This document shows, one piece after another, positions 1 to 64,000 of a stretch of 64,000 nt of DNA. The DNA is from a virus, in the IMG/VR virus record IMGVR_UViG_3300034418_012856, positions 19,838 through 83,837 of that record; one strand, written 5' to 3'. The notes below the pieces were generated by a model. The model was given only the letters and a program-made list of their open reading frames with translations. It did no database searches and was not told the DNA's origin. Position numbers and translations under genes: made by a program. Within the stretch, counting starts at the first letter, position 1; each line of letters opens with the position of its first letter.

Positions 1-1
1 C

Positions 2-649
2 GACAGGGAATATTGGGCAAATAGAAAAGCTCAGGAAAGAGGTGTCGATGTTTCTGTTGTAAAGGAAGAATGGCAACAAAAGGCAAATGTTGCTAATGTT
101 TTAGGTACAGCGGTCCATAAATGGATAGAGGATTATTGGACTGGATTAAATCCGGAAACACCGGAAGACCCTGAAGTCAGAAGTAGGGTAGAAAAATTTT
201 TAGCATTGAAGGATGAAAGGTTCCGGGATCTTGTTCCCTTAGAATCTGAGCTTAAGGTTTTTTCTAAAAAGTGGAGATTAGCTGGAACCGTGGATCAACC
301 CTTTCTTATGTGGGACAAGAAAGAAAATAAGCTTTTGTTCCTCATCGGTGATTGGAAGACCAATAAGGAATTTAAGGACGATAAGCATCCAAAGGGTAGA
401 TTCAAAAAACTTTTGCATCCTTTCGCGGATCTTTATGAGAATTCTCATAATGAATATTCCATACAAATTAGCCTGTATAGGCTAATAATAGAGGAAGAAA
501 CTGGATTAGAAACCCATGGAGGTTTCCTTTGCCACATTGGACCTCAAGACAAACCTAAACTATATCCTGTAAAAGACTTACGAGAAAGACTTAAGATATA
601 TTTGCAACATAATCGGGAAGAATTCGATGTTTTCGATATCTCCGAGTGA
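2..649 (+). CDS. RecB/Cas4-type PD-(D/E)XK nuclease, 5' end outside window
   Basis: The reading frame is open from base 2, so the gene starts before the window; the ATG at 206 is internal. Seen in order: LGTAVHKWIE (the conserved His of RecB-like nucleases), an E in LESELKVF, LAGTVDQ (metal-binding Asp), IGDWKT (the D-x-K core) and QISLYRL (the Q-x3-Y motif). This set is typical of the Cas4/RecB branch of the PD-(D/E)XK superfamily, which cuts or resects DNA with a divalent metal. In a T4-like genome it probably acts in recombination or DNA degradation; which of these is inference. The missing N-terminus could carry further domains. Confidence 0.82.
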   Translation, partial: DREYWANRKAQERGVDVSVVKEEWQQKANVANVLGTAVHKWIEDYWTGLNPETPEDPEVRSRVEKFLALKDERFRDLVPLESELKVFSKKWRLAGTVDQPFLMWDKKENKLLFLIGDWKTNKEFKDDKHPKGRFKKLLHPFADLYENSHNEYSIQISLYRLIIEEETGLETHGGFLCHIGPQDKPKLYPVKDLRERLKIYLQHNREEFDVFDISE

Positions 650-690
650 AACATTACTGTTTAAATAACTAAAAAATAAAAAGAAATCAA

Positions 691-1212
691 ATGGCAAAGT
701 CAAAAAAACAAACACAGCCAAAAGTAGTAGAACTAGATGCTGACCAACTTGCAGATTCAGTAGGTGAAGAAGCTCTTTCCCGTTTAAATGAGGGAAGGAT
801 TAAAGCTGCTGAGGAAAACCTAGAAAATGCAAAAAAGAGAGTAGCTACCAAAGTTTATGCAGTCCAGTTTGAATCAATGTATCACATAGATAGATTTATC
901 AGTTTTATGGAAAATGAGGCAGAATGGAAAGAAAAGGAGTCTCTTGGCGTTATTGAAATTTGTAAGGTTTTGGATAATCTAAAATCTGATGGCATTAAGA
1001 ACAATATACTTTACCTACAAGCTTTGCCTTTAGAAGCAAGTCACTATTTTATATCTAAGCAAAGTGGTAAAGGACTTAAAGAAGCTAAGGAATTTATTTC
1101 CCTTTTGAAGCCTTTTGAACAAGGCCTGGAATCTGCAAAAGCTGATGCAAGAGAGATTCAGGATTTAGAAAAAGAACTCGCCGCAGCTCAACAGGGGCTT
1201 GAATTAGCCTAG
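691..1212 (+). CDS. Hypothetical protein with helical ends
   Basis: Unrecognised protein of 173 residues. It starts with a Lys-rich segment (MAKSKKQ), has a charged helical stretch at about 25-55 and ends in an Ala/Glu/Gln-rich helix (about 140-170) that could form a coiled coil. The central part (YAVQFESMYHIDRFISFM) looks globular. The ATG follows an A-rich leader (aaaaaataaaaagaaatcaa) without a Shine-Dalgarno sequence. It is followed by a good terminator, so it closes the transcription unit that includes the upstream nuclease. Confidence 0.6.
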   Translation: MAKSKKQTQPKVVELDADQLADSVGEEALSRLNEGRIKAAEENLENAKKRVATKVYAVQFESMYHIDRFISFMENEAEWKEKESLGVIEICKVLDNLKSDGIKNNILYLQALPLEASHYFISKQSGKGLKEAKEFISLLKPFEQGLESAKADAREIQDLEKELAAAQQGLELA

Positions 1213-1237
1213 AGCACACTATACAAAACCATTATCT

Positions 1238-1271
1238 AAAATAGGCCTTGAGTGATCTAGGCCTATTTTTT
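1238..1271 (+). terminator. Rho-independent terminator
   Basis: The inverted repeat AAAATAGGCCT / AGGCCTATTTT encloses a loop of about 10 nt and ends in a T run. It lies 26 nt after the stop of the preceding gene and directly before a late-promoter-like octamer, marking a transcription unit boundary. Confidence 0.85.
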
Positions 1272-1292
1272 AGTGTATATGGATTTAGGTTA

Positions 1293-1300
1293 GATATATA
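1293..1300 (+). promoter_or_regulatory. Putative late promoter GATATATA
   Basis: GATATATA lies 32 nt upstream of the ATG at 1325 and just after the terminator. The same octamer recurs at near-constant distance before other transcription units in this window. By analogy with the T4 late promoter (TATAAATA at -10) it is probably read by the gp55 homologue at 6697. Confidence 0.7.
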
Positions 1301-1324
1301 GTAAAACTAAAATTGTAAATAATC

Positions 1325-1618
1325 ATGGTACAAAAGATTAAAGACAACTTCCAATTCATAGTATTAGGATTCCTAGTATTGGTTTTTTTCAGACAGTGCG
1401 GGGTAAACAGAGACATCGACCGTATTGAAAAGGAGCTCAAAGCATCCAACACAGAATTAAATACCAAACTTGACTCGATCAACACCCTTACAAAGGCTGA
1501 GATCAGACATGAGATGAATCAGGTAATGTTCCAGTTCCTTATTTATGAGGATGATTTTGATAAGAAGAGAATATCTCTTTCGGAGATAAAAAATAAGATA
1601 GAAGCAAGTGAAGAATAA
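1325..1618 (+). CDS. Small single-pass membrane protein
   Basis: 97 residues. One hydrophobic segment at about 10-23 (FIVLGFLVLVFF) is followed by a charged, helical tail (about 30-97) with coiled-coil character (DRIEKELKASNTELNTKLD). This suggests a type II or N-anchored inner-membrane protein with a cytoplasmic or periplasmic coiled coil. That arrangement resembles spanins and holin-associated proteins, but no family signature was seen and no lysis gene is adjacent. It is first behind a putative late promoter and overlaps the next membrane protein, so the two are probably co-expressed. Confidence 0.6.
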   Translation: MVQKIKDNFQFIVLGFLVLVFFRQCGVNRDIDRIEKELKASNTELNTKLDSINTLTKAEIRHEMNQVMFQFLIYEDDFDKKRISLSEIKNKIEASEE

Positions 1619-2414
1619 ATCAAAACTGGTAAACGGATTTATCATAAGCACCTTCGTGTCTCTGTATTTGATGGTGTCTGTGATCTCCACTATCCACGTA
1701 ATTGAATTTTTCGAGCTTTCTAACCCTTCTTGGTTAGCAATTTCTCTTGCAGTAGCTTTTGAAGTTGGTGCAGCAGCATCCCTGGCTTCCCTAATTGCAA
1801 TGGAAAAAATGAATAAGTCACTCGTATGGTTTCTATTTATTTTATTAACTGCAATGCAAGCTATGGGTAATACTTATTATGCCTTTGTAAATCTTGGTGA
1901 CTATACCTCTTGGTCCGAGCTCTTCGGTATAATTGAGGAAGAGGAAATATTCCAAAAAAGAATATTATCTATAGTCTCTGGAGCAATCTTACCAATTGTA
2001 GCTTTAGGATTTATTAAGTCACTTGTTGACTACATTAAACCTGAAGATGATAAGATAGAAACCAAAGAGGATGCCGAAGAGGATTTAGAAGAAATCGATT
2101 CGTCAGAAAAAGATGAAGAGGAGGATTTAGAGAATCTCGAAGAATATCAGGACATAAGCGAGCCGCTTATTTACGACTCACATTGGAATGATATTAGTAT
2201 TCCTGATAAGGATCTTTCCGTGGATAATTTACCAGAACAGGTTGATGAAGGTGATTTAGTAGATGCTGGTCAAAGTGATTCTGAAACCTCAGAAGATGAA
2301 AAAAAACCAATATCAGAGGATAAAATTGAGATTGTAAACGTCAACTCAAATAAGAATAATCTTAGGAGAGTAGAAATGCCTACAGACCCTGATATAAATC
2401 CAACTAGGCTTTAA
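1608..2414 (+). CDS. Four-TM membrane protein with acidic C-terminal tail
   Basis: 268 residues from a GTG at 1608 that overlaps the stop of the previous gene. Four hydrophobic segments are visible at about 8-30, 42-66, 72-92 and 118-140. Residues from about 145 onward form a long, strongly acidic, probably disordered tail rich in Glu, Asp and Ser, ending in a short basic patch (NKNNLRRVEMP). The fold is not recognised. The overlap with the preceding small membrane protein suggests a two-component membrane complex, possibly a holin-like or superinfection-related function; that is only inference. Confidence 0.6.
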   Translation: MKNKSKLVNGFIISTFVSLYLMVSVISTIHVIEFFELSNPSWLAISLAVAFEVGAAASLASLIAMEKMNKSLVWFLFILLTAMQAMGNTYYAFVNLGDYTSWSELFGIIEEEEIFQKRILSIVSGAILPIVALGFIKSLVDYIKPEDDKIETKEDAEEDLEEIDSSEKDEEEDLENLEEYQDISEPLIYDSHWNDISIPDKDLSVDNLPEQVDEGDLVDAGQSDSETSEDEKKPISEDKIEIVNVNSNKNNLRRVEMPTDPDINPTRL

Positions 2415-2416
2415 TA

Positions 2417-3091
2417 ATGAGCGAAAACACTGGAGATAGCTTTGAAATAATTGGAGGAGGATCTAGCAACGGCGGAACTGGATCAGGTACTCCTTTTGGG
2501 TATGGTAACAGTAACCCGGCTTTAACTACTGGTCAATCTGGACCATGGAATACCGAATATACGTTAATAGCAAACGACCCAGGATCTTTAAGGAGAGTAA
2601 ATCTTACTTTTTCAAACTATAACGATCCACACGAGGTTAGGATATTTCAAACCTCTCTTAACGTCACATACCAGGCTGATATAGAGGAAAAATTAGATTT
2701 ATCTGAATACTTTCACCCACTCCAGTCTTTTTCAAGCTACCAAAAGCAAACCTTTGTAATTTCTCCGGACTCCTCGATTAATCTGGACCCAGGTGATTTT
2801 GACACAACTTTAGGTGAGGTTAGTTTACTTATGGCAAGAGCACATTATAATGCTGATGCTGTAGAAGAACAAAGACTACTGTATTGGCATTATAATTCTG
2901 GTTTAAGATACATTATGTCAGATATGATGATGCTTACTGGTCAGGTTAAACCTGATGCTTCCTGGAAAGGATGGCAAACCTTACCAGATTTAGATGTGCA
3001 AGTTGGTTACACCGGTGCAGCAACCGGGGGTTTTGTTTTTTCAAATCCAACTGAATATCCGGTTAAACTAACAATATTAACTGCAAGCTAA
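2417..3091 (+). CDS. Putative virion protein, paralogue of the next gene
   Basis: 224 residues. The N-terminal 45 residues are Gly/Ser/Asn-rich and low complexity (IIGGGSSNGGTGSGTP), and the rest is beta-rich. The C-terminal about 75 residues align by eye with the C-terminus of the next protein: LLYWHY...MMMLTG...GW...GGFVFSNP...VKLTI. The Gly-rich start and beta-rich body resemble small fiber, collar or head-decoration proteins, but no family is recognised. The ATG sits 2 nt after the previous stop, and the stop overlaps the next ATG (TAATG), so translation is coupled. Confidence 0.6.
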   Translation: MSENTGDSFEIIGGGSSNGGTGSGTPFGYGNSNPALTTGQSGPWNTEYTLIANDPGSLRRVNLTFSNYNDPHEVRIFQTSLNVTYQADIEEKLDLSEYFHPLQSFSSYQKQTFVISPDSSINLDPGDFDTTLGEVSLLMARAHYNADAVEEQRLLYWHYNSGLRYIMSDMMMLTGQVKPDASWKGWQTLPDLDVQVGYTGAATGGFVFSNPTEYPVKLTILTAS

Positions 3092-3636
3092 TGGCAACTA
3101 GACCTATTATATGTCCACCACAACCTATAGATGGATTTCTTTTTAGAAAGGATAAATTTGTATTGGAGGAGGATTACAACATCACAAACTTCTTTGATTT
3201 CAGTGATCTCCAGGATGAGGTTATTTCTTATTCGAGATTAAGAGTGACATTGAAAAGAAATAAGAGCGTGAAAATTAGCCAGACTGATATAGGTGATGAG
3301 AATGGGTTTGTTAAATGGGTAGCTGTTAAGGTTAAATACCCAGCACCTAAAAATCCTATACTCTACGGTTCACAAACACCAATCATACCTGGAGTACCTA
3401 CTCCTACTAATGGAACACCACAAGTTAAAAAATACATCTATTGGACATACAGGGGAAATACCTACAATGTTGGTGAGATGATGATTTTAACTGGTAGTAA
3501 ATTGGGATCAACTGATTCCGAAAAAACTGGATGGAATCTTAGCGAAGATTTCTTACCTTATGAAGATGGAGGTATAACCTTCAGCAACCCACACACCGAT
3601 ATTGACGTAAAGCTTGAAATTATAATAGCTAGATAA
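3091..3636 (+). CDS. Putative virion protein, paralogue of the previous gene
   Basis: 181 residues beginning in a TAATG overlap with the gene before. The N-terminal half (KDKFVLEEDYNITNFFDFSD) differs from the paralogue. The C-terminal half shares its pattern: IYWTYRG...EMMILTG...GW...GGITFSNP...VKLEI. The pair probably arose by duplication and may form a hetero-oligomer or two alternative versions of one structural part. Function unknown; a beta-sandwich surface protein is the best guess from the sequence pattern. Confidence 0.6.
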   Translation: MATRPIICPPQPIDGFLFRKDKFVLEEDYNITNFFDFSDLQDEVISYSRLRVTLKRNKSVKISQTDIGDENGFVKWVAVKVKYPAPKNPILYGSQTPIIPGVPTPTNGTPQVKKYIYWTYRGNTYNVGEMMILTGSKLGSTDSEKTGWNLSEDFLPYEDGGITFSNPHTDIDVKLEIIIAR

Positions 3637-3699
3637 TTTTTTCTAAAATTTTGACTTTAGTTGGAATATATAATGGAAAAGTTTCAATATCGCAGGTGT

Positions 3700-3707
3700 G
3701 ATATATA
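3700..3707 (+). promoter_or_regulatory. Putative late promoter GATATATA
   Basis: GATATATA lies 31 nt before the ATG at 3731. A second, weaker match (AATATATA) is at 3665-3672. This site argues against the GTG at 3698 as the start of the next gene, because that codon would lie inside the promoter. Confidence 0.68.
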
Positions 3708-3730
3708 GAAAGCAAAAAAACACAAGTAGA

Positions 3731-6466
3731 ATGGACTTACTTAATCAATTAAAAACTCTTAGGGAAACAACCACTAACCCTGAAGTTAAATCTATTTGCG
3801 AATCTCATATTAATAAAATACAAAACGGGGAGAACGTAAATGAATCCGCAGTCCTTGAATCTGTTGATCAGGTTGTGAAGGAAAGCGAAGGCGAAAGCGC
3901 TGTGAATCCTATGGAGATGATCAGACAACAAGAAATTGAAAGATCTAAATCTGCAGCTCAGAGATTAATGGAATCTTGGGGAGGCATTGGATCATCAACT
4001 TCAAGAAATTCCGGATCCTATGTAGATGCTGAAAAGAAAGAGATCGATAACGAAGTTAATAACATCTCCGAAAGCTTAAAAGAAGTTGCTGAGAAAGACC
4101 CAGCAGCAAAGGCTTTTGTTGACTCACAAACAGTAAATAACTTAGGAGTTTATGAGTCTATTCTTTCTCTTAAGGGCACTGGAATTTACGAGCACCCTAA
4201 CGTTAAGATCCTTTGTGAAAAATATACACACCTACTGAAAAGCAATAACGTCCCTGAATATCTAGTTGCTGAATCTTTTGTACAGGAACTTCAGAACTTT
4301 AACTGGGACAATAAGATTAAGTCTGCAGTAGAATCTATTAGTGAAAAAGTCCAATCACACCTACCTGAAATTGAGGTATCTAAAGCTCTTTACTCGATCG
4401 AGAAAAGCGCTGGTGCTGATTTCTACTCACCAGTAACTGAGTCTTTGAATAAGTGGTTAATTTCAGAGAACAAATCAGTTGCTCTACTTTCTAAGGAGCT
4501 ATCAAGGTGGTCTTTTAACCCAACGGTTAGAAATCTTGTTAATTCACTTTCTTTGATGGAGTCATCAGAAAGTAAATTAAGTATTCCAGTTAATAACGGA
4601 AATTCTTCAGTTAAGAAAGTTTACTCTCCGGTACATGTAAGTGGCGGTAAAACCGTGTTTACCATTGGTAATAATGTCTTTGAAGGAAACTCTGAAGGAA
4701 TTAAGAGGCTTAATAGAGCAGAATTTGAAGCTCTTCCAGCATCTTTTAGATCTTTATTAGAATCTTTCTATTCTCCTATGGTTAAGATTAACGAAAATGG
4801 TCTTAGCTTCTATGTTGGAAACAGCAGCTTTAAGCTTGTTGAAGAAAACGATTCAGTTTCTATCTACTCGAAAGAAACAAAGATCAACTTCAGTGACCTT
4901 AATCAACTTGCTAAGCAAGTAGCTTTGGAGATTTCTGGTAGCTTAGGAGTTAATGAAGCTAAAGCGGTTTCAGATCTTATTAATTTATATGAGAATTTCG
5001 AAAATATCGTTGAGTTGGATTTTGCTAAGAGATTGGAATCAAAGGTATTTGAAGGTGTATCTGTAAACCTTATTAAATGGAACTCAAACCTTTACCTTAA
5101 CAGGATAAACGAGGGAATGAATGAGAATTCTCTATTTAAGGTTAACGGATCACAAGCTACCAACATGGTTAAGGATTTGATGAAGTACGACATCTCTGAA
5201 GGATTAACAGAATTTTTGGATGGCGAGAACAGAATCAAGTCTATTATGCTTAACGATAGAAAGCAAATCATTGATAACATTTCTATTGTCGAGAATGAAA
5301 TCAATAAGATTTCACATGCAATGGCTACAAACCCTCTTTACGAAAACTCAAAAGAAATGCACAGAGCCAAGCACATGCTTGAGCAAGAGCTTTCTTCATT
5401 GAGGAAAAAATGGGCGGCTGTTAACGAGGAGATCGAAAAGATTGAGTCAACTGCAACAGAGGTAAACGACTTAAACGAGGACGAGAAATTTACTGTAGGC
5501 GACTACGTGAAAGTAAAAGAGTCTGGTAATACTGGTAAGGTAATTTCAGTCGATAGCACTTCTGGATCTTATACAGTTCTTATGGACAACGGAAGAACTG
5601 GTGATTTCAGAATGGACGAGATCGTTGATATCGAAGAGGCATTAAAATCTGCTGGTGAAGAAAACCAAGAAGCAGACGAGACTCAAGAAGAAATCAAGGA
5701 GCAAGAAATGGCAGTAGCTCCTGAAAAACAAACTGAATCTGCAAAAGATAAAACTCCTGCTGCTACACTTAAGGCTAATACTTCTGCAGCTCCTTCTGCT
5801 AAGGATCAAGAAGATGCTGGTAAAAAAGACATCGAAAAGGAAGATCATGCTAATTTAGAGGAAGCTCCAGAAGGTAGCGAGAAGGAAACCAAATATGACA
5901 TAAAGTTAAAAGATTCTTTGGTTGACAAAATGGGATACAACGTGAATGAAAATTCTGAAGACGTTGAGTCTACTGAATCTGAAATGGCTGAGGCTCCTGC
6001 TGACGGTAACACTGAGTTATCCGAAAGAGACGTTGAAAACACGGATCAAAACCTAGCAGAAGCACCAGGTGGAAGAGATCATGCAGATTACGATGTAAAA
6101 GCTGCTCATGCAGAGGAGAATAATCCTGACATGGTTAAAACAGACCCTGAAATGGCTTCAGCTCCTGGTGATGGCACAGATAAAGAAATGCATCACGAGG
6201 TTGGTAAAGAAATGGGATACAATCTTGATGAAGCCAACGACGTTGAAAAGACAGATCAACAACTTGCAGTAGCACCAGGTGGTGAGCACAAAGCAGAATA
6301 TGATGTTGAAGTTGCTAAAGCTGAAAAGGCAGTAGCGGATGTCATGAAGACAAACCAAGAATTGGCTGAAGCTCCTGCAGCAGGAACTGAAGCTGAAACT
6401 GATGTTGAGGTAAACCCAGAAATGGGATATAACATTGACGAAAGCGAAGAGTCAAAAAAAAACTAA
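3731..6466 (+). CDS. Large head- or virion-associated protein with KOW-like domain and AP-repeat tail
   Basis: 911 residues, taking the ATG at 3731 (MDLLNQLKTL) rather than the in-frame GTG at 3698, which overlaps the promoter. The first 560 residues are helical and not recognised. A small beta module at about 586-636 (FTVGDYVKVKESGNTGKVIS...YTVLMDNGR) resembles a KOW/SH3-like barrel. The C-terminal 230 residues are acidic repeats: [ML]-A-x-A-P occurs about six times and MGYN-x-x-E three times, as in MAEAPADG, LAEAPGGR and MASAPGDG. Many L/V-x-E sites suit cleavage by the prohead protease, so an internal head protein is plausible. It ends at a run of nine A, discussed separately. Confidence 0.65.
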   Translation: MDLLNQLKTLRETTTNPEVKSICESHINKIQNGENVNESAVLESVDQVVKESEGESAVNPMEMIRQQEIERSKSAAQRLMESWGGIGSSTSRNSGSYVDAEKKEIDNEVNNISESLKEVAEKDPAAKAFVDSQTVNNLGVYESILSLKGTGIYEHPNVKILCEKYTHLLKSNNVPEYLVAESFVQELQNFNWDNKIKSAVESISEKVQSHLPEIEVSKALYSIEKSAGADFYSPVTESLNKWLISENKSVALLSKELSRWSFNPTVRNLVNSLSLMESSESKLSIPVNNGNSSVKKVYSPVHVSGGKTVFTIGNNVFEGNSEGIKRLNRAEFEALPASFRSLLESFYSPMVKINENGLSFYVGNSSFKLVEENDSVSIYSKETKINFSDLNQLAKQVALEISGSLGVNEAKAVSDLINLYENFENIVELDFAKRLESKVFEGVSVNLIKWNSNLYLNRINEGMNENSLFKVNGSQATNMVKDLMKYDISEGLTEFLDGENRIKSIMLNDRKQIIDNISIVENEINKISHAMATNPLYENSKEMHRAKHMLEQELSSLRKKWAAVNEEIEKIESTATEVNDLNEDEKFTVGDYVKVKESGNTGKVISVDSTSGSYTVLMDNGRTGDFRMDEIVDIEEALKSAGEENQEADETQEEIKEQEMAVAPEKQTESAKDKTPAATLKANTSAAPSAKDQEDAGKKDIEKEDHANLEEAPEGSEKETKYDIKLKDSLVDKMGYNVNENSEDVESTESEMAEAPADGNTELSERDVENTDQNLAEAPGGRDHADYDVKAAHAEENNPDMVKTDPEMASAPGDGTDKEMHHEVGKEMGYNLDEANDVEKTDQQLAVAPGGEHKAEYDVEVAKAEKAVADVMKTNQELAEAPAAGTEAETDVEVNPEMGYNIDESEESKKN

Positions 6467-6642
6467 GAAAAATACTTAGTAAAGTTTGGGCTTTTGCTCC
6501 AACGGGAAAGGATCAGTCTGAAACACCAGAGCCTTTCGTCGATGAGATAAAAGATAAAATGAGCGTCGCCCCAGATGGAAAAGAACCAACTGGAGACACG
6601 CTCATTTCTTCTGAAGATGGATCTGAAGAGGATAAGGTCTAG
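6454..6642 (+). other. Putative -1 frameshift site with 59-codon extension
   Basis: The run of nine A at 6454-6462 plus C6463 contains two overlapping slippery heptamers in the correct phase, A AAA AAA (6454-6460) and A AAA AAC (6457-6463), three codons before the zero-frame TAA. The -1 frame is then open for 59 codons to TAG at 6640-6642. Its product continues the AP repeats of the upstream tail (FAPTGKD, MSVAPDGK) and keeps the same acidic composition. Either programmed frameshifting makes a longer minor form, or the homopolymer length is miscounted and the true gene simply runs to 6642. Confidence 0.6.
6559..6605 (+). other. Inverted repeat, possible hairpin
   Basis: ATGAGCGT (6559-6566) pairs perfectly with ACGCTCAT (6598-6605), and an inner CCAG/CTGG can also pair. 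A short pyrimidine run (TTCTT) follows. It lies inside the -1 frame extension and before the gp55 gene. It may be a weak terminator or an mRNA structure; it is about 95 nt past the slippery run, so a direct role in frameshifting is doubtful. Confidence 0.4.
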
Positions 6643-6696
6643 GCCGAAACTAACCTCGAGGTTTAAACTAAAAATAATATAAGTATTAATAAGGTT

Positions 6697-7056
6697 ATGG
6701 CAAAGGCTTATGTAAAAAATAAAGACCTGTTGGCTGCTATTCTAGAGTCAAAGGAAAAAGGTGAGCTAACACCAGAGACCGTCGAGATGTTTGGTTTAAT
6801 GGTTCAAGGCATTTCAAAAAAGATGGCTTACCGTGACCCAGACGATAAAGCTGATTGTATGGCTTTTGCTATGGAAGACCTTTGTAAATATTGGAACAGG
6901 TTCAATCCAGAAAAGTCGAATAATCCATTTGCATATTATACACAAATTGCAAAAAATGGGTTTGCAAAGGGGTGGAAGAAAATACATCCACCAAAGGCAC
7001 CAAAAACGATTCCATTCTCTTACATAACAGGCGATGACAATACATATAATGTATAA
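6697..7056 (+). CDS. gp55: Late-transcription sigma factor, T4 gp55-like
   Basis: 119 residues, shorter than T4 gp55 (185). It matches the T4 protein along most of its length by recall: YVKNKDLLAAI (T4 YVNNKELLQAI), the region ending in GISKKM (T4 GLSKRF), DCMAFAMEDLCKYWNRFNPEKSNNPFAYYTQIAKNGF (split by similarity to T4 ADGIEASIKGLHNFD...NPHAYITQACFNAF). This is the sigma-region-2-like part that binds RNA polymerase and recognises the late -10 element. The C-terminal part that in T4 contacts the sliding clamp is short or absent. It probably directs transcription from the GATATATA sites in this window. The gp4-like gene follows after 2 nt. Confidence 0.8.
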   Translation: MAKAYVKNKDLLAAILESKEKGELTPETVEMFGLMVQGISKKMAYRDPDDKADCMAFAMEDLCKYWNRFNPEKSNNPFAYYTQIAKNGFAKGWKKIHPPKAPKTIPFSYITGDDNTYNV

Positions 7057-7058
7057 TC

Positions 7059-7544
7059 ATGCCCGATATAAAGAAAATAAAACCCAATGGGGACTATAAG
7101 TCTGGCTTATACGTTCCACAAAACCCGGACAAGTACATTGGTGACGTCCATAACATAATCTGCAGATCTTCTTGGGAATTCAGGTTTTGTCGTTATTGCG
7201 ATACTAACGACAAAATACTTAAATGGAGTTCTGAACCAATCTCTATTCCTTATTACAATCCTTTGGATAAAAAAGAACACCAATATAATGTGGACTTTTA
7301 TATGCAAGTTCTAAAGGACGATGAGCAAACTCAGGACTGGATAATAGAGGTCAAGCCAGAGAAGCACTTCAAGAAACCTATCCTTGAAGGAAATTCAACA
7401 CTCAAGAAACTTAAGTCCTACAACCATAAAATGCAGATTTGGATTACCAACCAAGCCAAGTTCAAAGCAGCACAAAGATGGGCAGATGCTAGAGGATACA
7501 AATTTGGTGTGGTTGATGAGAATTTTTTATTTAAAAGCAAGTGA
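7059..7544 (+). CDS. gp4: Head completion nuclease, T4 gp4-like
   Basis: 161 residues. The pattern VPQNPDKYIGD...IICRSSWEFRFCRYCD...WSSEPISIPYYNPLD...YNVDFYM...DWIIEVKPEKH is that of the gp4 head-completion family, which has a TnsA-like PD-(D/E)XK nuclease fold. The active-site candidates are E in SSWEF, D in VDFYM and E-x-K in IEVKP. In T4, gp4 acts on packaged heads before tail joining. The gene sits between gp55 and the portal genes and overlaps the following GTG start by 4 nt. Confidence 0.75.
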   Translation: MPDIKKIKPNGDYKSGLYVPQNPDKYIGDVHNIICRSSWEFRFCRYCDTNDKILKWSSEPISIPYYNPLDKKEHQYNVDFYMQVLKDDEQTQDWIIEVKPEKHFKKPILEGNSTLKKLKSYNHKMQIWITNQAKFKAAQRWADARGYKFGVVDENFLFKSK

Positions 7545-8146
7545 AACCTTTTGAAGAGCAAATTAAGGACCTAAGAAAGGAATCACAGTCGATTTCTAGC
7601 ATTTCTAAGGAATCGAATGATTTGTTTAAGAAAAAATATGGACCGAATGGTTCTGGGGGAAGACTAGAATTCAATGGAGATTTCATACCAGGTAAATTCT
7701 ATACCTGCGAATATAAAACGAAAACCAAGATTTCTGATAAAGTTCCCTTTATTGATAGGGAGCCCGTTTTCATCTTTTTGAAAAAAGAGAAGTTCCAATC
7801 TGGATCTATAGCGGTATCTGTAGATCTTGGTGTCATCCCTCCTGATTATAGGGGTAATATTATGGTTAAGTTGTGGAACCAGTATTATAATATATTTAAG
7901 GATAATGAGTCCTTACCATATACTTCCCAAATTCCCATACAAGGGATCAGTAGGGCATTTGATGCTTTATTAAACGGTACTGGGTGGAAAACTTCTCTTA
8001 CCGGATTTAAGCTCGATTTTATGAATAATATAAAGGTTGTGGACTATACTGATCTTGTCAGGATCCCATATCTTTCTGATTTTATGATAGAGGGACAATC
8101 CATTAATGGGATATATAGTGATTATAGATCGAAATTAAATCTCTAA
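7541..8146 (+). CDS. Unknown protein between gp4 and the portals
   Basis: 201 residues from a GTG at 7541 that overlaps the stop of gp4. A helical N-terminus of about 30 residues is followed by a beta-rich body (PGKFYTCEYKTKTK...REPVFIFLKKEKF...IAVSVDLGVIPPDYRGNIM). No motif is recognised. Its position between a head-completion nuclease and the portal suggests a role in head completion or head-tail joining, but this rests only on position. Confidence 0.5.
   Translation: MKPFEEQIKDLRKESQSISSISKESNDLFKKKYGPNGSGGRLEFNGDFIPGKFYTCEYKTKTKISDKVPFIDREPVFIFLKKEKFQSGSIAVSVDLGVIPPDYRGNIMVKLWNQYYNIFKDNESLPYTSQIPIQGISRAFDALLNGTGWKTSLTGFKLDFMNNIKVVDYTDLVRIPYLSDFMIEGQSINGIYSDYRSKLNL
8110..8117 (+). promoter_or_regulatory. 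Possible internal late promoter GATATATA before the portals
   Basis: An exact octamer lies inside the 3' end of the preceding gene, 70 nt before the portal ATG at 8180. The distance is larger than at intergenic sites (mostly 25-40 nt), so it may be chance; the portal genes otherwise have no promoter match nearby. Confidence 0.35.
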
Positions 8147-8179
8147 GATAAAGTACAAAAGACAGATCTTATTTTATAA

Positions 8180-9808
8180 ATGGCCGGATTTAACGAAACA
8201 CCAGAAGGGAACCCGATATTCCAAAGGATTAGAGAGTCTGTAAAGTCTCTCAGCAATTTTGGTATGAGGTATGGTGATATGGTCATTAAAAATTCACAGG
8301 CCATTGGATCGATAGAAGCTGATTTTATGAAAAAGCAATCTATCGATGATGAGAGCTTGCTTTATTCCCTCGGTAGACAAGACACGACCACAAGACAATT
8401 TATCAGCTACTATGATAAGGATTACGCAGGAAAGAGAGATTATCTTAGGAAGTTTGCTCTGAATCCTGAGATAGAGTACATCTTGGATACTGTCTGTGAC
8501 GAAGCGATAACTTTTGATTCATACAACTTCTTTGCATATCCAGCATTTTTAAATCTTACCGATGTAAAGGATAAGATAAAAAACCGTCTGGACGAGAATT
8601 ATAAGAATTTGTATGACATGTTCGGCTTCGGCGATGATATCAGCGGGTGGCAATACTTTAGACAGCTAATGGTCGATGGCTTTCTTGCCTTTGAAATAGT
8701 TTATGATGACAAAGGTAAGAAGATTATTGGATTTAAGGAATTAGATGCAACTACTCTAATGCCATCTGTTGAAAAGCAGCCTGATGGTACTTATTTGAGT
8801 GTTTGGTATCAATACCCAAAGGATATCAATAAGAGGAGGATGCTATATGACTCCCAGGTGATTTACATATCATTTGCTAAGGGAAACACAGTTTCTAGGA
8901 TTAGCTATGTCGAAAGACTTATAAGGCCCTACAACATTCTTAGGATAATCGAGTACACTAGGGTAATATGGTCGGTTATGAACGCATCGTTCAGAATGAA
9001 AATGACTGTACCGATTGGATCGAGATCTCCACAGAAGTCTATGCAAACCTTGGGTGAGCTTATGAGTATCTATAAGGAAGATATTAGGTTCAATGATGAG
9101 AGTGGGGAGTTAACAGTAGATGGCAGACCTAAGATACAGTTTTATAAGAATTATCTAATGCCTTCTGGTGTTAATGGAACACCAACGATAGAACCTATTA
9201 ATAATGCTGGCCCAAACTTAAACGATCCCCAGCCTCTTGCTTATTTCTACGATAAGCTAGTTCAGGAATCTAAAATTCCTTTTTCTAGGTTCCAAGGTCC
9301 TGATGGTGGATCTATAGGAAACTATTCGAATGGTGCAGAAGGATTGGATAAAGAGGAAATAAGGTTTGGTAAGTTTATTAGTAGGCTTAGATCTATCTTC
9401 CAGGATCTTTTGGTTAAGCCACTTTGGATTCAAATGTGTAAGGATTTTCCGGAGTTGGAGAAGGATTACTTATTTAAGAGTCAACTGGGGTTGGAATATG
9501 TTTCTGATAATCCATTCAGGGTTAATCAAGAGATAGAAACCATGCTTAAAAAGAAAGAGCAAATTGATGGTATGTATGCTCTTACCGATGATAGCGGTGA
9601 GCCTTTCTTTTCATTGGCTTATCTAATTGAGTCTCATTTGGGAATGACTGAAGATGATATAAAGGCAAATAAGGAAGCTATCAAGAAAAGGAAAGAGGAG
9701 GAAAAAAAGAAAGCTGACGAAGAGGCTAAATCTTCGGAGGAAGAACCCGCAGAGGAAGCTCCAGAAGAATCTCCGGAGGAAACCCCGGAAGAACCCCCAC
9801 AAGAATAA
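8180..9808 (+). CDS. gp20: Portal protein, copy 1 (T4 gp20-like)
   Basis: 542 residues, close to T4 gp20 (524). The diagnostic C-terminal portion reads YFYDKLVQESKIPFSRF...GLDKEEIRFGKFISRLRSIFQDLLVKPL, matching the gp20 pattern of a helix, PxSR, E-x-x-F-x-KFI-x-x-L and a long helix. Upstream are YIDEYRK-like FISYYDKDYAGKRDYLRKFALNPEI and a DxAI element (CDEAI). Portal forms the dodecameric ring through which DNA enters and leaves the head. The last 45 residues are a Glu/Pro/Lys-rich disordered tail (EEPAEEAPEE) that differs from copy 2. The next gene is a full-length paralogue starting 10 nt after this stop. Confidence 0.88.
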   Translation: MAGFNETPEGNPIFQRIRESVKSLSNFGMRYGDMVIKNSQAIGSIEADFMKKQSIDDESLLYSLGRQDTTTRQFISYYDKDYAGKRDYLRKFALNPEIEYILDTVCDEAITFDSYNFFAYPAFLNLTDVKDKIKNRLDENYKNLYDMFGFGDDISGWQYFRQLMVDGFLAFEIVYDDKGKKIIGFKELDATTLMPSVEKQPDGTYLSVWYQYPKDINKRRMLYDSQVIYISFAKGNTVSRISYVERLIRPYNILRIIEYTRVIWSVMNASFRMKMTVPIGSRSPQKSMQTLGELMSIYKEDIRFNDESGELTVDGRPKIQFYKNYLMPSGVNGTPTIEPINNAGPNLNDPQPLAYFYDKLVQESKIPFSRFQGPDGGSIGNYSNGAEGLDKEEIRFGKFISRLRSIFQDLLVKPLWIQMCKDFPELEKDYLFKSQLGLEYVSDNPFRVNQEIETMLKKKEQIDGMYALTDDSGEPFFSLAYLIESHLGMTEDDIKANKEAIKKRKEEEKKKADEEAKSSEEEPAEEAPEESPEETPEEPPQE

Positions 9809-9817
9809 TAATATAGA

Positions 9818-11422
9818 ATGGCAGGTTTTTTAGATTATGTAGCAGAAAGATCCTTCTTGGGTAACCTGTATAAGAATTTATCCAAGGTTGGAAGGTTTGG
9901 AATGGAATACGAAGATATGGTAATTCGTAATTCCCAAGCTGTTGGTGCTACTGAATCTAACTTTTTCAACGAACAGGGAAGTGGATTTACTGAAAACAAC
10001 GCATTTTATTGGACCCTTGGATATCAAGATACGAAGGTTAGAAAATATATTGCCTACTTCGACAAGGACTACATGGGTAAAAGAGACTTCCTTAGGAAAT
10101 TCTCTTTGAATGGCGAAATTGATTTTATCCTGGATACACTTACTGATGATGCTATCAATTACGATGACAAAAATTTCTTTAGTTATCCGTCTTTAGCTAA
10201 CATTGATCTAAAGCCTAATGTGCTTGATAAGGTAAACGAGACATATCAGAATTTGTATATGCTGTTTGGCTTTCAGCAAAGCATATTAGCTTGGCAATAT
10301 TTTAAGCAGTTTTTGATTGATGGGTTTTTGGCTTTTGAGATTGTTTATTCTACTGATGGCAAGAAAATAGTTGGATTTAAAGAATTAGATCCAACCTCCC
10401 TTCAACCCGCTACAGAACAGCAGCCAAATGGTGAATTCCAACAGATTTGGATACAATACCCAGAGGATAATAAAATGACAAGGAAGCTCAGAAGTGAGCA
10501 GATCATTTATCTTTCGTATGCTAAAGGAAATACAATTTCTAGGGTAAGCTATGTGGAGAGACTTATAAGGTCTTATAACATTCTAAGAATCATGGAAAAC
10601 ACCAGGGTTATTTGGAATGTGATGAATGCTTCTTACAGACTTAAGTTTGTAATCCCTGTTGGTTCACAGTCTCAGCAAAAAGCGATGCAAACCCTTGGAC
10701 AGCTAATGTCTATCTATAAAGAGGAAATGGAAATTAATGATTCCTCGGGTGAACTAACAGTAAACGGTAGACCTAAGGTTCAGTTTTATAAGAATTATCT
10801 TTTCCCTGAGAAAGATGGACAATCCCCACAGATTGAAACCCTTGATCCCAATGGACCAGATTTCAATGTTATGGATAATGTTATTTACTTCTATAACAAG
10901 CTTAAACTGGATTCGAAAATACCTTATGCAAGGTTTGCTTTCCGAAATGGTACCCCGGCTAACTATCAAATAAGTATAGATCAGCTAGAAAGGGATGAAA
11001 TTAGGTTTGAGAAATTCTTAACAAGACTAAGATCGATCTTCCAAGAAATATTGGTCAAACCTCTTTACATACAAATGTGTTTGGACTTCCCAGAATTAGC
11101 TAAGGATAGATCATTCAAAGCAAATCTGGGCCTAAGTTATGTAAGAGAAAACCTTTTCGAGGAGTTTATTCAATTGCAAAACTATACAAAACGCACCCAG
11201 TTTATAAATGACCTTGGTGAAATGAAGCAAAAGATTGGCGAGGAAGAGGAATCTTATTTTGACAAAGAATTCCTGATTAAAAGGTATCTCGGTTTAACTA
11301 TGGACGAATATAAGAAGAACGAGAAATATAAGGAAGCTGAAGCTAAGCTTGCTGAGGAAAAAGCTAAGGAAGCCGGATCTGAGGGCGGAGAGGAAGGCGG
11401 AGGCGAGTCATTCACCCTATAA
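9818..11422 (+). CDS. gp20: Portal protein, copy 2 (T4 gp20-like paralogue)
   Basis: 534 residues, clearly homologous to copy 1 over its whole length, about half identical by eye. Shared blocks include FGMxYxDMVIxNSQA, DKDYxGKRDxLRKF, WQYFxQ, DGFLAFEIVY, YVERLIR and DEIRFxKFxxRLRSIFQ. Differences cluster at the N-terminal 15 residues, around 55-65, in the loop after KIP (FAFRNGTPANYQ) and in the tail, which is Gly/Glu-rich here. Both copies look intact, with no stops or frameshifts. They could form a mixed ring or be alternative portals. The heptose kinase follows after 10 nt. Confidence 0.86.
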   Translation: MAGFLDYVAERSFLGNLYKNLSKVGRFGMEYEDMVIRNSQAVGATESNFFNEQGSGFTENNAFYWTLGYQDTKVRKYIAYFDKDYMGKRDFLRKFSLNGEIDFILDTLTDDAINYDDKNFFSYPSLANIDLKPNVLDKVNETYQNLYMLFGFQQSILAWQYFKQFLIDGFLAFEIVYSTDGKKIVGFKELDPTSLQPATEQQPNGEFQQIWIQYPEDNKMTRKLRSEQIIYLSYAKGNTISRVSYVERLIRSYNILRIMENTRVIWNVMNASYRLKFVIPVGSQSQQKAMQTLGQLMSIYKEEMEINDSSGELTVNGRPKVQFYKNYLFPEKDGQSPQIETLDPNGPDFNVMDNVIYFYNKLKLDSKIPYARFAFRNGTPANYQISIDQLERDEIRFEKFLTRLRSIFQEILVKPLYIQMCLDFPELAKDRSFKANLGLSYVRENLFEEFIQLQNYTKRTQFINDLGEMKQKIGEEEESYFDKEFLIKRYLGLTMDEYKKNEKYKEAEAKLAEEKAKEAGSEGGEEGGGESFTL

Positions 11423-11432
11423 TTTTATATAA

Positions 11433-12440
11433 ATGGATCTAAAGGATCTCCTGTCTTCAAAGAAAATTCTGGTAGTTGGTGATGTTATATTAGACCATTA
11501 CATCTATGGTAAGGTTTATCGGGTTTCTCCGGAAGCACCAGTACCTGTAGTGCTAAAATCAAATTCAACATATTGTTTGGGTGGATCAGCAAATGTCGCC
11601 CAAAACGTTTCTTCTTTCGGGTCTGAATGCTGGCTTCTAGGTGTTTATGGTAATGACCAGGGATCTGTAGAGATCGACAATCTTCTCGGTGAGAAGAATA
11701 TACACTCGCTTATGATAACCGATATCTCTAGACCAACCGTAGAAAAAACCAGGGTTATTGGGAATAGTCATCAGATTGTTAGAATAGATTCCGAGACAAG
11801 TGACCCGTTGACATCTGATATCCAGGATGAGGTATTGGAATCTTTTAACAACATTATACACCAGATGGACGGTGTTATTATACAAGACTATGGAAAGGGA
11901 ATGCTTAGTGGGGAGCTTATAAGTAAGATAACTGATATCTGCACCGAGCTGGAAATCCCTACTCTGACTGATCCTAAGGATAGAGATTTTTCCAAATATA
12001 TTGGATCTACCTGGATAAAACCAAATCTTAGTGAGTTTAAGTCATCTCTTAATATTCCACAGCCTGAAGCAATTGACTTAAAACGTACCACGAAACTCAT
12101 GGATTCTTTGATGGACTCTTTTGGTTTTAGAGGAGTTTTGCTTACCCTTTCCGAGGATGGTATGATGTTAAAGACGAATTCAGATTTTGAACAGGTCGAT
12201 GGAATCCAAATAGAGGTAACTGACGTTTCTGGAGCGGGTGATACAGTTAGTGCTGTTTTCATGCTTCTGCTAACAAATAACGTCTCTTATCTCGATTGCT
12301 TGAGAATATCAAATCTTGCTGGTTCCCTGGTTTGTCAAGTATCCGGAGCAGTACCGGTAGATTCCAATAACCTTTATATGACACTTCTTAAAAATTCTTG
12401 GGTTATCACAAGCCTTTCTGGAGAGCCCATTTTGATTTAG
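11433..12440 (+). CDS. hldA: D-glycero-beta-D-manno-heptose-7-phosphate kinase (HldE N-domain / RfaE1)
   Basis: 335 residues, the length of the free-standing kinase half of HldE; the cytidylyltransferase half is absent. PfkB-family signatures are VLVVGD-like KILVVGDVILDHYIYG, the RVSPEAPVPVV segment typical of RfaE, LGGSANVAQNV and DVSGAGDT (264-271; the second Asp, D270, is the catalytic base). It phosphorylates heptose-7-phosphate at C1 on the route to ADP-heptose, a precursor of the lipopolysaccharide core. It lies between the portal and ligase genes, away from the glycosyltransferases further right. The likely purpose is altering host surface sugars or feeding a phage glycosylation route; this is inference. 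Confidence 0.85.
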   Translation: MDLKDLLSSKKILVVGDVILDHYIYGKVYRVSPEAPVPVVLKSNSTYCLGGSANVAQNVSSFGSECWLLGVYGNDQGSVEIDNLLGEKNIHSLMITDISRPTVEKTRVIGNSHQIVRIDSETSDPLTSDIQDEVLESFNNIIHQMDGVIIQDYGKGMLSGELISKITDICTELEIPTLTDPKDRDFSKYIGSTWIKPNLSEFKSSLNIPQPEAIDLKRTTKLMDSLMDSFGFRGVLLTLSEDGMMLKTNSDFEQVDGIQIEVTDVSGAGDTVSAVFMLLLTNNVSYLDCLRISNLAGSLVCQVSGAVPVDSNNLYMTLLKNSWVITSLSGEPILI

Positions 12441-12444
12441 ATCA

Positions 12445-12476
12445 TTTTTTTAGTACGTTTTGGTTTCTTAGATTTG
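12445..12476 (+). promoter_or_regulatory. Putative non-late promoter with TAnnTTTG box
   Basis: TAGATTTG (12469-12476) fits the Bacteroidetes -7 consensus TAnnTTTG and ends 18 nt before the ligase ATG. The preceding stretch TTTTTTAG..CGTTTTGG..TTTC closely resembles the one before the Fpg/Nei gene (19535-19565). No clear -33 TTG is present at the usual spacing. Probably an early or middle promoter read by host-type sigma. Confidence 0.4.
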
Positions 12477-12493
12477 TATTATAATAAAAGCAT

Positions 12494-13840
12494 ATGAAGA
12501 AGGAACTGGAGATATTTATGGAGATAGAAAGCCTTTCTGGTAATGGATCTCAGAAGGTAAAGCAAACACTCATTTCAGAGAATTTGTCTAATGAAATGGA
12601 ATACCTTTTGGATGTTTGCTTCAATCCATTTATTACAACAAAGCTCCACAAGCTGAATCTTAATACACATACTCCTGGAAGAAAATACCAGAGAGACCCT
12701 GAGGAGTTTTGGAACACATTTAAAACCTTGGTGGAAGAGCTTAAAGCTGCACCTGCTGCAAATGATTCCCTTAGACAAAGGGCTGAGGATCTTCTTGAAC
12801 ACACTTTTGATCCCGACAGCGATGTTGATCTGGGTATAAGGAAGATGCTCATGAAAGTCCTAACTAAAAGGATGAATATCGGGCTAGGTGCTAAGTTGAT
12901 CAATAAAGCAGTTGGGTCTGAGATTATCCCGGATCCGTCTTTAATGCTTGCAACTGATAAGCAGGAGGAGATTGAAACCTGGGACAAAATCTATTGTGAA
13001 GAGAAGTATGACGGTGTTAGGGTTATAGCTATGATGAATCCTGACAGGTCATTCTCTTTTTATACACGTGCATTCAATGAGCTAGACTCTTCCAAATTAA
13101 GCAAGATTGCGAAGGACCTTTCCACAATCTCAGATAAGGCTGGTCACACTAATGTATTTTATGATGGTGAGCTAACAGATTTCGATAGAAAGTCAGTTTC
13201 TGGAAAGGTAACTCAGATTTTAAAAGGAACAGCCCCTGATAATATAGATGACAATTTCCTTTTTAATGTGTTTGACTTGGAGGACAATGCAACACTTGAA
13301 AAAGGCAAGGGCTCTGTACTGTATACAGAGAGAAGAAGGTCTCTTGCAGAGACGTTGAACTTTCTACCTGAGGATTCCAACATTAGGCTCGGTCAGATGT
13401 GGGAGGTAGATTCTATGGAGGATACCCTGATAATCTATAAGGATATCGTTTCTAAAGGTGGTGAGGGGGTTATTTGCAAGAATGATCATTTGTATGAGTG
13501 CAAAAGAAGCAAAAGCTGGATTAAGCTTAAAGAAGTAAATGATTGCGACTTAGAGGTAGTTGGATGGTATCCAGGAGAGGGTAAAAGAGAGGGATTCATA
13601 GGAGGACTTATTTGTACTGACCAATCAAAAACACTAAACGTAAAAATTGGTGCAGGATTTACCGATCTCGATCTTGAGACATTGAGTCAAAATCCAGATG
13701 ATTTGATCGGTAGAATTGCTGCTGTTCAATACAATGTGCCTATCACGGATAAGCATCAAAATCGAAGCTTATTCCTGCCAAGATTTATTGAGATTAGAAC
13801 TGATAAGATGTTCCCCGACGACCTCTCTAACTTGTTCTAA
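12494..13840 (+). CDS. gp30: ATP-dependent DNA ligase, T4 gp30-like
   Basis: 448 residues (T4: 487). Motif I is EEKYDGVRV with the adenylated Lys at 171. Later motifs are FYTRAFNE (III-like), FYDGELTDF, FNVFDLED, GGEGVICK (IV) and WIKLKE (V), then an OB-fold with EVVGWYPGEGKREGFIGGL. It seals nicks, joining Okazaki fragments and repaired strands. It has its own probable promoter upstream and a terminator downstream, so it may be transcribed alone. Replication genes (gp44, RNase H, gp62-like) follow. Confidence 0.92.
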   Translation: MKKELEIFMEIESLSGNGSQKVKQTLISENLSNEMEYLLDVCFNPFITTKLHKLNLNTHTPGRKYQRDPEEFWNTFKTLVEELKAAPAANDSLRQRAEDLLEHTFDPDSDVDLGIRKMLMKVLTKRMNIGLGAKLINKAVGSEIIPDPSLMLATDKQEEIETWDKIYCEEKYDGVRVIAMMNPDRSFSFYTRAFNELDSSKLSKIAKDLSTISDKAGHTNVFYDGELTDFDRKSVSGKVTQILKGTAPDNIDDNFLFNVFDLEDNATLEKGKGSVLYTERRRSLAETLNFLPEDSNIRLGQMWEVDSMEDTLIIYKDIVSKGGEGVICKNDHLYECKRSKSWIKLKEVNDCDLEVVGWYPGEGKREGFIGGLICTDQSKTLNVKIGAGFTDLDLETLSQNPDDLIGRIAAVQYNVPITDKHQNRSLFLPRFIEIRTDKMFPDDLSNLF

Positions 13841-13854
13841 ATGGGAAACTTAAG

Positions 13855-13889
13855 GCTCTTTTTTCTGTACAAGAATAAAGAGCTTTTTT
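13855..13889 (+). terminator. Rho-independent terminator abutting the gp44 start
   Basis: GCTCTTT (13855-13861) pairs with AAAGAGC (13877-13883), followed by six T that end exactly at the gp44 ATG (13890). Transcripts ending here would stop after the ligase; read-through would be needed for gp44, whose start lies at the base of the hairpin. It may therefore act as an attenuator or affect gp44 translation. Confidence 0.7.
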
Positions 13890-14837
13890 ATGATAGACCA
13901 ACTCCTCACAGAGAAGTTAAGACCCAAACAAATCAAGCATATGATCCTTCCAGACAGGATCAGAAAATTGTTCGACGAAAAGGGGCTTAACCATAATGTT
14001 TTATTAGCAGGATCTCCTGGGTGTGGAAAGACAACTTTAGCAAAGATTCTTTCCAACGATCTCCCACACATTTTTATAAATGTATCTGACGAGAGCTCCG
14101 TTGATACCATCAGGACCAAGATAAATGAATTCTGTTCTACCATGAGTATCATGGATGGGAAGTCATCTAAAAAAGTGGTTGTACTGGATGAGTTTGATGG
14201 TGCTTCTGATCAATTCTATAAGGCATTAAGGGGAACAATCGAAAAGTTTGCTTCCAATACTAGGTTTATTGCAACCTGTAATTGGCTGAATAAAGTACCA
14301 GAAGCTATTCAAAGTAGGTTTGAGGTTATCAATTTCGATCCGATAAATCAAGCAGAGGAGGAGTTTTTACGAAATGAATGGAGAAGTAGGATCAAGCTAA
14401 TTCTTGGGAAGTTGAGCATCTCTATTGACGATGCATCTCTTGATGAGTTTGAGAAGGAGTACTTCCCAGATCTTAGATCTTCCCTAAACCGAATCCAATC
14501 CTGGGTTATCGAAGGAGTTCAAACAATTGATATTTCTAGGGTAAGGGATTCTGGCTGGTCATATGATGATCTCTACAATATGATCTTTTCTTCTAAGGAT
14601 CCGATTGGTAATTACCAGGTGATAGTTGGTCAATATTCATCTAAGGTCGATGATGTTATGGCTGCTTTAGGTGAGGAGTTTATACAATGGATCATGAAGA
14701 ATAAATCTACGTACGCTAAGATTATTCCAGCAGTAGTAGTTGAGGTTGCTCATCACCAGGCACAGAGACAACTGGTTATTGATCCAGTAGTGAGTTTGTT
14801 GTCTCTGATTTTTAAGATACAAAAACTAGTAGACTGA
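13890..14837 (+). CDS. gp44: Clamp-loader large subunit, T4 gp44-like AAA+ ATPase
   Basis: 315 residues (T4 gp44: 319). Walker A is GSPGCGKTT (about 41-49), Walker B VVVLDEFD (about 95-102), sensor 1 is in FIATCNW and the arginine finger is in QSRFE. The N-terminus TEKLRPKQIKHMILP matches the RFC-type start. The C-terminal region forms the collar. The enzyme opens and loads the sliding clamp (gp45) on DNA. No small-subunit gene is adjacent; a candidate lies at 17118. The stop overlaps the next ATG. Confidence 0.9.
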   Translation: MIDQLLTEKLRPKQIKHMILPDRIRKLFDEKGLNHNVLLAGSPGCGKTTLAKILSNDLPHIFINVSDESSVDTIRTKINEFCSTMSIMDGKSSKKVVVLDEFDGASDQFYKALRGTIEKFASNTRFIATCNWLNKVPEAIQSRFEVINFDPINQAEEEFLRNEWRSRIKLILGKLSISIDDASLDEFEKEYFPDLRSSLNRIQSWVIEGVQTIDISRVRDSGWSYDDLYNMIFSSKDPIGNYQVIVGQYSSKVDDVMAALGEEFIQWIMKNKSTYAKIIPAVVVEVAHHQAQRQLVIDPVVSLLSLIFKIQKLVD

Positions 14838-15127
14838 TGGATTTATTACCTGAAGAAATAAGAAAGAACACTTACCTCTATAAATTTTATAAAAGAGGTG
14901 AAAGAGCAATGATGTATGAACAAATAGAGCCAAGCACTGGACAAACAGTAGGGTTTGAGATATTTAAGAGAAAGATAGACAAACCAAAGGTAGTATTTGG
15001 TATCCAATTGAATGAGAGAGAAATCTTTCCAGGAAACGAGGATTTTGGTAAATGGGCATGGTCCATTACTGATGAGGGAAGAGCTCTAGAAAGATTTAAC
15101 CTAATTGAGAGTCAAACCGATGAATAA
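14837..15127 (+). CDS. Small hypothetical protein
   Basis: 96 residues, unrecognised. A single alpha/beta domain appears likely (YLYKFYKRGERAMMYEQIEP, VGFEIFKRKID, WAWSITDEGRALERF). The ATG overlaps the gp44 stop and its own stop overlaps the next ATG, so it is translationally coupled within a replication operon. The protein has no membrane segment and no cysteine cluster. Confidence 0.55.
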   Translation: MDLLPEEIRKNTYLYKFYKRGERAMMYEQIEPSTGQTVGFEIFKRKIDKPKVVFGIQLNEREIFPGNEDFGKWAWSITDEGRALERFNLIESQTDE

Positions 15128-15464
15128 GCAGGGACTAGTATTTTTCTTAATTATAGCCCTTGCACAATCCGGTGCATGGTTCCAGCAGTTTTCCCAAGTG
15201 AGATGGGAATGGTTTAAAAACAACAACTGGTTTAATATTGGTATCCTTGGAATTCTCCTTTCTATACTTTTTGTGTATGGTGCAAGAATTGGGTACACTG
15301 CCTGGGAAAGTGTTTGGAAAGTTCGATTGATACAATTTTCGATTGGAGCATTTGTCGTATCCTTTTGGAGTTGGATAATACTAGGAGAGGGTGTGAATTT
15401 AAAGACTTTTGTTTGTTTGATCCTAGCATTGATGATTATCCTTATTCAGGTTTTTTGGAAATAG
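15120..15464 (+). CDS. Four-TM protein resembling small drug/metabolite transporters
   Basis: 114 residues from the ATG at 15120; the upstream in-frame TTG (15105) is less likely. Four hydrophobic segments lie at about 4-18, 36-56, 66-86 and 91-112. The last two read like the small multidrug resistance/EamA half-unit: IGAFVVSFWSWIILGEG...LILALMIILIQVFW, with the Gly-Glu before the last helix. Such proteins act as dimers in the inner membrane and export small molecules. Family assignment rests on pattern alone. Finding it between clamp-loader and nucleotide-kinase genes is unexpected. Confidence 0.55.
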   Translation: MNKQGLVFFLIIALAQSGAWFQQFSQVRWEWFKNNNWFNIGILGILLSILFVYGARIGYTAWESVWKVRLIQFSIGAFVVSFWSWIILGEGVNLKTFVCLILALMIILIQVFWK

Positions 15465-15467
15465 AAT

Positions 15468-15989
15468 ATGAAAAGGCTTATTATAGTAGGTAAAGGTGGT
15501 TCAGGTAAAGATCATCTTAGGAAAAAACTAGAAGACAGAGGATTTAAATATTGTGTATCTCACACAAGCAGGCCACCGCGCCACGGAGAAATTGACGGGA
15601 AGGATTATCACTTTATATCCCTGGATACTGCAATCCATGAATTTATTGAAACCAATAGATTCTATGAGCATGTTATTTTCAATGGCTGGGTTTACGGTAC
15701 TTCTCTTGACGAATTTAACTCGAGTAATCTTTTTATTATGACACCCTCTGGTTTGTCTTCTATGAAACCCAGAGATAGGGAAGAGTCTTTTGTGGTTTAT
15801 TTGGATATAGCCGAGGATGTAAGAAGGTCTCGATTATCTAAAAGAAACGATGCTGATAAGCTTGAAAGAAGGCTTCAAGCAGACTATGATGACTTTAAGA
15901 ACTTTTTTGATTATGACGAGAGGATTACTGATCCTTTATTTGACAGTGTAGGTGATTGGGGAAATTTAAAATTTTATAGCAATGATTAA
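15468..15989 (+). CDS. gmk: Guanylate kinase-like (d)NMP kinase
   Basis: 173 residues, a little shorter than bacterial guanylate kinase (about 205). The P-loop GKGGSGKDHL at about 8-17 is followed by SHTSRPPRHGEIDGKDYHFIS, the hallmark GMP-binding block, and then YEHVIFNGWVYGTS. Arginines for the lid are present in RRSRLSKRN. It likely converts (d)GMP to (d)GDP for phage DNA synthesis. The P-loop has Lys-Asp in place of the usual Lys-Ser/Thr (GSGKD), which is unusual and may change metal coordination. It overlaps the following RNase H gene by 8 nt. Confidence 0.85.
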   Translation: MKRLIIVGKGGSGKDHLRKKLEDRGFKYCVSHTSRPPRHGEIDGKDYHFISLDTAIHEFIETNRFYEHVIFNGWVYGTSLDEFNSSNLFIMTPSGLSSMKPRDREESFVVYLDIAEDVRRSRLSKRNDADKLERRLQADYDDFKNFFDYDERITDPLFDSVGDWGNLKFYSND

Positions 15990-17118
15990 CGTACTTATTG
16001 ACGGAAACTACATATTTCATAAAACATTTGGTGTTTTTGGTGGATATGGGAATAAAAACCCTGGCGATATCTTAGGAACCCAAAATGAGCAGTCAATGTT
16101 TATTAGAAAAATATCGACTGACCTAACATCATCCCTCAGATCTATTCCTATTGGGGGAAAGCTAGTTTTTACTGTTGACAGTAGAAGTTGGAGAAAGGAT
16201 GTTGAAATTGAAGGTGGAGGTTATAAATCCAACAGGGTGAAGGACGAGGAAGTTGATTGGAGTGTTTTCTTTAACCTCCTTACTTCTTACGGGGAACACC
16301 TTGAAAAAATGGGATTTATATTTTCCAAAGTAAATGGAGCTGAAGGTGATGATTTGCTTTATTTCTGGGCTGATTACCTAAATACCAAGGGTGAAAATTG
16401 TATCATCATTTCGGGGGATAAGGATTTACATCAGCTGGCTAGATGGAAAAAAGATAATTGGACCATAGTTTGGAACGCAAATTCTAAAAACAATATTCTC
16501 TCTGTGCCCGAAGGCTGGGAGGATAACTGGCTTAATAAAAACACAGAGGCAAGTGTATTTGATATGGGCAGTGTAATGGACCCAGATAAAGATAAGCTTA
16601 AGGAATTTATTAAGAAGGTTGAAGTAAATGAAATTAATCCTAGGGATTTCGTTTTCATTAAAATGCTTGTTGGTGATAAGGGAGATGCTGTCCCAGGTAT
16701 ATGGGAGGTACAAGCAGGATCAAAAACCCAAAGAGTTACCCCCAAGAAAGCTGAGACTGTTATGGAATCCTTGCAATCAACACAATGGGCTAAACTTCCC
16801 TTTGCTGAACTTATTGAAGACGACCAATTCCTGGAGTGGACTGCAGGCTATTGTATTAGACTTCTCAAGGATATAGACAGCAAGGATAATCGGGAAAAAG
16901 CTGCTGAGAATCTAAAAAGAAATTATAAACTCATGTGGTTGGACAAGACCGTAATCCCACAGGAGGTAATTCAAGGAACCGTAGAGGAATTAAAAAGAGG
17001 AATATCCTTGCCTAAAAAATCTATTACCCTTGATAGGGTGAAGATTCTTGAGGGAACAAGCTGGATAAGCTCACAAAATGCTCCTAGCCAATTTGACCCC
17101 TTTAAAAACTTTGGATAA
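15982..17118 (+). CDS. rnh: RNase H / 5'-3' exonuclease, T4 Rnh-like (FEN family)
   Basis: 378 residues (T4 RNase H: 305). Acidic metal sites of the FEN fold are visible: VLIDGNY (D7), FTVDSR, NGAEGDDLLYFWADYL, ISGDKDLHQL and MLVGDKGDAVPGI. The last is followed by a helix-hairpin-helix-like region. It removes RNA primers and flaps from lagging-strand fragments. The ATG overlaps the guanylate kinase gene and the stop overlaps the next gene, fitting a replication operon with gp44 and the gp62-like gene. Confidence 0.88.
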   Translation: MINVLIDGNYIFHKTFGVFGGYGNKNPGDILGTQNEQSMFIRKISTDLTSSLRSIPIGGKLVFTVDSRSWRKDVEIEGGGYKSNRVKDEEVDWSVFFNLLTSYGEHLEKMGFIFSKVNGAEGDDLLYFWADYLNTKGENCIIISGDKDLHQLARWKKDNWTIVWNANSKNNILSVPEGWEDNWLNKNTEASVFDMGSVMDPDKDKLKEFIKKVEVNEINPRDFVFIKMLVGDKGDAVPGIWEVQAGSKTQRVTPKKAETVMESLQSTQWAKLPFAELIEDDQFLEWTAGYCIRLLKDIDSKDNREKAAENLKRNYKLMWLDKTVIPQEVIQGTVEELKRGISLPKKSITLDRVKILEGTSWISSQNAPSQFDPFKNFG

Positions 17119-17543
17119 TGGAATTATTTGATGTAGTTAAAACAATTTTCAAGAAGGATAAAGACTGGGATAAGGTTTCCAGGAACGATAAGGTTAGAAA
17201 TTTCTTTATGATTAATCGGATAATGTCCATCCAATTTCCTATCCAGGCGGATCAGTTCAACCACACAAAGATTTTACCAAGGCCTGTTGTGGATTGGTGG
17301 CACGACACGCTGAGCAAGCATTATACCAGAATGCCTGGTTGGATCTTCACCAAAACCAAAAAATCCAAAAATAAGACAGCCCCAACCTCCGATATTGAGA
17401 TCGATAAATCTATCGAGGAGTTTGTAGCAAACAAGTACGAGGTATCATTAAGAGACCTTTCTGATCTGAAAAGATTCTATCCGGAAAAATATGAGAATTG
17501 GATGAGATCTATAGGGGAACAAGTCACTATGATGAAAAAGTGA
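17118..17543 (+). CDS. Probable clamp-loader small subunit, gp62-like
   Basis: 141 residues. T4 gp62 has 187, but the marine T4-like homologues are shorter. The pattern FFMINRIMSIQFPIQADQFN...PRPVVDWWHDTL...FTKTKKSKNK resembles the gp62 arrangement of an NR-x-LS helix, a Pro-rich turn and a Lys/Trp-rich segment. It ends with a small helical domain (VANKYEVSLRDLSDLKRFYP). If right, it completes the gp44/gp62 loader. It is called mainly from pattern and its place in a replication operon. Confidence 0.5.
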   Translation: MELFDVVKTIFKKDKDWDKVSRNDKVRNFFMINRIMSIQFPIQADQFNHTKILPRPVVDWWHDTLSKHYTRMPGWIFTKTKKSKNKTAPTSDIEIDKSIEEFVANKYEVSLRDLSDLKRFYPEKYENWMRSIGEQVTMMKK

Positions 17544-17549
17544 TTGTGT

Positions 17550-17557
17550 GATATATA
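17550..17557 (+). promoter_or_regulatory. Putative late promoter GATATATA
   Basis: The octamer lies 32 nt before the ATG at 17582 and immediately after the replication operon, matching the spacing seen at other late units. Confidence 0.68.
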
Positions 17558-17581
17558 AGATGTTCCCTAATTAGATTTTTT

Positions 17582-18121
17582 ATGAGAAATGATTTCAGGA
17601 AATTAATAGAAAAGGTATTGTCTAGTTTAGATTGGGATACCATTTTTGAAATACACAAAGTTTTTAAATTCGGAGTTGGTGAGGGTAGCGAAGTAATTCC
17701 TGGACTGAAAAGAAAGATCTATAGCGAGGATCTTACTAAGAATGATGTTAAAAACGAACTCAAGTCCCTACTTAGATTTGTAATCAATAACGACGTTTCT
17801 AAATTTGGATATGGACCGTGGATGATTACCTGGTTTAATCAGGATTGGGATATTATTTTCAACAATGAGTCTGAGGAGGATTTTGGTGATGACGAGTTGG
17901 ATGATATTCAATTCGATTCAAGACTAGAGGTTGTTTATGCTCCACAGCGTATTTGTCTCACTGTTAATGCCGCTCCTGATGCTAAGGAAGAGATTTCTTC
18001 GGAGGAAAGTGTGCTAAATAAAATGCTCAAAAAAGCTCTTAAGTCCGAAAATTATGAACTTGCTGGAAAAATCCAGGAAATCTTAGATGAAAAGAAATCT
18101 AAGGAGAGTTCAGATAAATAG
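17582..18121 (+). CDS. Hypothetical protein with UVR-like C-terminal hairpin
   Basis: 179 residues. The N-terminal 130 residues are unrecognised (LDWDTIFEIHKVFKFG...YGPWMITWFNQDWDIIF). The C-terminal segment SVLNKMLKKALKSENYELAG...IQEILDEKKSK has the spacing of the UVR/UvrB-UvrC interaction hairpin, a two-helix motif used in protein-protein contacts. An acidic linker (EEDFGDDELDD) sits between. It is the first gene after a putative late promoter, so a late role such as a chaperone or assembly factor is possible. Confidence 0.5.
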   Translation: MRNDFRKLIEKVLSSLDWDTIFEIHKVFKFGVGEGSEVIPGLKRKIYSEDLTKNDVKNELKSLLRFVINNDVSKFGYGPWMITWFNQDWDIIFNNESEEDFGDDELDDIQFDSRLEVVYAPQRICLTVNAAPDAKEEISSEESVLNKMLKKALKSENYELAGKIQEILDEKKSKESSDK

Positions 18122-18138
18122 TATAAATAAATTTATCC

Positions 18139-18621
18139 TTGAGGTACATTAAAACCATAAATGAATTTTTTGACGTTGGTGTTTTTGGAGACACCTACGG
18201 ATATGGTGGGGCAAATGGTATATTCAAGGTTCAATATAAGCCTTATAAGGATCTTTCCGTTTCTGTTGGTCCTGATCCAAATGTAAAGAGGAATGTAAGA
18301 GGATCACAATTTCAGGTTGGTGATATTGTTATTGGACAGCCTGTAGATTCTGAGAAGAAAGTTGCTGGAATGATCGTTAGAGCTGAAAGAGCCCCTGACA
18401 ACAAATCCTATAAGTATTTCGTTCAGGTTCACACTAAAGGAAAGGACACAGAGGAGGTATTAGAGCTTATCCCGGATTCGGTTGAATTCGTTGACAATGG
18501 CGATAAAGGGCATAAGCAAATTATCTCTCACTTTAAGCTGGATACCATGCCGGGTGGGGTTTACAATTCTCCTACTGTTTACAACAACACAAAACTTGGC
18601 ATCGAGGCTATAGGAAGTTAG
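18139..18621 (+). CDS. Putative internal head protein with capsid-targeting-like N-terminus
   Basis: 160 residues starting from TTG at 18139 (MRYIKTINEFFDVG); no ATG fits the frame better. The first 12 residues share the K-x-[IFH]-x-x-F pattern of the other cargo candidates (18 kb, 21 kb, 28-30 kb, 36 kb), although a clear [LIV]-x-E site is missing. The body has a beta-rich small domain (FQVGDIVIGQPVD...VAGMIVRAERAPDNKSYKYFVQVH), like the KOW/SH3-like module in the 3731 gene. Function unknown. Confidence 0.5.
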   Translation: MRYIKTINEFFDVGVFGDTYGYGGANGIFKVQYKPYKDLSVSVGPDPNVKRNVRGSQFQVGDIVIGQPVDSEKKVAGMIVRAERAPDNKSYKYFVQVHTKGKDTEEVLELIPDSVEFVDNGDKGHKQIISHFKLDTMPGGVYNSPTVYNNTKLGIEAIGS

Positions 18622-18655
18622 AAACTTTCATTCTTTTTACTGCTAAGATGTATTG

Positions 18656-19534
18656 ATGATTCTAAGCAGGAACTTAAACAAAATAGGCTACATTAACAGG
18701 GAGATACCTCAATCCCTGGAAGGTGTTTCGCAGTTCCTATCTTTGATCCTAGATAACCTAAAACTTGATAGTGATAGAGGTATTCCTGTATCGTGCTTTG
18801 AGGTTCCTCAGGGATTCCAAGTTTTGGATTTTTCATCTATTGAAGAAGGGTCTGACGAGTCCTCTAAGGTGTGGGAGATTTTCCAATTCCTTAAAAGTAG
18901 TAAGCAAAGGATTTTCTTTTACTTGCCTAATTACTATTTCTTAGGTAGCCAAATACCAGAAGTGGTTGAAACTACCAGAGGAATGATTTCATCCCTTTGC
19001 TCTTTTTTGGAGCAGGTTGGTGTCAGGGAAACCTCGGTTGTTATTAGAATTGGTAGTGCTTATGGTGCAAGAAAAGCTACCATGGATAGATTTTGTAGCG
19101 AGATTAGATCCTTCGATAAAACAACAATTGCAAAGCTTTCTGTTTGTAATGATGAAAAACCAAGTCTCTTCTCGGTAACAGACCTTTTAAGTGGAGTCTT
19201 CTATCAGGTTGGAATACCTATCGCCTTTAGATTTCTACCGCATCAGTTTAATAATGGTGGACTTTCGGTTAGGGAAGCTTATTTTCTTGCTGTCTCGACG
19301 TGGGATAAAAACCAAGTCCCCGTTTTCTTTCACTCAGAGTCCGAAGAAGTTGATGAGAATGGTTACTCATTATCACCTTCACCCTCGTTAAAACTGAGAC
19401 ACCGAATACCCACTTTTGGACTTGAGATTGATGTTATCTTGGATTCTTCTGACGGCCTTTCCACTTGTGCAAATTACCTAGGTAATTATCTTTCCCTTAA
19501 GCCTATGGTAATTAATAAAGTTAGTAAGAAATAA
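18656..19534 (+). CDS. uvsE: UV-damage endonuclease, UvsE/UvdE-like
   Basis: 292 residues from ATG 18656 (a TTG lies just before). UvsE is about 300 residues with a TIM barrel. The match is best in the second half: KLSVCNDEKPSLFSVTDLLSG (family: LxLENDDxxYxVxDLL), VGIPIAFRFLPHQFNNGG (family: GIPxVFDxHHHxxNxGG) and STWDKNQVPVFFHSE. The enzyme nicks DNA 5' of UV dimers. Notable changes are Cys instead of the metal-binding Glu in the END motif (SVCND) and Arg-Phe where the family has Asp/His pairs, so activity may be altered. The repair glycosylase follows. Confidence 0.7.
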   Translation: MILSRNLNKIGYINREIPQSLEGVSQFLSLILDNLKLDSDRGIPVSCFEVPQGFQVLDFSSIEEGSDESSKVWEIFQFLKSSKQRIFFYLPNYYFLGSQIPEVVETTRGMISSLCSFLEQVGVRETSVVIRIGSAYGARKATMDRFCSEIRSFDKTTIAKLSVCNDEKPSLFSVTDLLSGVFYQVGIPIAFRFLPHQFNNGGLSVREAYFLAVSTWDKNQVPVFFHSESEEVDENGYSLSPSPSLKLRHRIPTFGLEIDVILDSSDGLSTCANYLGNYLSLKPMVINKVSKK

Positions 19535-19565
19535 TTTTTATTAGCGTTTGTTTTCCTTAGTTTTG
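19535..19565 (+). promoter_or_regulatory. Putative non-late promoter with TAnnTTTG box
   Basis: TAGTTTTG (19558-19565) fits TAnnTTTG and ends 15 nt before the ATG at 19580. The upstream TTTTTATTAGCGTTTG..TTTCC stretch mirrors the element before the ligase gene. Two independent copies of a longer shared element make chance less likely. Confidence 0.42.
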
Positions 19566-19579
19566 TGTAAAACAAGAAT

Positions 19580-20359
19580 ATGCCTGAGTTAGCGGAGCTT
19601 AAACTTACTTCTGATTTTGTCAATGGAGTTGTAAAGGATAAGGTGTTTACACACATATCTAAAAATCCAGAGCACAAATGGATTGAGGTTGATTTTGGTG
19701 AACCCTTTGCTTTGAGGTCTTTCAGCAGGGGTAAAGAGATTAAACTGGTTCTTGAATCTGCAGAAACTGACAAGGTCGATAATCTTATGATGACCATGGG
19801 CATGGGAGGTCATTTCCAATGGGCTTCTCGAGGGGAGACTATAAAACATACCCACCTTTTCTTTCACTGTAATGACGGTGGACATTTGGCCTTTGTTGAT
19901 GTGAGGAGATTTGGTAAATGGAAGTGGGGAGATTGGAATAAAGATAGAGGTCCAGATCCAACCACCGAATATTTCCTTTTCTGTAATAACATTTTACAAA
20001 ATCTGCACAAAAGAGCCTTTGATAAACCCATATATGAGGTGCTAATGAACCAGAGGTACTTCAATGGAATTGGAAATTATCTGAGAGCAGAGATTTTAAT
20101 CAGAATTCCTGATGAGGATCCTTTCCAATCTGCCAGAGAATTTATCAGTAAAAGGAAATGGGAACTATTTGAATTGTGTAAGGATATACCAATTCTTGTT
20201 TATGAAATAGGAGGGGGGACACTAAAAGATTGGAAGAATCCCTTTGGTGAAGTATCCTCAGTTCGGGCCTTTATGAAGTGTTACGGAAATCCAGTGATGG
20301 AAAAAATAGAAGATCGTGGCGGAAGAATGTTCTGGTACGACCCAAAATGGAAAAATTAA
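19580..20359 (+). CDS. Fpg/Nei-family DNA glycosylase with zincless finger
   Basis: 259 residues. The start MPELAEL gives the catalytic Pro2 and Glu3 of the family after Met removal. K52 (SRGKEIKL) corresponds to the conserved beta-hairpin Lys, MGMGGHF to the MGMSG segment and NQRYFNGIGNYLRAEIL (about 156-172) to the helix-two-turn-helix DNA-binding motif. The C-terminal finger keeps its shape (CYGNPV...DRGGRMFWYDPKWK) but lacks the four zinc-binding cysteines, as in zincless NEIL1-type enzymes. It would excise oxidised bases and cut the strand by beta/delta elimination. It has its own probable promoter. Confidence 0.85.
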   Translation: MPELAELKLTSDFVNGVVKDKVFTHISKNPEHKWIEVDFGEPFALRSFSRGKEIKLVLESAETDKVDNLMMTMGMGGHFQWASRGETIKHTHLFFHCNDGGHLAFVDVRRFGKWKWGDWNKDRGPDPTTEYFLFCNNILQNLHKRAFDKPIYEVLMNQRYFNGIGNYLRAEILIRIPDEDPFQSAREFISKRKWELFELCKDIPILVYEIGGGTLKDWKNPFGEVSSVRAFMKCYGNPVMEKIEDRGGRMFWYDPKWKN

Positions 20360-20363
20360 AAAT

Positions 20364-21071
20364 ATGGTAGATAAAAGAATTTTAGAAAATTGTCTCTTCC
20401 TTGACGTTGAAACAGCTACGGGATACAGATCCTTTGAAGATCTGGAGACTGAAAATCCAAGACTAGCAGATCTTTGGTCAAAAAGAGCAAAGTACTACAG
20501 AACAGTATATGAAGACATGAATGGTCTTTCGGATTCTGAGATCTATAAGGAAAAAGCTACACTCGAACCTGAATTTTCTAGAGTTGTATGTGTATCCTTT
20601 GGTGTACTACAAGAAAGTGGACAAGTGAGAATGACCTCTTTTTATGGAGACGATGAGGAAGAAATATTAACCAAGTGTGCTAAGGTCTTTAATAATGCAC
20701 ACGTAAAGAGTATGAAGCTTGCTGGTCATAATATTAAGGGATTTGATATTCCATGCTTGGGTAAAAGCATGATCTATAAGTTAAGCTCACCAGAATTACC
20801 TCCAAATTTGGTTATCTGGGATAAGAAACCTTGGGAAATACCTTACCTAGATACCTCCGAGGTTTTTTCTTTTGGTAGCTGGTCTCACCAAAAATATCTT
20901 TCTCTTGACCTATTAGCATGCTCGCTTGGTATCCAGTCTCCTAAGGATGATATGGATGGATCGAAAGTGAGTGAATACTTTTGGTCAACCGGAGATTGCG
21001 AGAAAATTAAAGAGTACTGTGAGAGAGACGTACAAACGGTAATTGATGTTTTGCTAAAGGTGGCTAAATAA
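20364..21071 (+). CDS. DEDDy 3'-5' exonuclease (DnaQ/PolB-exo2-like)
   Basis: 235 residues using the ATG at 20364, which follows the previous stop by 4 nt; the in-frame GTG at 20316 would overlap that gene. Exo I is FLDVETA (D14, E16), Exo II is AGHNIKGFDIP, and Exo III is EYCERDV with the Tyr of the DEDDy class. This is the arrangement of stand-alone proofreading-type exonucleases. It probably acts in repair or as a proofreading partner of the phage polymerase; which one is not evident. It ends the repair cluster. Confidence 0.82.
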   Translation: MVDKRILENCLFLDVETATGYRSFEDLETENPRLADLWSKRAKYYRTVYEDMNGLSDSEIYKEKATLEPEFSRVVCVSFGVLQESGQVRMTSFYGDDEEEILTKCAKVFNNAHVKSMKLAGHNIKGFDIPCLGKSMIYKLSSPELPPNLVIWDKKPWEIPYLDTSEVFSFGSWSHQKYLSLDLLACSLGIQSPKDDMDGSKVSEYFWSTGDCEKIKEYCERDVQTVIDVLLKVAK

Positions 21072-21107
21072 GATTTCCCTTTATTTAAATCCTCCTGGGA
21101 TTGTTTG

Positions 21108-21115
21108 GATATATA
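21108..21115 (+). promoter_or_regulatory. Putative late promoter GATATATA
   Basis: The octamer lies 30 nt before the GTG start at 21138, at the left edge of the head-gene region. Confidence 0.7.
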
Positions 21116-21137
21116 AGATTCAAATAATCCCTTTTTT

Positions 21138-21929
21138 GTGAGCGTAGTTAAAGGCTTTAGTGATTTTGTTCTAAACGAAGACAAGGTAGGTTCCTTTTAT
21201 AACGATGAGCTTAATCCCAAGTTTTGGGATAAGTACAAAACTAAAGACGGAAAGGAAGAATGGGTATTTGATAGAATAGTAAGGAAAAAACTTCTTAAGA
21301 TTGCTGAAGACTTCTATGAAAAGTATGAGGATCTTCTGGGAGATCTCCCTATATCAGATATACAGCTCACTGGATCCTTAGCTAATTTTAACTACACCGA
21401 TAAATCGGACCTTGATGTACACGTCTTGGTAGATTTTAATAAGATAAAATCCAAAAGGGATATTGTTAAAGCTGCAGTGGATGGAGTAAGGTTCGTTTGG
21501 AACCTCAGACATGATGTTATCATTAGAGGCCATGACGTAGAACTTTATCTTCAGGATGTTCACGAACCACATACAGCTTCTGGTTTATATTCTCTTATGG
21601 ATGATAAGTGGATACGTAAACCAAAGTTTGATCCACCAGAAGTTGACGAGCATGATGTTAGGAAGAAGTTCGATGGATTTGCTTCTGAAATCAACCAAAT
21701 GGAATCTAAACTTGTTACATCCTCTGCTTTGCCTGACAATGCAAAAGAGATGTACAAGCGTCTCTTGAGGATCAAGGAGAAGATTCAAAAGATGAGAAAA
21801 GATGATCTTGCCAAGGATGGTGAGTTCTCTGTGGGTAACCTAGCCTTTAAAATGCTCAGGAATGAGGGATATATAGGTAAAATAATAGATCTTATTTCTA
21901 AAGCTTACTCTAGGATCTATTCAGAATAA
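21138..21929 (+). CDS. Nucleotidyltransferase-fold protein with capsid-targeting-like N-terminus
   Basis: 263 residues from GTG at 21138. The N-terminus MSVVKGFSDFVLNEDK fits the cargo pattern, with LNE as a likely protease site. Residues 78-95 (TGSLANFNYTDKSDLDVHV) are the GS...D-x-D signature of the Pol-beta nucleotidyltransferase superfamily (G79-S80, D91, D93), with E135 in HDVELYLQ as candidate third acid. Such enzymes add nucleotides to RNA, small molecules or proteins. The C-terminal half is helical (MYKRLLRIKEKIQKMRK). Combination with a targeting peptide suggests an enzyme packed in the capsid and injected, comparable in logic to T4 Alt. Confidence 0.7.
   Translation: MSVVKGFSDFVLNEDKVGSFYNDELNPKFWDKYKTKDGKEEWVFDRIVRKKLLKIAEDFYEKYEDLLGDLPISDIQLTGSLANFNYTDKSDLDVHVLVDFNKIKSKRDIVKAAVDGVRFVWNLRHDVIIRGHDVELYLQDVHEPHTASGLYSLMDDKWIRKPKFDPPEVDEHDVRKKFDGFASEINQMESKLVTSSALPDNAKEMYKRLLRIKEKIQKMRKDDLAKDGEFSVGNLAFKMLRNEGYIGKIIDLISKAYSRIYSE
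21868..21875 (+). promoter_or_regulatory. Possible internal late promoter GATATATA
   Basis: An exact octamer inside the 3' end of the nucleotidyltransferase gene, 76 nt before the next ATG (21944). As with 8110, the spacing is longer than at intergenic sites, so it is a weak call. Confidence 0.3.
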
Positions 21930-21943
21930 TAAAAAGAAAGACA

Positions 21944-24655
21944 ATGTTATTAGTATTCAGAAAAGGGTTGGAATATGATGGTAGCATGAACGGCGAACCG
22001 TCGGACAAAGAAGCCAATATATTTCCACTAATGTCTTTGCCTCTAGATATGGAGGGAGAAGAAACGGATTTAAATGATTTCCAGTGGTGGGCATATTCCG
22101 ATAAATGGAAAGAGTGGCTAGAAGATAATCCTAGAGAATGGCAAGCAGAATCCAAAACGTCAGACTTTGATAAAGCTGAAGCTGTTCTTGAAAACATGGT
22201 TACCTCTAAGGGTGCTATTTCTGAATATGTCTCAAGTCAAGCTAAAAATATTTGGAACAACGGTAAAGTATCTTCTTTCAGCGATTATGTAAAGCTTTTG
22301 GAAGCTGAAGATGAATCCGGATCTTCCGAATCATTCAAGAAATTTGTAAAGTTAGGGTTTGCTCTTGAAAAACTTGCTAAAGACGGCAAATTGAAAGACA
22401 AACTAAAAATAGAAGATCTTGAGGAAGACAAGGAATATTCCATTGTTATAGATCCTATGAACGAGGCTGGCGAACCCATACAGGAAGCCAGGCAAGCTAT
22501 TAGAATTAAAAAGCTGGACGAATCAGCAGGTTTTATCCTTGCTAATTTCGATTATAGTATTCCGGTAGGTAAAGTTAAGGATACTGAAAACTTTCTTGAT
22601 AAGGTTTCTGATTTTGCAAAAGATGTTGCTATAGCAGGTGCAGGATTTGCAGGCCTTTATGCTGTTGCTTACGTCGGCGGCGGTCTGTTATCATCTTGGG
22701 TTCTAATGAAGTCAGCTCGTGGAATTTATAGAACCTTCTCAAGGGGTAGAAGAATATATGGTGCAGTTCAAGCAGCAAGAGGTTCTAGTAGTGCTATTAG
22801 AGGTGGATTTGCAACTGTAAAAAACTTTGCAACTAGAGCCTTTGGTAGAAGAGCAGCTCAAGGAGCTTTAACTAATGCCGCAAGAATAACTTTACCCTCT
22901 GGTGCTTTTGTCGAGGGTGGACTTGCTTACTCAACAAGAGCTACTGGTAATGTTCTTCTAAAAGGAGCAGCAGAGCAATCGGTTAAAGCTGCAGCATCAA
23001 GAGCAGTTGCACAAGGTGGTGCCCGTGCAGCAACCGCTATCGGGGCAAGAGCAGCAGCCGGTGCAGGAGCAGGTGCTCTTGCTGCAGAAGCATCTAATCC
23101 TGTAGGATGGATAATGTTAGCAGTTCAAGCTGTAGGTTCTGGAATAAATCAGATTTGGAATTGGTACAGCGATAAGCAGGCACCTAGATATAGTGAGGTT
23201 GAAGATTTTGCTTATGGTACATTTAAGCCTAAAAATATTCCTATCGGAAAATCAATCACTGTTTGTTGGACAAGCGATGGAGGAGCAGGCTGGGGTGAAT
23301 ACATCTTGGATATAATAACAATGAGCAAGGATGACACAAGGACTACTATGGAGATAGTTAAGATTGGTGAACTTGAAGGTAGATCTATTTTCATGGTTTT
23401 GCAGATCAATTCGGAAATGTTCCAGAAAGCTTTGCAAGATAACGATCTAATGCTTATGTCATTTAGCAATAGTGATGTATTTGAAAGGGGATATCTAGAT
23501 AATGATGATTTGGAGTTCCAAACAATCCTTATACCAGATATTACTGAGCTTACAATCGCTACTTCATTTGTTGGTTACTCAACCTGGGACGAAATGGAGG
23601 AGGCTTATAATAAAGCCCCAGACAATCCAGTATATGTTCCAAAGGATGCTAAGAAAACTTACGAATTCCATTATGTGGATTCTGAGGGCAGGGATGTAAA
23701 CGTAACCGGTACACTAGTTAGTGAAAGTGAACTTGAAGGAAGTGTATTGAAAGAGCTTATACCTGGTGAAGCGGATGTTGTTGAAGAATCTTTTGACGGT
23801 GCAAGAGAATTTGAGGATCTCTTAAACGAAAGTAAAGTGGTTTCATTCTCTGATTTTTCTATGAGAACCTCTAATTTAATAAAAGAGGAAGAAAACGAAG
23901 ATCCTGCACAAGCAGAAGAAAAACCAGCAGAACAGACAGAAGAAACCCCAACTGAAGATGAAAACAAGGAACTTGAAGGATATGAGGCTGAACTTGATGA
24001 TGTAATCAATTCTGGAGTTGGCTTAAAGAAAACAACATATTCTAGAATTCCAATTGTTTCTTATGCGGTAAATACAATCAGTTTTGTAGATCCTAATATC
24101 AATGAATCCCCTGGGGAATTTTCATACTTCTTAGTTGGTGATCAAAGTGTAGATCCCAAACCAAACCAACCTATTTTGGTAGAGTCTGCTTCTGATGATC
24201 TAATCGGAGAACCAAGATTCGGTTTGAAAAAATACGTACCACCCACTGAGGAAGATGATGAAGGTACTATTGTAGAACCAGACGAGGAAGTAATTGATAT
24301 AGAAGATGTTGATAAAAAGAGAACTAAAATTTCTACAGATCGTGCTGATGTGCAGATAAAAAGTGGTTCTAGATCACTCTCTATTAAAGATCGTGATATA
24401 GAAGGTGGAATAAGTATCCTTGCCGAGTTTGGGACTGATGACCTTAAGAGAAAGCTTAATATCGAAGACTGGGAAGAAATTTCTAGCGTCAAGGTTAGAG
24501 AAAATAGTGATGGTGAGCCAATCAAAGTAGTACTTAAGAATAGGTTTGCAAAAATGGGTGATAGAAGAAGGGTTCTTAGAAAAGGAGAACAAGGATTCAA
24601 CACTGCACTGAAATTTGCTAACTCAGTTGAGGATGGTATATCTTTCTCTGGATAA
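21944..24655 (+). CDS. Putative internal head polyprotein with Gly/Ala-rich membrane-active region
   Basis: 903 residues, unrecognised family. At about 105-122 (KVSSFSDYVKLLEAED) and 630-650 (KVVSFSDFSMRTSNLIKEE) it repeats the same K-V-x-x-F-S-D-[FY] peptide that starts the preceding nucleotidyltransferase, each followed by [LI]-x-E. This suggests a precursor cut into three parts by the prohead protease. Between them, about 225-410 is rich in Gly, Ala and Arg with two strongly hydrophobic stretches (AGAGFAGLYAVAYVGGGLL and GWIMLAVQAVGSGI), as in membrane-inserting ejection proteins. About 640-690 is a Glu/Pro-rich linker. Processing and injection are inferred. Confidence 0.6.
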   Translation: MLLVFRKGLEYDGSMNGEPSDKEANIFPLMSLPLDMEGEETDLNDFQWWAYSDKWKEWLEDNPREWQAESKTSDFDKAEAVLENMVTSKGAISEYVSSQAKNIWNNGKVSSFSDYVKLLEAEDESGSSESFKKFVKLGFALEKLAKDGKLKDKLKIEDLEEDKEYSIVIDPMNEAGEPIQEARQAIRIKKLDESAGFILANFDYSIPVGKVKDTENFLDKVSDFAKDVAIAGAGFAGLYAVAYVGGGLLSSWVLMKSARGIYRTFSRGRRIYGAVQAARGSSSAIRGGFATVKNFATRAFGRRAAQGALTNAARITLPSGAFVEGGLAYSTRATGNVLLKGAAEQSVKAAASRAVAQGGARAATAIGARAAAGAGAGALAAEASNPVGWIMLAVQAVGSGINQIWNWYSDKQAPRYSEVEDFAYGTFKPKNIPIGKSITVCWTSDGGAGWGEYILDIITMSKDDTRTTMEIVKIGELEGRSIFMVLQINSEMFQKALQDNDLMLMSFSNSDVFERGYLDNDDLEFQTILIPDITELTIATSFVGYSTWDEMEEAYNKAPDNPVYVPKDAKKTYEFHYVDSEGRDVNVTGTLVSESELEGSVLKELIPGEADVVEESFDGAREFEDLLNESKVVSFSDFSMRTSNLIKEEENEDPAQAEEKPAEQTEETPTEDENKELEGYEAELDDVINSGVGLKKTTYSRIPIVSYAVNTISFVDPNINESPGEFSYFLVGDQSVDPKPNQPILVESASDDLIGEPRFGLKKYVPPTEEDDEGTIVEPDEEVIDIEDVDKKRTKISTDRADVQIKSGSRSLSIKDRDIEGGISILAEFGTDDLKRKLNIEDWEEISSVKVRENSDGEPIKVVLKNRFAKMGDRRRVLRKGEQGFNTALKFANSVEDGISFSG

Positions 24656-24686
24656 AAAAACGTCAATTTTTCTGAGAAAGAAAATC

Positions 24687-24694
24687 GATATATA
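24687..24694 (+). promoter_or_regulatory. Putative late promoter GATATATA (head operon)
   Basis: The octamer lies 34 nt before the protease-scaffold ATG. Its context GATATATAAAGTT is repeated almost exactly at 25347 inside that gene. Confidence 0.72.
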
Positions 24695-24720
24695 AAGTTA
24701 AATAATAGTAAAGTCAAGAA

Positions 24721-26727
24721 ATGAACGAGTCTTTATTGAATGAAAACCTCCTTTTTATTCTTGAAAAACAAGATAATAATCTTGATGTTTCAAAGGATGG
24801 TGCTGAAAATGGCTATGTACTGAAAGGTATAGCAGCTCAATTTGGCAAGGAGAACAATAACAATAGAATATACGAGGAAGGTGAATACCTGCCTCACCTT
24901 GAATATCTAAAGGATAAGATAGGACAGAAGAGATTGGTTGGTGAATTAGATCACCCCGAAAAATTCGATGTCTCTCTTAAAAACATTTCTCACGTTGTTG
25001 AGGATCTAGTTTATGATAAAGACGGAAGAGTATTAAACATTAAAGTTCGTTTGCTTGACACTCCAGCAGGACAAATTGCTAAAAAGCTTGTTGATGCTGG
25101 TATACCTCTTTCTATTTCATCTAGAGCAGCTGGAAATGTTGGTCCGGATAAGAAAGTCCAGATCAAAAAAATCTTTACATATGATCTAGTAGCTGATCCT
25201 GGTTTTCAGGACGCACAGCTCGAGAGGGTTTACGAAAGCGCTGGTTTTGATGCTTTTGAATTTGAAGAAAGATCAAAAAAGTCTGTAGTAAACAACTTAG
25301 AGTGTGTAAACGAATCGCTAGGGCTAGAAAATGAATCTAGTGTAAAGATATATAAAGTTGAAAATAGCGAAGAATTCGAAAAAATCCTTAATCAAGACAA
25401 AAATAAATCCAACATTATGGAGGCCAACAAAGAATATGTTACTGCTGACGAGCTTAACAAGTATTCTATCTTTTTGAAAAATAAGATGGATGAGCTGGAA
25501 ACGCAGATTTCTGAAATGAAACAACAAGAAGCTCAGGTATCTGAGAGTGAAACTGACAGTGTAGACTGTAAAGCTCTGGAAGAAAGAGTTGCTAAACTTG
25601 AAAAGTATTCAGAATATCTTGCTGAAAACCTAGAGAGTGCTATTAAGTACGGTGAGTACCTAGCAGAAAATCTAGATAGCAGCATTACTTATTCGAAGTA
25701 TTTAGCTGAAAACCTAGATAAGACTATTTCTTATTCTAAGTATTTGGCTGAAAATGTTGATAAGGGTATTTCATATTCAGAGTACGTGGCTGAAAATGTT
25801 GATAAGGCAATCGATTATTCTAAGTATCTTGCTGAAAAGCTAGATGATGGAATTCAATACACAGAGTATGTTGCTGAGAATCTTGATAAGAACATCGCTT
25901 ATTCAGAATATCTAGCAGAGAATGTTGATAAGAACATTGCTTACTCTGAATATTTGGCTGAGAATCTTGATAAAGGAATTTCTTATTCTGAATACCTTGC
26001 AGAAAACCTTGATAAAGGTATTGCTTATTCTGAGTACATCGCAGAAAAGCTTGATCAAGGTATCAACTATACAGAGTACCTTGCAGAAAACCTAAACAAA
26101 GGAATTGCTTACTCTGACTATTTGGCTGAAAAGCTAAATGGAAACATAGCTCAAACTGAAGCTATTCACGAAAGTGCTAAAACTCAAGTTTCTCCTTCTC
26201 TAAATGAGAACGCAAGAGAAACTGCTGAAAGCGCTTCACAAACTGAATTGGTCGAATCAGGATTTGCTGGAGATTACGAAAATCTCGGAAGCAAGATTGA
26301 TTCTCTAATTGAATCGGTCAAGACACAAAAGACTGAGGAAAACATAAACGAGGCTAATACGAAAGTACAGCCAACTGCTCAAACACAAAAAGCAGATGAG
26401 GCAATCAACGAAGCCGAAGAAACTGTGGTAGAATCATCAGGTCACAAATTTATTGATGAAATGCCAGAAGATTATGCTCCGATTTGGGAGTCACTAAATG
26501 AAAGTCAAAAGCAATCAATCATTGCACAATCAGCTTTCTATAATTTAGAGACAAACTATCAGATCAAGAATTTCTGGTCAACTCGTCAGCTTGGTGCTAA
26601 GCCAGTAGGTTTACAGAAACTTCAAGAAAGCCAAGAAACACCAGAGCCTAAGACGGCTTCAAACCCCCAGGGGTACTCAAATGATTACCTTAATTGGGTC
26701 GCTAAGTCGCTCGAAGGTAAGTTTTAA
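24721..26727 (+). CDS. gp21: Prohead protease (gp21-like) fused to scaffold (gp22-like)
   Basis: 668 residues; T4 has separate gp21 (212) and gp22 (269). Residues 1-185 form the S80-type protease: NNNNRIYEEGEY, GELDHPEKF (H78), LSISSRAAGN (S133/S134) and YDLVADPGF (D155/D159), the His/Ser catalytic set of T4-type prohead proteases. Residues 233-670 look like scaffold: a coiled coil, 13 tandem 14-residue repeats (295-476) and an acidic Asn/Glu/Thr-rich tail with many INE/LNE sites. Each repeat contains L-A-E, itself a predicted cleavage site. An internal promoter-like site and in-frame ATG (M233) could yield scaffold alone. The capsid gene follows after 23 nt. Confidence 0.85.
   Translation: MNESLLNENLLFILEKQDNNLDVSKDGAENGYVLKGIAAQFGKENNNNRIYEEGEYLPHLEYLKDKIGQKRLVGELDHPEKFDVSLKNISHVVEDLVYDKDGRVLNIKVRLLDTPAGQIAKKLVDAGIPLSISSRAAGNVGPDKKVQIKKIFTYDLVADPGFQDAQLERVYESAGFDAFEFEERSKKSVVNNLECVNESLGLENESSVKIYKVENSEEFEKILNQDKNKSNIMEANKEYVTADELNKYSIFLKNKMDELETQISEMKQQEAQVSESETDSVDCKALEERVAKLEKYSEYLAENLESAIKYGEYLAENLDSSITYSKYLAENLDKTISYSKYLAENVDKGISYSEYVAENVDKAIDYSKYLAEKLDDGIQYTEYVAENLDKNIAYSEYLAENVDKNIAYSEYLAENLDKGISYSEYLAENLDKGIAYSEYIAEKLDQGINYTEYLAENLNKGIAYSDYLAEKLNGNIAQTEAIHESAKTQVSPSLNENARETAESASQTELVESGFAGDYENLGSKIDSLIESVKTQKTEENINEANTKVQPTAQTQKADEAINEAEETVVESSGHKFIDEMPEDYAPIWESLNESQKQSIIAQSAFYNLETNYQIKNFWSTRQLGAKPVGLQKLQESQETPEPKTASNPQGYSNDYLNWVAKSLEGKF
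25347..25419 (+). promoter_or_regulatory. Possible internal late promoter and scaffold start
   Basis: GATATATAAAGTT at 25347-25359 duplicates the promoter context at 24687-24699. Seventy nt downstream an in-frame ATG (25417-25419, M233, MEANKEYVTADEL) follows an A-rich leader (caaaaataaatccaacatt). The site falls between the protease domain and the coiled-coil scaffold. It would produce a 436-residue free scaffold, analogous to the nested Nu3 scaffold of lambda gene C. Confidence 0.5.
25603..26148 (+). repeat. 13 tandem 42-bp coding repeats (14-residue scaffold unit)
   Basis: Thirteen in-frame units follow the pattern x-Y-[SGT]-[EKD]-Y-[LVI]-A-E-[NK]-[LV]-[DEN]-x-x-I, for example AYSEYLAENLDKGI, without interruption. 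Nucleotide copies have drifted at third positions, so selection acts on the protein. The 14-residue period differs from the coiled-coil heptad multiple only by being exactly two heptads, fitting a continuous coiled coil with Tyr and Leu/Ile at repeated core positions. Confidence 0.95.
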
Positions 26728-26750
26728 AATCTAAAAAATATCTAAAAAAG

Positions 26751-28472
26751 ATGAAACTAATCAACGAAGCAGAAATCTTCGAAACCTGGTCTCCTATCAT
26801 CGAGCAGAAGGCTGGAATTCAAGATGCTGAGAAAAAGGGATGGTTGAGCAAGTACTGCCACTACCATTCATTAAACGAGTCTGCTGGAGCTTACCAGTCT
26901 CTAGCAACTGTAAACGGTATGGGTGCCGTACAACCACCCGCATACCCAGGTGGGTATAACTCAACTGGTGCAGCAGTAGGTACGCAAGCTAACTCAGCTT
27001 TCTATAACTCTGCTAACCAAGGTTCAGGAGATAAGTTTCCTTCACTTCTTCCTTTGGCAATTCAGGTTGCTGCGAAGACTGTTGGATTCGATATCGTTCC
27101 TGTAATTCCTATGTCAGGTCCTACTGGCGTACTTTCTTACCTAGATTACGTATACTCAGGTGGTAAAATCAGCCCTAACGCTGCTGGTTCTACTGCTGCA
27201 GATGCTCTTGCAACTGCTCCATCGATGATCAAAGTACAGATCACTTCTTACACCGCAGGATATCCTGATAGTTTTGCAGTAGGTACTACTTACTACATCA
27301 CTAAGGCTACTTCAGCTGGTGCTTACATCACCACTGAATTCGTTGGTCTATCAAGAATTGATGGTTACCCAATCTTCAGAATCACAGGCCTAACCGCAGG
27401 TGAAACTGTCTCTGACGTTCTTGATGGTGGTGCAGCTAAAGTTGGTACTACAGTAAACGGTACTGAAGCTGGTACTACAACTGCAAGAGCAGAATTGGTT
27501 AAAGCTCTTGAGGATCACATCCAAGGATTCTCTGGTGCTGGTTTCAACAACGACCAAGACTGGCAAGGACCATTCGTAGATGGTACTAAGACTTACAACC
27601 CAATGCTAAGAGGTGTTGGTGAGAGCACTTACTACCAATCAATGGGTCTTTCAACGTTCACTAAGTTCGTTGAAGCTGATACTTTCCAAGTAGCTGCTTC
27701 AGTAACTACTGAGCAAATCCAAGACTTGAACAAGCAGTTTGGTATCGACGTTATCTCAATGATCGAAAATGCATTGGTTAATGAAGTATCACAAGCTATT
27801 AACAAGCACATCCTTTCTAGAGCATTCGCACTTGGTTGGTCTAACCACAGCGAGTTCTTAACTACAGAAGGTCAGAACTTGAACCTAAACCTCGTTATCG
27901 GTGGTACTGCAGGTTCTTACACTATTCCTTCTTACGTAGGTAAGTCTGACTCGGGTATCGCTATTGCTTCTGTTGCAGGCCCTGCATCAGGAACTTACGA
28001 GAACTTGTCAACTCTACAGAGAAGACTATTCTCTAGAATCTTAGCTTCTGCTAACGTAGTAGCTAACAGAGGAAGAAGAGGTCCTGCTAACTTCATCGTT
28101 ACTAACGCTAACGTTGCAAGTGCATTGCAAGACATCTCTCAGTTCACTTTTGCTCCTTTCTCTAACACTCTTACTCAAAACAACGGAACACTTTACCCAG
28201 TAGGTTCGCTTGCAGGTATGACCGTTTATGTTGATCAGAACATGAAGTTCGGTGATAACAGAGTACTAGTTGGAAGAAAAGGTGGTGACGACGAACCAGG
28301 ACTTAAGTTCATGCCTTACATGATGGCTGAGTCTATCCAAACAATCTCTGAAGGTACAATGTCACCTAAGATTGCGGTTAAATCTCGTTACGCTCTAGTA
28401 GAAGCTGGTTTCCACCCAGAAACTATGTACTTCTGTTTCCACGTGAACGTTCCTGCTGGAGGTCTATCCTAA
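26751..28472 (+). CDS. gp23: Major capsid protein, T4 gp23-like
   Basis: 573 residues (T4: 521). gp23-like blocks are the N-terminal EIFETWSPIIEQK (T4 LLNKWKPLLEG), IDVISMIENALVNEVSQAINKHILSRA (split similarity to T4 LSGILATEIMLEINREVVDWI), RRGPANFIVTNANVASAL and GMTVYVDQNMKFGDNRVLVGRKGG. A predicted maturation cleavage lies after LNE (41-43), giving a mature protein starting SAGAYQS, comparable to the T4 cut after its E65. About 120 residues around 130-260 are Gly/Thr/Ala-rich and have no T4 counterpart known to me; they may be a surface insertion. Codon choice is more uniform than in neighbours, as expected for high expression. A strong terminator follows. Confidence 0.9.
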   Translation: MKLINEAEIFETWSPIIEQKAGIQDAEKKGWLSKYCHYHSLNESAGAYQSLATVNGMGAVQPPAYPGGYNSTGAAVGTQANSAFYNSANQGSGDKFPSLLPLAIQVAAKTVGFDIVPVIPMSGPTGVLSYLDYVYSGGKISPNAAGSTAADALATAPSMIKVQITSYTAGYPDSFAVGTTYYITKATSAGAYITTEFVGLSRIDGYPIFRITGLTAGETVSDVLDGGAAKVGTTVNGTEAGTTTARAELVKALEDHIQGFSGAGFNNDQDWQGPFVDGTKTYNPMLRGVGESTYYQSMGLSTFTKFVEADTFQVAASVTTEQIQDLNKQFGIDVISMIENALVNEVSQAINKHILSRAFALGWSNHSEFLTTEGQNLNLNLVIGGTAGSYTIPSYVGKSDSGIAIASVAGPASGTYENLSTLQRRLFSRILASANVVANRGRRGPANFIVTNANVASALQDISQFTFAPFSNTLTQNNGTLYPVGSLAGMTVYVDQNMKFGDNRVLVGRKGGDDEPGLKFMPYMMAESIQTISEGTMSPKIAVKSRYALVEAGFHPETMYFCFHVNVPAGGLS

Positions 28473-28497
28473 TCAGTAGTTAGTACACACTAATACT

Positions 28498-28527
28498 AAA
28501 CCCCAGGTTTTTGCCTGGGGTTTTTTT
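28498..28527 (+). terminator. Strong rho-independent terminator after capsid gene
   Basis: AAACCCCAGG and CCTGGGGTTT form a 10-bp GC-rich stem around a 6-nt loop, followed by a run of seven T. It lies 26 nt after the major capsid stop and just before the next late-promoter octamer. Confidence 0.93.
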
Positions 28528-28537
28528 ATTGCCAGGG

Positions 28538-28545
28538 GATATATA
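28538..28545 (+). promoter_or_regulatory. Putative late promoter GATATATA
   Basis: The octamer sits 30 nt before the ATG at 28568, directly after the capsid terminator. Confidence 0.72.
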
Positions 28546-28567
28546 GTATAAATGTGGTCGTTGCATA

Positions 28568-29668
28568 ATGAGTAGAATTAAATCACATAAGCAATTTTTA
28601 ATAGAGAGAGATCTTTCACAAGAGGTTGATCAGGTTATTCTTGCTGAGATGTTCTTAGAATATTACAATATTAATGAGGGTAAGGCTTTGGATACCCTCA
28701 AAAATAGTGTATCTAAAGCTCTATTAGGACCTTTCTCAAGATTGTCTGTTATTGATACAATTAGGAAGGGAAATTTAGATATTCAAAAAGAAATCATAAC
28801 TAAGCAATATGATGTTGAGGATGAAGTTCTTGATCTAGAAGGTAAAATAGATGACCTAAGGAGCAAAGGAGCTTCAAGAAATGATATTGCTAGAATACGT
28901 ACCCAAATCGAGAGGAAGAACAAGGAATTCCGATCTTTCGTTAAGATGAAAAGGGAACAGATGAATAAAGGAATGAAACTCCTGGAAAAAACCGTTGGTA
29001 AAAATCCTAGAAGAAAGGAATATTACGAGGCAGGTTTTATCGATGATAAGTATGACCTTGCTAAATTTGAATATGAGTTAGCTCAAAAGAAATCCAGTGA
29101 CCAAGATAGTATTAAAAAGCTTAAATCCGATTTAGATTCAGCTTCAAAGAAAGCCGAATCTTTTGTCTCTAAAACAAAGGATTCCTCCAAGAGGGAAGCA
29201 ACTATAAAGGATTCTGATCTTGGAGATCTTGCAAAGATTAGAAAAAATGTTGGATCTAAGGACCTTAATGTCGTTGTTTCCTTGAGAGAGAAATCAAGGG
29301 AAAAGATAAAGGATTTAAAATCTAGCATGCAAAAGGTACTTTCGGATCTTAAGTCTTTTATGTCGAAGTCTCCTTCCTACGATGAGGTTCAGAAGTCTGG
29401 AAAAATATCTAAGGGAATTAAAGATCTAGAGGAAAGTGCTAACGAGCTAGACTCTTTGGAAAATTTAGCATCTATTTATAGCAATGTAATTAGTAATAAG
29501 GGAAAGGATCTTTCCAATGAATCTTCTTTGACCTCCCTTTTTTCTAAAATTAATAATGCAATTAATGACGGAAACGATGCAGGGTCTGGAATAACCAAGG
29601 AGGTAATTGATCTTAAATCTGATATAACCCTTAAAAAGGTTGGTAATCTAATAAAAAAATTAGCCTAA
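28568..29668 (+). CDS. Coiled-coil internal head protein candidate
   Basis: 366 residues. MSRIKSHKQFLIERD is a close match to the T4 internal-protein targeting peptide pattern, with LIE as predicted cut. The rest is highly charged and helical, with Lys/Asp/Glu/Ser-rich coiled coils (DLEGKIDDLRSKGASRNDIARIR at 85-110 by pattern; KSDLDSASKKAESF; REKIKDLKSSMQKVLSDL). Composition resembles DNA-associated or core proteins. It opens an operon of four probable cargo genes right after the capsid gene and is followed 1 nt later by the next start. Confidence 0.6.
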   Translation: MSRIKSHKQFLIERDLSQEVDQVILAEMFLEYYNINEGKALDTLKNSVSKALLGPFSRLSVIDTIRKGNLDIQKEIITKQYDVEDEVLDLEGKIDDLRSKGASRNDIARIRTQIERKNKEFRSFVKMKREQMNKGMKLLEKTVGKNPRRKEYYEAGFIDDKYDLAKFEYELAQKKSSDQDSIKKLKSDLDSASKKAESFVSKTKDSSKREATIKDSDLGDLAKIRKNVGSKDLNVVVSLREKSREKIKDLKSSMQKVLSDLKSFMSKSPSYDEVQKSGKISKGIKDLEESANELDSLENLASIYSNVISNKGKDLSNESSLTSLFSKINNAINDGNDAGSGITKEVIDLKSDITLKKVGNLIKKLA

Positions 29669-29669
29669 C

Positions 29670-30563
29670 ATGTTGTTAAGTTTTAAACAGTGGGAATCAC
29701 AAAACATAAATGAGAAAGACGGTGGTCTAGATAAGATCATGAATTGGCTTAGCTCCAACTTTGGTGGCACTATTTCTAAGATTGATTCATTACTTTCCGA
29801 TATTAATTCTATTGAAACCAAGTATTCAAAAGAATGGAATGATATACAAACTGATATAGATGCTTTGGAGGTTAAAAAAGCACAAACCAAAAGTGATCCT
29901 GCTGAAGCTAAAAAATTGGAAAGAATGATAGATAGGAATCAAAAACTCCTTTCAGCTTTAGGTAAAAAGAGAAAAGCTGATATTGATAAGATTGATTCCA
30001 AGGTTGAAAAACTTACCAAAGGAAAGCAAAGACTTATCTCCTACTGGAATTTGAAAAAATCTGAGCTCGAAGCTGATCTAGCCGAAAAACTTTATAAAAT
30101 GGCAAAAGACCTTACAGACGAGTCGATAGCTGACGATCTCTATGATAAGTATAAAAAAGCAGCCTTAGATGCTAAAAAGAAAGACGAAAGATTTAGAGAG
30201 AAGTTTGGAAAGCTTGACCTTGCAAAACCTTCTACCCTAAAGTCTGATGTGGAGGCTAGAGCTATTTCTGGTGCTAATTTTTCAATGGATCCTATATTTT
30301 CTATGAATGCACCTCAATTTACTAAATTTGTACAGGATCTGGAAAAAAGTCAAGTTGGTGCATTAATAAAAGCTATGCAATCTGAAAGAAATGAGAGGTA
30401 TGCTACTCTAGATACTGAAAGGGATAGATTGGAAGCTCAAGCTAAAAAGAAAGGTTTATCTGCAGAGAGCGTTAAAAAAGATATGTCAGATTTAAGAGAA
30501 ACCCTTATGAGACAGATAAGAGACCTAAGAACCAAAATAACAATTGCAAGAAGATATGCCTAA
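29670..30563 (+). CDS. Coiled-coil internal head protein candidate
   Basis: 297 residues. The start MLLSFKQWESQNINEK carries F-K-x-W...INE, a variant of the targeting peptide with predicted cut after INE. Long charged helices follow (DIDALEVKKAQTKSDPAEAK, LEADLAEKLYKMAKDL, RDRLEAQAKKKGLSAESVKK). Probably the same structural class as the previous gene, though the two do not align by eye beyond helical character. The stop overlaps the next ATG. Confidence 0.6.
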   Translation: MLLSFKQWESQNINEKDGGLDKIMNWLSSNFGGTISKIDSLLSDINSIETKYSKEWNDIQTDIDALEVKKAQTKSDPAEAKKLERMIDRNQKLLSALGKKRKADIDKIDSKVEKLTKGKQRLISYWNLKKSELEADLAEKLYKMAKDLTDESIADDLYDKYKKAALDAKKKDERFREKFGKLDLAKPSTLKSDVEARAISGANFSMDPIFSMNAPQFTKFVQDLEKSQVGALIKAMQSERNERYATLDTERDRLEAQAKKKGLSAESVKKDMSDLRETLMRQIRDLRTKITIARRYA

Positions 30564-30825
30564 ACACATTAAGAAGCTTGACGAATTCCCAATTTTTGAG
30601 GGGGTTAATGAGGATCTGGTTAAGGCCAAAGCAGATGTTAATGCTAAGCAAGCTGAGATAGCTGAGGAAATAGCTAAACAGAAGGAAACCACAGACCTTA
30701 AGGAAAAAGCAGCAAGCATAAGAAACCAATCAAGATTGGTGGGTCAAATGCCAGCACTTTTAAATGCTTTAGCTAATGCAATGGATGCAAAAGCTGATTC
30801 AGGAGATACAACAAATATTTACTAA
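30556..30825 (+). CDS. Small internal head protein candidate
   Basis: 89 residues from the ATG at 30556, which overlaps the preceding stop (ATGCCTAA). A TTG 12 nt upstream is in frame but less likely. MPKHIKKLDEFPIFEG has the I-K-x-[LF]-x-x-F core and IFE as predicted cut. The remainder is a charged Ala-rich helix (KAKADVNAKQAEIAEEIAKQ) with a short C-terminal hydrophobic patch. It lies in the cargo operon behind the capsid gene. Confidence 0.55.
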   Translation: MPKHIKKLDEFPIFEGVNEDLVKAKADVNAKQAEIAEEIAKQKETTDLKEKAASIRNQSRLVGQMPALLNALANAMDAKADSGDTTNIY

Positions 30826-30828
30826 AAG

Positions 30829-33213
30829 ATGTCAAACAATTATCTTAGAAATAACCCGGTAGCTAACCAATTGTCCATAGATGCTTTTAAGCTCTATGAG
30901 AATAAAGATGTTGACGATGCTTTAAGAATATCAATCGACACGCTTTTAGCAGCATGTAAGAAGATTATATTCGATTTTGCTTCGGATCGAAATAGGACCT
31001 ACGAGTCTTTTGCAAAAAAGATAGAATCCATTGGCGATACTTCTACTGTTAAGGGCTTGATTGCAAATATCAAGGATGTTTGTGAGGATACTGAATTACA
31101 TGATTCTGTTCTTGCACCACTCAAAAAAGCTTACCTTGACTCTATCGATATGATAGGTGATGCAGTAAAGAGAATGATAGAGCTAGATCCTTCTCTTGAA
31201 TCAAAAGCTATCCAAAATTTTAAATCTGCTGGTAAAAAACTTGTTGAGAGTGTAAAAAGAACAGCGGACGAGTATCAGGAAAAGCTAAACGAGTCTAGTG
31301 AAATAGGGGTACCTGGTAGAGTTCATCGGTTAAAGAAAATATTGATTAACCACATTGTTGATTCTAAAGGAAAGGATGCAAAATCTGGATATGGGAGAGA
31401 TTGGCAAAGGTTGTTTACGACACTTGCACAAAAACTTTCTTCAATAAATAGCGATAAAGCTACTTTCTCTGATAACGATAGAAAAAACCTTGCAGAGCTT
31501 GAAAAAAAAGCTGATAATCTATCCCAGGAGTATGCTCAGTATAAAGTAAGAGCCGTAGAATCCTTGATGGGTAAACTGATGAAGGATGAAGATTTGGAAT
31601 CTAAATTTGGCGACTTCTTTGAGATTATGACCAATGCTTTGGATAAAGTAACGAAAGCAAATACCGAGGAAGGACTTATAGAGGTCAAAGTAAGGGAGGA
31701 TTTGGATGACAAGGAAACGAAAATGAATGATAGAGTGTTTCCACTAAAAATCGGTGACAAGGATAATGACACTAAGTTAAAGGGGTCAGGTCTTATTTCT
31801 TCTATCCAAAAAGCCCTTATCGATGCTTTTGTACCTATTAAGAATTTAATGGATCCTAGAGGTGGTGCTAATGGTAAGTATGAATCCGCTACAGAAGTTG
31901 CTGTGAAATCAATACAATCTACATTAGGAAATAAGGATGTGAATGGTAAGCTGGATAAACCTTTGCTTGATATAATTTTAAAGTTAGATCAGGTATCTAA
32001 AGAAAACAAAGAGGCCATTAAGGATTCTATTAGTCAACTAAGGGGATCTTATTCTTCGGTTAGAGAATCTAGTAATGCATTATCAGCTGCTGACTTTATG
32101 AGATTAATGGAGGCTATGACTTACATAGATCCAAACGAGATTGAGGTAAATATCAAAAATTATAGTCAGGAATTGGACGAGGATAACGATTCTGTATCAG
32201 AACCTACGACTTCCGATTACTCATTAGCAGAATCTCTAGCTAAACTTTTAAGGACCAAAGACTATAATAAGAATGCTGAAGCCGAAGATTTCCTGAAGGA
32301 AGACGGAACTCTGAAGGGATCTTGTCCCCATGATTATGTTGATTGTTGGACAAAGGCTGTTTCTGGAGATAAACCAGTTTCTTTTTTTGTAATGGTTGAC
32401 GATAATGATAATTGCTCGCTTTTCCCAACAAAGAGGATTTCTGGTAGTGTAAACAAGCCTTGTAATTGGAAAAGATATAAAGCCATTACTGGTGATGATA
32501 TTGATGATGTCCACAAATTTGGAAATTGGTACACTTCATATTGGAAAAATTTCGGCGGTGTTGGTTCAGATATAAAGGCTAAAGTTTTGGACGAAGTAAT
32601 GTCGTCCAATTGTAAATTGGCAAAAGAGGAAGGATTGAACGATGTTGCTTCTATCTACGAAGAATTGGAAAGTGCATTTATACCCAACAAGGAAGAAGTT
32701 TCAGGGGGGTATATTAGGCCAAATTCTATGAGATCTTTGGTATCAAGCATCAAAGGTATGATTGGAAATGATGGTATATCTAATCTTAGTCCTGGGGAAC
32801 TCAGATCCCTTTATAATACTGTAATTGTTTGTTCACCCTTGATTACTTATAATAGAGAAAAAGATGAATGGGTCCCTGCAATAAAAATGCTATGTAACTC
32901 TCTGGATATTACTGAGGATGACCTTGTTTCTGAAATTAGGAAGAATTCTTCTCTTGGAAAAAGAGGTAAAATGTCAACTGAGAAGGTAGCTTTATTCGAC
33001 ACTAATTCTGGTGATAATGAAATTCTTAAGTCTACTATTATCGGGAGCACAGAGGATGCTGAGAAAGTTAATAATATGAAGCAAAGTCTTGGTAAGATTA
33101 AACCAATTCTAAAGAGCCTTTCTAAACACTGTAAAAGAATAGGTGTGAATGTAATTGATGACATTACTCCTGATATCTCAGACTCCATGGTCGTTATTAC
33201 TAAGGAGGGATAA
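30829..33213 (+). CDS. Large unknown protein of the head/cargo operon
   Basis: 794 residues, unrecognised. The first 450 residues are mostly helical and charged (AFKLYENKDVDDALRIS, KIIFDFASDRNRTYESFAKK). Between about 485 and 600 there is a globular segment with Cys and aromatic residues (GSCPHDYVDCWTKAV, FFVMVDDNDNCSLFPTKR, FGNWYTSYWKNFGG). The C-terminal 180 residues are helical again. No clear N-terminal targeting peptide, but LNE and LME occur (EKLNESSE, RLMEAM). It ends in a terminator overlapping the stop. A virion or injected protein is plausible from position only. Confidence 0.5.
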   Translation: MSNNYLRNNPVANQLSIDAFKLYENKDVDDALRISIDTLLAACKKIIFDFASDRNRTYESFAKKIESIGDTSTVKGLIANIKDVCEDTELHDSVLAPLKKAYLDSIDMIGDAVKRMIELDPSLESKAIQNFKSAGKKLVESVKRTADEYQEKLNESSEIGVPGRVHRLKKILINHIVDSKGKDAKSGYGRDWQRLFTTLAQKLSSINSDKATFSDNDRKNLAELEKKADNLSQEYAQYKVRAVESLMGKLMKDEDLESKFGDFFEIMTNALDKVTKANTEEGLIEVKVREDLDDKETKMNDRVFPLKIGDKDNDTKLKGSGLISSIQKALIDAFVPIKNLMDPRGGANGKYESATEVAVKSIQSTLGNKDVNGKLDKPLLDIILKLDQVSKENKEAIKDSISQLRGSYSSVRESSNALSAADFMRLMEAMTYIDPNEIEVNIKNYSQELDEDNDSVSEPTTSDYSLAESLAKLLRTKDYNKNAEAEDFLKEDGTLKGSCPHDYVDCWTKAVSGDKPVSFFVMVDDNDNCSLFPTKRISGSVNKPCNWKRYKAITGDDIDDVHKFGNWYTSYWKNFGGVGSDIKAKVLDEVMSSNCKLAKEEGLNDVASIYEELESAFIPNKEEVSGGYIRPNSMRSLVSSIKGMIGNDGISNLSPGELRSLYNTVIVCSPLITYNREKDEWVPAIKMLCNSLDITEDDLVSEIRKNSSLGKRGKMSTEKVALFDTNSGDNEILKSTIIGSTEDAEKVNNMKQSLGKIKPILKSLSKHCKRIGVNVIDDITPDISDSMVVITKEG

Positions 33214-33238
33214 TCTAGAAACTTATCCCTTCCTTTTT
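33202..33238 (+). terminator. Rho-independent terminator overlapping a stop codon
   Basis: AAGGAGGGATAA (33202-33213) pairs with TTATCCCTTCCTT (33223-33235) with one bulged base, followed by T-rich sequence. The stem includes the TAA stop of the 794-residue gene and closes the cargo operon. Confidence 0.82.
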
Positions 33239-33265
33239 CCTATAATTCACTGAAATATAACTTGG

Positions 33266-34201
33266 GTGGATCAAAGTGCTAAATTTTATTTTTTGACCTT
33301 TTGTAGTCTGGGTGCTCCCCACGACTCTGGACGTGATTTGAGTAGCAATATTTCCAATCTTAAATCATTACTTTCCTCTTATTTTGATGAAATAATTGTT
33401 TATAGCCCTTCATCCCTAAAGGAATGTGAGGGAAGTGAGGATTTCTGTAATGTGCTTGAAGGTGTGTTTCCTCTAAATCCTGGGATAAATGCTAACGGAT
33501 GTGGTGATTTTAAGTCATTTATTATAAATAAGACCTTGTCTGAGATGTCCGATGGAGATATTCTTTTCTACCATGATTGTAACTTTGAAAAATATCCTCA
33601 GTACTGGCAGACTGATTGGGGATTTCTAAGAGATTCGGTAGAGCTTTTGCTGCGTGAAAATAATTCAGATATATTCATTCCTTTTGAAAGCGAAGCCTTT
33701 GGTAAAATCCCGAAGGTTAGAATGCATGGAAAGAGATATACAACCGATGCAATTATAAAAGATCCAGTCGAATCTGATATAGTCTCTAGATGTTGGGAGA
33801 TAGCTTCTAACCGAATGATGATACGGAATAGTCAATTTTCAAGAGATTTCTTTGCTGAATACAAGGAATTGTGTGGGAGAAAAGATTTGCTTATGAAGTA
33901 CCCAAACCCTAACCCGTATCCACAATTTACACACAGCTGTCCAGAACAGCACGTTCTAAATTGCCTTATTTATAAGTACATCTTAGATGGAAAGTTAGAT
34001 CCAAGATTTCCAAGATTTTCTTTCCCGAACAGAAAATTTGTCTTAAATTCTGATGTTGAAGTAAGAGTTAACTCTGAATTGTCGAAATATATGCAAACCA
34101 AGTCGATAAAAGAGTTTGAAAGAAGAAAAGCATTTAATGGGATCAAAGATCAAGATATTCGAGGGACCAAGGAATTCAGGCAAGACCTTTTTAGCACGTA
34201 A
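33266..34201 (+). CDS. Probable glycosyltransferase
   Basis: 311 residues from GTG at 33266. The segment SFIINKTLSEMSDGDILFYHDCN matches the phage and bacterial glycosyltransferase pattern in which a Lys-x-x-hydrophobic helix precedes DGDIL-x-Y-x-D-[AC]-[GN]; the D-x-N/DxD position would bind the metal-nucleotide sugar. SCPEQHVLN near residue 230 resembles the later WxxPEQ-type acceptor motif. It probably modifies a virion or host polysaccharide. The next gene starts inside its 3' end (34137). Confidence 0.55.
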   Translation: MDQSAKFYFLTFCSLGAPHDSGRDLSSNISNLKSLLSSYFDEIIVYSPSSLKECEGSEDFCNVLEGVFPLNPGINANGCGDFKSFIINKTLSEMSDGDILFYHDCNFEKYPQYWQTDWGFLRDSVELLLRENNSDIFIPFESEAFGKIPKVRMHGKRYTTDAIIKDPVESDIVSRCWEIASNRMMIRNSQFSRDFFAEYKELCGRKDLLMKYPNPNPYPQFTHSCPEQHVLNCLIYKYILDGKLDPRFPRFSFPNRKFVLNSDVEVRVNSELSKYMQTKSIKEFERRKAFNGIKDQDIRGTKEFRQDLFST

Positions 34202-34685
34202 ATATTCTGAGGTACACAACATTCCGATATTTAAGTTTGATTTTGTTGGTTGGTTCAACAGGCTTTCCTTGGATGACCAATCTCACGAGACACATAGCTT
34301 TGCTCTAGGTAAAGAGCTAATGTTATTGCAATTGTGTCGGGACGGGTTACTACCTCCTTTTATATTAGATCGTGGATTTCTAACAGTTCTTACTTGGGGA
34401 ATACTTTCTGGTCGTATTACCGAAGATGAAGCAATAAATCAATTAAAGATGATTGCTGAAGAGGGATTGCTTAAAGATTGTGAAATCTATTTTGTTACCG
34501 GTGATAATCCGAACAAAGAAGATAGAAACAAGGATAACTGGGATTTTCGGGATGGAGATTCAAAGGAACAAGAGATCATGGAAAATCTGAGGGATTATGT
34601 TATGAATCAGCCATATAATGTTTATGTCCATCGGATATTCAACAGCTTTAATAATAAAACAGTAAACGACTTAAGACATATCTAA
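34137..34685 (+). CDS. P-loop nucleoside/nucleotide kinase-like protein
   Basis: 182 residues using the ATG at 34137, 65 nt before the stop of the previous gene, in another frame; the in-frame TTG (34116) is less likely. Walker A is EGPRNSGKTFLARKYSE. FILDRGFLTVLTWGIL contains the DR-[GS] motif of deoxynucleoside and thymidylate kinases, and EIYFVTGDNPNKEDR resembles the lid. The substrate cannot be told from sequence. It abuts the asparagine-synthetase gene (no gap), so these enzymes are likely one operon. Confidence 0.6.
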   Translation: MGSKIKIFEGPRNSGKTFLARKYSEVHNIPIFKFDFVGWFNRLSLDDQSHETHSFALGKELMLLQLCRDGLLPPFILDRGFLTVLTWGILSGRITEDEAINQLKMIAEEGLLKDCEIYFVTGDNPNKEDRNKDNWDFRDGDSKEQEIMENLRDYVMNQPYNVYVHRIFNSFNNKTVNDLRHI

Positions 34686-36086
34686 ATGTGCGGGATAGTA
34701 ATCACAAAAACACCAGGTGAAGAAATACTGGATACCATAAAACATCGTGGTATTGAAAAAACCGTTGTTGAAAAAAACGGGCTTAGTATTTGTCACCACA
34801 GGCTTCCAATCCAGACAGTTGATGGTGATGATTGGAATCAACCAATAGAGATAGCAGATGGCATCTATTTGCTTTTTAACGGGGAGATTTTTAATTATGA
34901 CCGTGAAAGATTCGATTCCGACGTAGAATATCTCACTAATATTTTTGGTAGGTATCGAGGTGGGAGCTTTGAAATGTTTTGTTCTTTGTTTATACCAGAA
35001 ATCCAAACTTGGGATGGATTTTGGGCTATTACAATATATGATGCAAACACTAATGATGTTATTGCTTTTACGGACCCTCTGGGACGTAAATGTCTTTATT
35101 ATAATTCCCTTGGTGATATTGCTTCAGAGATAAAACCTCTTGTGTATGAAAATTCCCAGATAGATGAGACTTTTATCAGCACGGTAAGAAAATGGGGATA
35201 TAACACAGATGAAAGGACACCATATAGTGATATTAAAAGAATACTCCCAAATAACATATACAGTTTTAATTTAGATGCACCTGAATTTAAGAATGTGTAT
35301 AGCACCTATTATAAAGGCTTCGATTTCCCAATCCAGGAATTAGTTGGTAAAAGTTACGAAGAGCATATGGAGTGGCTTTGGTCTAAAATGTTCGAATCTG
35401 TGAGAAACCGATTGGTTTCTAAGGATTATCCTATTTCTCTTCTTATTTCCGGGGGACTGGACTCATCTATTATTGCATCAGTTTTGAATGAAATTGGAGT
35501 TGATGTTAGATGGTTTAGCATTGAAAATGGTGAAAAAGAGTTTGTAGATATTCTCTCTGAAAGACTTGGTAAGGAGGTTTCCTTTTTGGACTATAACATG
35601 GATGAATCTATGAATGAGGAGATTTACAAAAAATGGAACGAATCTCCAATAGACCTTGGATCTGTTATACCCCAGTATCATTTGTTTGATGCTGTTAAGA
35701 GGTTTGGGGGTTATAGGATAGTTCTTTCTGGCGATGGTGCGGATGAGCTTTTTGGTGGATATAAAAGAATCCACGAATATGATTCACAAAAGTCGGATGT
35801 ATTTGATGAGCTAACTTACTATCATTTACCAAGATTGGATAAGATGTCTATGGCTCACACTTTGGAACTTAGGAGTCCTTTTTTGAATTTGGATCTTGTA
35901 AGATTTGCTTTGCATTTGCCTAAAGAATGGAGAACTGATAAGAAAATACTTAAGGACACTTTTTCACCACTGCTTCCTGAAGAAATAGTTAACAGAAAAA
36001 AAGCTCCTCTTAAAAACCCTAAGATCAAGCAGGATAAAATTGCTTACCGTTATAAGGCAGTGGATCTTTTCTTAAGGAATAGATAA
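34686..36086 (+). CDS. asnB: Asparagine synthetase (glutamine-hydrolysing), class II amidotransferase
   Basis: 466 residues, shorter than bacterial AsnB (about 550). Cys2 (MCGIV) is the glutaminase nucleophile; HRG, HHRLPIQ and LFNGEIFNY are the class II glutaminase blocks. SGGLDSS (255-261) is the ATP-pyrophosphatase P-loop and SGDGADELFGGYKR the synthetase signature. RSPFLNLDLVRFAL follows. It amidates Asp or a related carboxylate using glutamine ammonia. In this cluster, between a kinase and cargo genes and near glycosyltransferases, it could make amidated sugars or amino acids rather than free Asn; the substrate is inference. Confidence 0.88.
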   Translation: MCGIVITKTPGEEILDTIKHRGIEKTVVEKNGLSICHHRLPIQTVDGDDWNQPIEIADGIYLLFNGEIFNYDRERFDSDVEYLTNIFGRYRGGSFEMFCSLFIPEIQTWDGFWAITIYDANTNDVIAFTDPLGRKCLYYNSLGDIASEIKPLVYENSQIDETFISTVRKWGYNTDERTPYSDIKRILPNNIYSFNLDAPEFKNVYSTYYKGFDFPIQELVGKSYEEHMEWLWSKMFESVRNRLVSKDYPISLLISGGLDSSIIASVLNEIGVDVRWFSIENGEKEFVDILSERLGKEVSFLDYNMDESMNEEIYKKWNESPIDLGSVIPQYHLFDAVKRFGGYRIVLSGDGADELFGGYKRIHEYDSQKSDVFDELTYYHLPRLDKMSMAHTLELRSPFLNLDLVRFALHLPKEWRTDKKILKDTFSPLLPEEIVNRKKAPLKNPKIKQDKIAYRYKAVDLFLRNR

Positions 36087-36101
36087 ACTAGTCCAAGGAG
36101 C

Positions 36102-36109
36102 GATATATA
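36102..36109 (+). promoter_or_regulatory. Putative late promoter GATATATA
   Basis: The octamer lies 25 nt before the ATG at 36127. It is enclosed by GGAGC (36098-36102) and GCTCC (36120-36124), which could pair in RNA or single-stranded DNA. Confidence 0.68.
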
Positions 36110-36126
36110 AAGAAAAAAAGCTCCGA

Positions 36127-36807
36127 ATGGCAAATAATATTAAGTCCTTTGAGGATTTCAAATCAGAATCAGTAAATGAGAATTGGTTCAGTGACGGATT
36201 GAGTGGATTACTCGGTTATGCTGGTAATGCTTTCTCTGATGTTCTTAAAGGTAAAGCCTCTGCATACCTTTTAAGCTTTTTTGGAATTGGTGAACAATCT
36301 ATATTCAGCAAGCTTGTACAAAACTTTGTTGAACAAATACCAGTTGCTGATTTAACTAAAATTATTTTTGCTGGAAAGGCTAATTCAGCCTACCTTGCAC
36401 CCAAGATGGCGGATGCAACAATTGAATTCCTGACAGAAAAAGGATTGGATGGTATTGCTCAGGATCTTGGTATTGAGCAGGACGGGTGGATTTATAGAAC
36501 AATCTCTGAAATGCTTGCAAACCAGGCTAGAAGGGAGGACTTTAGAAATTCTTTAGAATCATTCTACTTACAGGCTTTCAATGGATTTGAGGGTGCTGCT
36601 GATAAGGATGATTTCATGAAGTCCCTTTCATCTACAGAAGAAAGAACTCTAAAGAGTGGAATTGATAGAGTGATAGATGTTAGAGACAAAGAGGTAGATA
36701 TGAATAAACCAGCAGGTGATCTAGTATCTGATTTTCTATCTGGTTTAGCCGGAAATGGACAATCCTTACAATCTTTGGGATTAAGCTCAGGAGGAACTAT
36801 ACAATAA
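36127..36807 (+). CDS. Internal head protein candidate
   Basis: 226 residues. MANNIKSFEDFKSESVNENW has the clearest targeting-peptide pattern in the window (I-K-S-F-x-D-F...VNE), with predicted cut after VNE (17-19 region). The mature part begins with an amphipathic or membrane-active stretch (GLSGLLGYAGNAFSDVLKG, AYLLSFFGIG) and continues helical. The Gly-rich end (GNGQSLQSLGLSSGG) looks disordered. It is preceded by its own late promoter, and a second small gene follows. Confidence 0.6.
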   Translation: MANNIKSFEDFKSESVNENWFSDGLSGLLGYAGNAFSDVLKGKASAYLLSFFGIGEQSIFSKLVQNFVEQIPVADLTKIIFAGKANSAYLAPKMADATIEFLTEKGLDGIAQDLGIEQDGWIYRTISEMLANQARREDFRNSLESFYLQAFNGFEGAADKDDFMKSLSSTEERTLKSGIDRVIDVRDKEVDMNKPAGDLVSDFLSGLAGNGQSLQSLGLSSGGTIQ

Positions 36808-36819
36808 AAACTTTAGATC

Positions 36820-37185
36820 ATGAATATAAATGACGTTTCAAAGAGGGAAGTTTTAGACTTCGATCAATTTAAGAAAAAGGTGCACGACGAGACATTTAAG
36901 CCTTTTGCTGCCGAAAATCAGGAAGGTGGTGAGGGTAAAACTGGTTTGCACAAAATAAAGAGAGAACCTGCTTATGATTGGGTAGGTTATGCAGATGCAG
37001 TATTTAGTCCAGAGAAAGCTGGTATCGAGGTACCTGGATACAATGCTGATGGTGATAGGGAATATACTATAGCAAATGCTGGACCCTCTATAGTTAATGC
37101 ACCTAATTCATCTATTTCAGGGTTAGGAGAATCCGAAAAAGCTGTAAATGAATCTTTCTCAATAAAGAGATTGGGAGATTTCTAA
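36820..37185 (+). CDS. Small protein, possible internal head protein
   Basis: 121 residues. MNINDVSKREVLDFDQFKKKVHDE is a looser version of the targeting pattern. The middle is Gly/Ala/Asn-rich (YADAVFSPEKAGIEVPGYN). Its end, VNESFSIKRLGDF, again contains a V-N-E site followed by I-K-x-[LF]-x-D-F. No family recognised. It is followed by a terminator and shares a transcription unit with the preceding cargo candidate. Confidence 0.5.
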   Translation: MNINDVSKREVLDFDQFKKKVHDETFKPFAAENQEGGEGKTGLHKIKREPAYDWVGYADAVFSPEKAGIEVPGYNADGDREYTIANAGPSIVNAPNSSISGLGESEKAVNESFSIKRLGDF

Positions 37186-37210
37186 TAATTATCAAATTAA
37201 CTAATTCTTT

Positions 37211-37242
37211 AAGACAGGTTTCTAACGAAACTTGTCTTTTTT
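37211..37242 (+). terminator. Rho-independent terminator
   Basis: AGACAGGTTTC pairs with GAAACTTGTCT (one G-U wobble) around a TAAC loop, followed by six T. It lies 26 nt after the 121-residue gene's stop. Confidence 0.9.
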
Positions 37243-37276
37243 GTGTACTATAAAAAGAAAAGATTAGAATAGCATA

Positions 37277-37945
37277 ATGAATATCAAACTAGTCCATATA
37301 CTCACAGAACCCGAAACAAGAAGGGAGCAAGCATCGATAGATTCTTTATCTCCCCTAGGTGAAATGGGATTGACTTACTATCAGCAGGTAAATGAGAGAT
37401 ACAAAGGTGAAGCTTGGAGGGAAGTTCCTGCTCTATCACAATCTCCTGCAACTAATCACGGTCCTGGTCATTACGGTGCCTTCCAGTCTTTCAAAAAAGC
37501 AATGCTTGAGAATTTTACCGACGATCTTGATGCTTTGGTTCTTTGTGAATGTGATTGTGTGTTGGAAACTTCCCATGAGGATTTTATGAAAACCCTTGAG
37601 AGGGGTATTGAATTTTGCAATGAAAACGATCTTAAATACCTTTCATTGGGATCTAGGTTTGTAAAGGGGGTTTTACAGTCCCCAGAGACTGGCAGTGACC
37701 CAAAATTCCCTGAATTTTATATTACAAACAAGGTAATATTGGCACATTGTGTTGTTCTCCCTGCTTTGTCTAGGGATGTCATTTTAGATTGTATCGATAA
37801 ATTTAGCTGGGATAGCCCAGATATTTGGTTTAATGAGGTACTTTGGAGAAGTGGGCTAAACCAATTCGCAATTGTAAAGGAAAGACTTGCAAGACAACAC
37901 GAAGGTGTTTCCCTTATTGATAATGTTTGGAAAGAATCTCAATAA
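37277..37945 (+). CDS. Glycosyltransferase-like protein
   Basis: 222 residues. The N-terminus MNIKLVHILTEPETRREQASIDSL and the segment DALVLCECDCVLETS (an E-C-D-C/DxD-like metal site at about 93-97), with HVGPGHYGAF-like NHGPGHYGAFQSFKKAM before it, fit a GT-A glycosyltransferase. YLSLGSRF and VVLPALSRDV follow. It may add sugars to host surface or virion proteins. Its stop directly abuts the stop of the convergent minus-strand gene. There is no octamer before it, so it may use a different promoter. Confidence 0.55.
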   Translation: MNIKLVHILTEPETRREQASIDSLSPLGEMGLTYYQQVNERYKGEAWREVPALSQSPATNHGPGHYGAFQSFKKAMLENFTDDLDALVLCECDCVLETSHEDFMKTLERGIEFCNENDLKYLSLGSRFVKGVLQSPETGSDPKFPEFYITNKVILAHCVVLPALSRDVILDCIDKFSWDSPDIWFNEVLWRSGLNQFAIVKERLARQHEGVSLIDNVWKESQ

Positions 37946-38674
37946 CTATCTCTTTTCTTTTTGTTCTTTAGAAACTTCTCTTATAAATAATTCCTTAGCT
38001 ATCTTAAGAATAACTGAATCCTCATTAAAGTCTTCGTAGATCTCCATAATATTGATATCCGGATCTACGTCTTTTTTTATTTCCAACGATTCAATTGCCT
38101 CGTGTGCGATGAATTCGTAAGACATTGAAAAATAAGGGTTTCTTAGAGGTATTTTTTTGAGCATTGTTGCATCTGATCCCTTGTTGGTTCTTCCGCATTG
38201 CCACCAATATACAAAAACGTTGTCGGTGGACATGTTTCTAAATATTAGGATCCCACAATCTCTATTTTCTTTTGTGGTGAATCTTTCCAAACTAAAAGCC
38301 CTAATCCTGTTCTCTAAATTTTTCCAAAGGCTCATTCCCATGTCCGCGTATTTATAGAGAATGTTTAGCGAATTATCAATTATAGACAGAATCTCTTCCA
38401 CCTCATCATCGCTAAAATCGCATCCTCGGAAATAAGTTATAAGATCGTGGATATTTGAAGGTAGTTCTTCTGATACCTCCTTGAATTCGTTTTCGATCCA
38501 AACCTTAACGGAGGTCAATTCTTTGATCATGGAGAAAATTCTCTTGATCGGATAATATATGTCTTCGTCTTCTATGTCTTTATTGACCGTAGATAGGAAG
38601 TCTAATAAAATGTATTGTTTGTATTCTTGATCGATTGGATATTCGATGAACCATGTGGGTTTAATGTCTTTCAT
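37946..38674 (-). CDS. Hypothetical protein, only minus-strand gene in the window
   Basis: 242 residues starting at 38674. Unrecognised. It is mainly helical (DEDIYYPIKRIFSMIKEL, DDEVEEILSIIDNSLNILYKYADMG) with a beta-rich part in the middle (CGILIFRNMSTDNVFVYWWQCG). A late-type AATATATA lies 34 nt upstream on the same strand, mirroring the plus-strand arrangement. Its stop codon touches the stop of the plus-strand glycosyltransferase with no gap, so the two transcripts converge. Codon use is like the neighbours. Confidence 0.6.
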   Translation of the reverse strand: MKDIKPTWFIEYPIDQEYKQYILLDFLSTVNKDIEDEDIYYPIKRIFSMIKELTSVKVWIENEFKEVSEELPSNIHDLITYFRGCDFSDDEVEEILSIIDNSLNILYKYADMGMSLWKNLENRIRAFSLERFTTKENRDCGILIFRNMSTDNVFVYWWQCGRTNKGSDATMLKKIPLRNPYFSMSYEFIAHEAIESLEIKKDVDPDINIMEIYEDFNEDSVILKIAKELFIREVSKEQKEKR

Positions 38675-38700
38675 GGTGGGAAGAATTATGTTTGTTACTC

Positions 38701-38708
38701 TATATATT
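38701..38708 (-). promoter_or_regulatory. Putative late promoter on minus strand (AATATATA)
   Basis: AATATATA on the minus strand, followed by GAGTAAC, lies 34 nt before the ATG at 38674. It differs from the plus-strand consensus only in the first base. It is about 50 nt from the divergent plus-strand octamer at 38757. Confidence 0.5.
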
Positions 38709-38756
38709 AACCCCCCGCCATTCTTCTAGACTTTTAAAGAACACGTTTTGAATCTT

Positions 38757-38764
38757 GATATATA
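38757..38764 (+). promoter_or_regulatory. Putative late promoter GATATATA
   Basis: The octamer lies 32 nt before the ATG at 38789 and forms a divergent pair with the minus-strand site at 38701. Confidence 0.68.
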
Positions 38765-38788
38765 ATACATAAAAAAAGTGGTTTCCCA

Positions 38789-39226
38789 ATGCCAAGAATA
38801 GACGATTATATTTCTTTTAGTTCTAATAAGAAAAACAATATTTCCAACGAGTTTTCATTTTCAGCTGAACTCGGGTTACTTGATGTCCAGGTAGTTAATA
38901 GGCCACCTGAAATTAGTGATGTTGATTCTCTTGAGTGTGAGATTGAATACAAAGCTGGAATAGAGAGGAAAAAAGGGGGAATCCAAGATATTAGCTTTTT
39001 TGTAGAAAGTATTGAACTCGAAATTAAGGTTGATGATTACCCTAACGAACAAAAAGAATTTGAGTTTGATATTGTCCCCGATGCAACTATCCCTATTCCT
39101 TCCGTGGTAATTCAGAAGGGAACAAGGTTAGTTCCAACAGATCCAACTTTTCTAAGGATTGATATGAGAAAATCAATGAATCCGAAGGACTTTAAAGTGC
39201 AAATCCTTTTTGGAACAAATGAATAA
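38789..39226 (+). CDS. Small beta-rich hypothetical protein
   Basis: 145 residues, unrecognised. The pattern of alternating hydrophobic and charged residues (SLECEIEYKAGI, SIELEIKVDDYP, KEFEFDIVPD) points to a beta-sandwich. VNRPPEISDVDSL and IQKGTRLVPTDP are Pro-rich turns. It is first in a late unit, and its stop overlaps the next ATG. It could be a minor virion protein; no better evidence. Confidence 0.5.
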   Translation: MPRIDDYISFSSNKKNNISNEFSFSAELGLLDVQVVNRPPEISDVDSLECEIEYKAGIERKKGGIQDISFFVESIELEIKVDDYPNEQKEFEFDIVPDATIPIPSVVIQKGTRLVPTDPTFLRIDMRKSMNPKDFKVQILFGTNE

Positions 39227-40130
39227 AGCCTTAAGTTTTAAACTATTTGGTAAACTCCACGAGTCTAAGTCCGTATCCAAAAGTGACATTGGTTTGATAG
39301 GACCTAACCTTAATGGAGAGATCAAATTAAAATTAGAGAATCCTGGACTAGTCCTAAAAAGGGTCGAGGAGGGAGATGACTATGTTTTCAGCATTGGAGA
39401 AAAGTCCTGCTCTATTCCAAAAAAGTACGTGGGTCTTAGTACCCAACCTGGTTTTGAAGTTGTTACTTTTGATACCAATATGAATTGGTTTAAGGATGAG
39501 AAAAACAGAAATGCCTTTGACGATATAGTGGAAGAATTCGTTTCGTCGAAATTTTCAAAAATGGGAAAATCTTTTAATAAGATTGAGGAGGATGCAAACG
39601 TTATCTTAGACATGCTAGGAATAGAAGATGATATTAAATCATGTAATCATTCTTCTGATTTATCTTTGGATGCAGAGATCTCGAACGGTATGGAAATAGA
39701 GCTGGTTAAAGAAAATCACGATGACCTCTTTAAGAAGATATTCATTTATAGAGATTCTGATGCAATACATCCATTCCTTGCAATTAAAAGGAACGGGAAT
39801 AGGTTCAGCTGTGAATACCGTACACCACGGGGAATGTTTGAGTGTAAACACGATTCAATTGCTGAAATGCTAGAGAATCCCGTTGATAAATATCTTCTTA
39901 CTGTATGCACTGGAAGTGAAACAGAGGGTTCGCAAAGGGAACTAGTCGATCATCTAATGAAGCTTTTTAAATATCATTCTTGGTCTAATCCGGACCAAAA
40001 AAATCCTAAAAGTATCCAGGAGAGAAAAGAGATAAAAAGGGTAATGAGTATTTTAAAAAATTCAATACCCGACGATCACATCGAGGAAATGTACTCTGAT
40101 GCTAGATCAAAATTTCTATCGAAAGGATAA
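39219..40130 (+). CDS. Unknown protein with capsid-targeting-like N-terminus
   Basis: 303 residues from ATG 39219 (overlapping the previous stop); an in-frame TTG at 39210 is less likely. MNKALSFKLFGKLHESK gives S-F-K-x-F...LHE, compatible with a cargo signal and cut after LHE. The body mixes beta and helix (KLKLENPGLVLKRVEEGDDYVF, NAFDDIVEEFVSSKF, HPFLAIKRNGNRFSCEYR). Function unknown. Confidence 0.5.
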   Translation: MNKALSFKLFGKLHESKSVSKSDIGLIGPNLNGEIKLKLENPGLVLKRVEEGDDYVFSIGEKSCSIPKKYVGLSTQPGFEVVTFDTNMNWFKDEKNRNAFDDIVEEFVSSKFSKMGKSFNKIEEDANVILDMLGIEDDIKSCNHSSDLSLDAEISNGMEIELVKENHDDLFKKIFIYRDSDAIHPFLAIKRNGNRFSCEYRTPRGMFECKHDSIAEMLENPVDKYLLTVCTGSETEGSQRELVDHLMKLFKYHSWSNPDQKNPKSIQERKEIKRVMSILKNSIPDDHIEEMYSDARSKFLSKG

Positions 40131-40150
40131 AAAGCGGAACACTTTACAAC

Positions 40151-40194
40151 ATTCACCATATAATTCTTAAATCCAGCAATGCTGTCCGGTGAAT
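40151..40194 (+). other. Nested inverted repeats in the 40131-40249 gap
   Basis: ATTCACC (40151-40157) pairs with GGTGAAT (40188-40194), enclosing CAGC-AAT-GCTG (40174-40184). The 119-nt gap holds no ORF start and no octamer. A structured leader or small RNA for the gene at 40250 is possible, but no T run follows, so it is not a normal terminator. Confidence 0.4.
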
Positions 40195-40249
40195 TGTTAT
40201 TTTGCATATCTCTTCGAGTTCCAATTAAACTCTTAACATTTGAAGAAAA

Positions 40250-40924
40250 ATGGGATGGCTGAGTCGAATATTCAAGAAAAAGAAAATGGATCTTAAGGAA
40301 AAAACTTTAACAGAATTAAAGGAAGAATTATCCCAGGTTGACTTCCAGTGGATTAAAGGGGATAAGATGGGTAACGTTGAGAAGTTCAACGGGGTTACTC
40401 AGGACGAAGCTACTGGAATGACTTTTGTACAGTTTATTGGTGGTGGAAGGATTAACATTGAGCTTTTGGAGGAGTATTTAGAAACATTCCCTGCTTCTAA
40501 GGTTGATTATAATAATACCTCTGGCAATATTGATTTGACTCAACCGGATGTTCAGATGCAAAAGCAACAGGTTATTCAGGAGCCCACCGTTTCTAAGCCT
40601 GTTAGAAATACTGTTTCTGCCATTGAGCTTGAAGAATCACCGATATATAAACTATTGAAACAGCAGAATGAAAATTGGGTGAATGTGAACATTACTCTTA
40701 AGTTAAATCTGCCTTCAAAAAATTTATACAATGTTTTAATTAGCTCCTTTGATGGTGCTAATGAGGAGATAATTAATTATGTGACCGAAGGAGTTGATAT
40801 TGATGATATTAGAGGTGCTTTGGCAGAATCGATTACTTCTTATTATGGTGGAACTCAAAAATCAACTAGCCAAAGGATAAAGAAAAAGCAAGAAACCAAA
40901 ACGGCGGAAGAAGATGACGAATAA
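40250..40924 (+). CDS. Hypothetical protein
   Basis: 224 residues, unrecognised. A basic, possibly membrane-binding start (MGWLSRIFKKKK) is followed by a small domain (FNGVTQDEATGMTFVQFIGGGRINIE), a Gln-rich linker near 110-120 and a C-terminal helical region (WVNVNITLKLNLPSKNLYNVLISSF) ending in a Lys/Glu tail. It overlaps the NUDIX gene by 11 nt. An exact GATATATA at 40642 lies inside this gene but no start follows at the usual spacing. Confidence 0.5.
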   Translation: MGWLSRIFKKKKMDLKEKTLTELKEELSQVDFQWIKGDKMGNVEKFNGVTQDEATGMTFVQFIGGGRINIELLEEYLETFPASKVDYNNTSGNIDLTQPDVQMQKQQVIQEPTVSKPVRNTVSAIELEESPIYKLLKQQNENWVNVNITLKLNLPSKNLYNVLISSFDGANEEIINYVTEGVDIDDIRGALAESITSYYGGTQKSTSQRIKKKQETKTAEEDDE

Positions 40925-41489
40925 AATACTTTTTGAAACTAAGGGATTAAACCTTGTTGAGAGAGACGGTAGGGTTGGAGTAGTTCCAACTTTTATGAAT
41001 GTTGTAGTAATGCCATTCGTTTCTGATGAACAAGGACTTCCTCTTGCTATTGGTGTCCTAAAGGAATCAAATCCCTTTAGAGAAGGTGGAATGACAGTTT
41101 CACTTATAACTGGCACAAGTGATGATGAGGATCCAGATCTTTTGACCACAGCAAAGAGAGAATTGCTAGAAGAGAGTGGATTTGATGCACCAGAAAATGA
41201 TAGGTGGTATTATTTGGGGTCAGTTACCTCCTCAAAGTTTGTAGACCATGAGCAGCCCTGCTTTGCTGTTGACGTAACAGGATTGCAAAAGGGAGAGGCT
41301 TTGACAGATGGAACAAAGGAGGAGCAAGAAATGGAATTTAAATTTATTCCAGCTAACGATGTTGTTAAAGCTAAAGATATCTTCATTCCTGGGCTTTTCC
41401 TTAAATTGTTCAAGTATGTTTTGGGAATTGACATACAAGGTTCCTCTCAAACTCCCGATGATGAAGTTTTTAAATTTTCTGCAGAATGA
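40914..41489 (+). CDS. NUDIX hydrolase
   Basis: 191 residues. The NUDIX box is seen as GTSDDEDPDLLTTA then KRELLEESGFDA, keeping the R-E-x2-E-E-x-G-F core. The preceding strands (VVVMPFVSDEQGLPLAIGVLKESN) and following YYLGSVTSS fit the fold. Such enzymes hydrolyse nucleoside diphosphate derivatives such as ADP-ribose, NADH or capped nucleotides. T4 NudE is a precedent, but the substrate here is not determined. Translationally coupled at both ends (ATG/stop overlaps). Confidence 0.85.
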   Translation: MTNKILFETKGLNLVERDGRVGVVPTFMNVVVMPFVSDEQGLPLAIGVLKESNPFREGGMTVSLITGTSDDEDPDLLTTAKRELLEESGFDAPENDRWYYLGSVTSSKFVDHEQPCFAVDVTGLQKGEALTDGTKEEQEMEFKFIPANDVVKAKDIFIPGLFLKLFKYVLGIDIQGSSQTPDDEVFKFSAE

Positions 41490-41824
41490 GTCAATCAAGA
41501 AGACAAAGAAGACAAATGGCTAAACAGTTTGGCCTTTTAGGTAAAAAGGAATCTTTTTCTGATATGAGAGAAAGGATCAGGAGAGCACAACAGATGGGTA
41601 AACAAATACATCTGAAAAACCTTGAAAATAATCGCAATAACCAAATCGAGGCTGATTTGGATAAAGAAAGGAAGTCCCAAGATTCTTTAATCAAAGAGGT
41701 TGTTAATAGAGAAGATCGGGAGGAATCCGATATTCAATTAAATCCCGGGTCCTTTGACTTTTTAAATGATGTTAAAGATGGTCCGCAGGCTGCTAGTGAA
41801 AATGTGAGTGAGGATAATGCCTAA
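41486..41824 (+). CDS. Small basic hypothetical protein
   Basis: 112 residues starting in an ATGA overlap with the NUDIX stop. The N-terminal half is very basic (SRRQRRQMAKQFGLLGKK, MRERIRRAQQMGKQIH) and probably binds nucleic acid or an acidic surface; the C-terminal half is acidic and disordered. No domain recognised. The stop overlaps the next start. Confidence 0.5.
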   Translation: MSQSRRQRRQMAKQFGLLGKKESFSDMRERIRRAQQMGKQIHLKNLENNRNNQIEADLDKERKSQDSLIKEVVNREDREESDIQLNPGSFDFLNDVKDGPQAASENVSEDNA

Positions 41825-42152
41825 AGAAATTCCAAATACAACATTTTTACTTACCTCTCGGTCTTTAAAAGAGGCCAAAAGAAAATATTGCTCCGGTAAA
41901 ACTTATTACATAGTTGATATAGGTAAAATAATTAGGGAGCTCGGATATGACATGGATGAATTAACACCAGAGTCAGAATTCGTCATCAATTACGCTGTTC
42001 AGAAGAAAATTACACAAGGAATATATAGTACAAGATGCAATGACATCTTGGTGGTTTACAAAAACATCTCACAGAGATTCGCAGAAAATTTAGAACATTT
42101 TCTAGCTGAGGACATGGAGGAGGAGTTTGAGTTTACCATCACGGTTGAATAA
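41817..42152 (+). CDS. Small hypothetical protein
   Basis: 111 residues using the ATG at 41817, which overlaps the previous stop; a GTG 9 nt earlier is in frame. It appears to be a compact alpha/beta domain (TTFLLTSRSLKEAKRKYCSGKTYYIVD, NDILVVYKNISQRFAENLEHFL) with an acidic end. Position directly before the tail module may point to a tail-assembly role. Confidence 0.5.
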   Translation: MPKEIPNTTFLLTSRSLKEAKRKYCSGKTYYIVDIGKIIRELGYDMDELTPESEFVINYAVQKKITQGIYSTRCNDILVVYKNISQRFAENLEHFLAEDMEEEFEFTITVE

Positions 42153-42171
42153 AAAAATCTTGACTATATAA

Positions 42172-44121
42172 ATGTCAACTTCCAATAACAGGAACTCACA
42201 AACTGGATCTGTCTCTCAAACCGAAGGGTTTTCTAATAGGGTGTTAGGATTTGATTATGGAGCAACTAATGCTGCCAATAGTTCAATCTACGGATCAAAA
42301 GAAGCTCAGAGAGATGCTGCCTCATCACAGTTAACTGGCAGGATGTCCAATCTGGGATCTGTGAATCCCAACAAGGGTCCAACTGCAAGGACTCTTTTTT
42401 ATAACGGGGGTTTCTATAGCTCAGATAATGCCAAATACGGGCAGTTTCTGCTTTATTCGTTTGGTAATAACCAAAATGACTTCATTCAGGAATACTACAA
42501 ATCAGAAAACCGGGATTTCAACTCCAGGATTTCTTCTGTTTTAAGTGTTACTGGGAGAGGCGGTAGCAAGAACCCGTCTGCTGGCCAATTGGTAAATATT
42601 ACCCAGACTACCCTTAACCAAATAGACTCAAACCCTGAAACAAGTGAGGAAAGGGAAAGCTTAAGTACAAGGGGTAATAAGTCTTTGATTGTTGGTGGCG
42701 CTTCCGCTCCTTATTATTGGAAGGATTTCCTTTATTGTAAATATTACGGATCAATCCCTAATAATTATATGATTACCCTTAGAAGATTCCCAGCTCCGAT
42801 GAGGGATAATCTTTCTATTCCAGATCAGCTCTTAGCAAGTGATCTTTATGGCAAGCAGGGAGCAGGAAGACCTGTTGCCCAAGCGGTAACGTGGTGGGGC
42901 GGTGACACAAACAATTCATTAAAAGACGTTATTGGATTTCAAGCCGGACTAAAATGGGATCCAAAAACACAGGATGATGTTAAGTACCAAAAAGGATTTG
43001 ATCAAGGATTTTTCAAAAGTGTTCTTGGTCGAGCTTTTGCTGGTGCAGCTGCTGGTGCTGGAGCAGGTGACCTTTTAGCCAGAGCTGGTGATGTTGCCAA
43101 CTTAGCTGTTGCAGCTACCGACGGAGGTAGAGATGAGGTCACTATACCTAAGATTAACTTTGCGTTGCGTGATAAGATGCTGACCGAGGGAGGTCCACTA
43201 TCGGATTTTATATTTGTTTCTGTAGATACCGTCGATAAAACCTGGGTTAGAGATAGAGGTTTAACTTTCTCAGAAGAACCCTTCCAGCTTGATTTTCATT
43301 ATGAGCTTACCTCAGTTGGTGAGGTAAACACTAAAGCTGCAATGATCGATATATTAGGTAATTTGCTTGCTATTGGTACCAATTATGGAAATTTTTTAAC
43401 CCCAGATATTAGATACGATAATACCTTCCCTGCTATCGGATTTCCTGGTGGTGAGGAGGGTCTCAAAGCATTTTATTCAGATCCTATTGGCTGGACAAAA
43501 ACTGCAATTAAATTTTTGGCCAATCCTGATGCTGAAACCATGAACGATCCACAGGCTCAGGCTTTTAAAGAGTCTGCTGCCACTGTTGAAAAATCAATAG
43601 CTGAGCTACAAAGTGTGATTAAGCAGCTTGATAGCAACGATTTAGCTGAGCTCATTGAAAAAGATGCAGCTATCGGTAATATTCTTGCTTTCGCATTGGC
43701 TGATGACTTTATACAAAATATACAGTTGCCTGTTGCTATCCAAACCGGAGCACCTACTGGAGAATGGCACTTAGTAGTTGGCAATCCCATGAACCCAATA
43801 GCTATGATTGGTAATGTTATTTGTGAAGGTGTAGATATCCAATTTAGTGAAGTTTTAGGCCCTGATGATTTTCCAACAGAACTTGTTGCTACTTTTACAT
43901 TAAGACACGGTAGGAATAGAGAAAGAGGTGAGATTGAAAGCATGTTCAATAGAGGTGATGGAAGGCTTTATCAGAGCACAATTCCGACATATGCTAGTAA
44001 TCAATCTAGCTTTAACCAAGGTCTCTCCGATGGATCTACTGTTAGTACTTTCAGAGGAGGAACAATTACTACAGATTCACCAAACGATATTTCAACTAGG
44101 AACGGAGGAACCCCTCAGTAA
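42172..44121 (+). CDS. Tail or baseplate structural protein
   Basis: 649 residues. The N-terminal 60 residues are Ser/Asn/Gly-rich and disordered. An Ala/Gly-rich hydrophobic stretch lies at about 288-320 (AGAAAGAGAGDLLARAG). The C-terminal part is beta-rich: GEWHLVVGNPMNPIAMIGN and FSEVLGPDDFPTELVATFTLRHGR resemble tube-like domains of contractile tail and baseplate proteins (gp48/gp54 or CIS tube-initiator class). The exact T4 counterpart is not certain. It starts the tail module; LysM-like and hub genes follow closely. Confidence 0.5.
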   Translation: MSTSNNRNSQTGSVSQTEGFSNRVLGFDYGATNAANSSIYGSKEAQRDAASSQLTGRMSNLGSVNPNKGPTARTLFYNGGFYSSDNAKYGQFLLYSFGNNQNDFIQEYYKSENRDFNSRISSVLSVTGRGGSKNPSAGQLVNITQTTLNQIDSNPETSEERESLSTRGNKSLIVGGASAPYYWKDFLYCKYYGSIPNNYMITLRRFPAPMRDNLSIPDQLLASDLYGKQGAGRPVAQAVTWWGGDTNNSLKDVIGFQAGLKWDPKTQDDVKYQKGFDQGFFKSVLGRAFAGAAAGAGAGDLLARAGDVANLAVAATDGGRDEVTIPKINFALRDKMLTEGGPLSDFIFVSVDTVDKTWVRDRGLTFSEEPFQLDFHYELTSVGEVNTKAAMIDILGNLLAIGTNYGNFLTPDIRYDNTFPAIGFPGGEEGLKAFYSDPIGWTKTAIKFLANPDAETMNDPQAQAFKESAATVEKSIAELQSVIKQLDSNDLAELIEKDAAIGNILAFALADDFIQNIQLPVAIQTGAPTGEWHLVVGNPMNPIAMIGNVICEGVDIQFSEVLGPDDFPTELVATFTLRHGRNRERGEIESMFNRGDGRLYQSTIPTYASNQSSFNQGLSDGSTVSTFRGGTITTDSPNDISTRNGGTPQ

Positions 44122-44138
44122 AAAACAATATTTAGCAT

Positions 44139-44708
44139 ATGTTGCAGATTGATATACTTAATAAAAATAAAGGTCTTTTCAATCCAGATTCTGAACAACT
44201 TCAAAGAAATTATGGAATTTGGGATTTAACAAGATCTAGTATAACTTATGCTGGAGTAGACGTAAGGTTTAAGAAATATGTGGTTATTAAGAGTGACGAC
44301 CAGATGAGGCCTGATTTGTTAGCTTATAGATCTTTTGGTGACATGAACTATACAGGTAGTTTGTTAAAAATTAATTCGGTGTCAAACCCTTTTGCTGTTG
44401 GTGAGGGAGATGTTTTTGCTATTCCAACCCCTAAATCTGTGGAAGGGATGTTTTCTAATAAGAAAACTCTTAAAGATGAGTCAAATAAGAATCCAAATTC
44501 ACAGTTTAGAGACTCTCAGGAGCAAAGAAAATTCAAAGTAAGTGATTCTAGAAAAGAATTTCTTGCCAAAAGGAAAAATCCTACACCTCAGATACTTCCT
44601 CCTAATGTTTTGCAAGATGGCGAAAGACAAACTGTAAGGACAAATGCTGTTATCGGGCTTGCTCCTGATGTAAGCAATGCTTCTCCAAATCCTAATGCTA
44701 ATGTTTAA
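44139..44708 (+). CDS. Baseplate wedge protein, gp53-like with LysM-type domain
   Basis: 189 residues. The central block RPDLLAYRSFGDMNYTGSLLKINSVSNPFAVGEGDVFAIP has the gp53/LysM-like pattern: a helix that selects an index position, then a small domain ending in G-D-x-[FIL]-x-IP. The C-terminal 90 residues are disordered, polar and Pro-rich. In T4 gp53 helps lock wedges together around the hub. Its place between tail protein and the gp27-like hub supports this. Confidence 0.6.
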   Translation: MLQIDILNKNKGLFNPDSEQLQRNYGIWDLTRSSITYAGVDVRFKKYVVIKSDDQMRPDLLAYRSFGDMNYTGSLLKINSVSNPFAVGEGDVFAIPTPKSVEGMFSNKKTLKDESNKNPNSQFRDSQEQRKFKVSDSRKEFLAKRKNPTPQILPPNVLQDGERQTVRTNAVIGLAPDVSNASPNPNANV

Positions 44709-44713
44709 AACTA

Positions 44714-46219
44714 ATGGCATCAGATCAGATTGTAATAAATAATTTTTCAAAAACAAGTATCAGACTTGATGAGCTTGTTGTTCCTAATAGATCTGGGCAA
44801 GAAATACCAAACCAACCTTTATTTAGCGATGCCGACGATAAATCTTGGGGAGCTTATAGACCTGTTGTTTTTATCAATGGGTATTATGTTGATCAGTATA
44901 TGGACCATTTTGAGTTCGTTCAAGGGGATTTCCTTCCAACTATAAGGGTTACATTTACTATGGGAGATCCACTTTTTATAAGTGTCAACTATCCAAAAGA
45001 TGGTGATATAATTTCTATGTACATACGGTCTAGAGAGGATATCTATAAGCCAATAAGGATGGATTTCAATGTGCTGAGTGTAAGATCCTCGCAATCTCAA
45101 GATCCCGATGGGTCCAAGATAAGGTTTACTATTCTGGGGGAAACTAGAATTCCTGGCTTATATTCTGAGGTTTCTAGGGCACTTAGAAATATGACCTCCT
45201 ATGATGCTCTTTTTGAAATCTCTCAGGCTTTAAATCTTGGATTTTCTTCTAATGATGATGGTTTGGATGACACCATGACTTGGATTTGTCCTAATTTTTC
45301 TCTTTACCAATTTATCCATGAGATATGTGAAAGAGCTTATAAAAATGACGAGAGCTTCTACAAGGTTTGGATAGACCCCTATTATAATCTAACATTTGTA
45401 AATCTGAATAACCAATTGACGGCGGATGACTATATACAACAAGTGAAGGTTGTTCGTGGAGATCCTGATTCTACAAATGATACTTTTTTACCCGGGACAA
45501 ATCTTGATATGCAAGAAATGCCTTTAGCTTTCACAAACCAAAAAGGATCAGGAGATCTTCCATTTTATATTACCAATTTTACCATGCTTTCGAAGGCTGG
45601 AAATACGAATAACAAATACGGATACATTCAGGAGGTTCAGTTTTATGACGATGGTTTGCAGGTTGAAAATGGGAATTTTACTGAGAAGTATATTAAGTAC
45701 ACAATAGAGGCCACTACAACTGAAAACATCGGTGAAAATCAAGTTTTACAAAAAGGTAGACCAAAAGAAGATGAATACAAACTTGAGGTCAGAAAAGCTT
45801 GGTATGGATCTCTCAATAACAGCCCTGGTGGCGGAGGTGTACATGATAACTTTATTCAAGCCTTAATTCAAAATGAATTTAATAAAGGCGACCTTGAAAA
45901 GTTTACACTCAAACTGGAATTGAGTGGATATTATGCAGGCATTTACCGTGGACAAGCAGCCCCTGTTTTAATCTATGCTAATAAGCAGGGAAAGAGGAAA
46001 GAAAACACCGGGGTATCAAGTGATCAGAAACCCCAAGATGATGTAAACCCGGTTTTAGATCAATTTCTATCCGGTATTTACATCATTAGCTCAATTGAGG
46101 TTAAGTATGATACCTTTAGAGGTATGTACCAGGTAGTTTATCTCAATAAAAGAGAATGGACTCTCAATAGTGCTGGTCCTTTCCCTAAATCTTTCCCAAT
46201 AAATCTCCTAACCGGATAA
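44714..46219 (+). CDS. Baseplate hub protein, gp27/gpD-like
   Basis: 501 residues. PVVFINGYYVDQYMDHFEFVQGDFLPTIRVTF begins a beta-barrel as in hub proteins. SYDALFEISQALNLGFSSNDDG...WICPNFSLYQFIHEICERAYKN corresponds to the helical hub segment that follows the first barrel in gpD/gp27. The C-terminus (GIYIISSIEVKYDTFRGMYQVVYLNKREW) forms the second barrel seen in many hub proteins. It probably joins the tail tube to the spike encoded at 48520. Confidence 0.6.
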   Translation: MASDQIVINNFSKTSIRLDELVVPNRSGQEIPNQPLFSDADDKSWGAYRPVVFINGYYVDQYMDHFEFVQGDFLPTIRVTFTMGDPLFISVNYPKDGDIISMYIRSREDIYKPIRMDFNVLSVRSSQSQDPDGSKIRFTILGETRIPGLYSEVSRALRNMTSYDALFEISQALNLGFSSNDDGLDDTMTWICPNFSLYQFIHEICERAYKNDESFYKVWIDPYYNLTFVNLNNQLTADDYIQQVKVVRGDPDSTNDTFLPGTNLDMQEMPLAFTNQKGSGDLPFYITNFTMLSKAGNTNNKYGYIQEVQFYDDGLQVENGNFTEKYIKYTIEATTTENIGENQVLQKGRPKEDEYKLEVRKAWYGSLNNSPGGGGVHDNFIQALIQNEFNKGDLEKFTLKLELSGYYAGIYRGQAAPVLIYANKQGKRKENTGVSSDQKPQDDVNPVLDQFLSGIYIISSIEVKYDTFRGMYQVVYLNKREWTLNSAGPFPKSFPINLLTG

Positions 46220-46242
46220 ATATAAGAAAATAATAAGCCCAT

Positions 46243-48507
46243 ATGGGAATTAGAGCTACAGATAAAAATAGGAATCTATTCCTCAAAGGATTTAAACTGT
46301 CCGATTCTGGAATGAACGAGGATCCAACTTACCTTGGATTTAAAATAGTTTTTGATCCAGGAATATTGCCTATTAACCCTGAATACGGATGGGCTCCAAG
46401 TCCTTTGTTGAGAGCACAAAATTACACTGAAGGGAATGGGGCTTCTTTTGCTTCATCTCTAGGAAATCCCTTTGGTCAACCTCAGTATGAAAGGAGACAG
46501 AGTGATGTAATCTATTATTCTGCTTATAACTATTTACTGGAAAGGGAAGCAAATTTCCCAGGACAAAACACTCAAAGGAGAGCTCAAGCTCTAAGACAGT
46601 TCCAGAAGCTTTTACAGGAGATAAACACCAATTCCCCTTGGTTTTTCCAATCTATTGATGGACTTGACCAGCTTGGTAAAATTGTTAATCGAGGCGGATG
46701 GCAAAACGAGGACGGAATGGATAATTTCAATCCTCAAAGAACTTCAGGAAGCACATTAACTGTAAATTGTTTGGAATCATTAAACCTCCGTATTTCTGCT
46801 TTAGCAGATCTGTATAATCAAGCTACCTTTGATTATGACAACATGAGGTATTTAGTCCCTAGAAATCTTAGAAAATTCACTATGTGGATCTTTGTTACAG
46901 AGATAAGGAATTTTTTTAAGACTAGTAGACTCACAGCATCGAGCACAGCATTGACAGCGTTGGATGATTTATCTTCTCTGTTGACCACAAATAGAAACCC
47001 AGGATCTTCTGTTGTTGACCAGGGAAATGGGCAATATAGTGTGGGCGGATTTAATATGGGTTCTGAAAACCCAAGCCCTGGTGGAGGTGGAATTGGAGGA
47101 GCGTTTAAGTCCTTTGTAAATAATGTATTTCAGGGATCTGGACTACAAAACGATGTTCAGGCTTTTACTAACCAACAAGACCAAAGCGGTATTAAACCCG
47201 TTATGATTTATGAGTGCCAGCAGTGCGAATTTGATTTTACTGAAAGTACACCAATTAAATCGACCATTGATATGGGATCAAGTACAGCAGATCCTGAAAA
47301 AAATGCTTTTAGAATTCACGTAGGTAAAGTCAGAACTAAAAACCAATATCCAAATATTAGGCAAGATAAGAAGCCTTTGGTATTAGCAGACGGATGGGAT
47401 CAAAATAGATCAAGTTACCAATTTTTAGGTGATGATACACTTTCACTAGAAAATCTATTAGGTCTGGGGCAGCAAGCTTTAACCAACGTGGTTTCTAACG
47501 CAGTATCGGATTTAGTGAACGAGGGTATTAATCAATTCATTGATCCAGCATTAAGTGGAATAGATCAATCATTGCTTGGGAATATTTATTCCTTCAATCC
47601 TTCTCAGTTGACTCAAATGACCAGCCAAAATGGGTCTTTTGGTTTTAATAATTTAGAGAACTTCCTTAACGGAGCTTCTGAAACTGGTATTGATAATATT
47701 TTCAAAGGGAATTTGCCAAACCCCCAAACTATGGGTGAGGGCGGACCTAGGGAAAGGGTCTATCCACCTGTTCCGCCAACTGATGTTTATGGTAAAGTAC
47801 CAGGTGAAGATTTGGGAGTTCCTGACAGAGTTTATCCTGGTGTTAATGCGGATGTTTACCAGAACGTTCCTGGTGAAGACTTAGGAGTTCCGGATAGGGT
47901 TTATCCTACAGTTAATGATGATGTTTACGAGAACGTTCCTGGAAGTGATCTAGGGGTTCCCGACAGGGTTTATGCGGATCCCTCGGGAGATGTTTACGAG
48001 AACGTTCCTGGAAGTGATCTAGGGGTTCCCGATAGGGTTTACGCGGATCCCTCGGGAGATGTTTATGATAATGTACCTGGTTCTGATCTGGGAGTACCTG
48101 ATAGGACATATCCCGAACCTGGTGGTGATGTTTATGCTAACGTCCCTGGTTCCGATCTTGGTGTTCCTGATAGGAATTACTCACCGAATATTAGTGATAA
48201 TGACGTTTACACAGACTCGAACTTTACCACTGATGCCCTAGGCAATTCTAGAGTTTATGGTGATAATTCGTTGGTTTCCTCCCGAGGGGAATTAAGATCT
48301 CCTGAAAATACTTTTACTGAACCACCAGGCCAAGTTTATTCCACACAGAGAAAAAACCCAACGTCCGGTGATATAGGAAATGTTTACCCCGTTACAAATG
48401 GTGATTTCATAATTGAAAGCCCCCTTAATTTGGGGAACTCTAAACCCGCTGATAAATACAATGTAAGTCTGGGTGATTATAACCCTGACGAATACGAAGA
48501 GCAATAA
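46243..48507 (+). CDS. Large tail/baseplate protein with six 23-residue repeats
   Basis: 754 residues. The first 510 residues are globular (RATDKNRNLFLKGFKLSD, YLVPRNLRKFTMWIFVTEIRNFF, MIYECQQCEFDFTES) and could be a hub-proximal structural protein. Residues 514-651 are six tandem 23-residue repeats built on DVY-x-NVPG-[ES]-DLGVPDR-x-Y. The final 100 residues are Asn/Asp/Ser/Pro-rich. The repeat region is probably an extended flexible arm reaching along the baseplate or holding partners. No T4 homologue recognised. Confidence 0.55.
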   Translation: MGIRATDKNRNLFLKGFKLSDSGMNEDPTYLGFKIVFDPGILPINPEYGWAPSPLLRAQNYTEGNGASFASSLGNPFGQPQYERRQSDVIYYSAYNYLLEREANFPGQNTQRRAQALRQFQKLLQEINTNSPWFFQSIDGLDQLGKIVNRGGWQNEDGMDNFNPQRTSGSTLTVNCLESLNLRISALADLYNQATFDYDNMRYLVPRNLRKFTMWIFVTEIRNFFKTSRLTASSTALTALDDLSSLLTTNRNPGSSVVDQGNGQYSVGGFNMGSENPSPGGGGIGGAFKSFVNNVFQGSGLQNDVQAFTNQQDQSGIKPVMIYECQQCEFDFTESTPIKSTIDMGSSTADPEKNAFRIHVGKVRTKNQYPNIRQDKKPLVLADGWDQNRSSYQFLGDDTLSLENLLGLGQQALTNVVSNAVSDLVNEGINQFIDPALSGIDQSLLGNIYSFNPSQLTQMTSQNGSFGFNNLENFLNGASETGIDNIFKGNLPNPQTMGEGGPRERVYPPVPPTDVYGKVPGEDLGVPDRVYPGVNADVYQNVPGEDLGVPDRVYPTVNDDVYENVPGSDLGVPDRVYADPSGDVYENVPGSDLGVPDRVYADPSGDVYDNVPGSDLGVPDRTYPEPGGDVYANVPGSDLGVPDRNYSPNISDNDVYTDSNFTTDALGNSRVYGDNSLVSSRGELRSPENTFTEPPGQVYSTQRKNPTSGDIGNVYPVTNGDFIIESPLNLGNSKPADKYNVSLGDYNPDEYEEQ
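47782..48195 (+). repeat. Six tandem 69-bp coding repeats
   Basis: Six uninterrupted in-frame copies of a 23-codon unit. Copies 3 and 4 are nearly identical in DNA (for example GACGTTT.ACGAGAACGTTCC and CCCTCGGGAGATG), while copies 1, 2, 5 and 6 have drifted. This points to recent expansion by unequal exchange or slippage in the middle of the array. Confidence 0.95.
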
Positions 48508-48519
48508 AATCAGTAATAA

Positions 48520-49194
48520 ATGCCTTATACTCCACCCAAAATCTATCTTGGTGAGATTGTAGATATTAATGATCCAATAAAGGAGGGAAGAGCTAAAGTA
48601 AAGGTCTTTGGTCTTTTTGACGAACTTGAGGTAGAAGACATTCCTTGGGCAAGTCAGGTAAATGGTATTTCTTTTGGTGGTGATGGAAATGGTAGGCTTT
48701 CTGTCCCGAGGGTTGGATCTGTAGTAGCTGTTGAGTTTGATGGCCAGAATTATTATAGAATGATTTATTATGGGCAGTGGGAAAGTTCACCGGAAATGCT
48801 GGCTGAGATAAGTGATTCATATGAGGGTGCACATTCATTTGCATATGATACTGGGGCAGAACCTGGGCCTCTAAAGATATTTTATACCCGTAAAAAAGGT
48901 ATGAACTTTATACTTGGTGATGCTAAGGTTCAGCTAGATACACAAGACGGTGGGCAGCTTAGAATTGTTATTGAAATGGGTGATGACCAGATTAGAATGG
49001 AGAATAATAAAGTTATTGTGAACTCTAACAACATCGAGCTTGGTGAAGCAGCCACCGAATCTGTAATCAAGGGAAATATATTCCAAACATATTTCAACAA
49101 CCATACTCACTTGGGAAATTTAGGCGGACCTACCTCACCTCCGGTTATACCTTCAGATCCTACCCACCTTTCAAACATTTCAAAGACCAAGTAA
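48520..49194 (+). CDS. gp5: Baseplate spike protein, gp5/gpV-like OB-fold
   Basis: 224 residues. The N-terminal OB-fold reads IYLGEIVDINDPIKEGRAKVKVFGLFD...WASQVNG...SVPRVGSVVAVEF, the typical gp5/gpV/VgrG start. A short beta-prism part (GQLRIVIEMGDDQIRMENNKVIV) follows, then FNNHTHLGNLGGPTSPP, the His/Gly/Pro-rich tip common to spike proteins. There is no lysozyme domain of the T4 gp5 type, so the spike seems to lack built-in cell-wall hydrolysis. Confidence 0.82.
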   Translation: MPYTPPKIYLGEIVDINDPIKEGRAKVKVFGLFDELEVEDIPWASQVNGISFGGDGNGRLSVPRVGSVVAVEFDGQNYYRMIYYGQWESSPEMLAEISDSYEGAHSFAYDTGAEPGPLKIFYTRKKGMNFILGDAKVQLDTQDGGQLRIVIEMGDDQIRMENNKVIVNSNNIELGEAATESVIKGNIFQTYFNNHTHLGNLGGPTSPPVIPSDPTHLSNISKTK

Positions 49195-49197
49195 TGG

Positions 49198-52002
49198 ATG
49201 GCTATTTTACCCGATAAAATACTACAGGATTATGAATTTGAGGCTTTCATTAAAAGAGTTAACGAAGGGACTGAAAAAATTATTAGTGATCCCAAGTTTA
49301 AGTTAACGACCCCAGATTTACCTGGTTTATCGTTCCTAATCAAACTCCAAATTAGGGTTTTTGAAAAATCTCTTGCAAGTTCTTTTGCACCTATTTTTCT
49401 CGGAAAAAAGGCATTGAGCGAAGGGTTTAGTGCAGTTAAGGATGCTTTCGAAGCAATCAAAACTTTATTTAGTAATCCTCTACAATTTTTGCTTGACGAG
49501 GGGGTAAACTCAACATTGGAGGATTTCCCATTTCCGCTGAGGCTTGAGCTCGGGGGGAGCAATGTAGGATCCCTTGATTTGCCTCTTTCGGATGCTAGTG
49601 ATCTTTCTGGTTATCGTACTTTTAATTATAACCCCTTATTTAATAGCTCATCCCTCCCTGGTGATGGCGAATACACTACCCCGCAATCTTCCATAGAGGA
49701 TATTCGATCTATTTCTATAAGTAAAACCACCAATACTGATAGTGAAAACATTTTCCTGTCTGTGATAAAGACCGGAGATCCTATTCAAATCTCGGATGGT
49801 GTAACGGTTGGTAATTATACAGTAAGTAGAGTTCAGCAGCAAAGTAGCAACAATAGTGTTAATTTGGAACTAAATTTTATTTCAGCCTCTTTGCTTTCCG
49901 ACACCTCAGCACAAACTTCTGTTCCTGGATTTGGGTTACCGAGCATAGGGTTTGAAAAATGTCAGCTGGCAGTAAGTAATTTTATAGATCCTAGTGGATC
50001 CCTAAAAATTCCTATATCTTCTCTAGGTGTTAATATACCTCTTTTAGGTGGACTTACCTTTGTCATTGGTGATTTTAGCAAGCTTAAAGATAGTTCCCCG
50101 ACTAAAAAATTTGTAGATCGACTTTCACAAGAATCCGGTTTGGAATTTCAAGATGTGTTTGGCGGAATTTTATCTGGTAATTTCCCAAAAGTTGACTTTG
50201 CTAAAATACAAGAGGAGGCTGAAGCTGACATAGGCGAATCAGAGGAGCAAAGTAAGGTTGATCTTATAACGGTTGCCAGGTTTTTGCAGATAGGTGTATC
50301 TAACCCGTGTTTCCTGATCACTGTAATATTGAATTATGTAAAGCTGCTCCTACTTCCAATTAAGGTGGTTGTTAATGTTCTAAAAGGTCTTGGTGATATG
50401 ATCACAGGACCAATTAAGCTTATTAAAACCATTATTACTGGACTCACCAACCCACTGAAACTTATTTGTGATCTTATTTCCCAAGCTTTTTTGGAAGTAC
50501 TCAAGCCCTACATACAACCGTCTCTTACAGCTGCTAATATTACTTGGACTGAAGCACTTGAGGATCCTAATGATTCGACACGTGGACTAAGACCTCTTAT
50601 CTCCGATATGATATGTGGGAAGTTTAATAAAAGACTTAAGGACTATATCCCAAATCAAAGTTTCTTTGACAATTTAAGCAATCAGCTATCCTCACTATAT
50701 GATGACTCTCAGGAAGCTCTTGGACCTCAAATTCCATATGATCTGAGAACAGATGGACTCTCGCCGGGGGAAGGACAGGTTTCTGTGAATTCTGGAAACA
50801 CCTCTGATATTAGGAACTTTAAGGCTTCGACTTTTTCAAATACCGTTGAAAATGCAACTGGACTTCTTGCAAGTCTTTCTCCGGGGGATGAATTTACGTT
50901 TTCTTTCGATGATCAAAGTGGTAAGTATAGGGTCAGCACAAAAAGGTTTGTAACGGATAACGAATTCCCTTATTTTGAATTGGCAGTCCAGCCAGTTCCT
51001 GGTATACTGGAATCAGCTTCATTAAGTAGTAATCTAGACAAAGTTTTGAGTGGTTTAAATGTAGATACGCTAAAAGCACAGCTTTCTATTGCTAATCCAG
51101 ATAAGGAGTTTTTGCTGATAGTTGAGAAATATCTTCCGATAAAGGTTGTTGCTATTTGGGAAGCAATTAAAGGCATTATAGCAATTTTTGGGAGTCTTGC
51201 ACAACAGGTGCCTTCGCTTTTACCAGCAGTTATCCGGGGTTTATTTAGTAACGGAAATGACGGACAAAGCGAAGCTGAAATTTTGGCTGCAATAGAAAGC
51301 GGTGAATTTGACCAAACCTCAACAGCGATAGACTCTGCAATTGAGGTTACTAATTTGTTGTATGGCGGGGGAAATGCTTATACTTACCGAAAGGGATTAG
51401 TTTATCAAGGCTCACCTAGGAGTGGTGGTAATATTCGAGAAAGCAGGGAAGCATTAAGTGATATTTTAAACAACAGCTCTTTCAATGTAGGCCCTGGAAT
51501 TGAAGATGTTTTTTATGATTTGGGGGTTTCCCTAACTGCTTCTGGAAAACAGCCTGTTGTATTTAAAAGTAAATTATCGACCAAACCTGGGAGGAGCACG
51601 GAGTTTAATAATATGCTCAATAGAAAAGTAAGGAAAAAACTAGTTTTTAGAAAAGATGCACCAGGTAAATCTGTTTTTTATTGGGGGGCTTATAACTTGA
51701 ATGACGTAGGAAATACTGTGAAGGTACTCTCTGTGATTATGAGAAATCTTAATATACAGGGAGAGAAGTATTTTAGTACCAAAAATATAAATTTAGAAAA
51801 AGCAACTCTAAAAGTGTATGTAAATAATGATACCGGTACTGGTAGAAAGCTTCTCTATAGTGGAAATTATTTAAATGCCCTCCGTAAGTATAAGTTTGAG
51901 GAGTATAACCTTAAGAAAAAGATTGATGCATACGATCTTAGAATCGTGATAAACAGACAAATGGATCTTTTGGTAAACTATCTCCTCCCGTCTCTCAAAT
52001 AA
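49198..52002 (+). CDS. Large baseplate/tail protein with hydrophobic segment
   Basis: 934 residues, one of the largest proteins here. An N-terminal helical part (1-110) is followed by a beta-rich section (about 115-300). A hydrophobic helical stretch at about 366-432 (LITVILNYVKLLLLPIKVVV, TIITGLTNPLKLI) and another at 650-700 (LLIVEKYLPIKVVAIWEAIKG) could cross membranes or pack in the tail lumen. C-terminal 150 residues have alternating charges (KVRKKLVFRKDAPGKS). It might be a tape-measure or a hub component; the position right after the spike gene favours a hub/wedge role. Confidence 0.5.
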   Translation: MAILPDKILQDYEFEAFIKRVNEGTEKIISDPKFKLTTPDLPGLSFLIKLQIRVFEKSLASSFAPIFLGKKALSEGFSAVKDAFEAIKTLFSNPLQFLLDEGVNSTLEDFPFPLRLELGGSNVGSLDLPLSDASDLSGYRTFNYNPLFNSSSLPGDGEYTTPQSSIEDIRSISISKTTNTDSENIFLSVIKTGDPIQISDGVTVGNYTVSRVQQQSSNNSVNLELNFISASLLSDTSAQTSVPGFGLPSIGFEKCQLAVSNFIDPSGSLKIPISSLGVNIPLLGGLTFVIGDFSKLKDSSPTKKFVDRLSQESGLEFQDVFGGILSGNFPKVDFAKIQEEAEADIGESEEQSKVDLITVARFLQIGVSNPCFLITVILNYVKLLLLPIKVVVNVLKGLGDMITGPIKLIKTIITGLTNPLKLICDLISQAFLEVLKPYIQPSLTAANITWTEALEDPNDSTRGLRPLISDMICGKFNKRLKDYIPNQSFFDNLSNQLSSLYDDSQEALGPQIPYDLRTDGLSPGEGQVSVNSGNTSDIRNFKASTFSNTVENATGLLASLSPGDEFTFSFDDQSGKYRVSTKRFVTDNEFPYFELAVQPVPGILESASLSSNLDKVLSGLNVDTLKAQLSIANPDKEFLLIVEKYLPIKVVAIWEAIKGIIAIFGSLAQQVPSLLPAVIRGLFSNGNDGQSEAEILAAIESGEFDQTSTAIDSAIEVTNLLYGGGNAYTYRKGLVYQGSPRSGGNIRESREALSDILNNSSFNVGPGIEDVFYDLGVSLTASGKQPVVFKSKLSTKPGRSTEFNNMLNRKVRKKLVFRKDAPGKSVFYWGAYNLNDVGNTVKVLSVIMRNLNIQGEKYFSTKNINLEKATLKVYVNNDTGTGRKLLYSGNYLNALRKYKFEEYNLKKKIDAYDLRIVINRQMDLLVNYLLPSLK

Positions 52003-52019
52003 AGCTAATGTACAGTGTG

Positions 52020-52027
52020 GATATATA
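52020..52027 (+). promoter_or_regulatory. Putative late promoter GATATATA
   Basis: The octamer lies 39 nt before the ATG of the S1-domain gene at 52059, separating it from the upstream baseplate genes. It follows by 18 nt the stop of the 934-residue protein. Confidence 0.65.
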
Positions 52028-52058
52028 CTGTAATTAACTTTCTAATTCAAAAAAATAA

Positions 52059-53225
52059 ATGAACACGCCAGAAAACACAGATCAAATCCAAGAGGAATTT
52101 AACTGGAACATTCCTAACCGTAGAACAATCAACAGAGACATAGAGGTTTTTGATGATTCGAAAGTTTACTGTAGGGAAGATTATGCACAGTCTCTCTATT
52201 ACCAAATGGCTGAAAGCCTAAAGGGAGTAAACTCTTCTAAGGATTTGAAAACTGGAAATGCTTATGATAGCACCATTACCACTTTAACTGATAAACATGC
52301 GATTGCACAAACTTATGAGGGACAATCAATTTATATTGATTTGGTAAAAGAAAGAAAGGATGCAGATAAGCTTGGTATAACTGGAATTGACTTCGAGATT
52401 GGCTCTGAAATTCAGACCGTTGTTAGAAATGTCAATGGAACCTATTATGGATCTGTCATTGACTGTTTCATTGAAACCACTAAGCAAGAATTCTTTGAAC
52501 AGATTAAAAAAGAATCCTTGGCTTATGAAGCTAGGATTGAATCCATTAATAATGGAGGATACATTGTGGACGTCCAGGGAATTAAATGTTTCCTTCCAGG
52601 TTCACTTGCAGCTGCTAATAAAATTACTGATTTTGAGGCTTACCTTGGTAAGAAGATCTATGTCATGATCGATGGTTATGTACAAAAGAAAGACATTTTT
52701 GTAGTTTCTTATAAGAAGTATCTGAACAAGATTATGGATGAAAAAATCCAAGAACTTGATCTTACTAAGAAATATAAAGGGCATGTTACTGGAACATCAA
52801 GCTTCGGAGTTTTTGTTGAGTGGGAGGATATCTACACTGGCCTTATTCACAAAACTGAATTTGACAACCAAAGGGTTGAAGGATTTACCGCAGGCGATGA
52901 AATAGAATTTTATATCAAGGAGGTTAAGGACGATAATAGATTGACACTAACCTTTGGCGAGCCTGTTGATAAAACCCTGAAAATTTATGATCTTAAGAAA
53001 GACCTTGAAGATGGATCTGCTCCAATATCTAATGCTAAAGTAAAGCATAAAAGGAAGAATGGAGCTTTGGTTGAATTGCCAGAATTTGGTTTGATGGCAA
53101 TGATCCCGCAGGGTCGTTTGGGAAAAGACCACAAAGGACTTAAAACCGGAGACCAAATCCTTGTAACTGTTTACGAGGTTGACCAGGTAATGGGAAAAAT
53201 ATTTGTAGAACCACTCAATGAGTAA
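52059..53225 (+). CDS. S1-domain RNA-binding protein (ribosomal protein S1-like)
   Basis: 388 residues with three S1 (OB-fold) domains. Domain A (about 155-227): ARIESINNGGYIVDVQGIKCFLPGS. Domain B (about 238-300): KYKGHVTGTSSFGVFVEWE...GLIHKTEF...AGDEIEFYIKEV..RLTLTF, the best match. Domain C (about 326-386): AKVKHKRKNGALVELPEFGLMAMIPQG. Residues 80-130 may be a further degenerate domain. Three or more S1 repeats are typical of ribosomal protein S1, which bridges mRNA leaders to the ribosome. No S1 partner such as a nuclease domain is attached. It has its own late promoter and overlaps the next gene. Confidence 0.85.
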   Translation: MNTPENTDQIQEEFNWNIPNRRTINRDIEVFDDSKVYCREDYAQSLYYQMAESLKGVNSSKDLKTGNAYDSTITTLTDKHAIAQTYEGQSIYIDLVKERKDADKLGITGIDFEIGSEIQTVVRNVNGTYYGSVIDCFIETTKQEFFEQIKKESLAYEARIESINNGGYIVDVQGIKCFLPGSLAAANKITDFEAYLGKKIYVMIDGYVQKKDIFVVSYKKYLNKIMDEKIQELDLTKKYKGHVTGTSSFGVFVEWEDIYTGLIHKTEFDNQRVEGFTAGDEIEFYIKEVKDDNRLTLTFGEPVDKTLKIYDLKKDLEDGSAPISNAKVKHKRKNGALVELPEFGLMAMIPQGRLGKDHKGLKTGDQILVTVYEVDQVMGKIFVEPLNE

Positions 53226-54612
53226 TACCCACTTTGATAAAAGACAGTTACTTTCCTCTGCCTTATTAGGCTTTGAGTTTGAATTCTTCTCTGAAATGGT
53301 CAGGGGAAGGATAACTGAATCTTTGTCCAAACTCTTGGGTAAAAAGGTAATTCTTTCAAATAAGTATCATTCTAAAATTCCAGTTACTAGTGAGGTTTTC
53401 AAGCTAGAGCCAGATTATTCGGGAGGAGGAAAGATGAATGAGCTTGTAACTGGGCCTCTTCCATATGCTGAAGCTATCCCTGTTCTGATCAAGGTTCTAA
53501 AATGGATTGACGAAAACGGGTGGACTACCGATAAATGTGCCTTCCAATTTTCTCTTAGCTTTGACAAATTTGATAGATCTGTTAAAAGAATGGAAGAACT
53601 TGATAAGTTACAATTTATCCTTGGTATTGACGAGGGGCTCATATATTCTAAGTTTGGTAACAGGAAAAATAACGTATATTCAAGATCTATCAAAAAGGTT
53701 GTACCAAGAAATAGATTTTCAATTCTTGAGAACGTTTCACAGATTGACCCAAAGCTATTTAGAATTCCTGACGAGAAATATTATGGCGCTAATTTTACAA
53801 AGGTACCAAAGGGATACATCGAAATAAGATATCTTGGTGGTAAAGACTATCAGAAAAAGATAACTGCAATTCGTGATGTAATAGATTATGTGGTTCTTTA
53901 TACCTATGATATTCTTTCGGGGAGAAGGACATATACTAAAACTGACCTTGAGAACCTTAAATCCATGATGAAGGAATATTCAAAGGTTGTAAGAAGTTTT
54001 TCTGATCCAGAAGCTTTCTTTATGAATTTCCCAGATTTTCACCTTTTGGTGGATTTGAAGGGCTATCTGGAAAATATTAAGACCTATTTCCCGTACATCA
54101 GGGAGAAGGTCTTTGATATCATAGTGGAGGGTAATGTAAAGAACGGTTTCTTCAATTATGATACTACTAATGGAAGATTCCAGCTTAAGGATGCCAAAAT
54201 TAAAAGTGCAACCTATCTGGACAATTTGGATCTTATAAATTGTAAGGTTAGATCTTCTAAGCTTGACAATTGTAGAATATTCAGCTGTGACATTAGGAAT
54301 AGTGAAATCTACAACTCCGAGGTTTTAAATGGTAATAAGGTTTCTAAATCTAAAATAAAGGACACAAGTGCCGATTTTGGAAACAAGCTTATTGAATGCT
54401 ATATAGATTCCCCTGAAAAAATGATTGATTGCGAAATCACTGGCGGTGTTTTGAGAAAGGGTGATATCGGAAGGAATGCCGATGTGAGTAAAGAAACCGA
54501 AAAGGCCAAAGACTTTAATGAAATTAGAAAGGGAAGATTTATAACTGACTCGAGATTGAAAAATCTTAACGACCCTATTTCTAGGATAAAGTTTAAAAAT
54601 CAGAATTACTAA
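53218..54612 (+). CDS. Amidoligase-like protein with C-terminal solenoid repeats
   Basis: 464 residues, ATG overlapping the S1 gene stop. The N-terminal third resembles the amidoligase family (glutamine-synthetase-like COOH-NH2 ligases): GFEFEFFSE (E-x-E start), ELVTGPLPYAEAIPVLIKVLKWI and FQFSLSFD, then IEIRYLGG (R-x-x-x-G). Residues about 330-395 form a right-handed solenoid like pentapeptide repeats (LDNLDLINCKVRSSKLDNC, IFSCDIRNSEIYNSEVLNG). Such enzymes link amino groups to carboxylates, for example on peptides or cell wall. The fusion is unusual. The family match is by pattern only. Confidence 0.5.
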   Translation: MSNTHFDKRQLLSSALLGFEFEFFSEMVRGRITESLSKLLGKKVILSNKYHSKIPVTSEVFKLEPDYSGGGKMNELVTGPLPYAEAIPVLIKVLKWIDENGWTTDKCAFQFSLSFDKFDRSVKRMEELDKLQFILGIDEGLIYSKFGNRKNNVYSRSIKKVVPRNRFSILENVSQIDPKLFRIPDEKYYGANFTKVPKGYIEIRYLGGKDYQKKITAIRDVIDYVVLYTYDILSGRRTYTKTDLENLKSMMKEYSKVVRSFSDPEAFFMNFPDFHLLVDLKGYLENIKTYFPYIREKVFDIIVEGNVKNGFFNYDTTNGRFQLKDAKIKSATYLDNLDLINCKVRSSKLDNCRIFSCDIRNSEIYNSEVLNGNKVSKSKIKDTSADFGNKLIECYIDSPEKMIDCEITGGVLRKGDIGRNADVSKETEKAKDFNEIRKGRFITDSRLKNLNDPISRIKFKNQNY

Positions 54613-54613
54613 A

Positions 54614-55390
54614 ATGACTCTAGAAGAATTAGTACAGGAAATTAAAGATGATCTTTCAGCAAGCTGTTCGCTTCCGTATAACTTAAACGATGATGAAATT
54701 CATAGAATTATCAGGAGAGCAAAGTTATACATGTATGACAATTATCAATATGCTGCTGAGGAAAGGGTTTTCATCCTGGCTAATAATCTTTTTGCACATG
54801 AGGAGTTTAGGAGAACTAGACAGGTAAAACTTCCCGAAAAGATAGTTAGTGTTTATGACGTTAGGGAAGTAAATGGTATGGGAATAGCTGGAACCCCAGA
54901 TAGGGATTTCGGTGATTCCAAGCTATTGGGATCTGAGCTTTTACTTTCTCCATTTACTGGAGACAACCTAGTCTATAGGACAGTAATGTATTCTTATTTT
55001 GACTTAGCCCAAGCATATCTGCTTCCAACCTTTGCTTTTAAGTTTAACAAGAATAATAAAAAGCTTACCATTCTTGGTCGCGATCCAAATAGATCTGGAT
55101 CTGGTGGAGTTGGAACTGGATATAATCAAAATGGAATGGACGTCGCTGTTAGATGCTTTATTGCTATTGACGACTATGAGCTTTATGACGATGAACTTTT
55201 TGTTAGATACTGCTTGGCAAAATCTAAAATTTCACTATCTAGGGTGCTTAGCGCATTCGATTATAACCTACCTGGTGGCGTTAGAGTTAACACTTCAGAA
55301 TTAAGATCTGACGGTGAAAGAGAACTCCAAGAGGTTATGGATATGATCAACGGAGAGAACACTCCTTCTTATTTCTTACAGTGGAACTAA
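54614..55390 (+). CDS. Probable virion structural protein (neck or connector)
   Basis: 258 residues, ATG immediately after the previous stop. The helical start EEIHRIIRRAKLYMYDNYQYAAEERVF-like segment (DDEIHRIIRRAKLYMYDNYQ) and the following beta part with VKLPEKIVSVYDVREVNG are characteristic of small neck or connector proteins I have seen in large tailed phages, though I cannot name a family. YFLQW ends the protein. It lies between the amidoligase-like gene and the baseplate wedge genes. Confidence 0.4.
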   Translation: MTLEELVQEIKDDLSASCSLPYNLNDDEIHRIIRRAKLYMYDNYQYAAEERVFILANNLFAHEEFRRTRQVKLPEKIVSVYDVREVNGMGIAGTPDRDFGDSKLLGSELLLSPFTGDNLVYRTVMYSYFDLAQAYLLPTFAFKFNKNNKKLTILGRDPNRSGSGGVGTGYNQNGMDVAVRCFIAIDDYELYDDELFVRYCLAKSKISLSRVLSAFDYNLPGGVRVNTSELRSDGERELQEVMDMINGENTPSYFLQWN

Positions 55391-55394
55391 TCTT

Positions 55395-55402
55395 GATATA
55401 TA
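55395..55402 (+). promoter_or_regulatory. Putative late promoter GATATATA
   Basis: GATATATA followed by TGGGGAATT, 27 nt before the gp25-like ATG. It also starts 5 nt after the previous stop. Confidence 0.66.
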
Positions 55403-55421
55403 TGGGGAATTAAAATTTCCC

Positions 55422-55793
55422 ATGGTAGAGATTTATAACAGAGATCCAGGAGACCCTAATTACAAAGAAAATGTTGTTGAGATAACTCAGCCTGTAGAAA
55501 TTTGTGTAGGACAGCTGAAAATGTTGCTTCTTACAAATAAGGGTGAGGTATTAGGGGATCCTAAATTTGGGTTAAATCTAGAAGAACTCGTTTTTAGCCT
55601 AGAATTATCTGAATCAACCCTTAGGGAGGAGATTGAAAAGGGTCTTAGATTTTATGTACCTCTGTTTGGTCAGCTTGGTGGTTATTTTGATTTAAAATTT
55701 TATCAGGGAACAGAGAGAGATATCTGTCTATTGGATTTTTTCATTCCACAGTCCAGTAATCAAAGCCCTTTAATATCACTGAAAGTAAGTTAA
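55422..55793 (+). CDS. gp25: Baseplate wedge protein gp25-like
   Basis: 123 residues (T4 gp25: 132). The signature is L-x-M-LLLTNKGEVLGDPKFGLNLEELVF, the gp25/GpW pattern with P-x-FG and a short helix after it. The C-terminal strand pair (DLKFYQGTERDICLLDFFIP) completes the gp25/IraD-like fold. It forms part of the wedge core with gp6 and gp53, and gp6 follows after 4 nt, as in other contractile tails. Confidence 0.85.
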   Translation: MVEIYNRDPGDPNYKENVVEITQPVEICVGQLKMLLLTNKGEVLGDPKFGLNLEELVFSLELSESTLREEIEKGLRFYVPLFGQLGGYFDLKFYQGTERDICLLDFFIPQSSNQSPLISLKVS

Positions 55794-55797
55794 AAAG

Positions 55798-57576
55798 ATG
55801 GCCAATAACATTTTTAAGAAGAATAACATCCTTATAAAGGGACTTTTGGGAGATTCGTTTGAATTCCTACAAAGAACATACAACCAAACAAGGAATGTTT
55901 TCACGGTTGCTTCTGCTTGGGGTCAAATCCTTTTCGTTCTTGAAAACCTTTCCCAGCTAATCCTTTATTTCATAGAGGACTCAATTACTGAGTTAAATAT
56001 GCAAGAGGCTACAAGAAATTACTCAATTAAAAGCTTAGCAAGAATTGCTGGGTACGATCCGGTGAGAGGCATGTCTGCACAAGGCGAAGCTTCCGTTGCT
56101 TGGAATCTTAGAGAGGATGATGCTGGTGGTGGTGCGGTGATATTAAGCAATAATCCAAAGATCCAAAATATACAAAATGGTTTACCCTATACTCTAATAT
56201 TAAATTCCCCCTCTGTTAAAGTTCCGCTTTCAAGGGGAAAGTCATTTAGCTTTAAGGTCGTGCAGGGAGCTTTTTCATCTTCTACCTTTACCGGAACTGG
56301 CCAATCCCTTCAGAGTTTCAATCTTCCTTCTAAAGCTGGTGCTTATATAGATCAATTCTATGTGAATGTATATGTCAATGGATCCCCATGGGAAAGATAT
56401 GAATCACTCTATGATATACCTTATGAAAGTGAGGGCTACCTAGTAAAAACTGGGATAAGTGAGGGTATTGACATATATTTTGGTAATTCTAATTTTGGAA
56501 AAATACCACAGGCAGGAAGTATAATTAGGGTAGAGTATTTACAAACCTCAGGATTTAGCGGAAATATACAGTCTAAGAAGGATACCAATCTAACATATAG
56601 ATTCCTTGATAGTGGTACTGATCTTTTTGGTAACGATGTTAACCTAAACAACTATCTGACAATAACCGGGGTTTTAGACCCTAGCTTTGGAGCAGATCCG
56701 GAACCAATTGAGCTTACGAGAATAGTAGCTCCGAAAACAAGTAGATCCTATGTTTTTGCAAATGCTGAAAATTATGAGATCTACCTACAGAAGCTGAATA
56801 TATTTTCTCAAATACAAGCCTTTTCAACTTTTGATGATGAATACTTGGACGACGATAATGTGGTATACATTTTCTTGGTTCCTGATGTAACTATATCTAT
56901 GACATCTAACCAGGACTATTTTGATATCCCACAAGATCAGTTTTTGTTAACTCAATCTCAAAAGCTTTCTTTATTAAATCTTATTGAAGATTCCGGGAGA
57001 ATGATTGCCACAACAGTAGTTAAGATTCTTGATGCTGAAATAAAGAGATATGTTGGTAATGTTTCTATGTCGATCTTTGAAGGATATGATCCTGAGGTTC
57101 TAAAGGATAAAGTAAGGGACAGGATCTCAGAATATATGCTTAACCTTAAAAGAAGGGACCGTATCCCAAAGTCTGATATTATAGCTCTTATAGAGGGTAT
57201 CGAGGGGATTGATTCAGTTTCTTTCTTCTTTGTCGGTGAAGAAAATGAAAGATATCATTCTACGGTAGATAATTTATCTAATGCTTCTAGCGCTCAAAAG
57301 GATAGAGAAGTAGGACTTGATGAATATGGTGATATAATTATCGGTAGGGGAGAACTTATTTTGCTACGAGGTGGATGGACTGATAGATATGGAACTGCTT
57401 ATGAGCAAGGAATAGTTAGCGGTAAGCCCTCTGCTTTAAATATAGCAGTTACAAGTATAAATCCAAGAAATTTTCTAGGAAGTCTTAATGCTCAGGCTAA
57501 AGCTAAATTAATGGAGCAAAATAATAGTAGCAGCTCTTCTGTTAGCAGAAGATCAAATTCTAGGAGTACCCTCTAA
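55798..57576 (+). CDS. gp6: Baseplate wedge protein gp6-like (gpJ family)
   Basis: 592 residues (T4 gp6: 660). The helical start (GDSFEFLQRTYNQTRNVFTVASAWGQILFVLENLSQ) and the core DIYFGNSNFGKIPQAGSIIRVEYLQTSGFSGNI match the gpJ/gp6 pattern F-G-[DN]-x3-G-K-x-P-x-x-G. ISEYMLNLKRRDRIPKSDIIALIEGIEGIDSVSF is the C-terminal dimerisation region. A Ser/Asn/Arg-rich tail ends the protein. gp6 and gp25 make the ring that links wedges and triggers sheath contraction. Confidence 0.88.
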   Translation: MANNIFKKNNILIKGLLGDSFEFLQRTYNQTRNVFTVASAWGQILFVLENLSQLILYFIEDSITELNMQEATRNYSIKSLARIAGYDPVRGMSAQGEASVAWNLREDDAGGGAVILSNNPKIQNIQNGLPYTLILNSPSVKVPLSRGKSFSFKVVQGAFSSSTFTGTGQSLQSFNLPSKAGAYIDQFYVNVYVNGSPWERYESLYDIPYESEGYLVKTGISEGIDIYFGNSNFGKIPQAGSIIRVEYLQTSGFSGNIQSKKDTNLTYRFLDSGTDLFGNDVNLNNYLTITGVLDPSFGADPEPIELTRIVAPKTSRSYVFANAENYEIYLQKLNIFSQIQAFSTFDDEYLDDDNVVYIFLVPDVTISMTSNQDYFDIPQDQFLLTQSQKLSLLNLIEDSGRMIATTVVKILDAEIKRYVGNVSMSIFEGYDPEVLKDKVRDRISEYMLNLKRRDRIPKSDIIALIEGIEGIDSVSFFFVGEENERYHSTVDNLSNASSAQKDREVGLDEYGDIIIGRGELILLRGGWTDRYGTAYEQGIVSGKPSALNIAVTSINPRNFLGSLNAQAKAKLMEQNNSSSSSVSRRSNSRSTL

Positions 57577-57594
57577 TAAATTTTTACAACTAAA

Positions 57595-58125
57595 ATGGCC
57601 CAAAGAAATTACTCACCTTTTTTACCTCCAGTAGAATCTTCTTACACTGTTAAGGGATTTAAATTCAGGACAAGTACTTCTGATTTCGAAACATCTGACG
57701 ATCTTTACAAGTCAATCTCGAAAGCTCAGGAGAGAGCTTATAACATTGGATGCTCTGGGTATAGAAGTGTTACTACTGATGCTTTGGGATCTACACTCTA
57801 TGGGCCTTGTTCTAGTCTTGATACATATGTGAATATTACAAAACAGATCAAACCTACTTCTATGGATAGAAGATATTATGAATTCGATCCAACAGATAAT
57901 CTTTATGATATAAGAAATTCTATTAATGATGATGTAAAGGAGGGATTTGATTATAAGAACCAAATTTTTGAAAGGACCCTTTCTAATGTTATGTTTAGGG
58001 ATCCTAGAAAAATAGCTATACTCAATAACATGCAAAGGGTAGTTTTTGCTTTAATTGAATCAGTAAAGCAAATTAGAAATTTCTTCAATTATACGGTTCC
58101 ATTCAACAATAAAAGGGTATTCTAA
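57595..58125 (+). CDS. Unknown protein between gp6 and gp7-like genes
   Basis: 176 residues, unrecognised. The sequence is polar with several aromatic residues (FLPPVESSYTVKGFKFRT, RRYYEFDPTDNLYDIRNSI). The C-terminal 40 residues form helices (RKIAILNNMQRVVFALIESVKQI) ending in a basic/aromatic patch. Location between wedge genes suggests a small wedge or fiber-attachment component. Confidence 0.5.
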   Translation: MAQRNYSPFLPPVESSYTVKGFKFRTSTSDFETSDDLYKSISKAQERAYNIGCSGYRSVTTDALGSTLYGPCSSLDTYVNITKQIKPTSMDRRYYEFDPTDNLYDIRNSINDDVKEGFDYKNQIFERTLSNVMFRDPRKIAILNNMQRVVFALIESVKQIRNFFNYTVPFNNKRVF

Positions 58126-58127
58126 AA

Positions 58128-60398
58128 ATGGCGGATAGACATTTAAAATTTTATAATAAGCAAGGAAATCCCCTAAACTTCGAATATATTGGGGCAACAG
58201 CTGGAATTCCCTTAACTTATACATTTAATTACGAGACATTTTCTGTAAATACTACACCTGTAGCAGGGCAAGTTTCACTTATATCGTTATCCAGTAATAT
58301 CATCTACTTTAATGTTAAGGACTTAAATGGCTTTGATATTACCGGTTGGGCTAATAGCGTAAATGAAAAAATCCAAAAAGGTGGAAAGATAACTTTAAGG
58401 CTAACAATTCAACCTGCTAACGTTATCAATGCATACATTTCATCCACTTCTGTTGCTGGCGGAATAGTTACCGTCAACCTTAGTGGATTTAATGGTCCAA
58501 CCGCGATCTCCAATAGCAACTTCACTTATTGTGAAACATTAGCACAGGATTTGCCTGGTGGATATTTTAAAGGAAGCATATTCTTCGATCCAGTTTCTGC
58601 TGGTCTTTATGAGAATGAACAAATATTTGTGCTCCAGGAATTTAAGGATTCTGGGTCTGGGTTAAACTTTGTTGGATTTCCACACACCGGATCTACAGGG
58701 GCAAGCTCTGATCCAATATGGAGATCTAGATGGGAGAATGATTCTTATGGTGATGTTGATGTTTCCAACGTGGTCTTTACCTATAAGATAACTGAGAGCG
58801 ATCCAGAGGTTGGTGGAGATCCAACAATTACTAACTATCAGAACATTGCTTTCTCTGTCATAAAGAATCCTTCGGATTCCTATTCTAACGGCTATATCTC
58901 TACCCCAGAGGCGGCAACTCCTTCTAAAGCACTTCAAATTAATGTTGCTATAAATGCTCCAAATCAGGGCGCTGAGGTTTATGAGAGGAAATTGATTATT
59001 GAGGATATAACCTCTGGTAGCCCAAGTAAGGTTGCAGAGATTGATTTCTATGGACAAATCATAGGATCTGATGAAAGATTAGATGTTTTAACAAGAAACC
59101 TCGGTAGGGCCTTTATAAACGAGGATTCCCGGATTCTTAGAAATCATGATCCTGATGAACCCCTTCCGAATTATATTGAAATAAATGAGAAGAGGAAGGA
59201 ACTTATGGTAGCAGGGGAGGAGATTTTCCCATATATTGGTAGCTATAAAGGACTTATCGGAGCTCTTAAATTCTTTGGATATCAGGATTTAAGGATTAAA
59301 GAATATTGGCTAAATCTTAATTACCAAAGGGTAAATCTAACCCCACTCCAGGAAAATCAGATTTTCTTAGATCAATATAACAATACAAAAACCCCAAATC
59401 AAACGGTTTTGATTGCGGATGTATTGGATAATGAGAATACAGGAAAGTATAGGTTGGAACAAACATATGGACCTAATTCTGATGGTGAATATGTACTTGA
59501 CGTATCCTCTGAAAATACACTGGTCCCATCTCGTACCTATAAAAAGACCTCTCTTTTTGGTCTCTACTATGATATAAATACTACCTCTACACAAACTGAT
59601 CCCTATGGATACCCAGTAACCCCTGAGGCTTTCTCTTTTACCCAAGAGGAGGTTCTGGTAAAGCTTTTTGCTCTAAAGCAGAGGTTGAAAGAAAGCTACT
59701 TGCCTCTTAACGCGAGGATAATAGATATAACTGGGGAGGGTGTTTATTACAATGTCTATAACTCTAAAGCTTGGAGCGACACCTTAGAAAGAGATGAGAT
59801 TGATTCAGGTAACAATATAAAATTCATAAGTAATCCTGATTTTGGATTTTTGGAAGATCTAAGAGCATTCGGGACAAGGACAGATTCTAAATCTATCCAA
59901 GCACCAATGAACTATAATAATGTAGTAGATGTAGATGTTGAGGTAATAGGACCTTCTGGGGATGCATTTAGATTCTCCACTGGAAATGCACTAAATCCAA
60001 CTATCTCAATTCAGAGAGGCAAGCAATATAATTTTAATCTAGTTTCCTCTGGATATGATTTGTATTTCACAACCGATGCTTCTTTATCCCAAGTTGACCC
60101 TGTGGGTATTTCAAATAACGGTGCCACAGGAGGTACTGTTCAAATAGATGTTAATCCACAAGCTACTGGACCCTATTATTACTATTCCACAGTCAACCCT
60201 TCAAAAATGAATGGTGAGATCAACATAACGGATTCTCCAATTTCCGATTTTGGGAATAATGTTTCTCCTTTTTATAATCAGCAAAGGTATACTGCTGAAC
60301 AAAATGCCTTGATGCTACAGGCTATCGAGAACTTTTACGTAAAAAAAATGAATGGAGAAATAAAAAATTTGGGAGATAATTTAAATACTTCGATATAA
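58128..60398 (+). CDS. Baseplate wedge protein, gp7-like
   Basis: 756 residues (T4 gp7: 1032). It lies directly after gp6 as in T4. The central helical section EIFPYIGSYKGLIGALKFFGYQDLRIKEYWLNL and FALKQRLKESYLPLNARIIDITGEG is the segment shared by gp7 and gpI-type wedge arms. The first 300 residues are beta-rich immunoglobulin-like, and residues about 590-690 form another beta domain (VEVIGPSGDAFRFSTG). Probably the wedge arm that carries fibers. The fiber gene and two glycosyltransferases follow. Confidence 0.6.
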   Translation: MADRHLKFYNKQGNPLNFEYIGATAGIPLTYTFNYETFSVNTTPVAGQVSLISLSSNIIYFNVKDLNGFDITGWANSVNEKIQKGGKITLRLTIQPANVINAYISSTSVAGGIVTVNLSGFNGPTAISNSNFTYCETLAQDLPGGYFKGSIFFDPVSAGLYENEQIFVLQEFKDSGSGLNFVGFPHTGSTGASSDPIWRSRWENDSYGDVDVSNVVFTYKITESDPEVGGDPTITNYQNIAFSVIKNPSDSYSNGYISTPEAATPSKALQINVAINAPNQGAEVYERKLIIEDITSGSPSKVAEIDFYGQIIGSDERLDVLTRNLGRAFINEDSRILRNHDPDEPLPNYIEINEKRKELMVAGEEIFPYIGSYKGLIGALKFFGYQDLRIKEYWLNLNYQRVNLTPLQENQIFLDQYNNTKTPNQTVLIADVLDNENTGKYRLEQTYGPNSDGEYVLDVSSENTLVPSRTYKKTSLFGLYYDINTTSTQTDPYGYPVTPEAFSFTQEEVLVKLFALKQRLKESYLPLNARIIDITGEGVYYNVYNSKAWSDTLERDEIDSGNNIKFISNPDFGFLEDLRAFGTRTDSKSIQAPMNYNNVVDVDVEVIGPSGDAFRFSTGNALNPTISIQRGKQYNFNLVSSGYDLYFTTDASLSQVDPVGISNNGATGGTVQIDVNPQATGPYYYYSTVNPSKMNGEINITDSPISDFGNNVSPFYNQQRYTAEQNALMLQAIENFYVKKMNGEIKNLGDNLNTSI

Positions 60399-60425
60399 TG
60401 ATAAACCAGTTAAAAAGAATTTATT

Positions 60426-61673
60426 TTGAGTGATAAAATTTTTGTCCAGATAGCTTCTTATAGAGACCCAGAGCTTATCCCCACCATAGAGGATATGTTG
60501 GAAAAAGCCAAAAATCCTGAAAACCTTGTTTTTGGAATTTGCTGGCAATACGATAAAGATGAAGATATAGACAGATACGATGGGAACGACTCTTTTAGAA
60601 TTTCAAAATATCATTATTCGGAAAGTCAAGGTTTAGGATGGGCCAGAAATCAAACCAATAAATTGTATGGTGGTGAAAAATACACCTTACAGATTGACTC
60701 TCATCATCGCTTTGTAAATCATTGGGATGAGATAGTTTTGCAGGATTTCAATCAGGCACTAATGGTTTCCGATAAACCAATTATAACCACTTATTGTACT
60801 CCGTTCGAAACAACAGAGTCCCCTGAGAATTTCATCCAAACCCCATGTTTGATGTCACAATATGAGTTCAGTAACGATCGATTATTGATGAGCATGCCTT
60901 ATTACATTCAAGATTATAAAAGCCGAAAAAGGGTGATAAGGGCACGGACTTTGAGTGGGCACTTCTATTTTACATGGGGAAATTTCATAAATGAGGTTCC
61001 GTATGACCCTGATATTTATTTTGGTGGATATACGGAAGAAACCACAATGAGTGTACGTGCTTTTACTCACGGATATGATATGTTTAGCCCATACAGGATG
61101 GTCATGTGGCACGAGTACACTAGAAACTATCGGGCAAAACACTGGGATGACCACTCTAATGAATCAAATACCGGTAAGAAGAGTGGGGAGAGGGACATTT
61201 TAGCAAGAAATAAGACCAGACAGATTTTTGGACAAGAGGATCATGGAATTGATCTCGGAATTTTTGGTCTTGGTTCTGAGAGAACATTAAGACAATATGA
61301 GGAATATGGTGGCTTTGATTTTTCCAATAATCTAATACAAGAATACACTCTCGAGGTAAATGAACCACCAAACCCTCTACCATGGGAGGATGGATTTGTT
61401 TCCTCCAAGCAAGATGCTACGGTTGATTGGGATCTAAAGGAGTTTGCCAATGCTCCCGTGGACCAGTTAAAACTTATTACCCTGGGCATAATTGACAAAT
61501 TTGGAACAGAGGTATTTCGATATGATTTTAACCCTGAAAACCACCCTGATGTTTTTTCAGGCTTTGTTAACTCTTGGAATATAAGATATTCTAAGAAGCC
61601 TGAAGATATGCTTGTCATGTATTGTTTGAGTGTTGAGAACGAGTGGTCTGACAGATATGAAAAAATTTTATGA
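60426..61673 (+). CDS. GlcNAc-type glycosyltransferase (PF11397-like)
   Basis: 415 residues from TTG at 60426; a clear match to the GlcNAc glycosyltransferase family: IFVQIASYRDPELIPTIEDMLEKAKNPENLVFG, WARNQTNKLYGGEKYTLQIDSHHRFVNHWDE (D-x-H metal/sugar site at LQIDSHHRF) and the later FTWGNFINEVPYDPDIYFGG (donor/acceptor site). Members add GlcNAc to protein hydroxyls or sugars. It lies next to the fiber gene, so glycosylation of the PT-rich fiber linker is an attractive role. The stop overlaps the next ATG. Confidence 0.85.
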   Translation: MSDKIFVQIASYRDPELIPTIEDMLEKAKNPENLVFGICWQYDKDEDIDRYDGNDSFRISKYHYSESQGLGWARNQTNKLYGGEKYTLQIDSHHRFVNHWDEIVLQDFNQALMVSDKPIITTYCTPFETTESPENFIQTPCLMSQYEFSNDRLLMSMPYYIQDYKSRKRVIRARTLSGHFYFTWGNFINEVPYDPDIYFGGYTEETTMSVRAFTHGYDMFSPYRMVMWHEYTRNYRAKHWDDHSNESNTGKKSGERDILARNKTRQIFGQEDHGIDLGIFGLGSERTLRQYEEYGGFDFSNNLIQEYTLEVNEPPNPLPWEDGFVSSKQDATVDWDLKEFANAPVDQLKLITLGIIDKFGTEVFRYDFNPENHPDVFSGFVNSWNIRYSKKPEDMLVMYCLSVENEWSDRYEKIL

Positions 61674-62743
61674 GGATAGTTTTTTTGGTTCCTGGGTGTG
61701 AAGGAAGACCTCTCCCTATAAATGGATATTCTATAAGATATGGCAATGCTCCTAGCTCAGGAACTGAACAAAGTGTTATTTTAGTTTCCGAGTATTTAGC
61801 TTCAAGAGGGCATGAGGTTACAATAGTAATTGATAAAACGGATTTTAAGGAAACTAACGGTGTAAGGTATACCGACTTTACTTATAAAGGAATTCCTAGT
61901 GAGGTGGATATCCTAATTTCTATGTTGTGGTTTGAAAAATATAATGAAATACCTTTTAGAGTTAAAAAAACCGTGGGATATTGGTTCCATATGGCTTGGG
62001 GGTACAGCATAAACGAAATAGCCGAATTTGCAAAAGCTCAGGGAACTGATGTAAAGTTAGTTTATCCATCCTCTTTTGCCCGCTATCATGCTAATTTTAT
62101 AGAAGATATTATAAAGTCTAAAAATATTGAGTGTAGCGACTGGATAGTACCAAATCCCTTGGATGAAAAACTAATAAAGGAAGTGAAGTCAAGGGGCATT
62201 AAGAAGAACCCGAAAAAAGCTATTTTTCTAGCACAATTCTCTAGAGGTGGATCTTTAGCAGAACAGGCTATTAAAGAACTTGGTGATGAATATTCTTTTG
62301 AATCCTTCGACTATTTGGATACCCAAAATGGTGTGGATAAGAAAACAATTCTGGAAAAATTAGCAGAGGCTGAGTATTTTATTTTTCCACTTTACCATCC
62401 TAATGGCTGTGTTTATAAGGATACTTTTTCTTGTTCAGTAGCTGAGGCTATAGCTATGGAAACAAAGGTCATTACTTATCCGTTGGGTGCATTTACTGAA
62501 TACTTTAATGCAGGATGCTATTATGTGAAATTCCCGGAAGATGCTGATATCAATGAAATGTACAGGGAGAAAGTTTCGTGTGATGCTTTTTACATGGATG
62601 TCTTTGATCCCTTTGTTTCTGCTGTAAAACATATCGAGAAAGACCCATCTTTGTTCCAAAGATTCGATATAACAAGTAACCACATCTCTTCCAAGTTTTT
62701 TGATAGAGAGATTGGTAAAAAGTGGGAAAGTATATTTTTCTGA
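61670..62743 (+). CDS. GT-B glycosyltransferase (GT4-like)
   Basis: 357 residues overlapping the GlcNAc transferase gene (ATGA). MRIVFLVPGCEG...SSGTEQSVILVSEYLASRGHEVTIV is a GT-B N-terminal Rossmann start with the S-G-T-E/G-x-x loop. FSCSVAEAIAMETKVITYPLGAFTEYF near residue 250 is the C-terminal E-x7-E donor-binding region. Probably the second transferase in a fiber or surface glycosylation pair; the two enzymes would act on the same substrate or in sequence. Confidence 0.75.
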   Translation: MRIVFLVPGCEGRPLPINGYSIRYGNAPSSGTEQSVILVSEYLASRGHEVTIVIDKTDFKETNGVRYTDFTYKGIPSEVDILISMLWFEKYNEIPFRVKKTVGYWFHMAWGYSINEIAEFAKAQGTDVKLVYPSSFARYHANFIEDIIKSKNIECSDWIVPNPLDEKLIKEVKSRGIKKNPKKAIFLAQFSRGGSLAEQAIKELGDEYSFESFDYLDTQNGVDKKTILEKLAEAEYFIFPLYHPNGCVYKDTFSCSVAEAIAMETKVITYPLGAFTEYFNAGCYYVKFPEDADINEMYREKVSCDAFYMDVFDPFVSAVKHIEKDPSLFQRFDITSNHISSKFFDREIGKKWESIFF

Positions 62744-62760
62744 AATTCAACCCTGTGAGG

Positions 62761-62775
62761 CTAGTAAATTACTAG
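62761..62775 (+). other. Perfect 15-nt palindrome before the fiber gene
   Basis: CTAGTAA-A-TTACTAG is a perfect palindrome located between the glycosyltransferase stop and the late-promoter octamer at 62790. No T tract follows. It may be an operator or part of a weak terminator. Confidence 0.4.
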
Positions 62776-62789
62776 GGTAATAGAGTTTG

Positions 62790-62797
62790 GATATATA
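62790..62797 (+). promoter_or_regulatory. Putative late promoter GATATATA for the fiber gene
   Basis: The octamer is followed by ATATTAGTTTTTTAG and lies 57 nt before the GTG start of the fiber gene; this is the longest spacing of the intergenic sites. Confidence 0.6.
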
Positions 62798-62846
62798 ATA
62801 TTAGTTTTTTAGTAAATAAAATCACAAAAAAATTTATTTCCGGTAG

Positions 62847-64000
62847 GTGGCTTACGTTAACTTAGTAAATTGTTGTAACGGGCAGACGATCACACTCAAT
62901 AACACCAGTGCTACTGGGGGAACATACACAGTTACCGGTGTTACAGGGGTGGGATCTAATTGTTATGCAACAACTGGTGGATCTCCAACTGCCGTTATTC
63001 TGGATGGTACCTCTGCCTCTTTTACTGTCGTGGGAGCTACTGCTGATTGTAATGATCCCGAGGTAATAGATAAGTGTCCAGATTGTCCTGAGTCTACCCC
63101 AACACCTCTACCAACAAGTACACCAACTCCAACACCTACTCCAACCGGAACACCAGCTCCTGCTCCAACTACGCCAACACCTACTGCTACGAGTACACCA
63201 ACACCTGTACCTGCTACAGCAACCCCAACACCTACTCCAGCACCTACTGCTACGAGTACACCAACACCTGTACCTGCTACAGCAACTCCTACTCCAGCAC
63301 CTACTGCTACGAGTACACCAACACCTGTACCTGCTACAGCAACTCCTACTCCAGCACCTACTGCTACGAGTACACCCACCCCCACACCTATCCCTGGAGC
63401 TTTAACGATAGGATCTGAAATAAATAATGTTTTGTGCTTTGGTGGAACCGGAAGCATTGATGTTGGTGTAACTGGTGGGGTTTCCCCGTATACATATTTA
63501 TGGTCCAACGGAGCTACCTCACAGGATCTTAATAGTGTTACAGCTGGTACGTATTCTTTGACCGTAACAGATTCTGTTGGATCTACTGCTGGTGTTTCTT
63601 TAACTGTTACCCAGCCGTCTTCTCCCGTTGTTGGGACTATGATTGTTACTAACGAGACAAGCCCAGGTGCAAACGATGGTACTGCAACACTAAGCGGAAC
63701 TGGAGGTACCCCACCATACTCCTATTTATGGTCTAACGGATTTACTTCACAAGTAAGGACTGGACTTTCACCCGGAACTTATAATGCTTTTGTTTATGAC
63801 TCAAACGGAGCCCCTGCAGTTAATAATGGGTGTAGAAGTAGTTTAGTAACAGGCACTGTACTAGCAGCAGAAACACCAACACCTACTCCAGCACCTACTG
63901 GAACACCAGTTCCTGCTCCAACTACGCCAACACCAACTCCAACCGGAACACCAGTTCCTGCTCCAACTACGCCAACACCAACTCCAACCGGAACACCAGC
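62847..64000 (+). CDS. SprB-repeat and PT-rich fiber/adhesin, 3' end outside window
   Basis: At least 384 residues, running off the right edge, from GTG at 62847 ([13 protein letters not shown]); an in-frame TAG lies directly before it. Residues 1-80 form a small Thr/Gly-rich domain with Cys pairs (NCCNG, KCPDCPE). Residues 85-185 are PTP/TPT repeats. About 185-335 contain two SprB-type repeats: [19 protein letters not shown]...[10 protein letters not shown] and [19 protein letters not shown]...[12 protein letters not shown] repeats resume at the edge. SprB repeats are typical of Bacteroidetes surface adhesins, and here probably form a host-binding or environment-binding fiber. The linker may be glycosylated by the neighbouring enzymes. 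Confidence 0.82.
63180..63376 (+). repeat. Tandem coding repeats of about 57 bp in the fiber PT linker
   Basis: The start block CCTACTGCTACGAGTACAC recurs at 63180, 63243, 63300 and 63357, giving units of 63, 57 and 57 nt that encode [16 protein letters not shown]... with 19-21 residues each. Copies are nearly identical, indicating recent expansion. Similar [12 protein letters not shown] units occur again at the window edge. Confidence 0.92.

What the first reader, a model, noticed from the sequence alone, without database searches (positions are those of the whole stretch)
25603..26148. Scaffold made of 13 two-heptad repeats, each carrying its own protease site, fused to the protease
Seen: protease motifs at 78 and 133, then 13 uninterrupted 14-residue repeats with L-A-E in almost all copies. 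Known: T4-type prohead protease cuts after [LI]-x-E and destroys the scaffold, but T4 scaffold and protease are separate genes. Inference: the fused protein assembles as a coiled coil and is diced into small peptides at regular intervals, a built-in self-destruct core. I do not know of a described phage with this layout.
Basis: partly seen in the sequence, partly recalled or inferred. Interest (0 to 1): 0.88.

Follow-up and report, generated by a model that had tools for sequence, protein, structure and literature searches.

The report
Phage scaffold nested inside its protease
A giant-phage gene makes a protein-cutting enzyme joined to a long helical building scaffold studded with likely cut sites, and a hidden second start inside the gene probably also makes the scaffold alone, as herpesviruses and phage lambda do.

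Summary
ORF 24721-26727 (668 aa) is a T4-type (S77) prohead protease fused to a scaffold region with 13 uninterrupted 14-residue repeats; 13/13 carry [LIV]-A-E, 11/13 [LI]-A-E. It lies 23 nt before a gp23-type capsid gene. About 85 relatives, including the 634-735 kb Mahaphages, share the layout.

Cleavage at the repeats is plausible, not shown. Glu-7 is the best-conserved repeat position (93% of 971 units; Asp 1%). The homologous capsid maturation site is always [LIM]-x-E, followed mostly by S, N or D, so LAE|N fits. The non-repetitive C-terminal tail is independently enriched in this motif (9 seen, 0.9 expected).

"Fused and self-destructing" is not new in kind: T4 gp22 is also full of [LI]xE and diced; single protease/scaffold genes are known (P2, lambda, herpes UL26). 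Fourteen residues is not a clean two-heptad zipper.

An in-frame ATG at 25417 is kept in 84 of 85 relatives, beside the gene's strongest synonymous-site constraint (two independent clades); in the near clade a phage promoter-like motif lies 67-76 nt upstream. Most scaffold is therefore probably made protease-free.

New variant of a known kind.

The parts
24687..24695 (+). GATATATAA, promoter-like motif 34 nt before the fused gene's start
   Evidence: 8 copies on + strand, 0 on - strand; 1.08 expected by shuffling
24721..26727 (+). Fused prohead protease-scaffold gene, 668 aa
   Evidence: ORF; orthologues in about 85 distinct relatives
24790..25143 (+). Peptidase S77 (T4 gp21-type) protease domain, residues 24-141 by Pfam; invariant H78 (24952-24954) and S133/S134 (25117-25122)
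   Evidence: Pfam 1.9e-7, PHROG 207 1.2e-33; invariant residues
25347..25355 (+). Internal GATATATAA promoter-like motif inside the protease ORF, 70 nt before the internal ATG
   Evidence: kept at 67-76 nt in the near clade, inside a synonymous-constrained patch, codons 203-217
25390..25422 (+). Codons 224-234, strongest synonymous-site constraint of the gene, A-rich stretch leading into the internal ATG
   Evidence: observed/expected synonymous differences 0.13-0.18 vs mean 0.98, sd 0.20
25417..26727 (+). Predicted nested scaffold-only gene, 436 aa, starting at the conserved internal ATG (codon 233)
   Evidence: Met kept in 84 of 85 fused relatives
25606..26151 (+). 13 x 14-residue helical repeats, residues 296-477, consensus YSEYLAENLDKxIx with [LIV]AE in every copy
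   Evidence: helix prediction
26152..26724 (+). Scaffold C-terminal region, residues 478-668, rich in [LIM]xE[SANG] (9 vs 0.93 expected), with a conserved domain near residues 576-625
26751..28472 (+). gp23-type major capsid protein, substrate of the protease
   Evidence: Pfam Gp23 7.7e-42
26871..26879 (+). Predicted capsid maturation site L41-N42-E43|S44
   Evidence: position is [LIM]xE in all 72 relatives parsed

Best explanation
This is the head-core gene of a Mahaphage-related, T4-type giant phage, in which the equivalents of T4 gene 21 (protease) and gene 22 (scaffold) form one reading frame while gene 22 kept its own start. Two products are expected: a 668-aa protease-scaffold, and a 436-aa protease-free scaffold from the internal ATG at 25417, in this clade probably from its own transcript. 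Both share the 13-repeat helical rod and the C-terminal domain and would co-assemble into the prohead core, so the fusion seeds the core with covalently anchored protease. After the shell closes, the protease cuts after [LIM]-x-E: in the capsid N-terminus, in the scaffold's C-terminal tail, and probably in most repeats, breaking the rod into peptides small enough to leave. Shown by sequence: fusion, repeats, conserved internal ATG and upstream constraint, motif match and enrichment. Inferred: the two products and their ratio, co-assembly, cleavage in the repeats, peptide exit.
For: Fusion and order; the capsid gene starts 23 nt downstream. T4 has genes 21-22-23 in the same order, with TATAAATA 35 nt before the gene 22 ATG, overlapping the end of gene 21: the same layout before fusion. 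Internal start: Met just before the conserved scaffold N-terminus in 84/85 fused relatives although the linker before it varies freely; strongest synonymous constraint of the gene there, seen separately in the near clade (z=-4.8) and the Mahaphage clade (z=-3.8). Promoter-like motif strand-biased 8:0, none of 100 shuffles reaching 8, 25-39 nt before several gene starts and 67-76 nt before the internal ATG in the near clade. Cleavage: capsid site [LIM]xE in all 72 parsed relatives, P1' S 26, N 25, D 18; 971 repeat units with E7 93%, [LIM]xE 76%; tail enrichment 9 vs 0.93, motif also enriched in the capsid protein, control motifs at expectation in the fused protein. Stoichiometry precedents: T4 gp22 about 580 vs gp21 about 55 copies (PMC9958956); HSV VP21 about 10% of scaffold (PMC12474303).
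Against: No expression, proteomic or biochemical data exist for any member with the array. The repeat's Glu could be kept for helix packing or salt bridges: Y1, Y4 and A6 are nearly as conserved. 16% of units are V-x-E and about 21% are followed by Lys, neither seen at the capsid site. The promoter-like motif is clear only in the near clade; other clades keep the ATG but mostly not that motif. L127 lacks the internal Met, and PTm1 has none at the junction. The full-length structure model is poor (pLDDT 44).
Confidence: 0.72

Rival explanations
1. Structural-rod reading: the repeats are a helical rod or length ruler, and A-E is kept for helix packing and salt bridges. The protease cuts only the unstructured tail, linker and capsid sites, and the rod leaves as a few large pieces.
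For: Y1, Y4 and A6 are about as conserved as E7 in the near family; P3 drifts among L, I and V like a packing residue (16% V) while the capsid site never uses V; copy number is nearly constant, 13 or 14, in near relatives.
Against: E7 is Glu in 93% and Asp in only 1% of units, whereas the acidic positions 3 and 10 drift among E, D, N and K, as expected if a Glu-specific protease must be served. T4 gp22, helical and equally rich in [LI]xE, is degraded to small peptides.
Confidence: 0.25
2. One reading: only the fused protein is made, protease and scaffold 1:1, and the internal Met has no role.
For: One open frame without interruption; one relative (L127) and PTm1 lack a Met at the junction.
Against: Met kept in 84/85 relatives behind a hypervariable linker, with peak synonymous constraint upstream of it in two clades and a promoter-like motif in one.
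Confidence: 0.12
3. The constraint around codon 233 serves another element, such as an RNA structure, an RNA-processing site or a regulatory site, rather than a start codon.
For: Synonymous constraint alone does not identify the element; in the third clade the signal is weak.
Against: The Met itself and the N-terminal scaffold motif right after it are conserved in register across clades whose upstream DNA differs; the layout matches T4 gene 22's promoter and start.
Confidence: 0.08

Closest known systems
Phage T4 genes 21 (protease) and 22 (scaffold)
   Same: Protease family S77, gene order protease-scaffold-gp23 capsid, scaffold rich in [LI]xE, TATAAATA 35 nt before the scaffold start, cleavage after [LI]-x-E.
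   Different: In T4 the two are separate genes; gp22 has many [LI]xE sites but no regular 14-residue array.
Herpesvirus UL26 / UL26.5
   Same: Protease-scaffold fusion plus a nested in-frame gene making the scaffold alone with the same C-terminus (PMC12474303).
   Different: Different cleavage scheme: release of the protease from the scaffold and trimming of the scaffold tail, with no repeat array carrying cut sites.
Phage lambda C / Nu3 and phage P2 gpO
   Same: Protease and scaffold encoded by a single gene; lambda C and Nu3 overlap (PMC8508860, citing Shaw and Murialdo 1980).
   Different: Different protease family and no gp23-type capsid (own knowledge); no 14-residue array.
Tenacibaculum phage PTm1, Prevotella Lak phages, Chryseobacterium phage MA9V-2
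   Same: S77 protease fused to a scaffold with a homologous C-terminal domain; PTm1 is annotated 'prohead core scaffolding protein and protease'.
   Different: No 14-residue array; PTm1 has no Met at the junction; MA9V-2 is far longer (1,207 aa) with many N-E-S type motifs.
Mahaphage genomes LR745206 and LR756500-LR756504 (Al-Shayeb et al. 2020, PMC7162821)
   Same: Orthologous gene with the array (degenerate in LR756500) and the internal Met.
   Different: 37-41% identical overall; capsid site INE|N, MNE|N, IHE|N or LYE|N; the near clade's internal promoter-like motif is not kept. The records carry no annotation.

Membership tests
T4-type prohead core protease (Pfam S77) | Domain match and invariant His/Ser active-site motifs | tested here: met
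   Pfam PF03420 E=1.9e-7, above its cut-off; PHROG 207 1.2e-33; H78, S133/S134 invariant
T4-type prohead core protease (Pfam S77) | Cuts capsid and core proteins after [LI]-x-E | not testable with these tools
   Only the motif could be tested: conserved at the capsid site in 72/72 parsed relatives, enriched in capsid protein and scaffold tail
T4 gp22-type scaffold | Sits between protease and gp23-type capsid gene, helical, degraded by the protease | tested here: inconclusive
   Position and helix prediction fit; degradation not testable
T4 gp22-type scaffold | Sequence homology to gp22 | tested here: inconclusive
   The C-terminal HMM hits gp22 only weakly (E=0.008 in a 9-sequence set)
Nested protease/scaffold gene pair (lambda C/Nu3, herpes UL26/UL26.5) | One reading frame holding protease then scaffold | tested here: met
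Nested protease/scaffold gene pair (lambda C/Nu3, herpes UL26/UL26.5) | Conserved in-frame internal start at the junction | tested here: met
   84 of 85 fused relatives; synonymous constraint in two clades
Nested protease/scaffold gene pair (lambda C/Nu3, herpes UL26/UL26.5) | Own promoter or transcript for the inner gene | tested here: inconclusive
   Phage promoter-like motif 67-76 nt upstream in the near clade; not clear in other clades; no transcript data
Nested protease/scaffold gene pair (lambda C/Nu3, herpes UL26/UL26.5) | Two protein products seen | not testable with these tools
   Needs expression or proteomics
Canonical heptad coiled coil | Apolar a and d positions in every heptad | tested here: not met
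   Consensus YSEYLAENLDKxIx leaves half of the a/d positions small or polar in the best registers (read); a long helix itself is supported

The most novel reading that the evidence does not exclude
A T4-type giant-phage lineage has arrived at the herpesvirus-like arrangement, a protease-scaffold gene with a scaffold-only gene nested inside under its own promoter, and has made the scaffold a regularly phased self-destruct rod in which nearly every 14-residue repeat is cut by the attached protease, the number of repeats also setting the length of the core rod.
Probability: 0.35. Interest if true: 0.75.

Novelty: new variant of a known kind. Interest (0 to 1): 0.58.

Why it matters
How the largest phages build heads for 600-700 kb genomes is essentially unstudied; the phages with this array are known only from metagenomes. 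This gives a concrete, testable model of their head core: one gene, two products, a helical scaffold with built-in cut sites. It would add a T4-type, S77-protease case to the short list of nested protease/scaffold genes (lambda, herpesviruses) and shows a plausible route to it: fusion of neighbouring genes while the inner promoter and start are kept. The regular array also offers a clean substrate for asking how a prohead protease takes apart a helical core.

Tried and rejected
Chance or assembly artefact: rejected (many independent contigs, diverged copies). Recent slippage array: rejected (copies correspond one-to-one across phages, number stable). Relation to plant LTI65 repeats (Pfam PF23399 E=1.6e-9): rejected, a 17-residue match only. 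Full-length AF2 with 20 aligned sequences: too poor to use (pLDDT 44); only the repeat region folded alone gave a confident helix, and the hairpin break in that model is not trusted. Fold search was not run, because long helices match anything. Motif enrichment within the repeats is not independent evidence (13 copies of one unit), so the non-repetitive tail and the capsid site were used instead. Matching between the residue after the repeat's Glu and the capsid's across clades: no clear pattern by eye. A three-way fusion with the capsid protein in MA9V-2: rejected, its capsid gene is separate. A scaffold-only alignment failed, and the comparison with T4 gp21 used a wrong frame; neither is relied on. 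Paper searches found no description of this fusion or nested start in Mahaphages, but most subscription papers are not in that library.

Full report
WHAT WAS CLAIMED.

The ORF is 24721-26727 on the + strand, 668 aa. All 13 units have [LIV]-A-E: 10 LAE, 2 VAE, 1 IAE. The following residue is Asn in 10 and Lys in 3. Copies share only 68% DNA identity on average and use several codons at L5, A6 and E7, so the array is old and maintained. The N-terminal part is a Peptidase S77 (T4 gp21) domain (Pfam E=1.9e-7; PHROG 207 'head maturation protease' E=1.2e-33) with invariant H78 and S133/S134. The only solved-structure sequence match is T4 gp21 itself, weak (5jbl, E=0.099). The next gene, 23 nt downstream, is a gp23-type capsid protein (Pfam E=7.7e-42).

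WHO HAS IT. The window is part of an 83.8-kb virus contig. Some 45 IMG/VR loci carry the gene at 38-100% identity; with a wider search there were 93 distinct sequences to compare. Among phage records the array is found only in six unannotated huge-phage records (LR745206, LR756500-LR756504). Those of 634, 636, 642 and 735 kb match in size the largest Mahaphages of Al-Shayeb et al. 2020, predicted to infect Bacteroidetes; Lak phages are placed in the same clade (PMC7162821). Near relatives have 13 or 14 copies with copy-by-copy correspondence; across the family the automatic count is mostly 8-16. Tenacibaculum phage PTm1, Lak and Chryseobacterium phage MA9V-2 have the fusion and a homologous C-terminal domain but no array. 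Phages Munch and PA5oct, like T4, have separate protease and scaffold genes.

ARE THE REPEATS CUT SITES? T4 gp21 cuts after [LI]-x-E (PMC9026906); gp22 is degraded to small peptides and 65 residues are removed from gp23 (PMC9958956). The matching position in the window's capsid protein is SLNE|SAG. In every relative parsed (72) it is [LIM]-x-E: P3 is Leu 50, Ile 17, Met 5 and never Val; P1' is Ser 26, Asn 25, Asp 18. LAE|N in the repeats therefore fits the clade's own site. In an ORF-by-ORF shuffle test, [LIM]xE[SANG] is enriched in the fused protein (20 vs 4.0), the capsid protein (6 vs 1.3), a 922-aa ORF at 3698 (20 vs 5.5) and ORF 53218 (5 vs 1.2); in the fused protein the control motifs [LIM]xD[SANG] and [LIM]xxE[SANG] are at expectation. 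Because the 13 repeats are copies of one unit, the independent evidence is the non-repetitive tail, residues 478-668: 9 seen, 0.93 expected. Across 971 repeat units E7 is the most conserved position (93%; Asp only 1%) and 76% are [LIM]xE. Against: 16% are VxE, about 21% are followed by Lys, and Tyr1, Tyr4 and Ala6 are nearly as conserved, as helix packing would require. T4's own gp22 has 16 [LI]xE against 5.75 expected, so a scaffold full of cut sites is already the T4 condition; what is special here is the regular spacing. In a different giant phage, SPN3US, long propeptides are also removed by multiple cleavages (PMC10052503). Cleavage in the repeats is plausible, not shown.

IS IT A COILED COIL? 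AlphaFold2 on the full protein was poor (pLDDT 44), with nearly all of the array as helix. The repeat region alone gave pLDDT 88 and two long helices. A long helix is likely. The consensus does not fit a clean heptad pattern, so 'two-heptad' describes length only.

Codon 233 (ATG at 25417) sits between protease and scaffold. A Met here, a few residues before a conserved scaffold N-terminus (such as E-[FY]-V-T-x-[ED]-[DE]-[LF]-N-x-Y), is present in 84 of 85 fused relatives, although the linker before it varies freely in length and sequence. An automatic pattern found 80; L132, L072, L052 and L100 were read by eye; L127 lacks it. PTm1, Lak, MA9V-2 and MaF61 are not in this count. In the near clade (17 sequences) the strongest synonymous-site constraint of the whole gene lies over codons 224-234, with observed/expected synonymous differences of 0.13-0.18 against a mean of 0.98 (sd 0.20). 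A separate analysis finds the strongest windows just upstream of the ATG in the near clade (z=-4.8) and again in the Mahaphage clade (z=-3.8); the third clade shows only a weak signal.

A second constrained patch, codons 203-217, holds GATATATAA at 25347. This 9-mer occurs 8 times on the + strand and never on the - strand of the window, against 1.08 expected in total. GATATATA copies lie 25-39 nt before several gene starts, including the fused gene's own, 24687. The internal copy is 70 nt upstream of the internal ATG and is kept at 67-76 nt in the near clade. In T4, TATAAATA, the late-promoter consensus (own knowledge), lies 35 nt before the gene 22 ATG and overlaps the end of gene 21. The simplest history is that genes 21 and 22 became one frame while gene 22 kept its promoter and start.

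HOW IT MOST LIKELY WORKS. Two products: a 668-aa protease-scaffold and a 436-aa scaffold. Herpes UL26/UL26.5 does this, the longer gene supplying about 10% of the scaffold (PMC12474303); T4 has about 580 gp22 to 55 gp21 (PMC9958956). A shared helical rod and C-terminus would let the two co-assemble, anchoring protease in the core; maturation then trims the capsid protein and breaks up the core. Product ratio, co-assembly, cleavage in the repeats and peptide exit are inferred.

NOVELTY. Protease and scaffold in one gene are known in P2 and lambda (PMC8508860) and in herpesviruses. T4-type scaffold dicing is known. New here, as far as these searches go, are the nested arrangement in an S77/gp23 giant-phage lineage and the regular 14-residue, motif-bearing array. 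I file it as a new variant of a known kind.

Noticed in passing
8180-9808 and 9818-11422: Two adjacent portal-protein genes (both PHROG 213, E about 1e-57), 51% identical to each other; phages normally have one portal gene.
   Followed up: partly
3731-6466: 912-aa protein (ORF listed from 3698; likely start 3731) with 20 [LIM]xE[SANG] motifs vs 5.5 expected and a repetitive C-terminal part with LAEAP/MAEAP units; looks like a second prohead-core substrate of the protease.
   Followed up: partly
whole window, e.g. 17550, 21108, 24687, 36102, 38757: GATATATA[AG] is a strand-biased promoter-like motif 25-39 nt before many gene starts; probably the phage's late promoter.
   Followed up: partly
40642: Another GATATATAA copy inside an ORF (40250-40924), a possible second internal promoter or nested start.
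   Followed up: no
47803-48198: 69-bp tandem repeats in the 754-aa ORF 46243-48507, i.e. about 23-residue protein repeats.
   Followed up: no
63099-63999: Several overlapping tandem repeat arrays at the window end, periods 12-57 bp.
   Followed up: no
L059 80-3703 and L060 93-4307: Chryseobacterium phage MA9V-2 and Flavobacterium phage MaF61 have protease-scaffold type proteins of 1,207 and 1,404 aa with many N-E-[SAGN] motifs, far larger than T4's.
   Followed up: partly
L127: The one family member without the internal Met; its linker reads ...TSTPEAVKVEDFNKYS, with GTT codons rather than an alternative start.
   Followed up: partly
53218-54612: Weak Amidoligase_2 match (below its cut-off) with 5 [LIM]xE[SANG] motifs vs 1.2 expected.
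   Followed up: no
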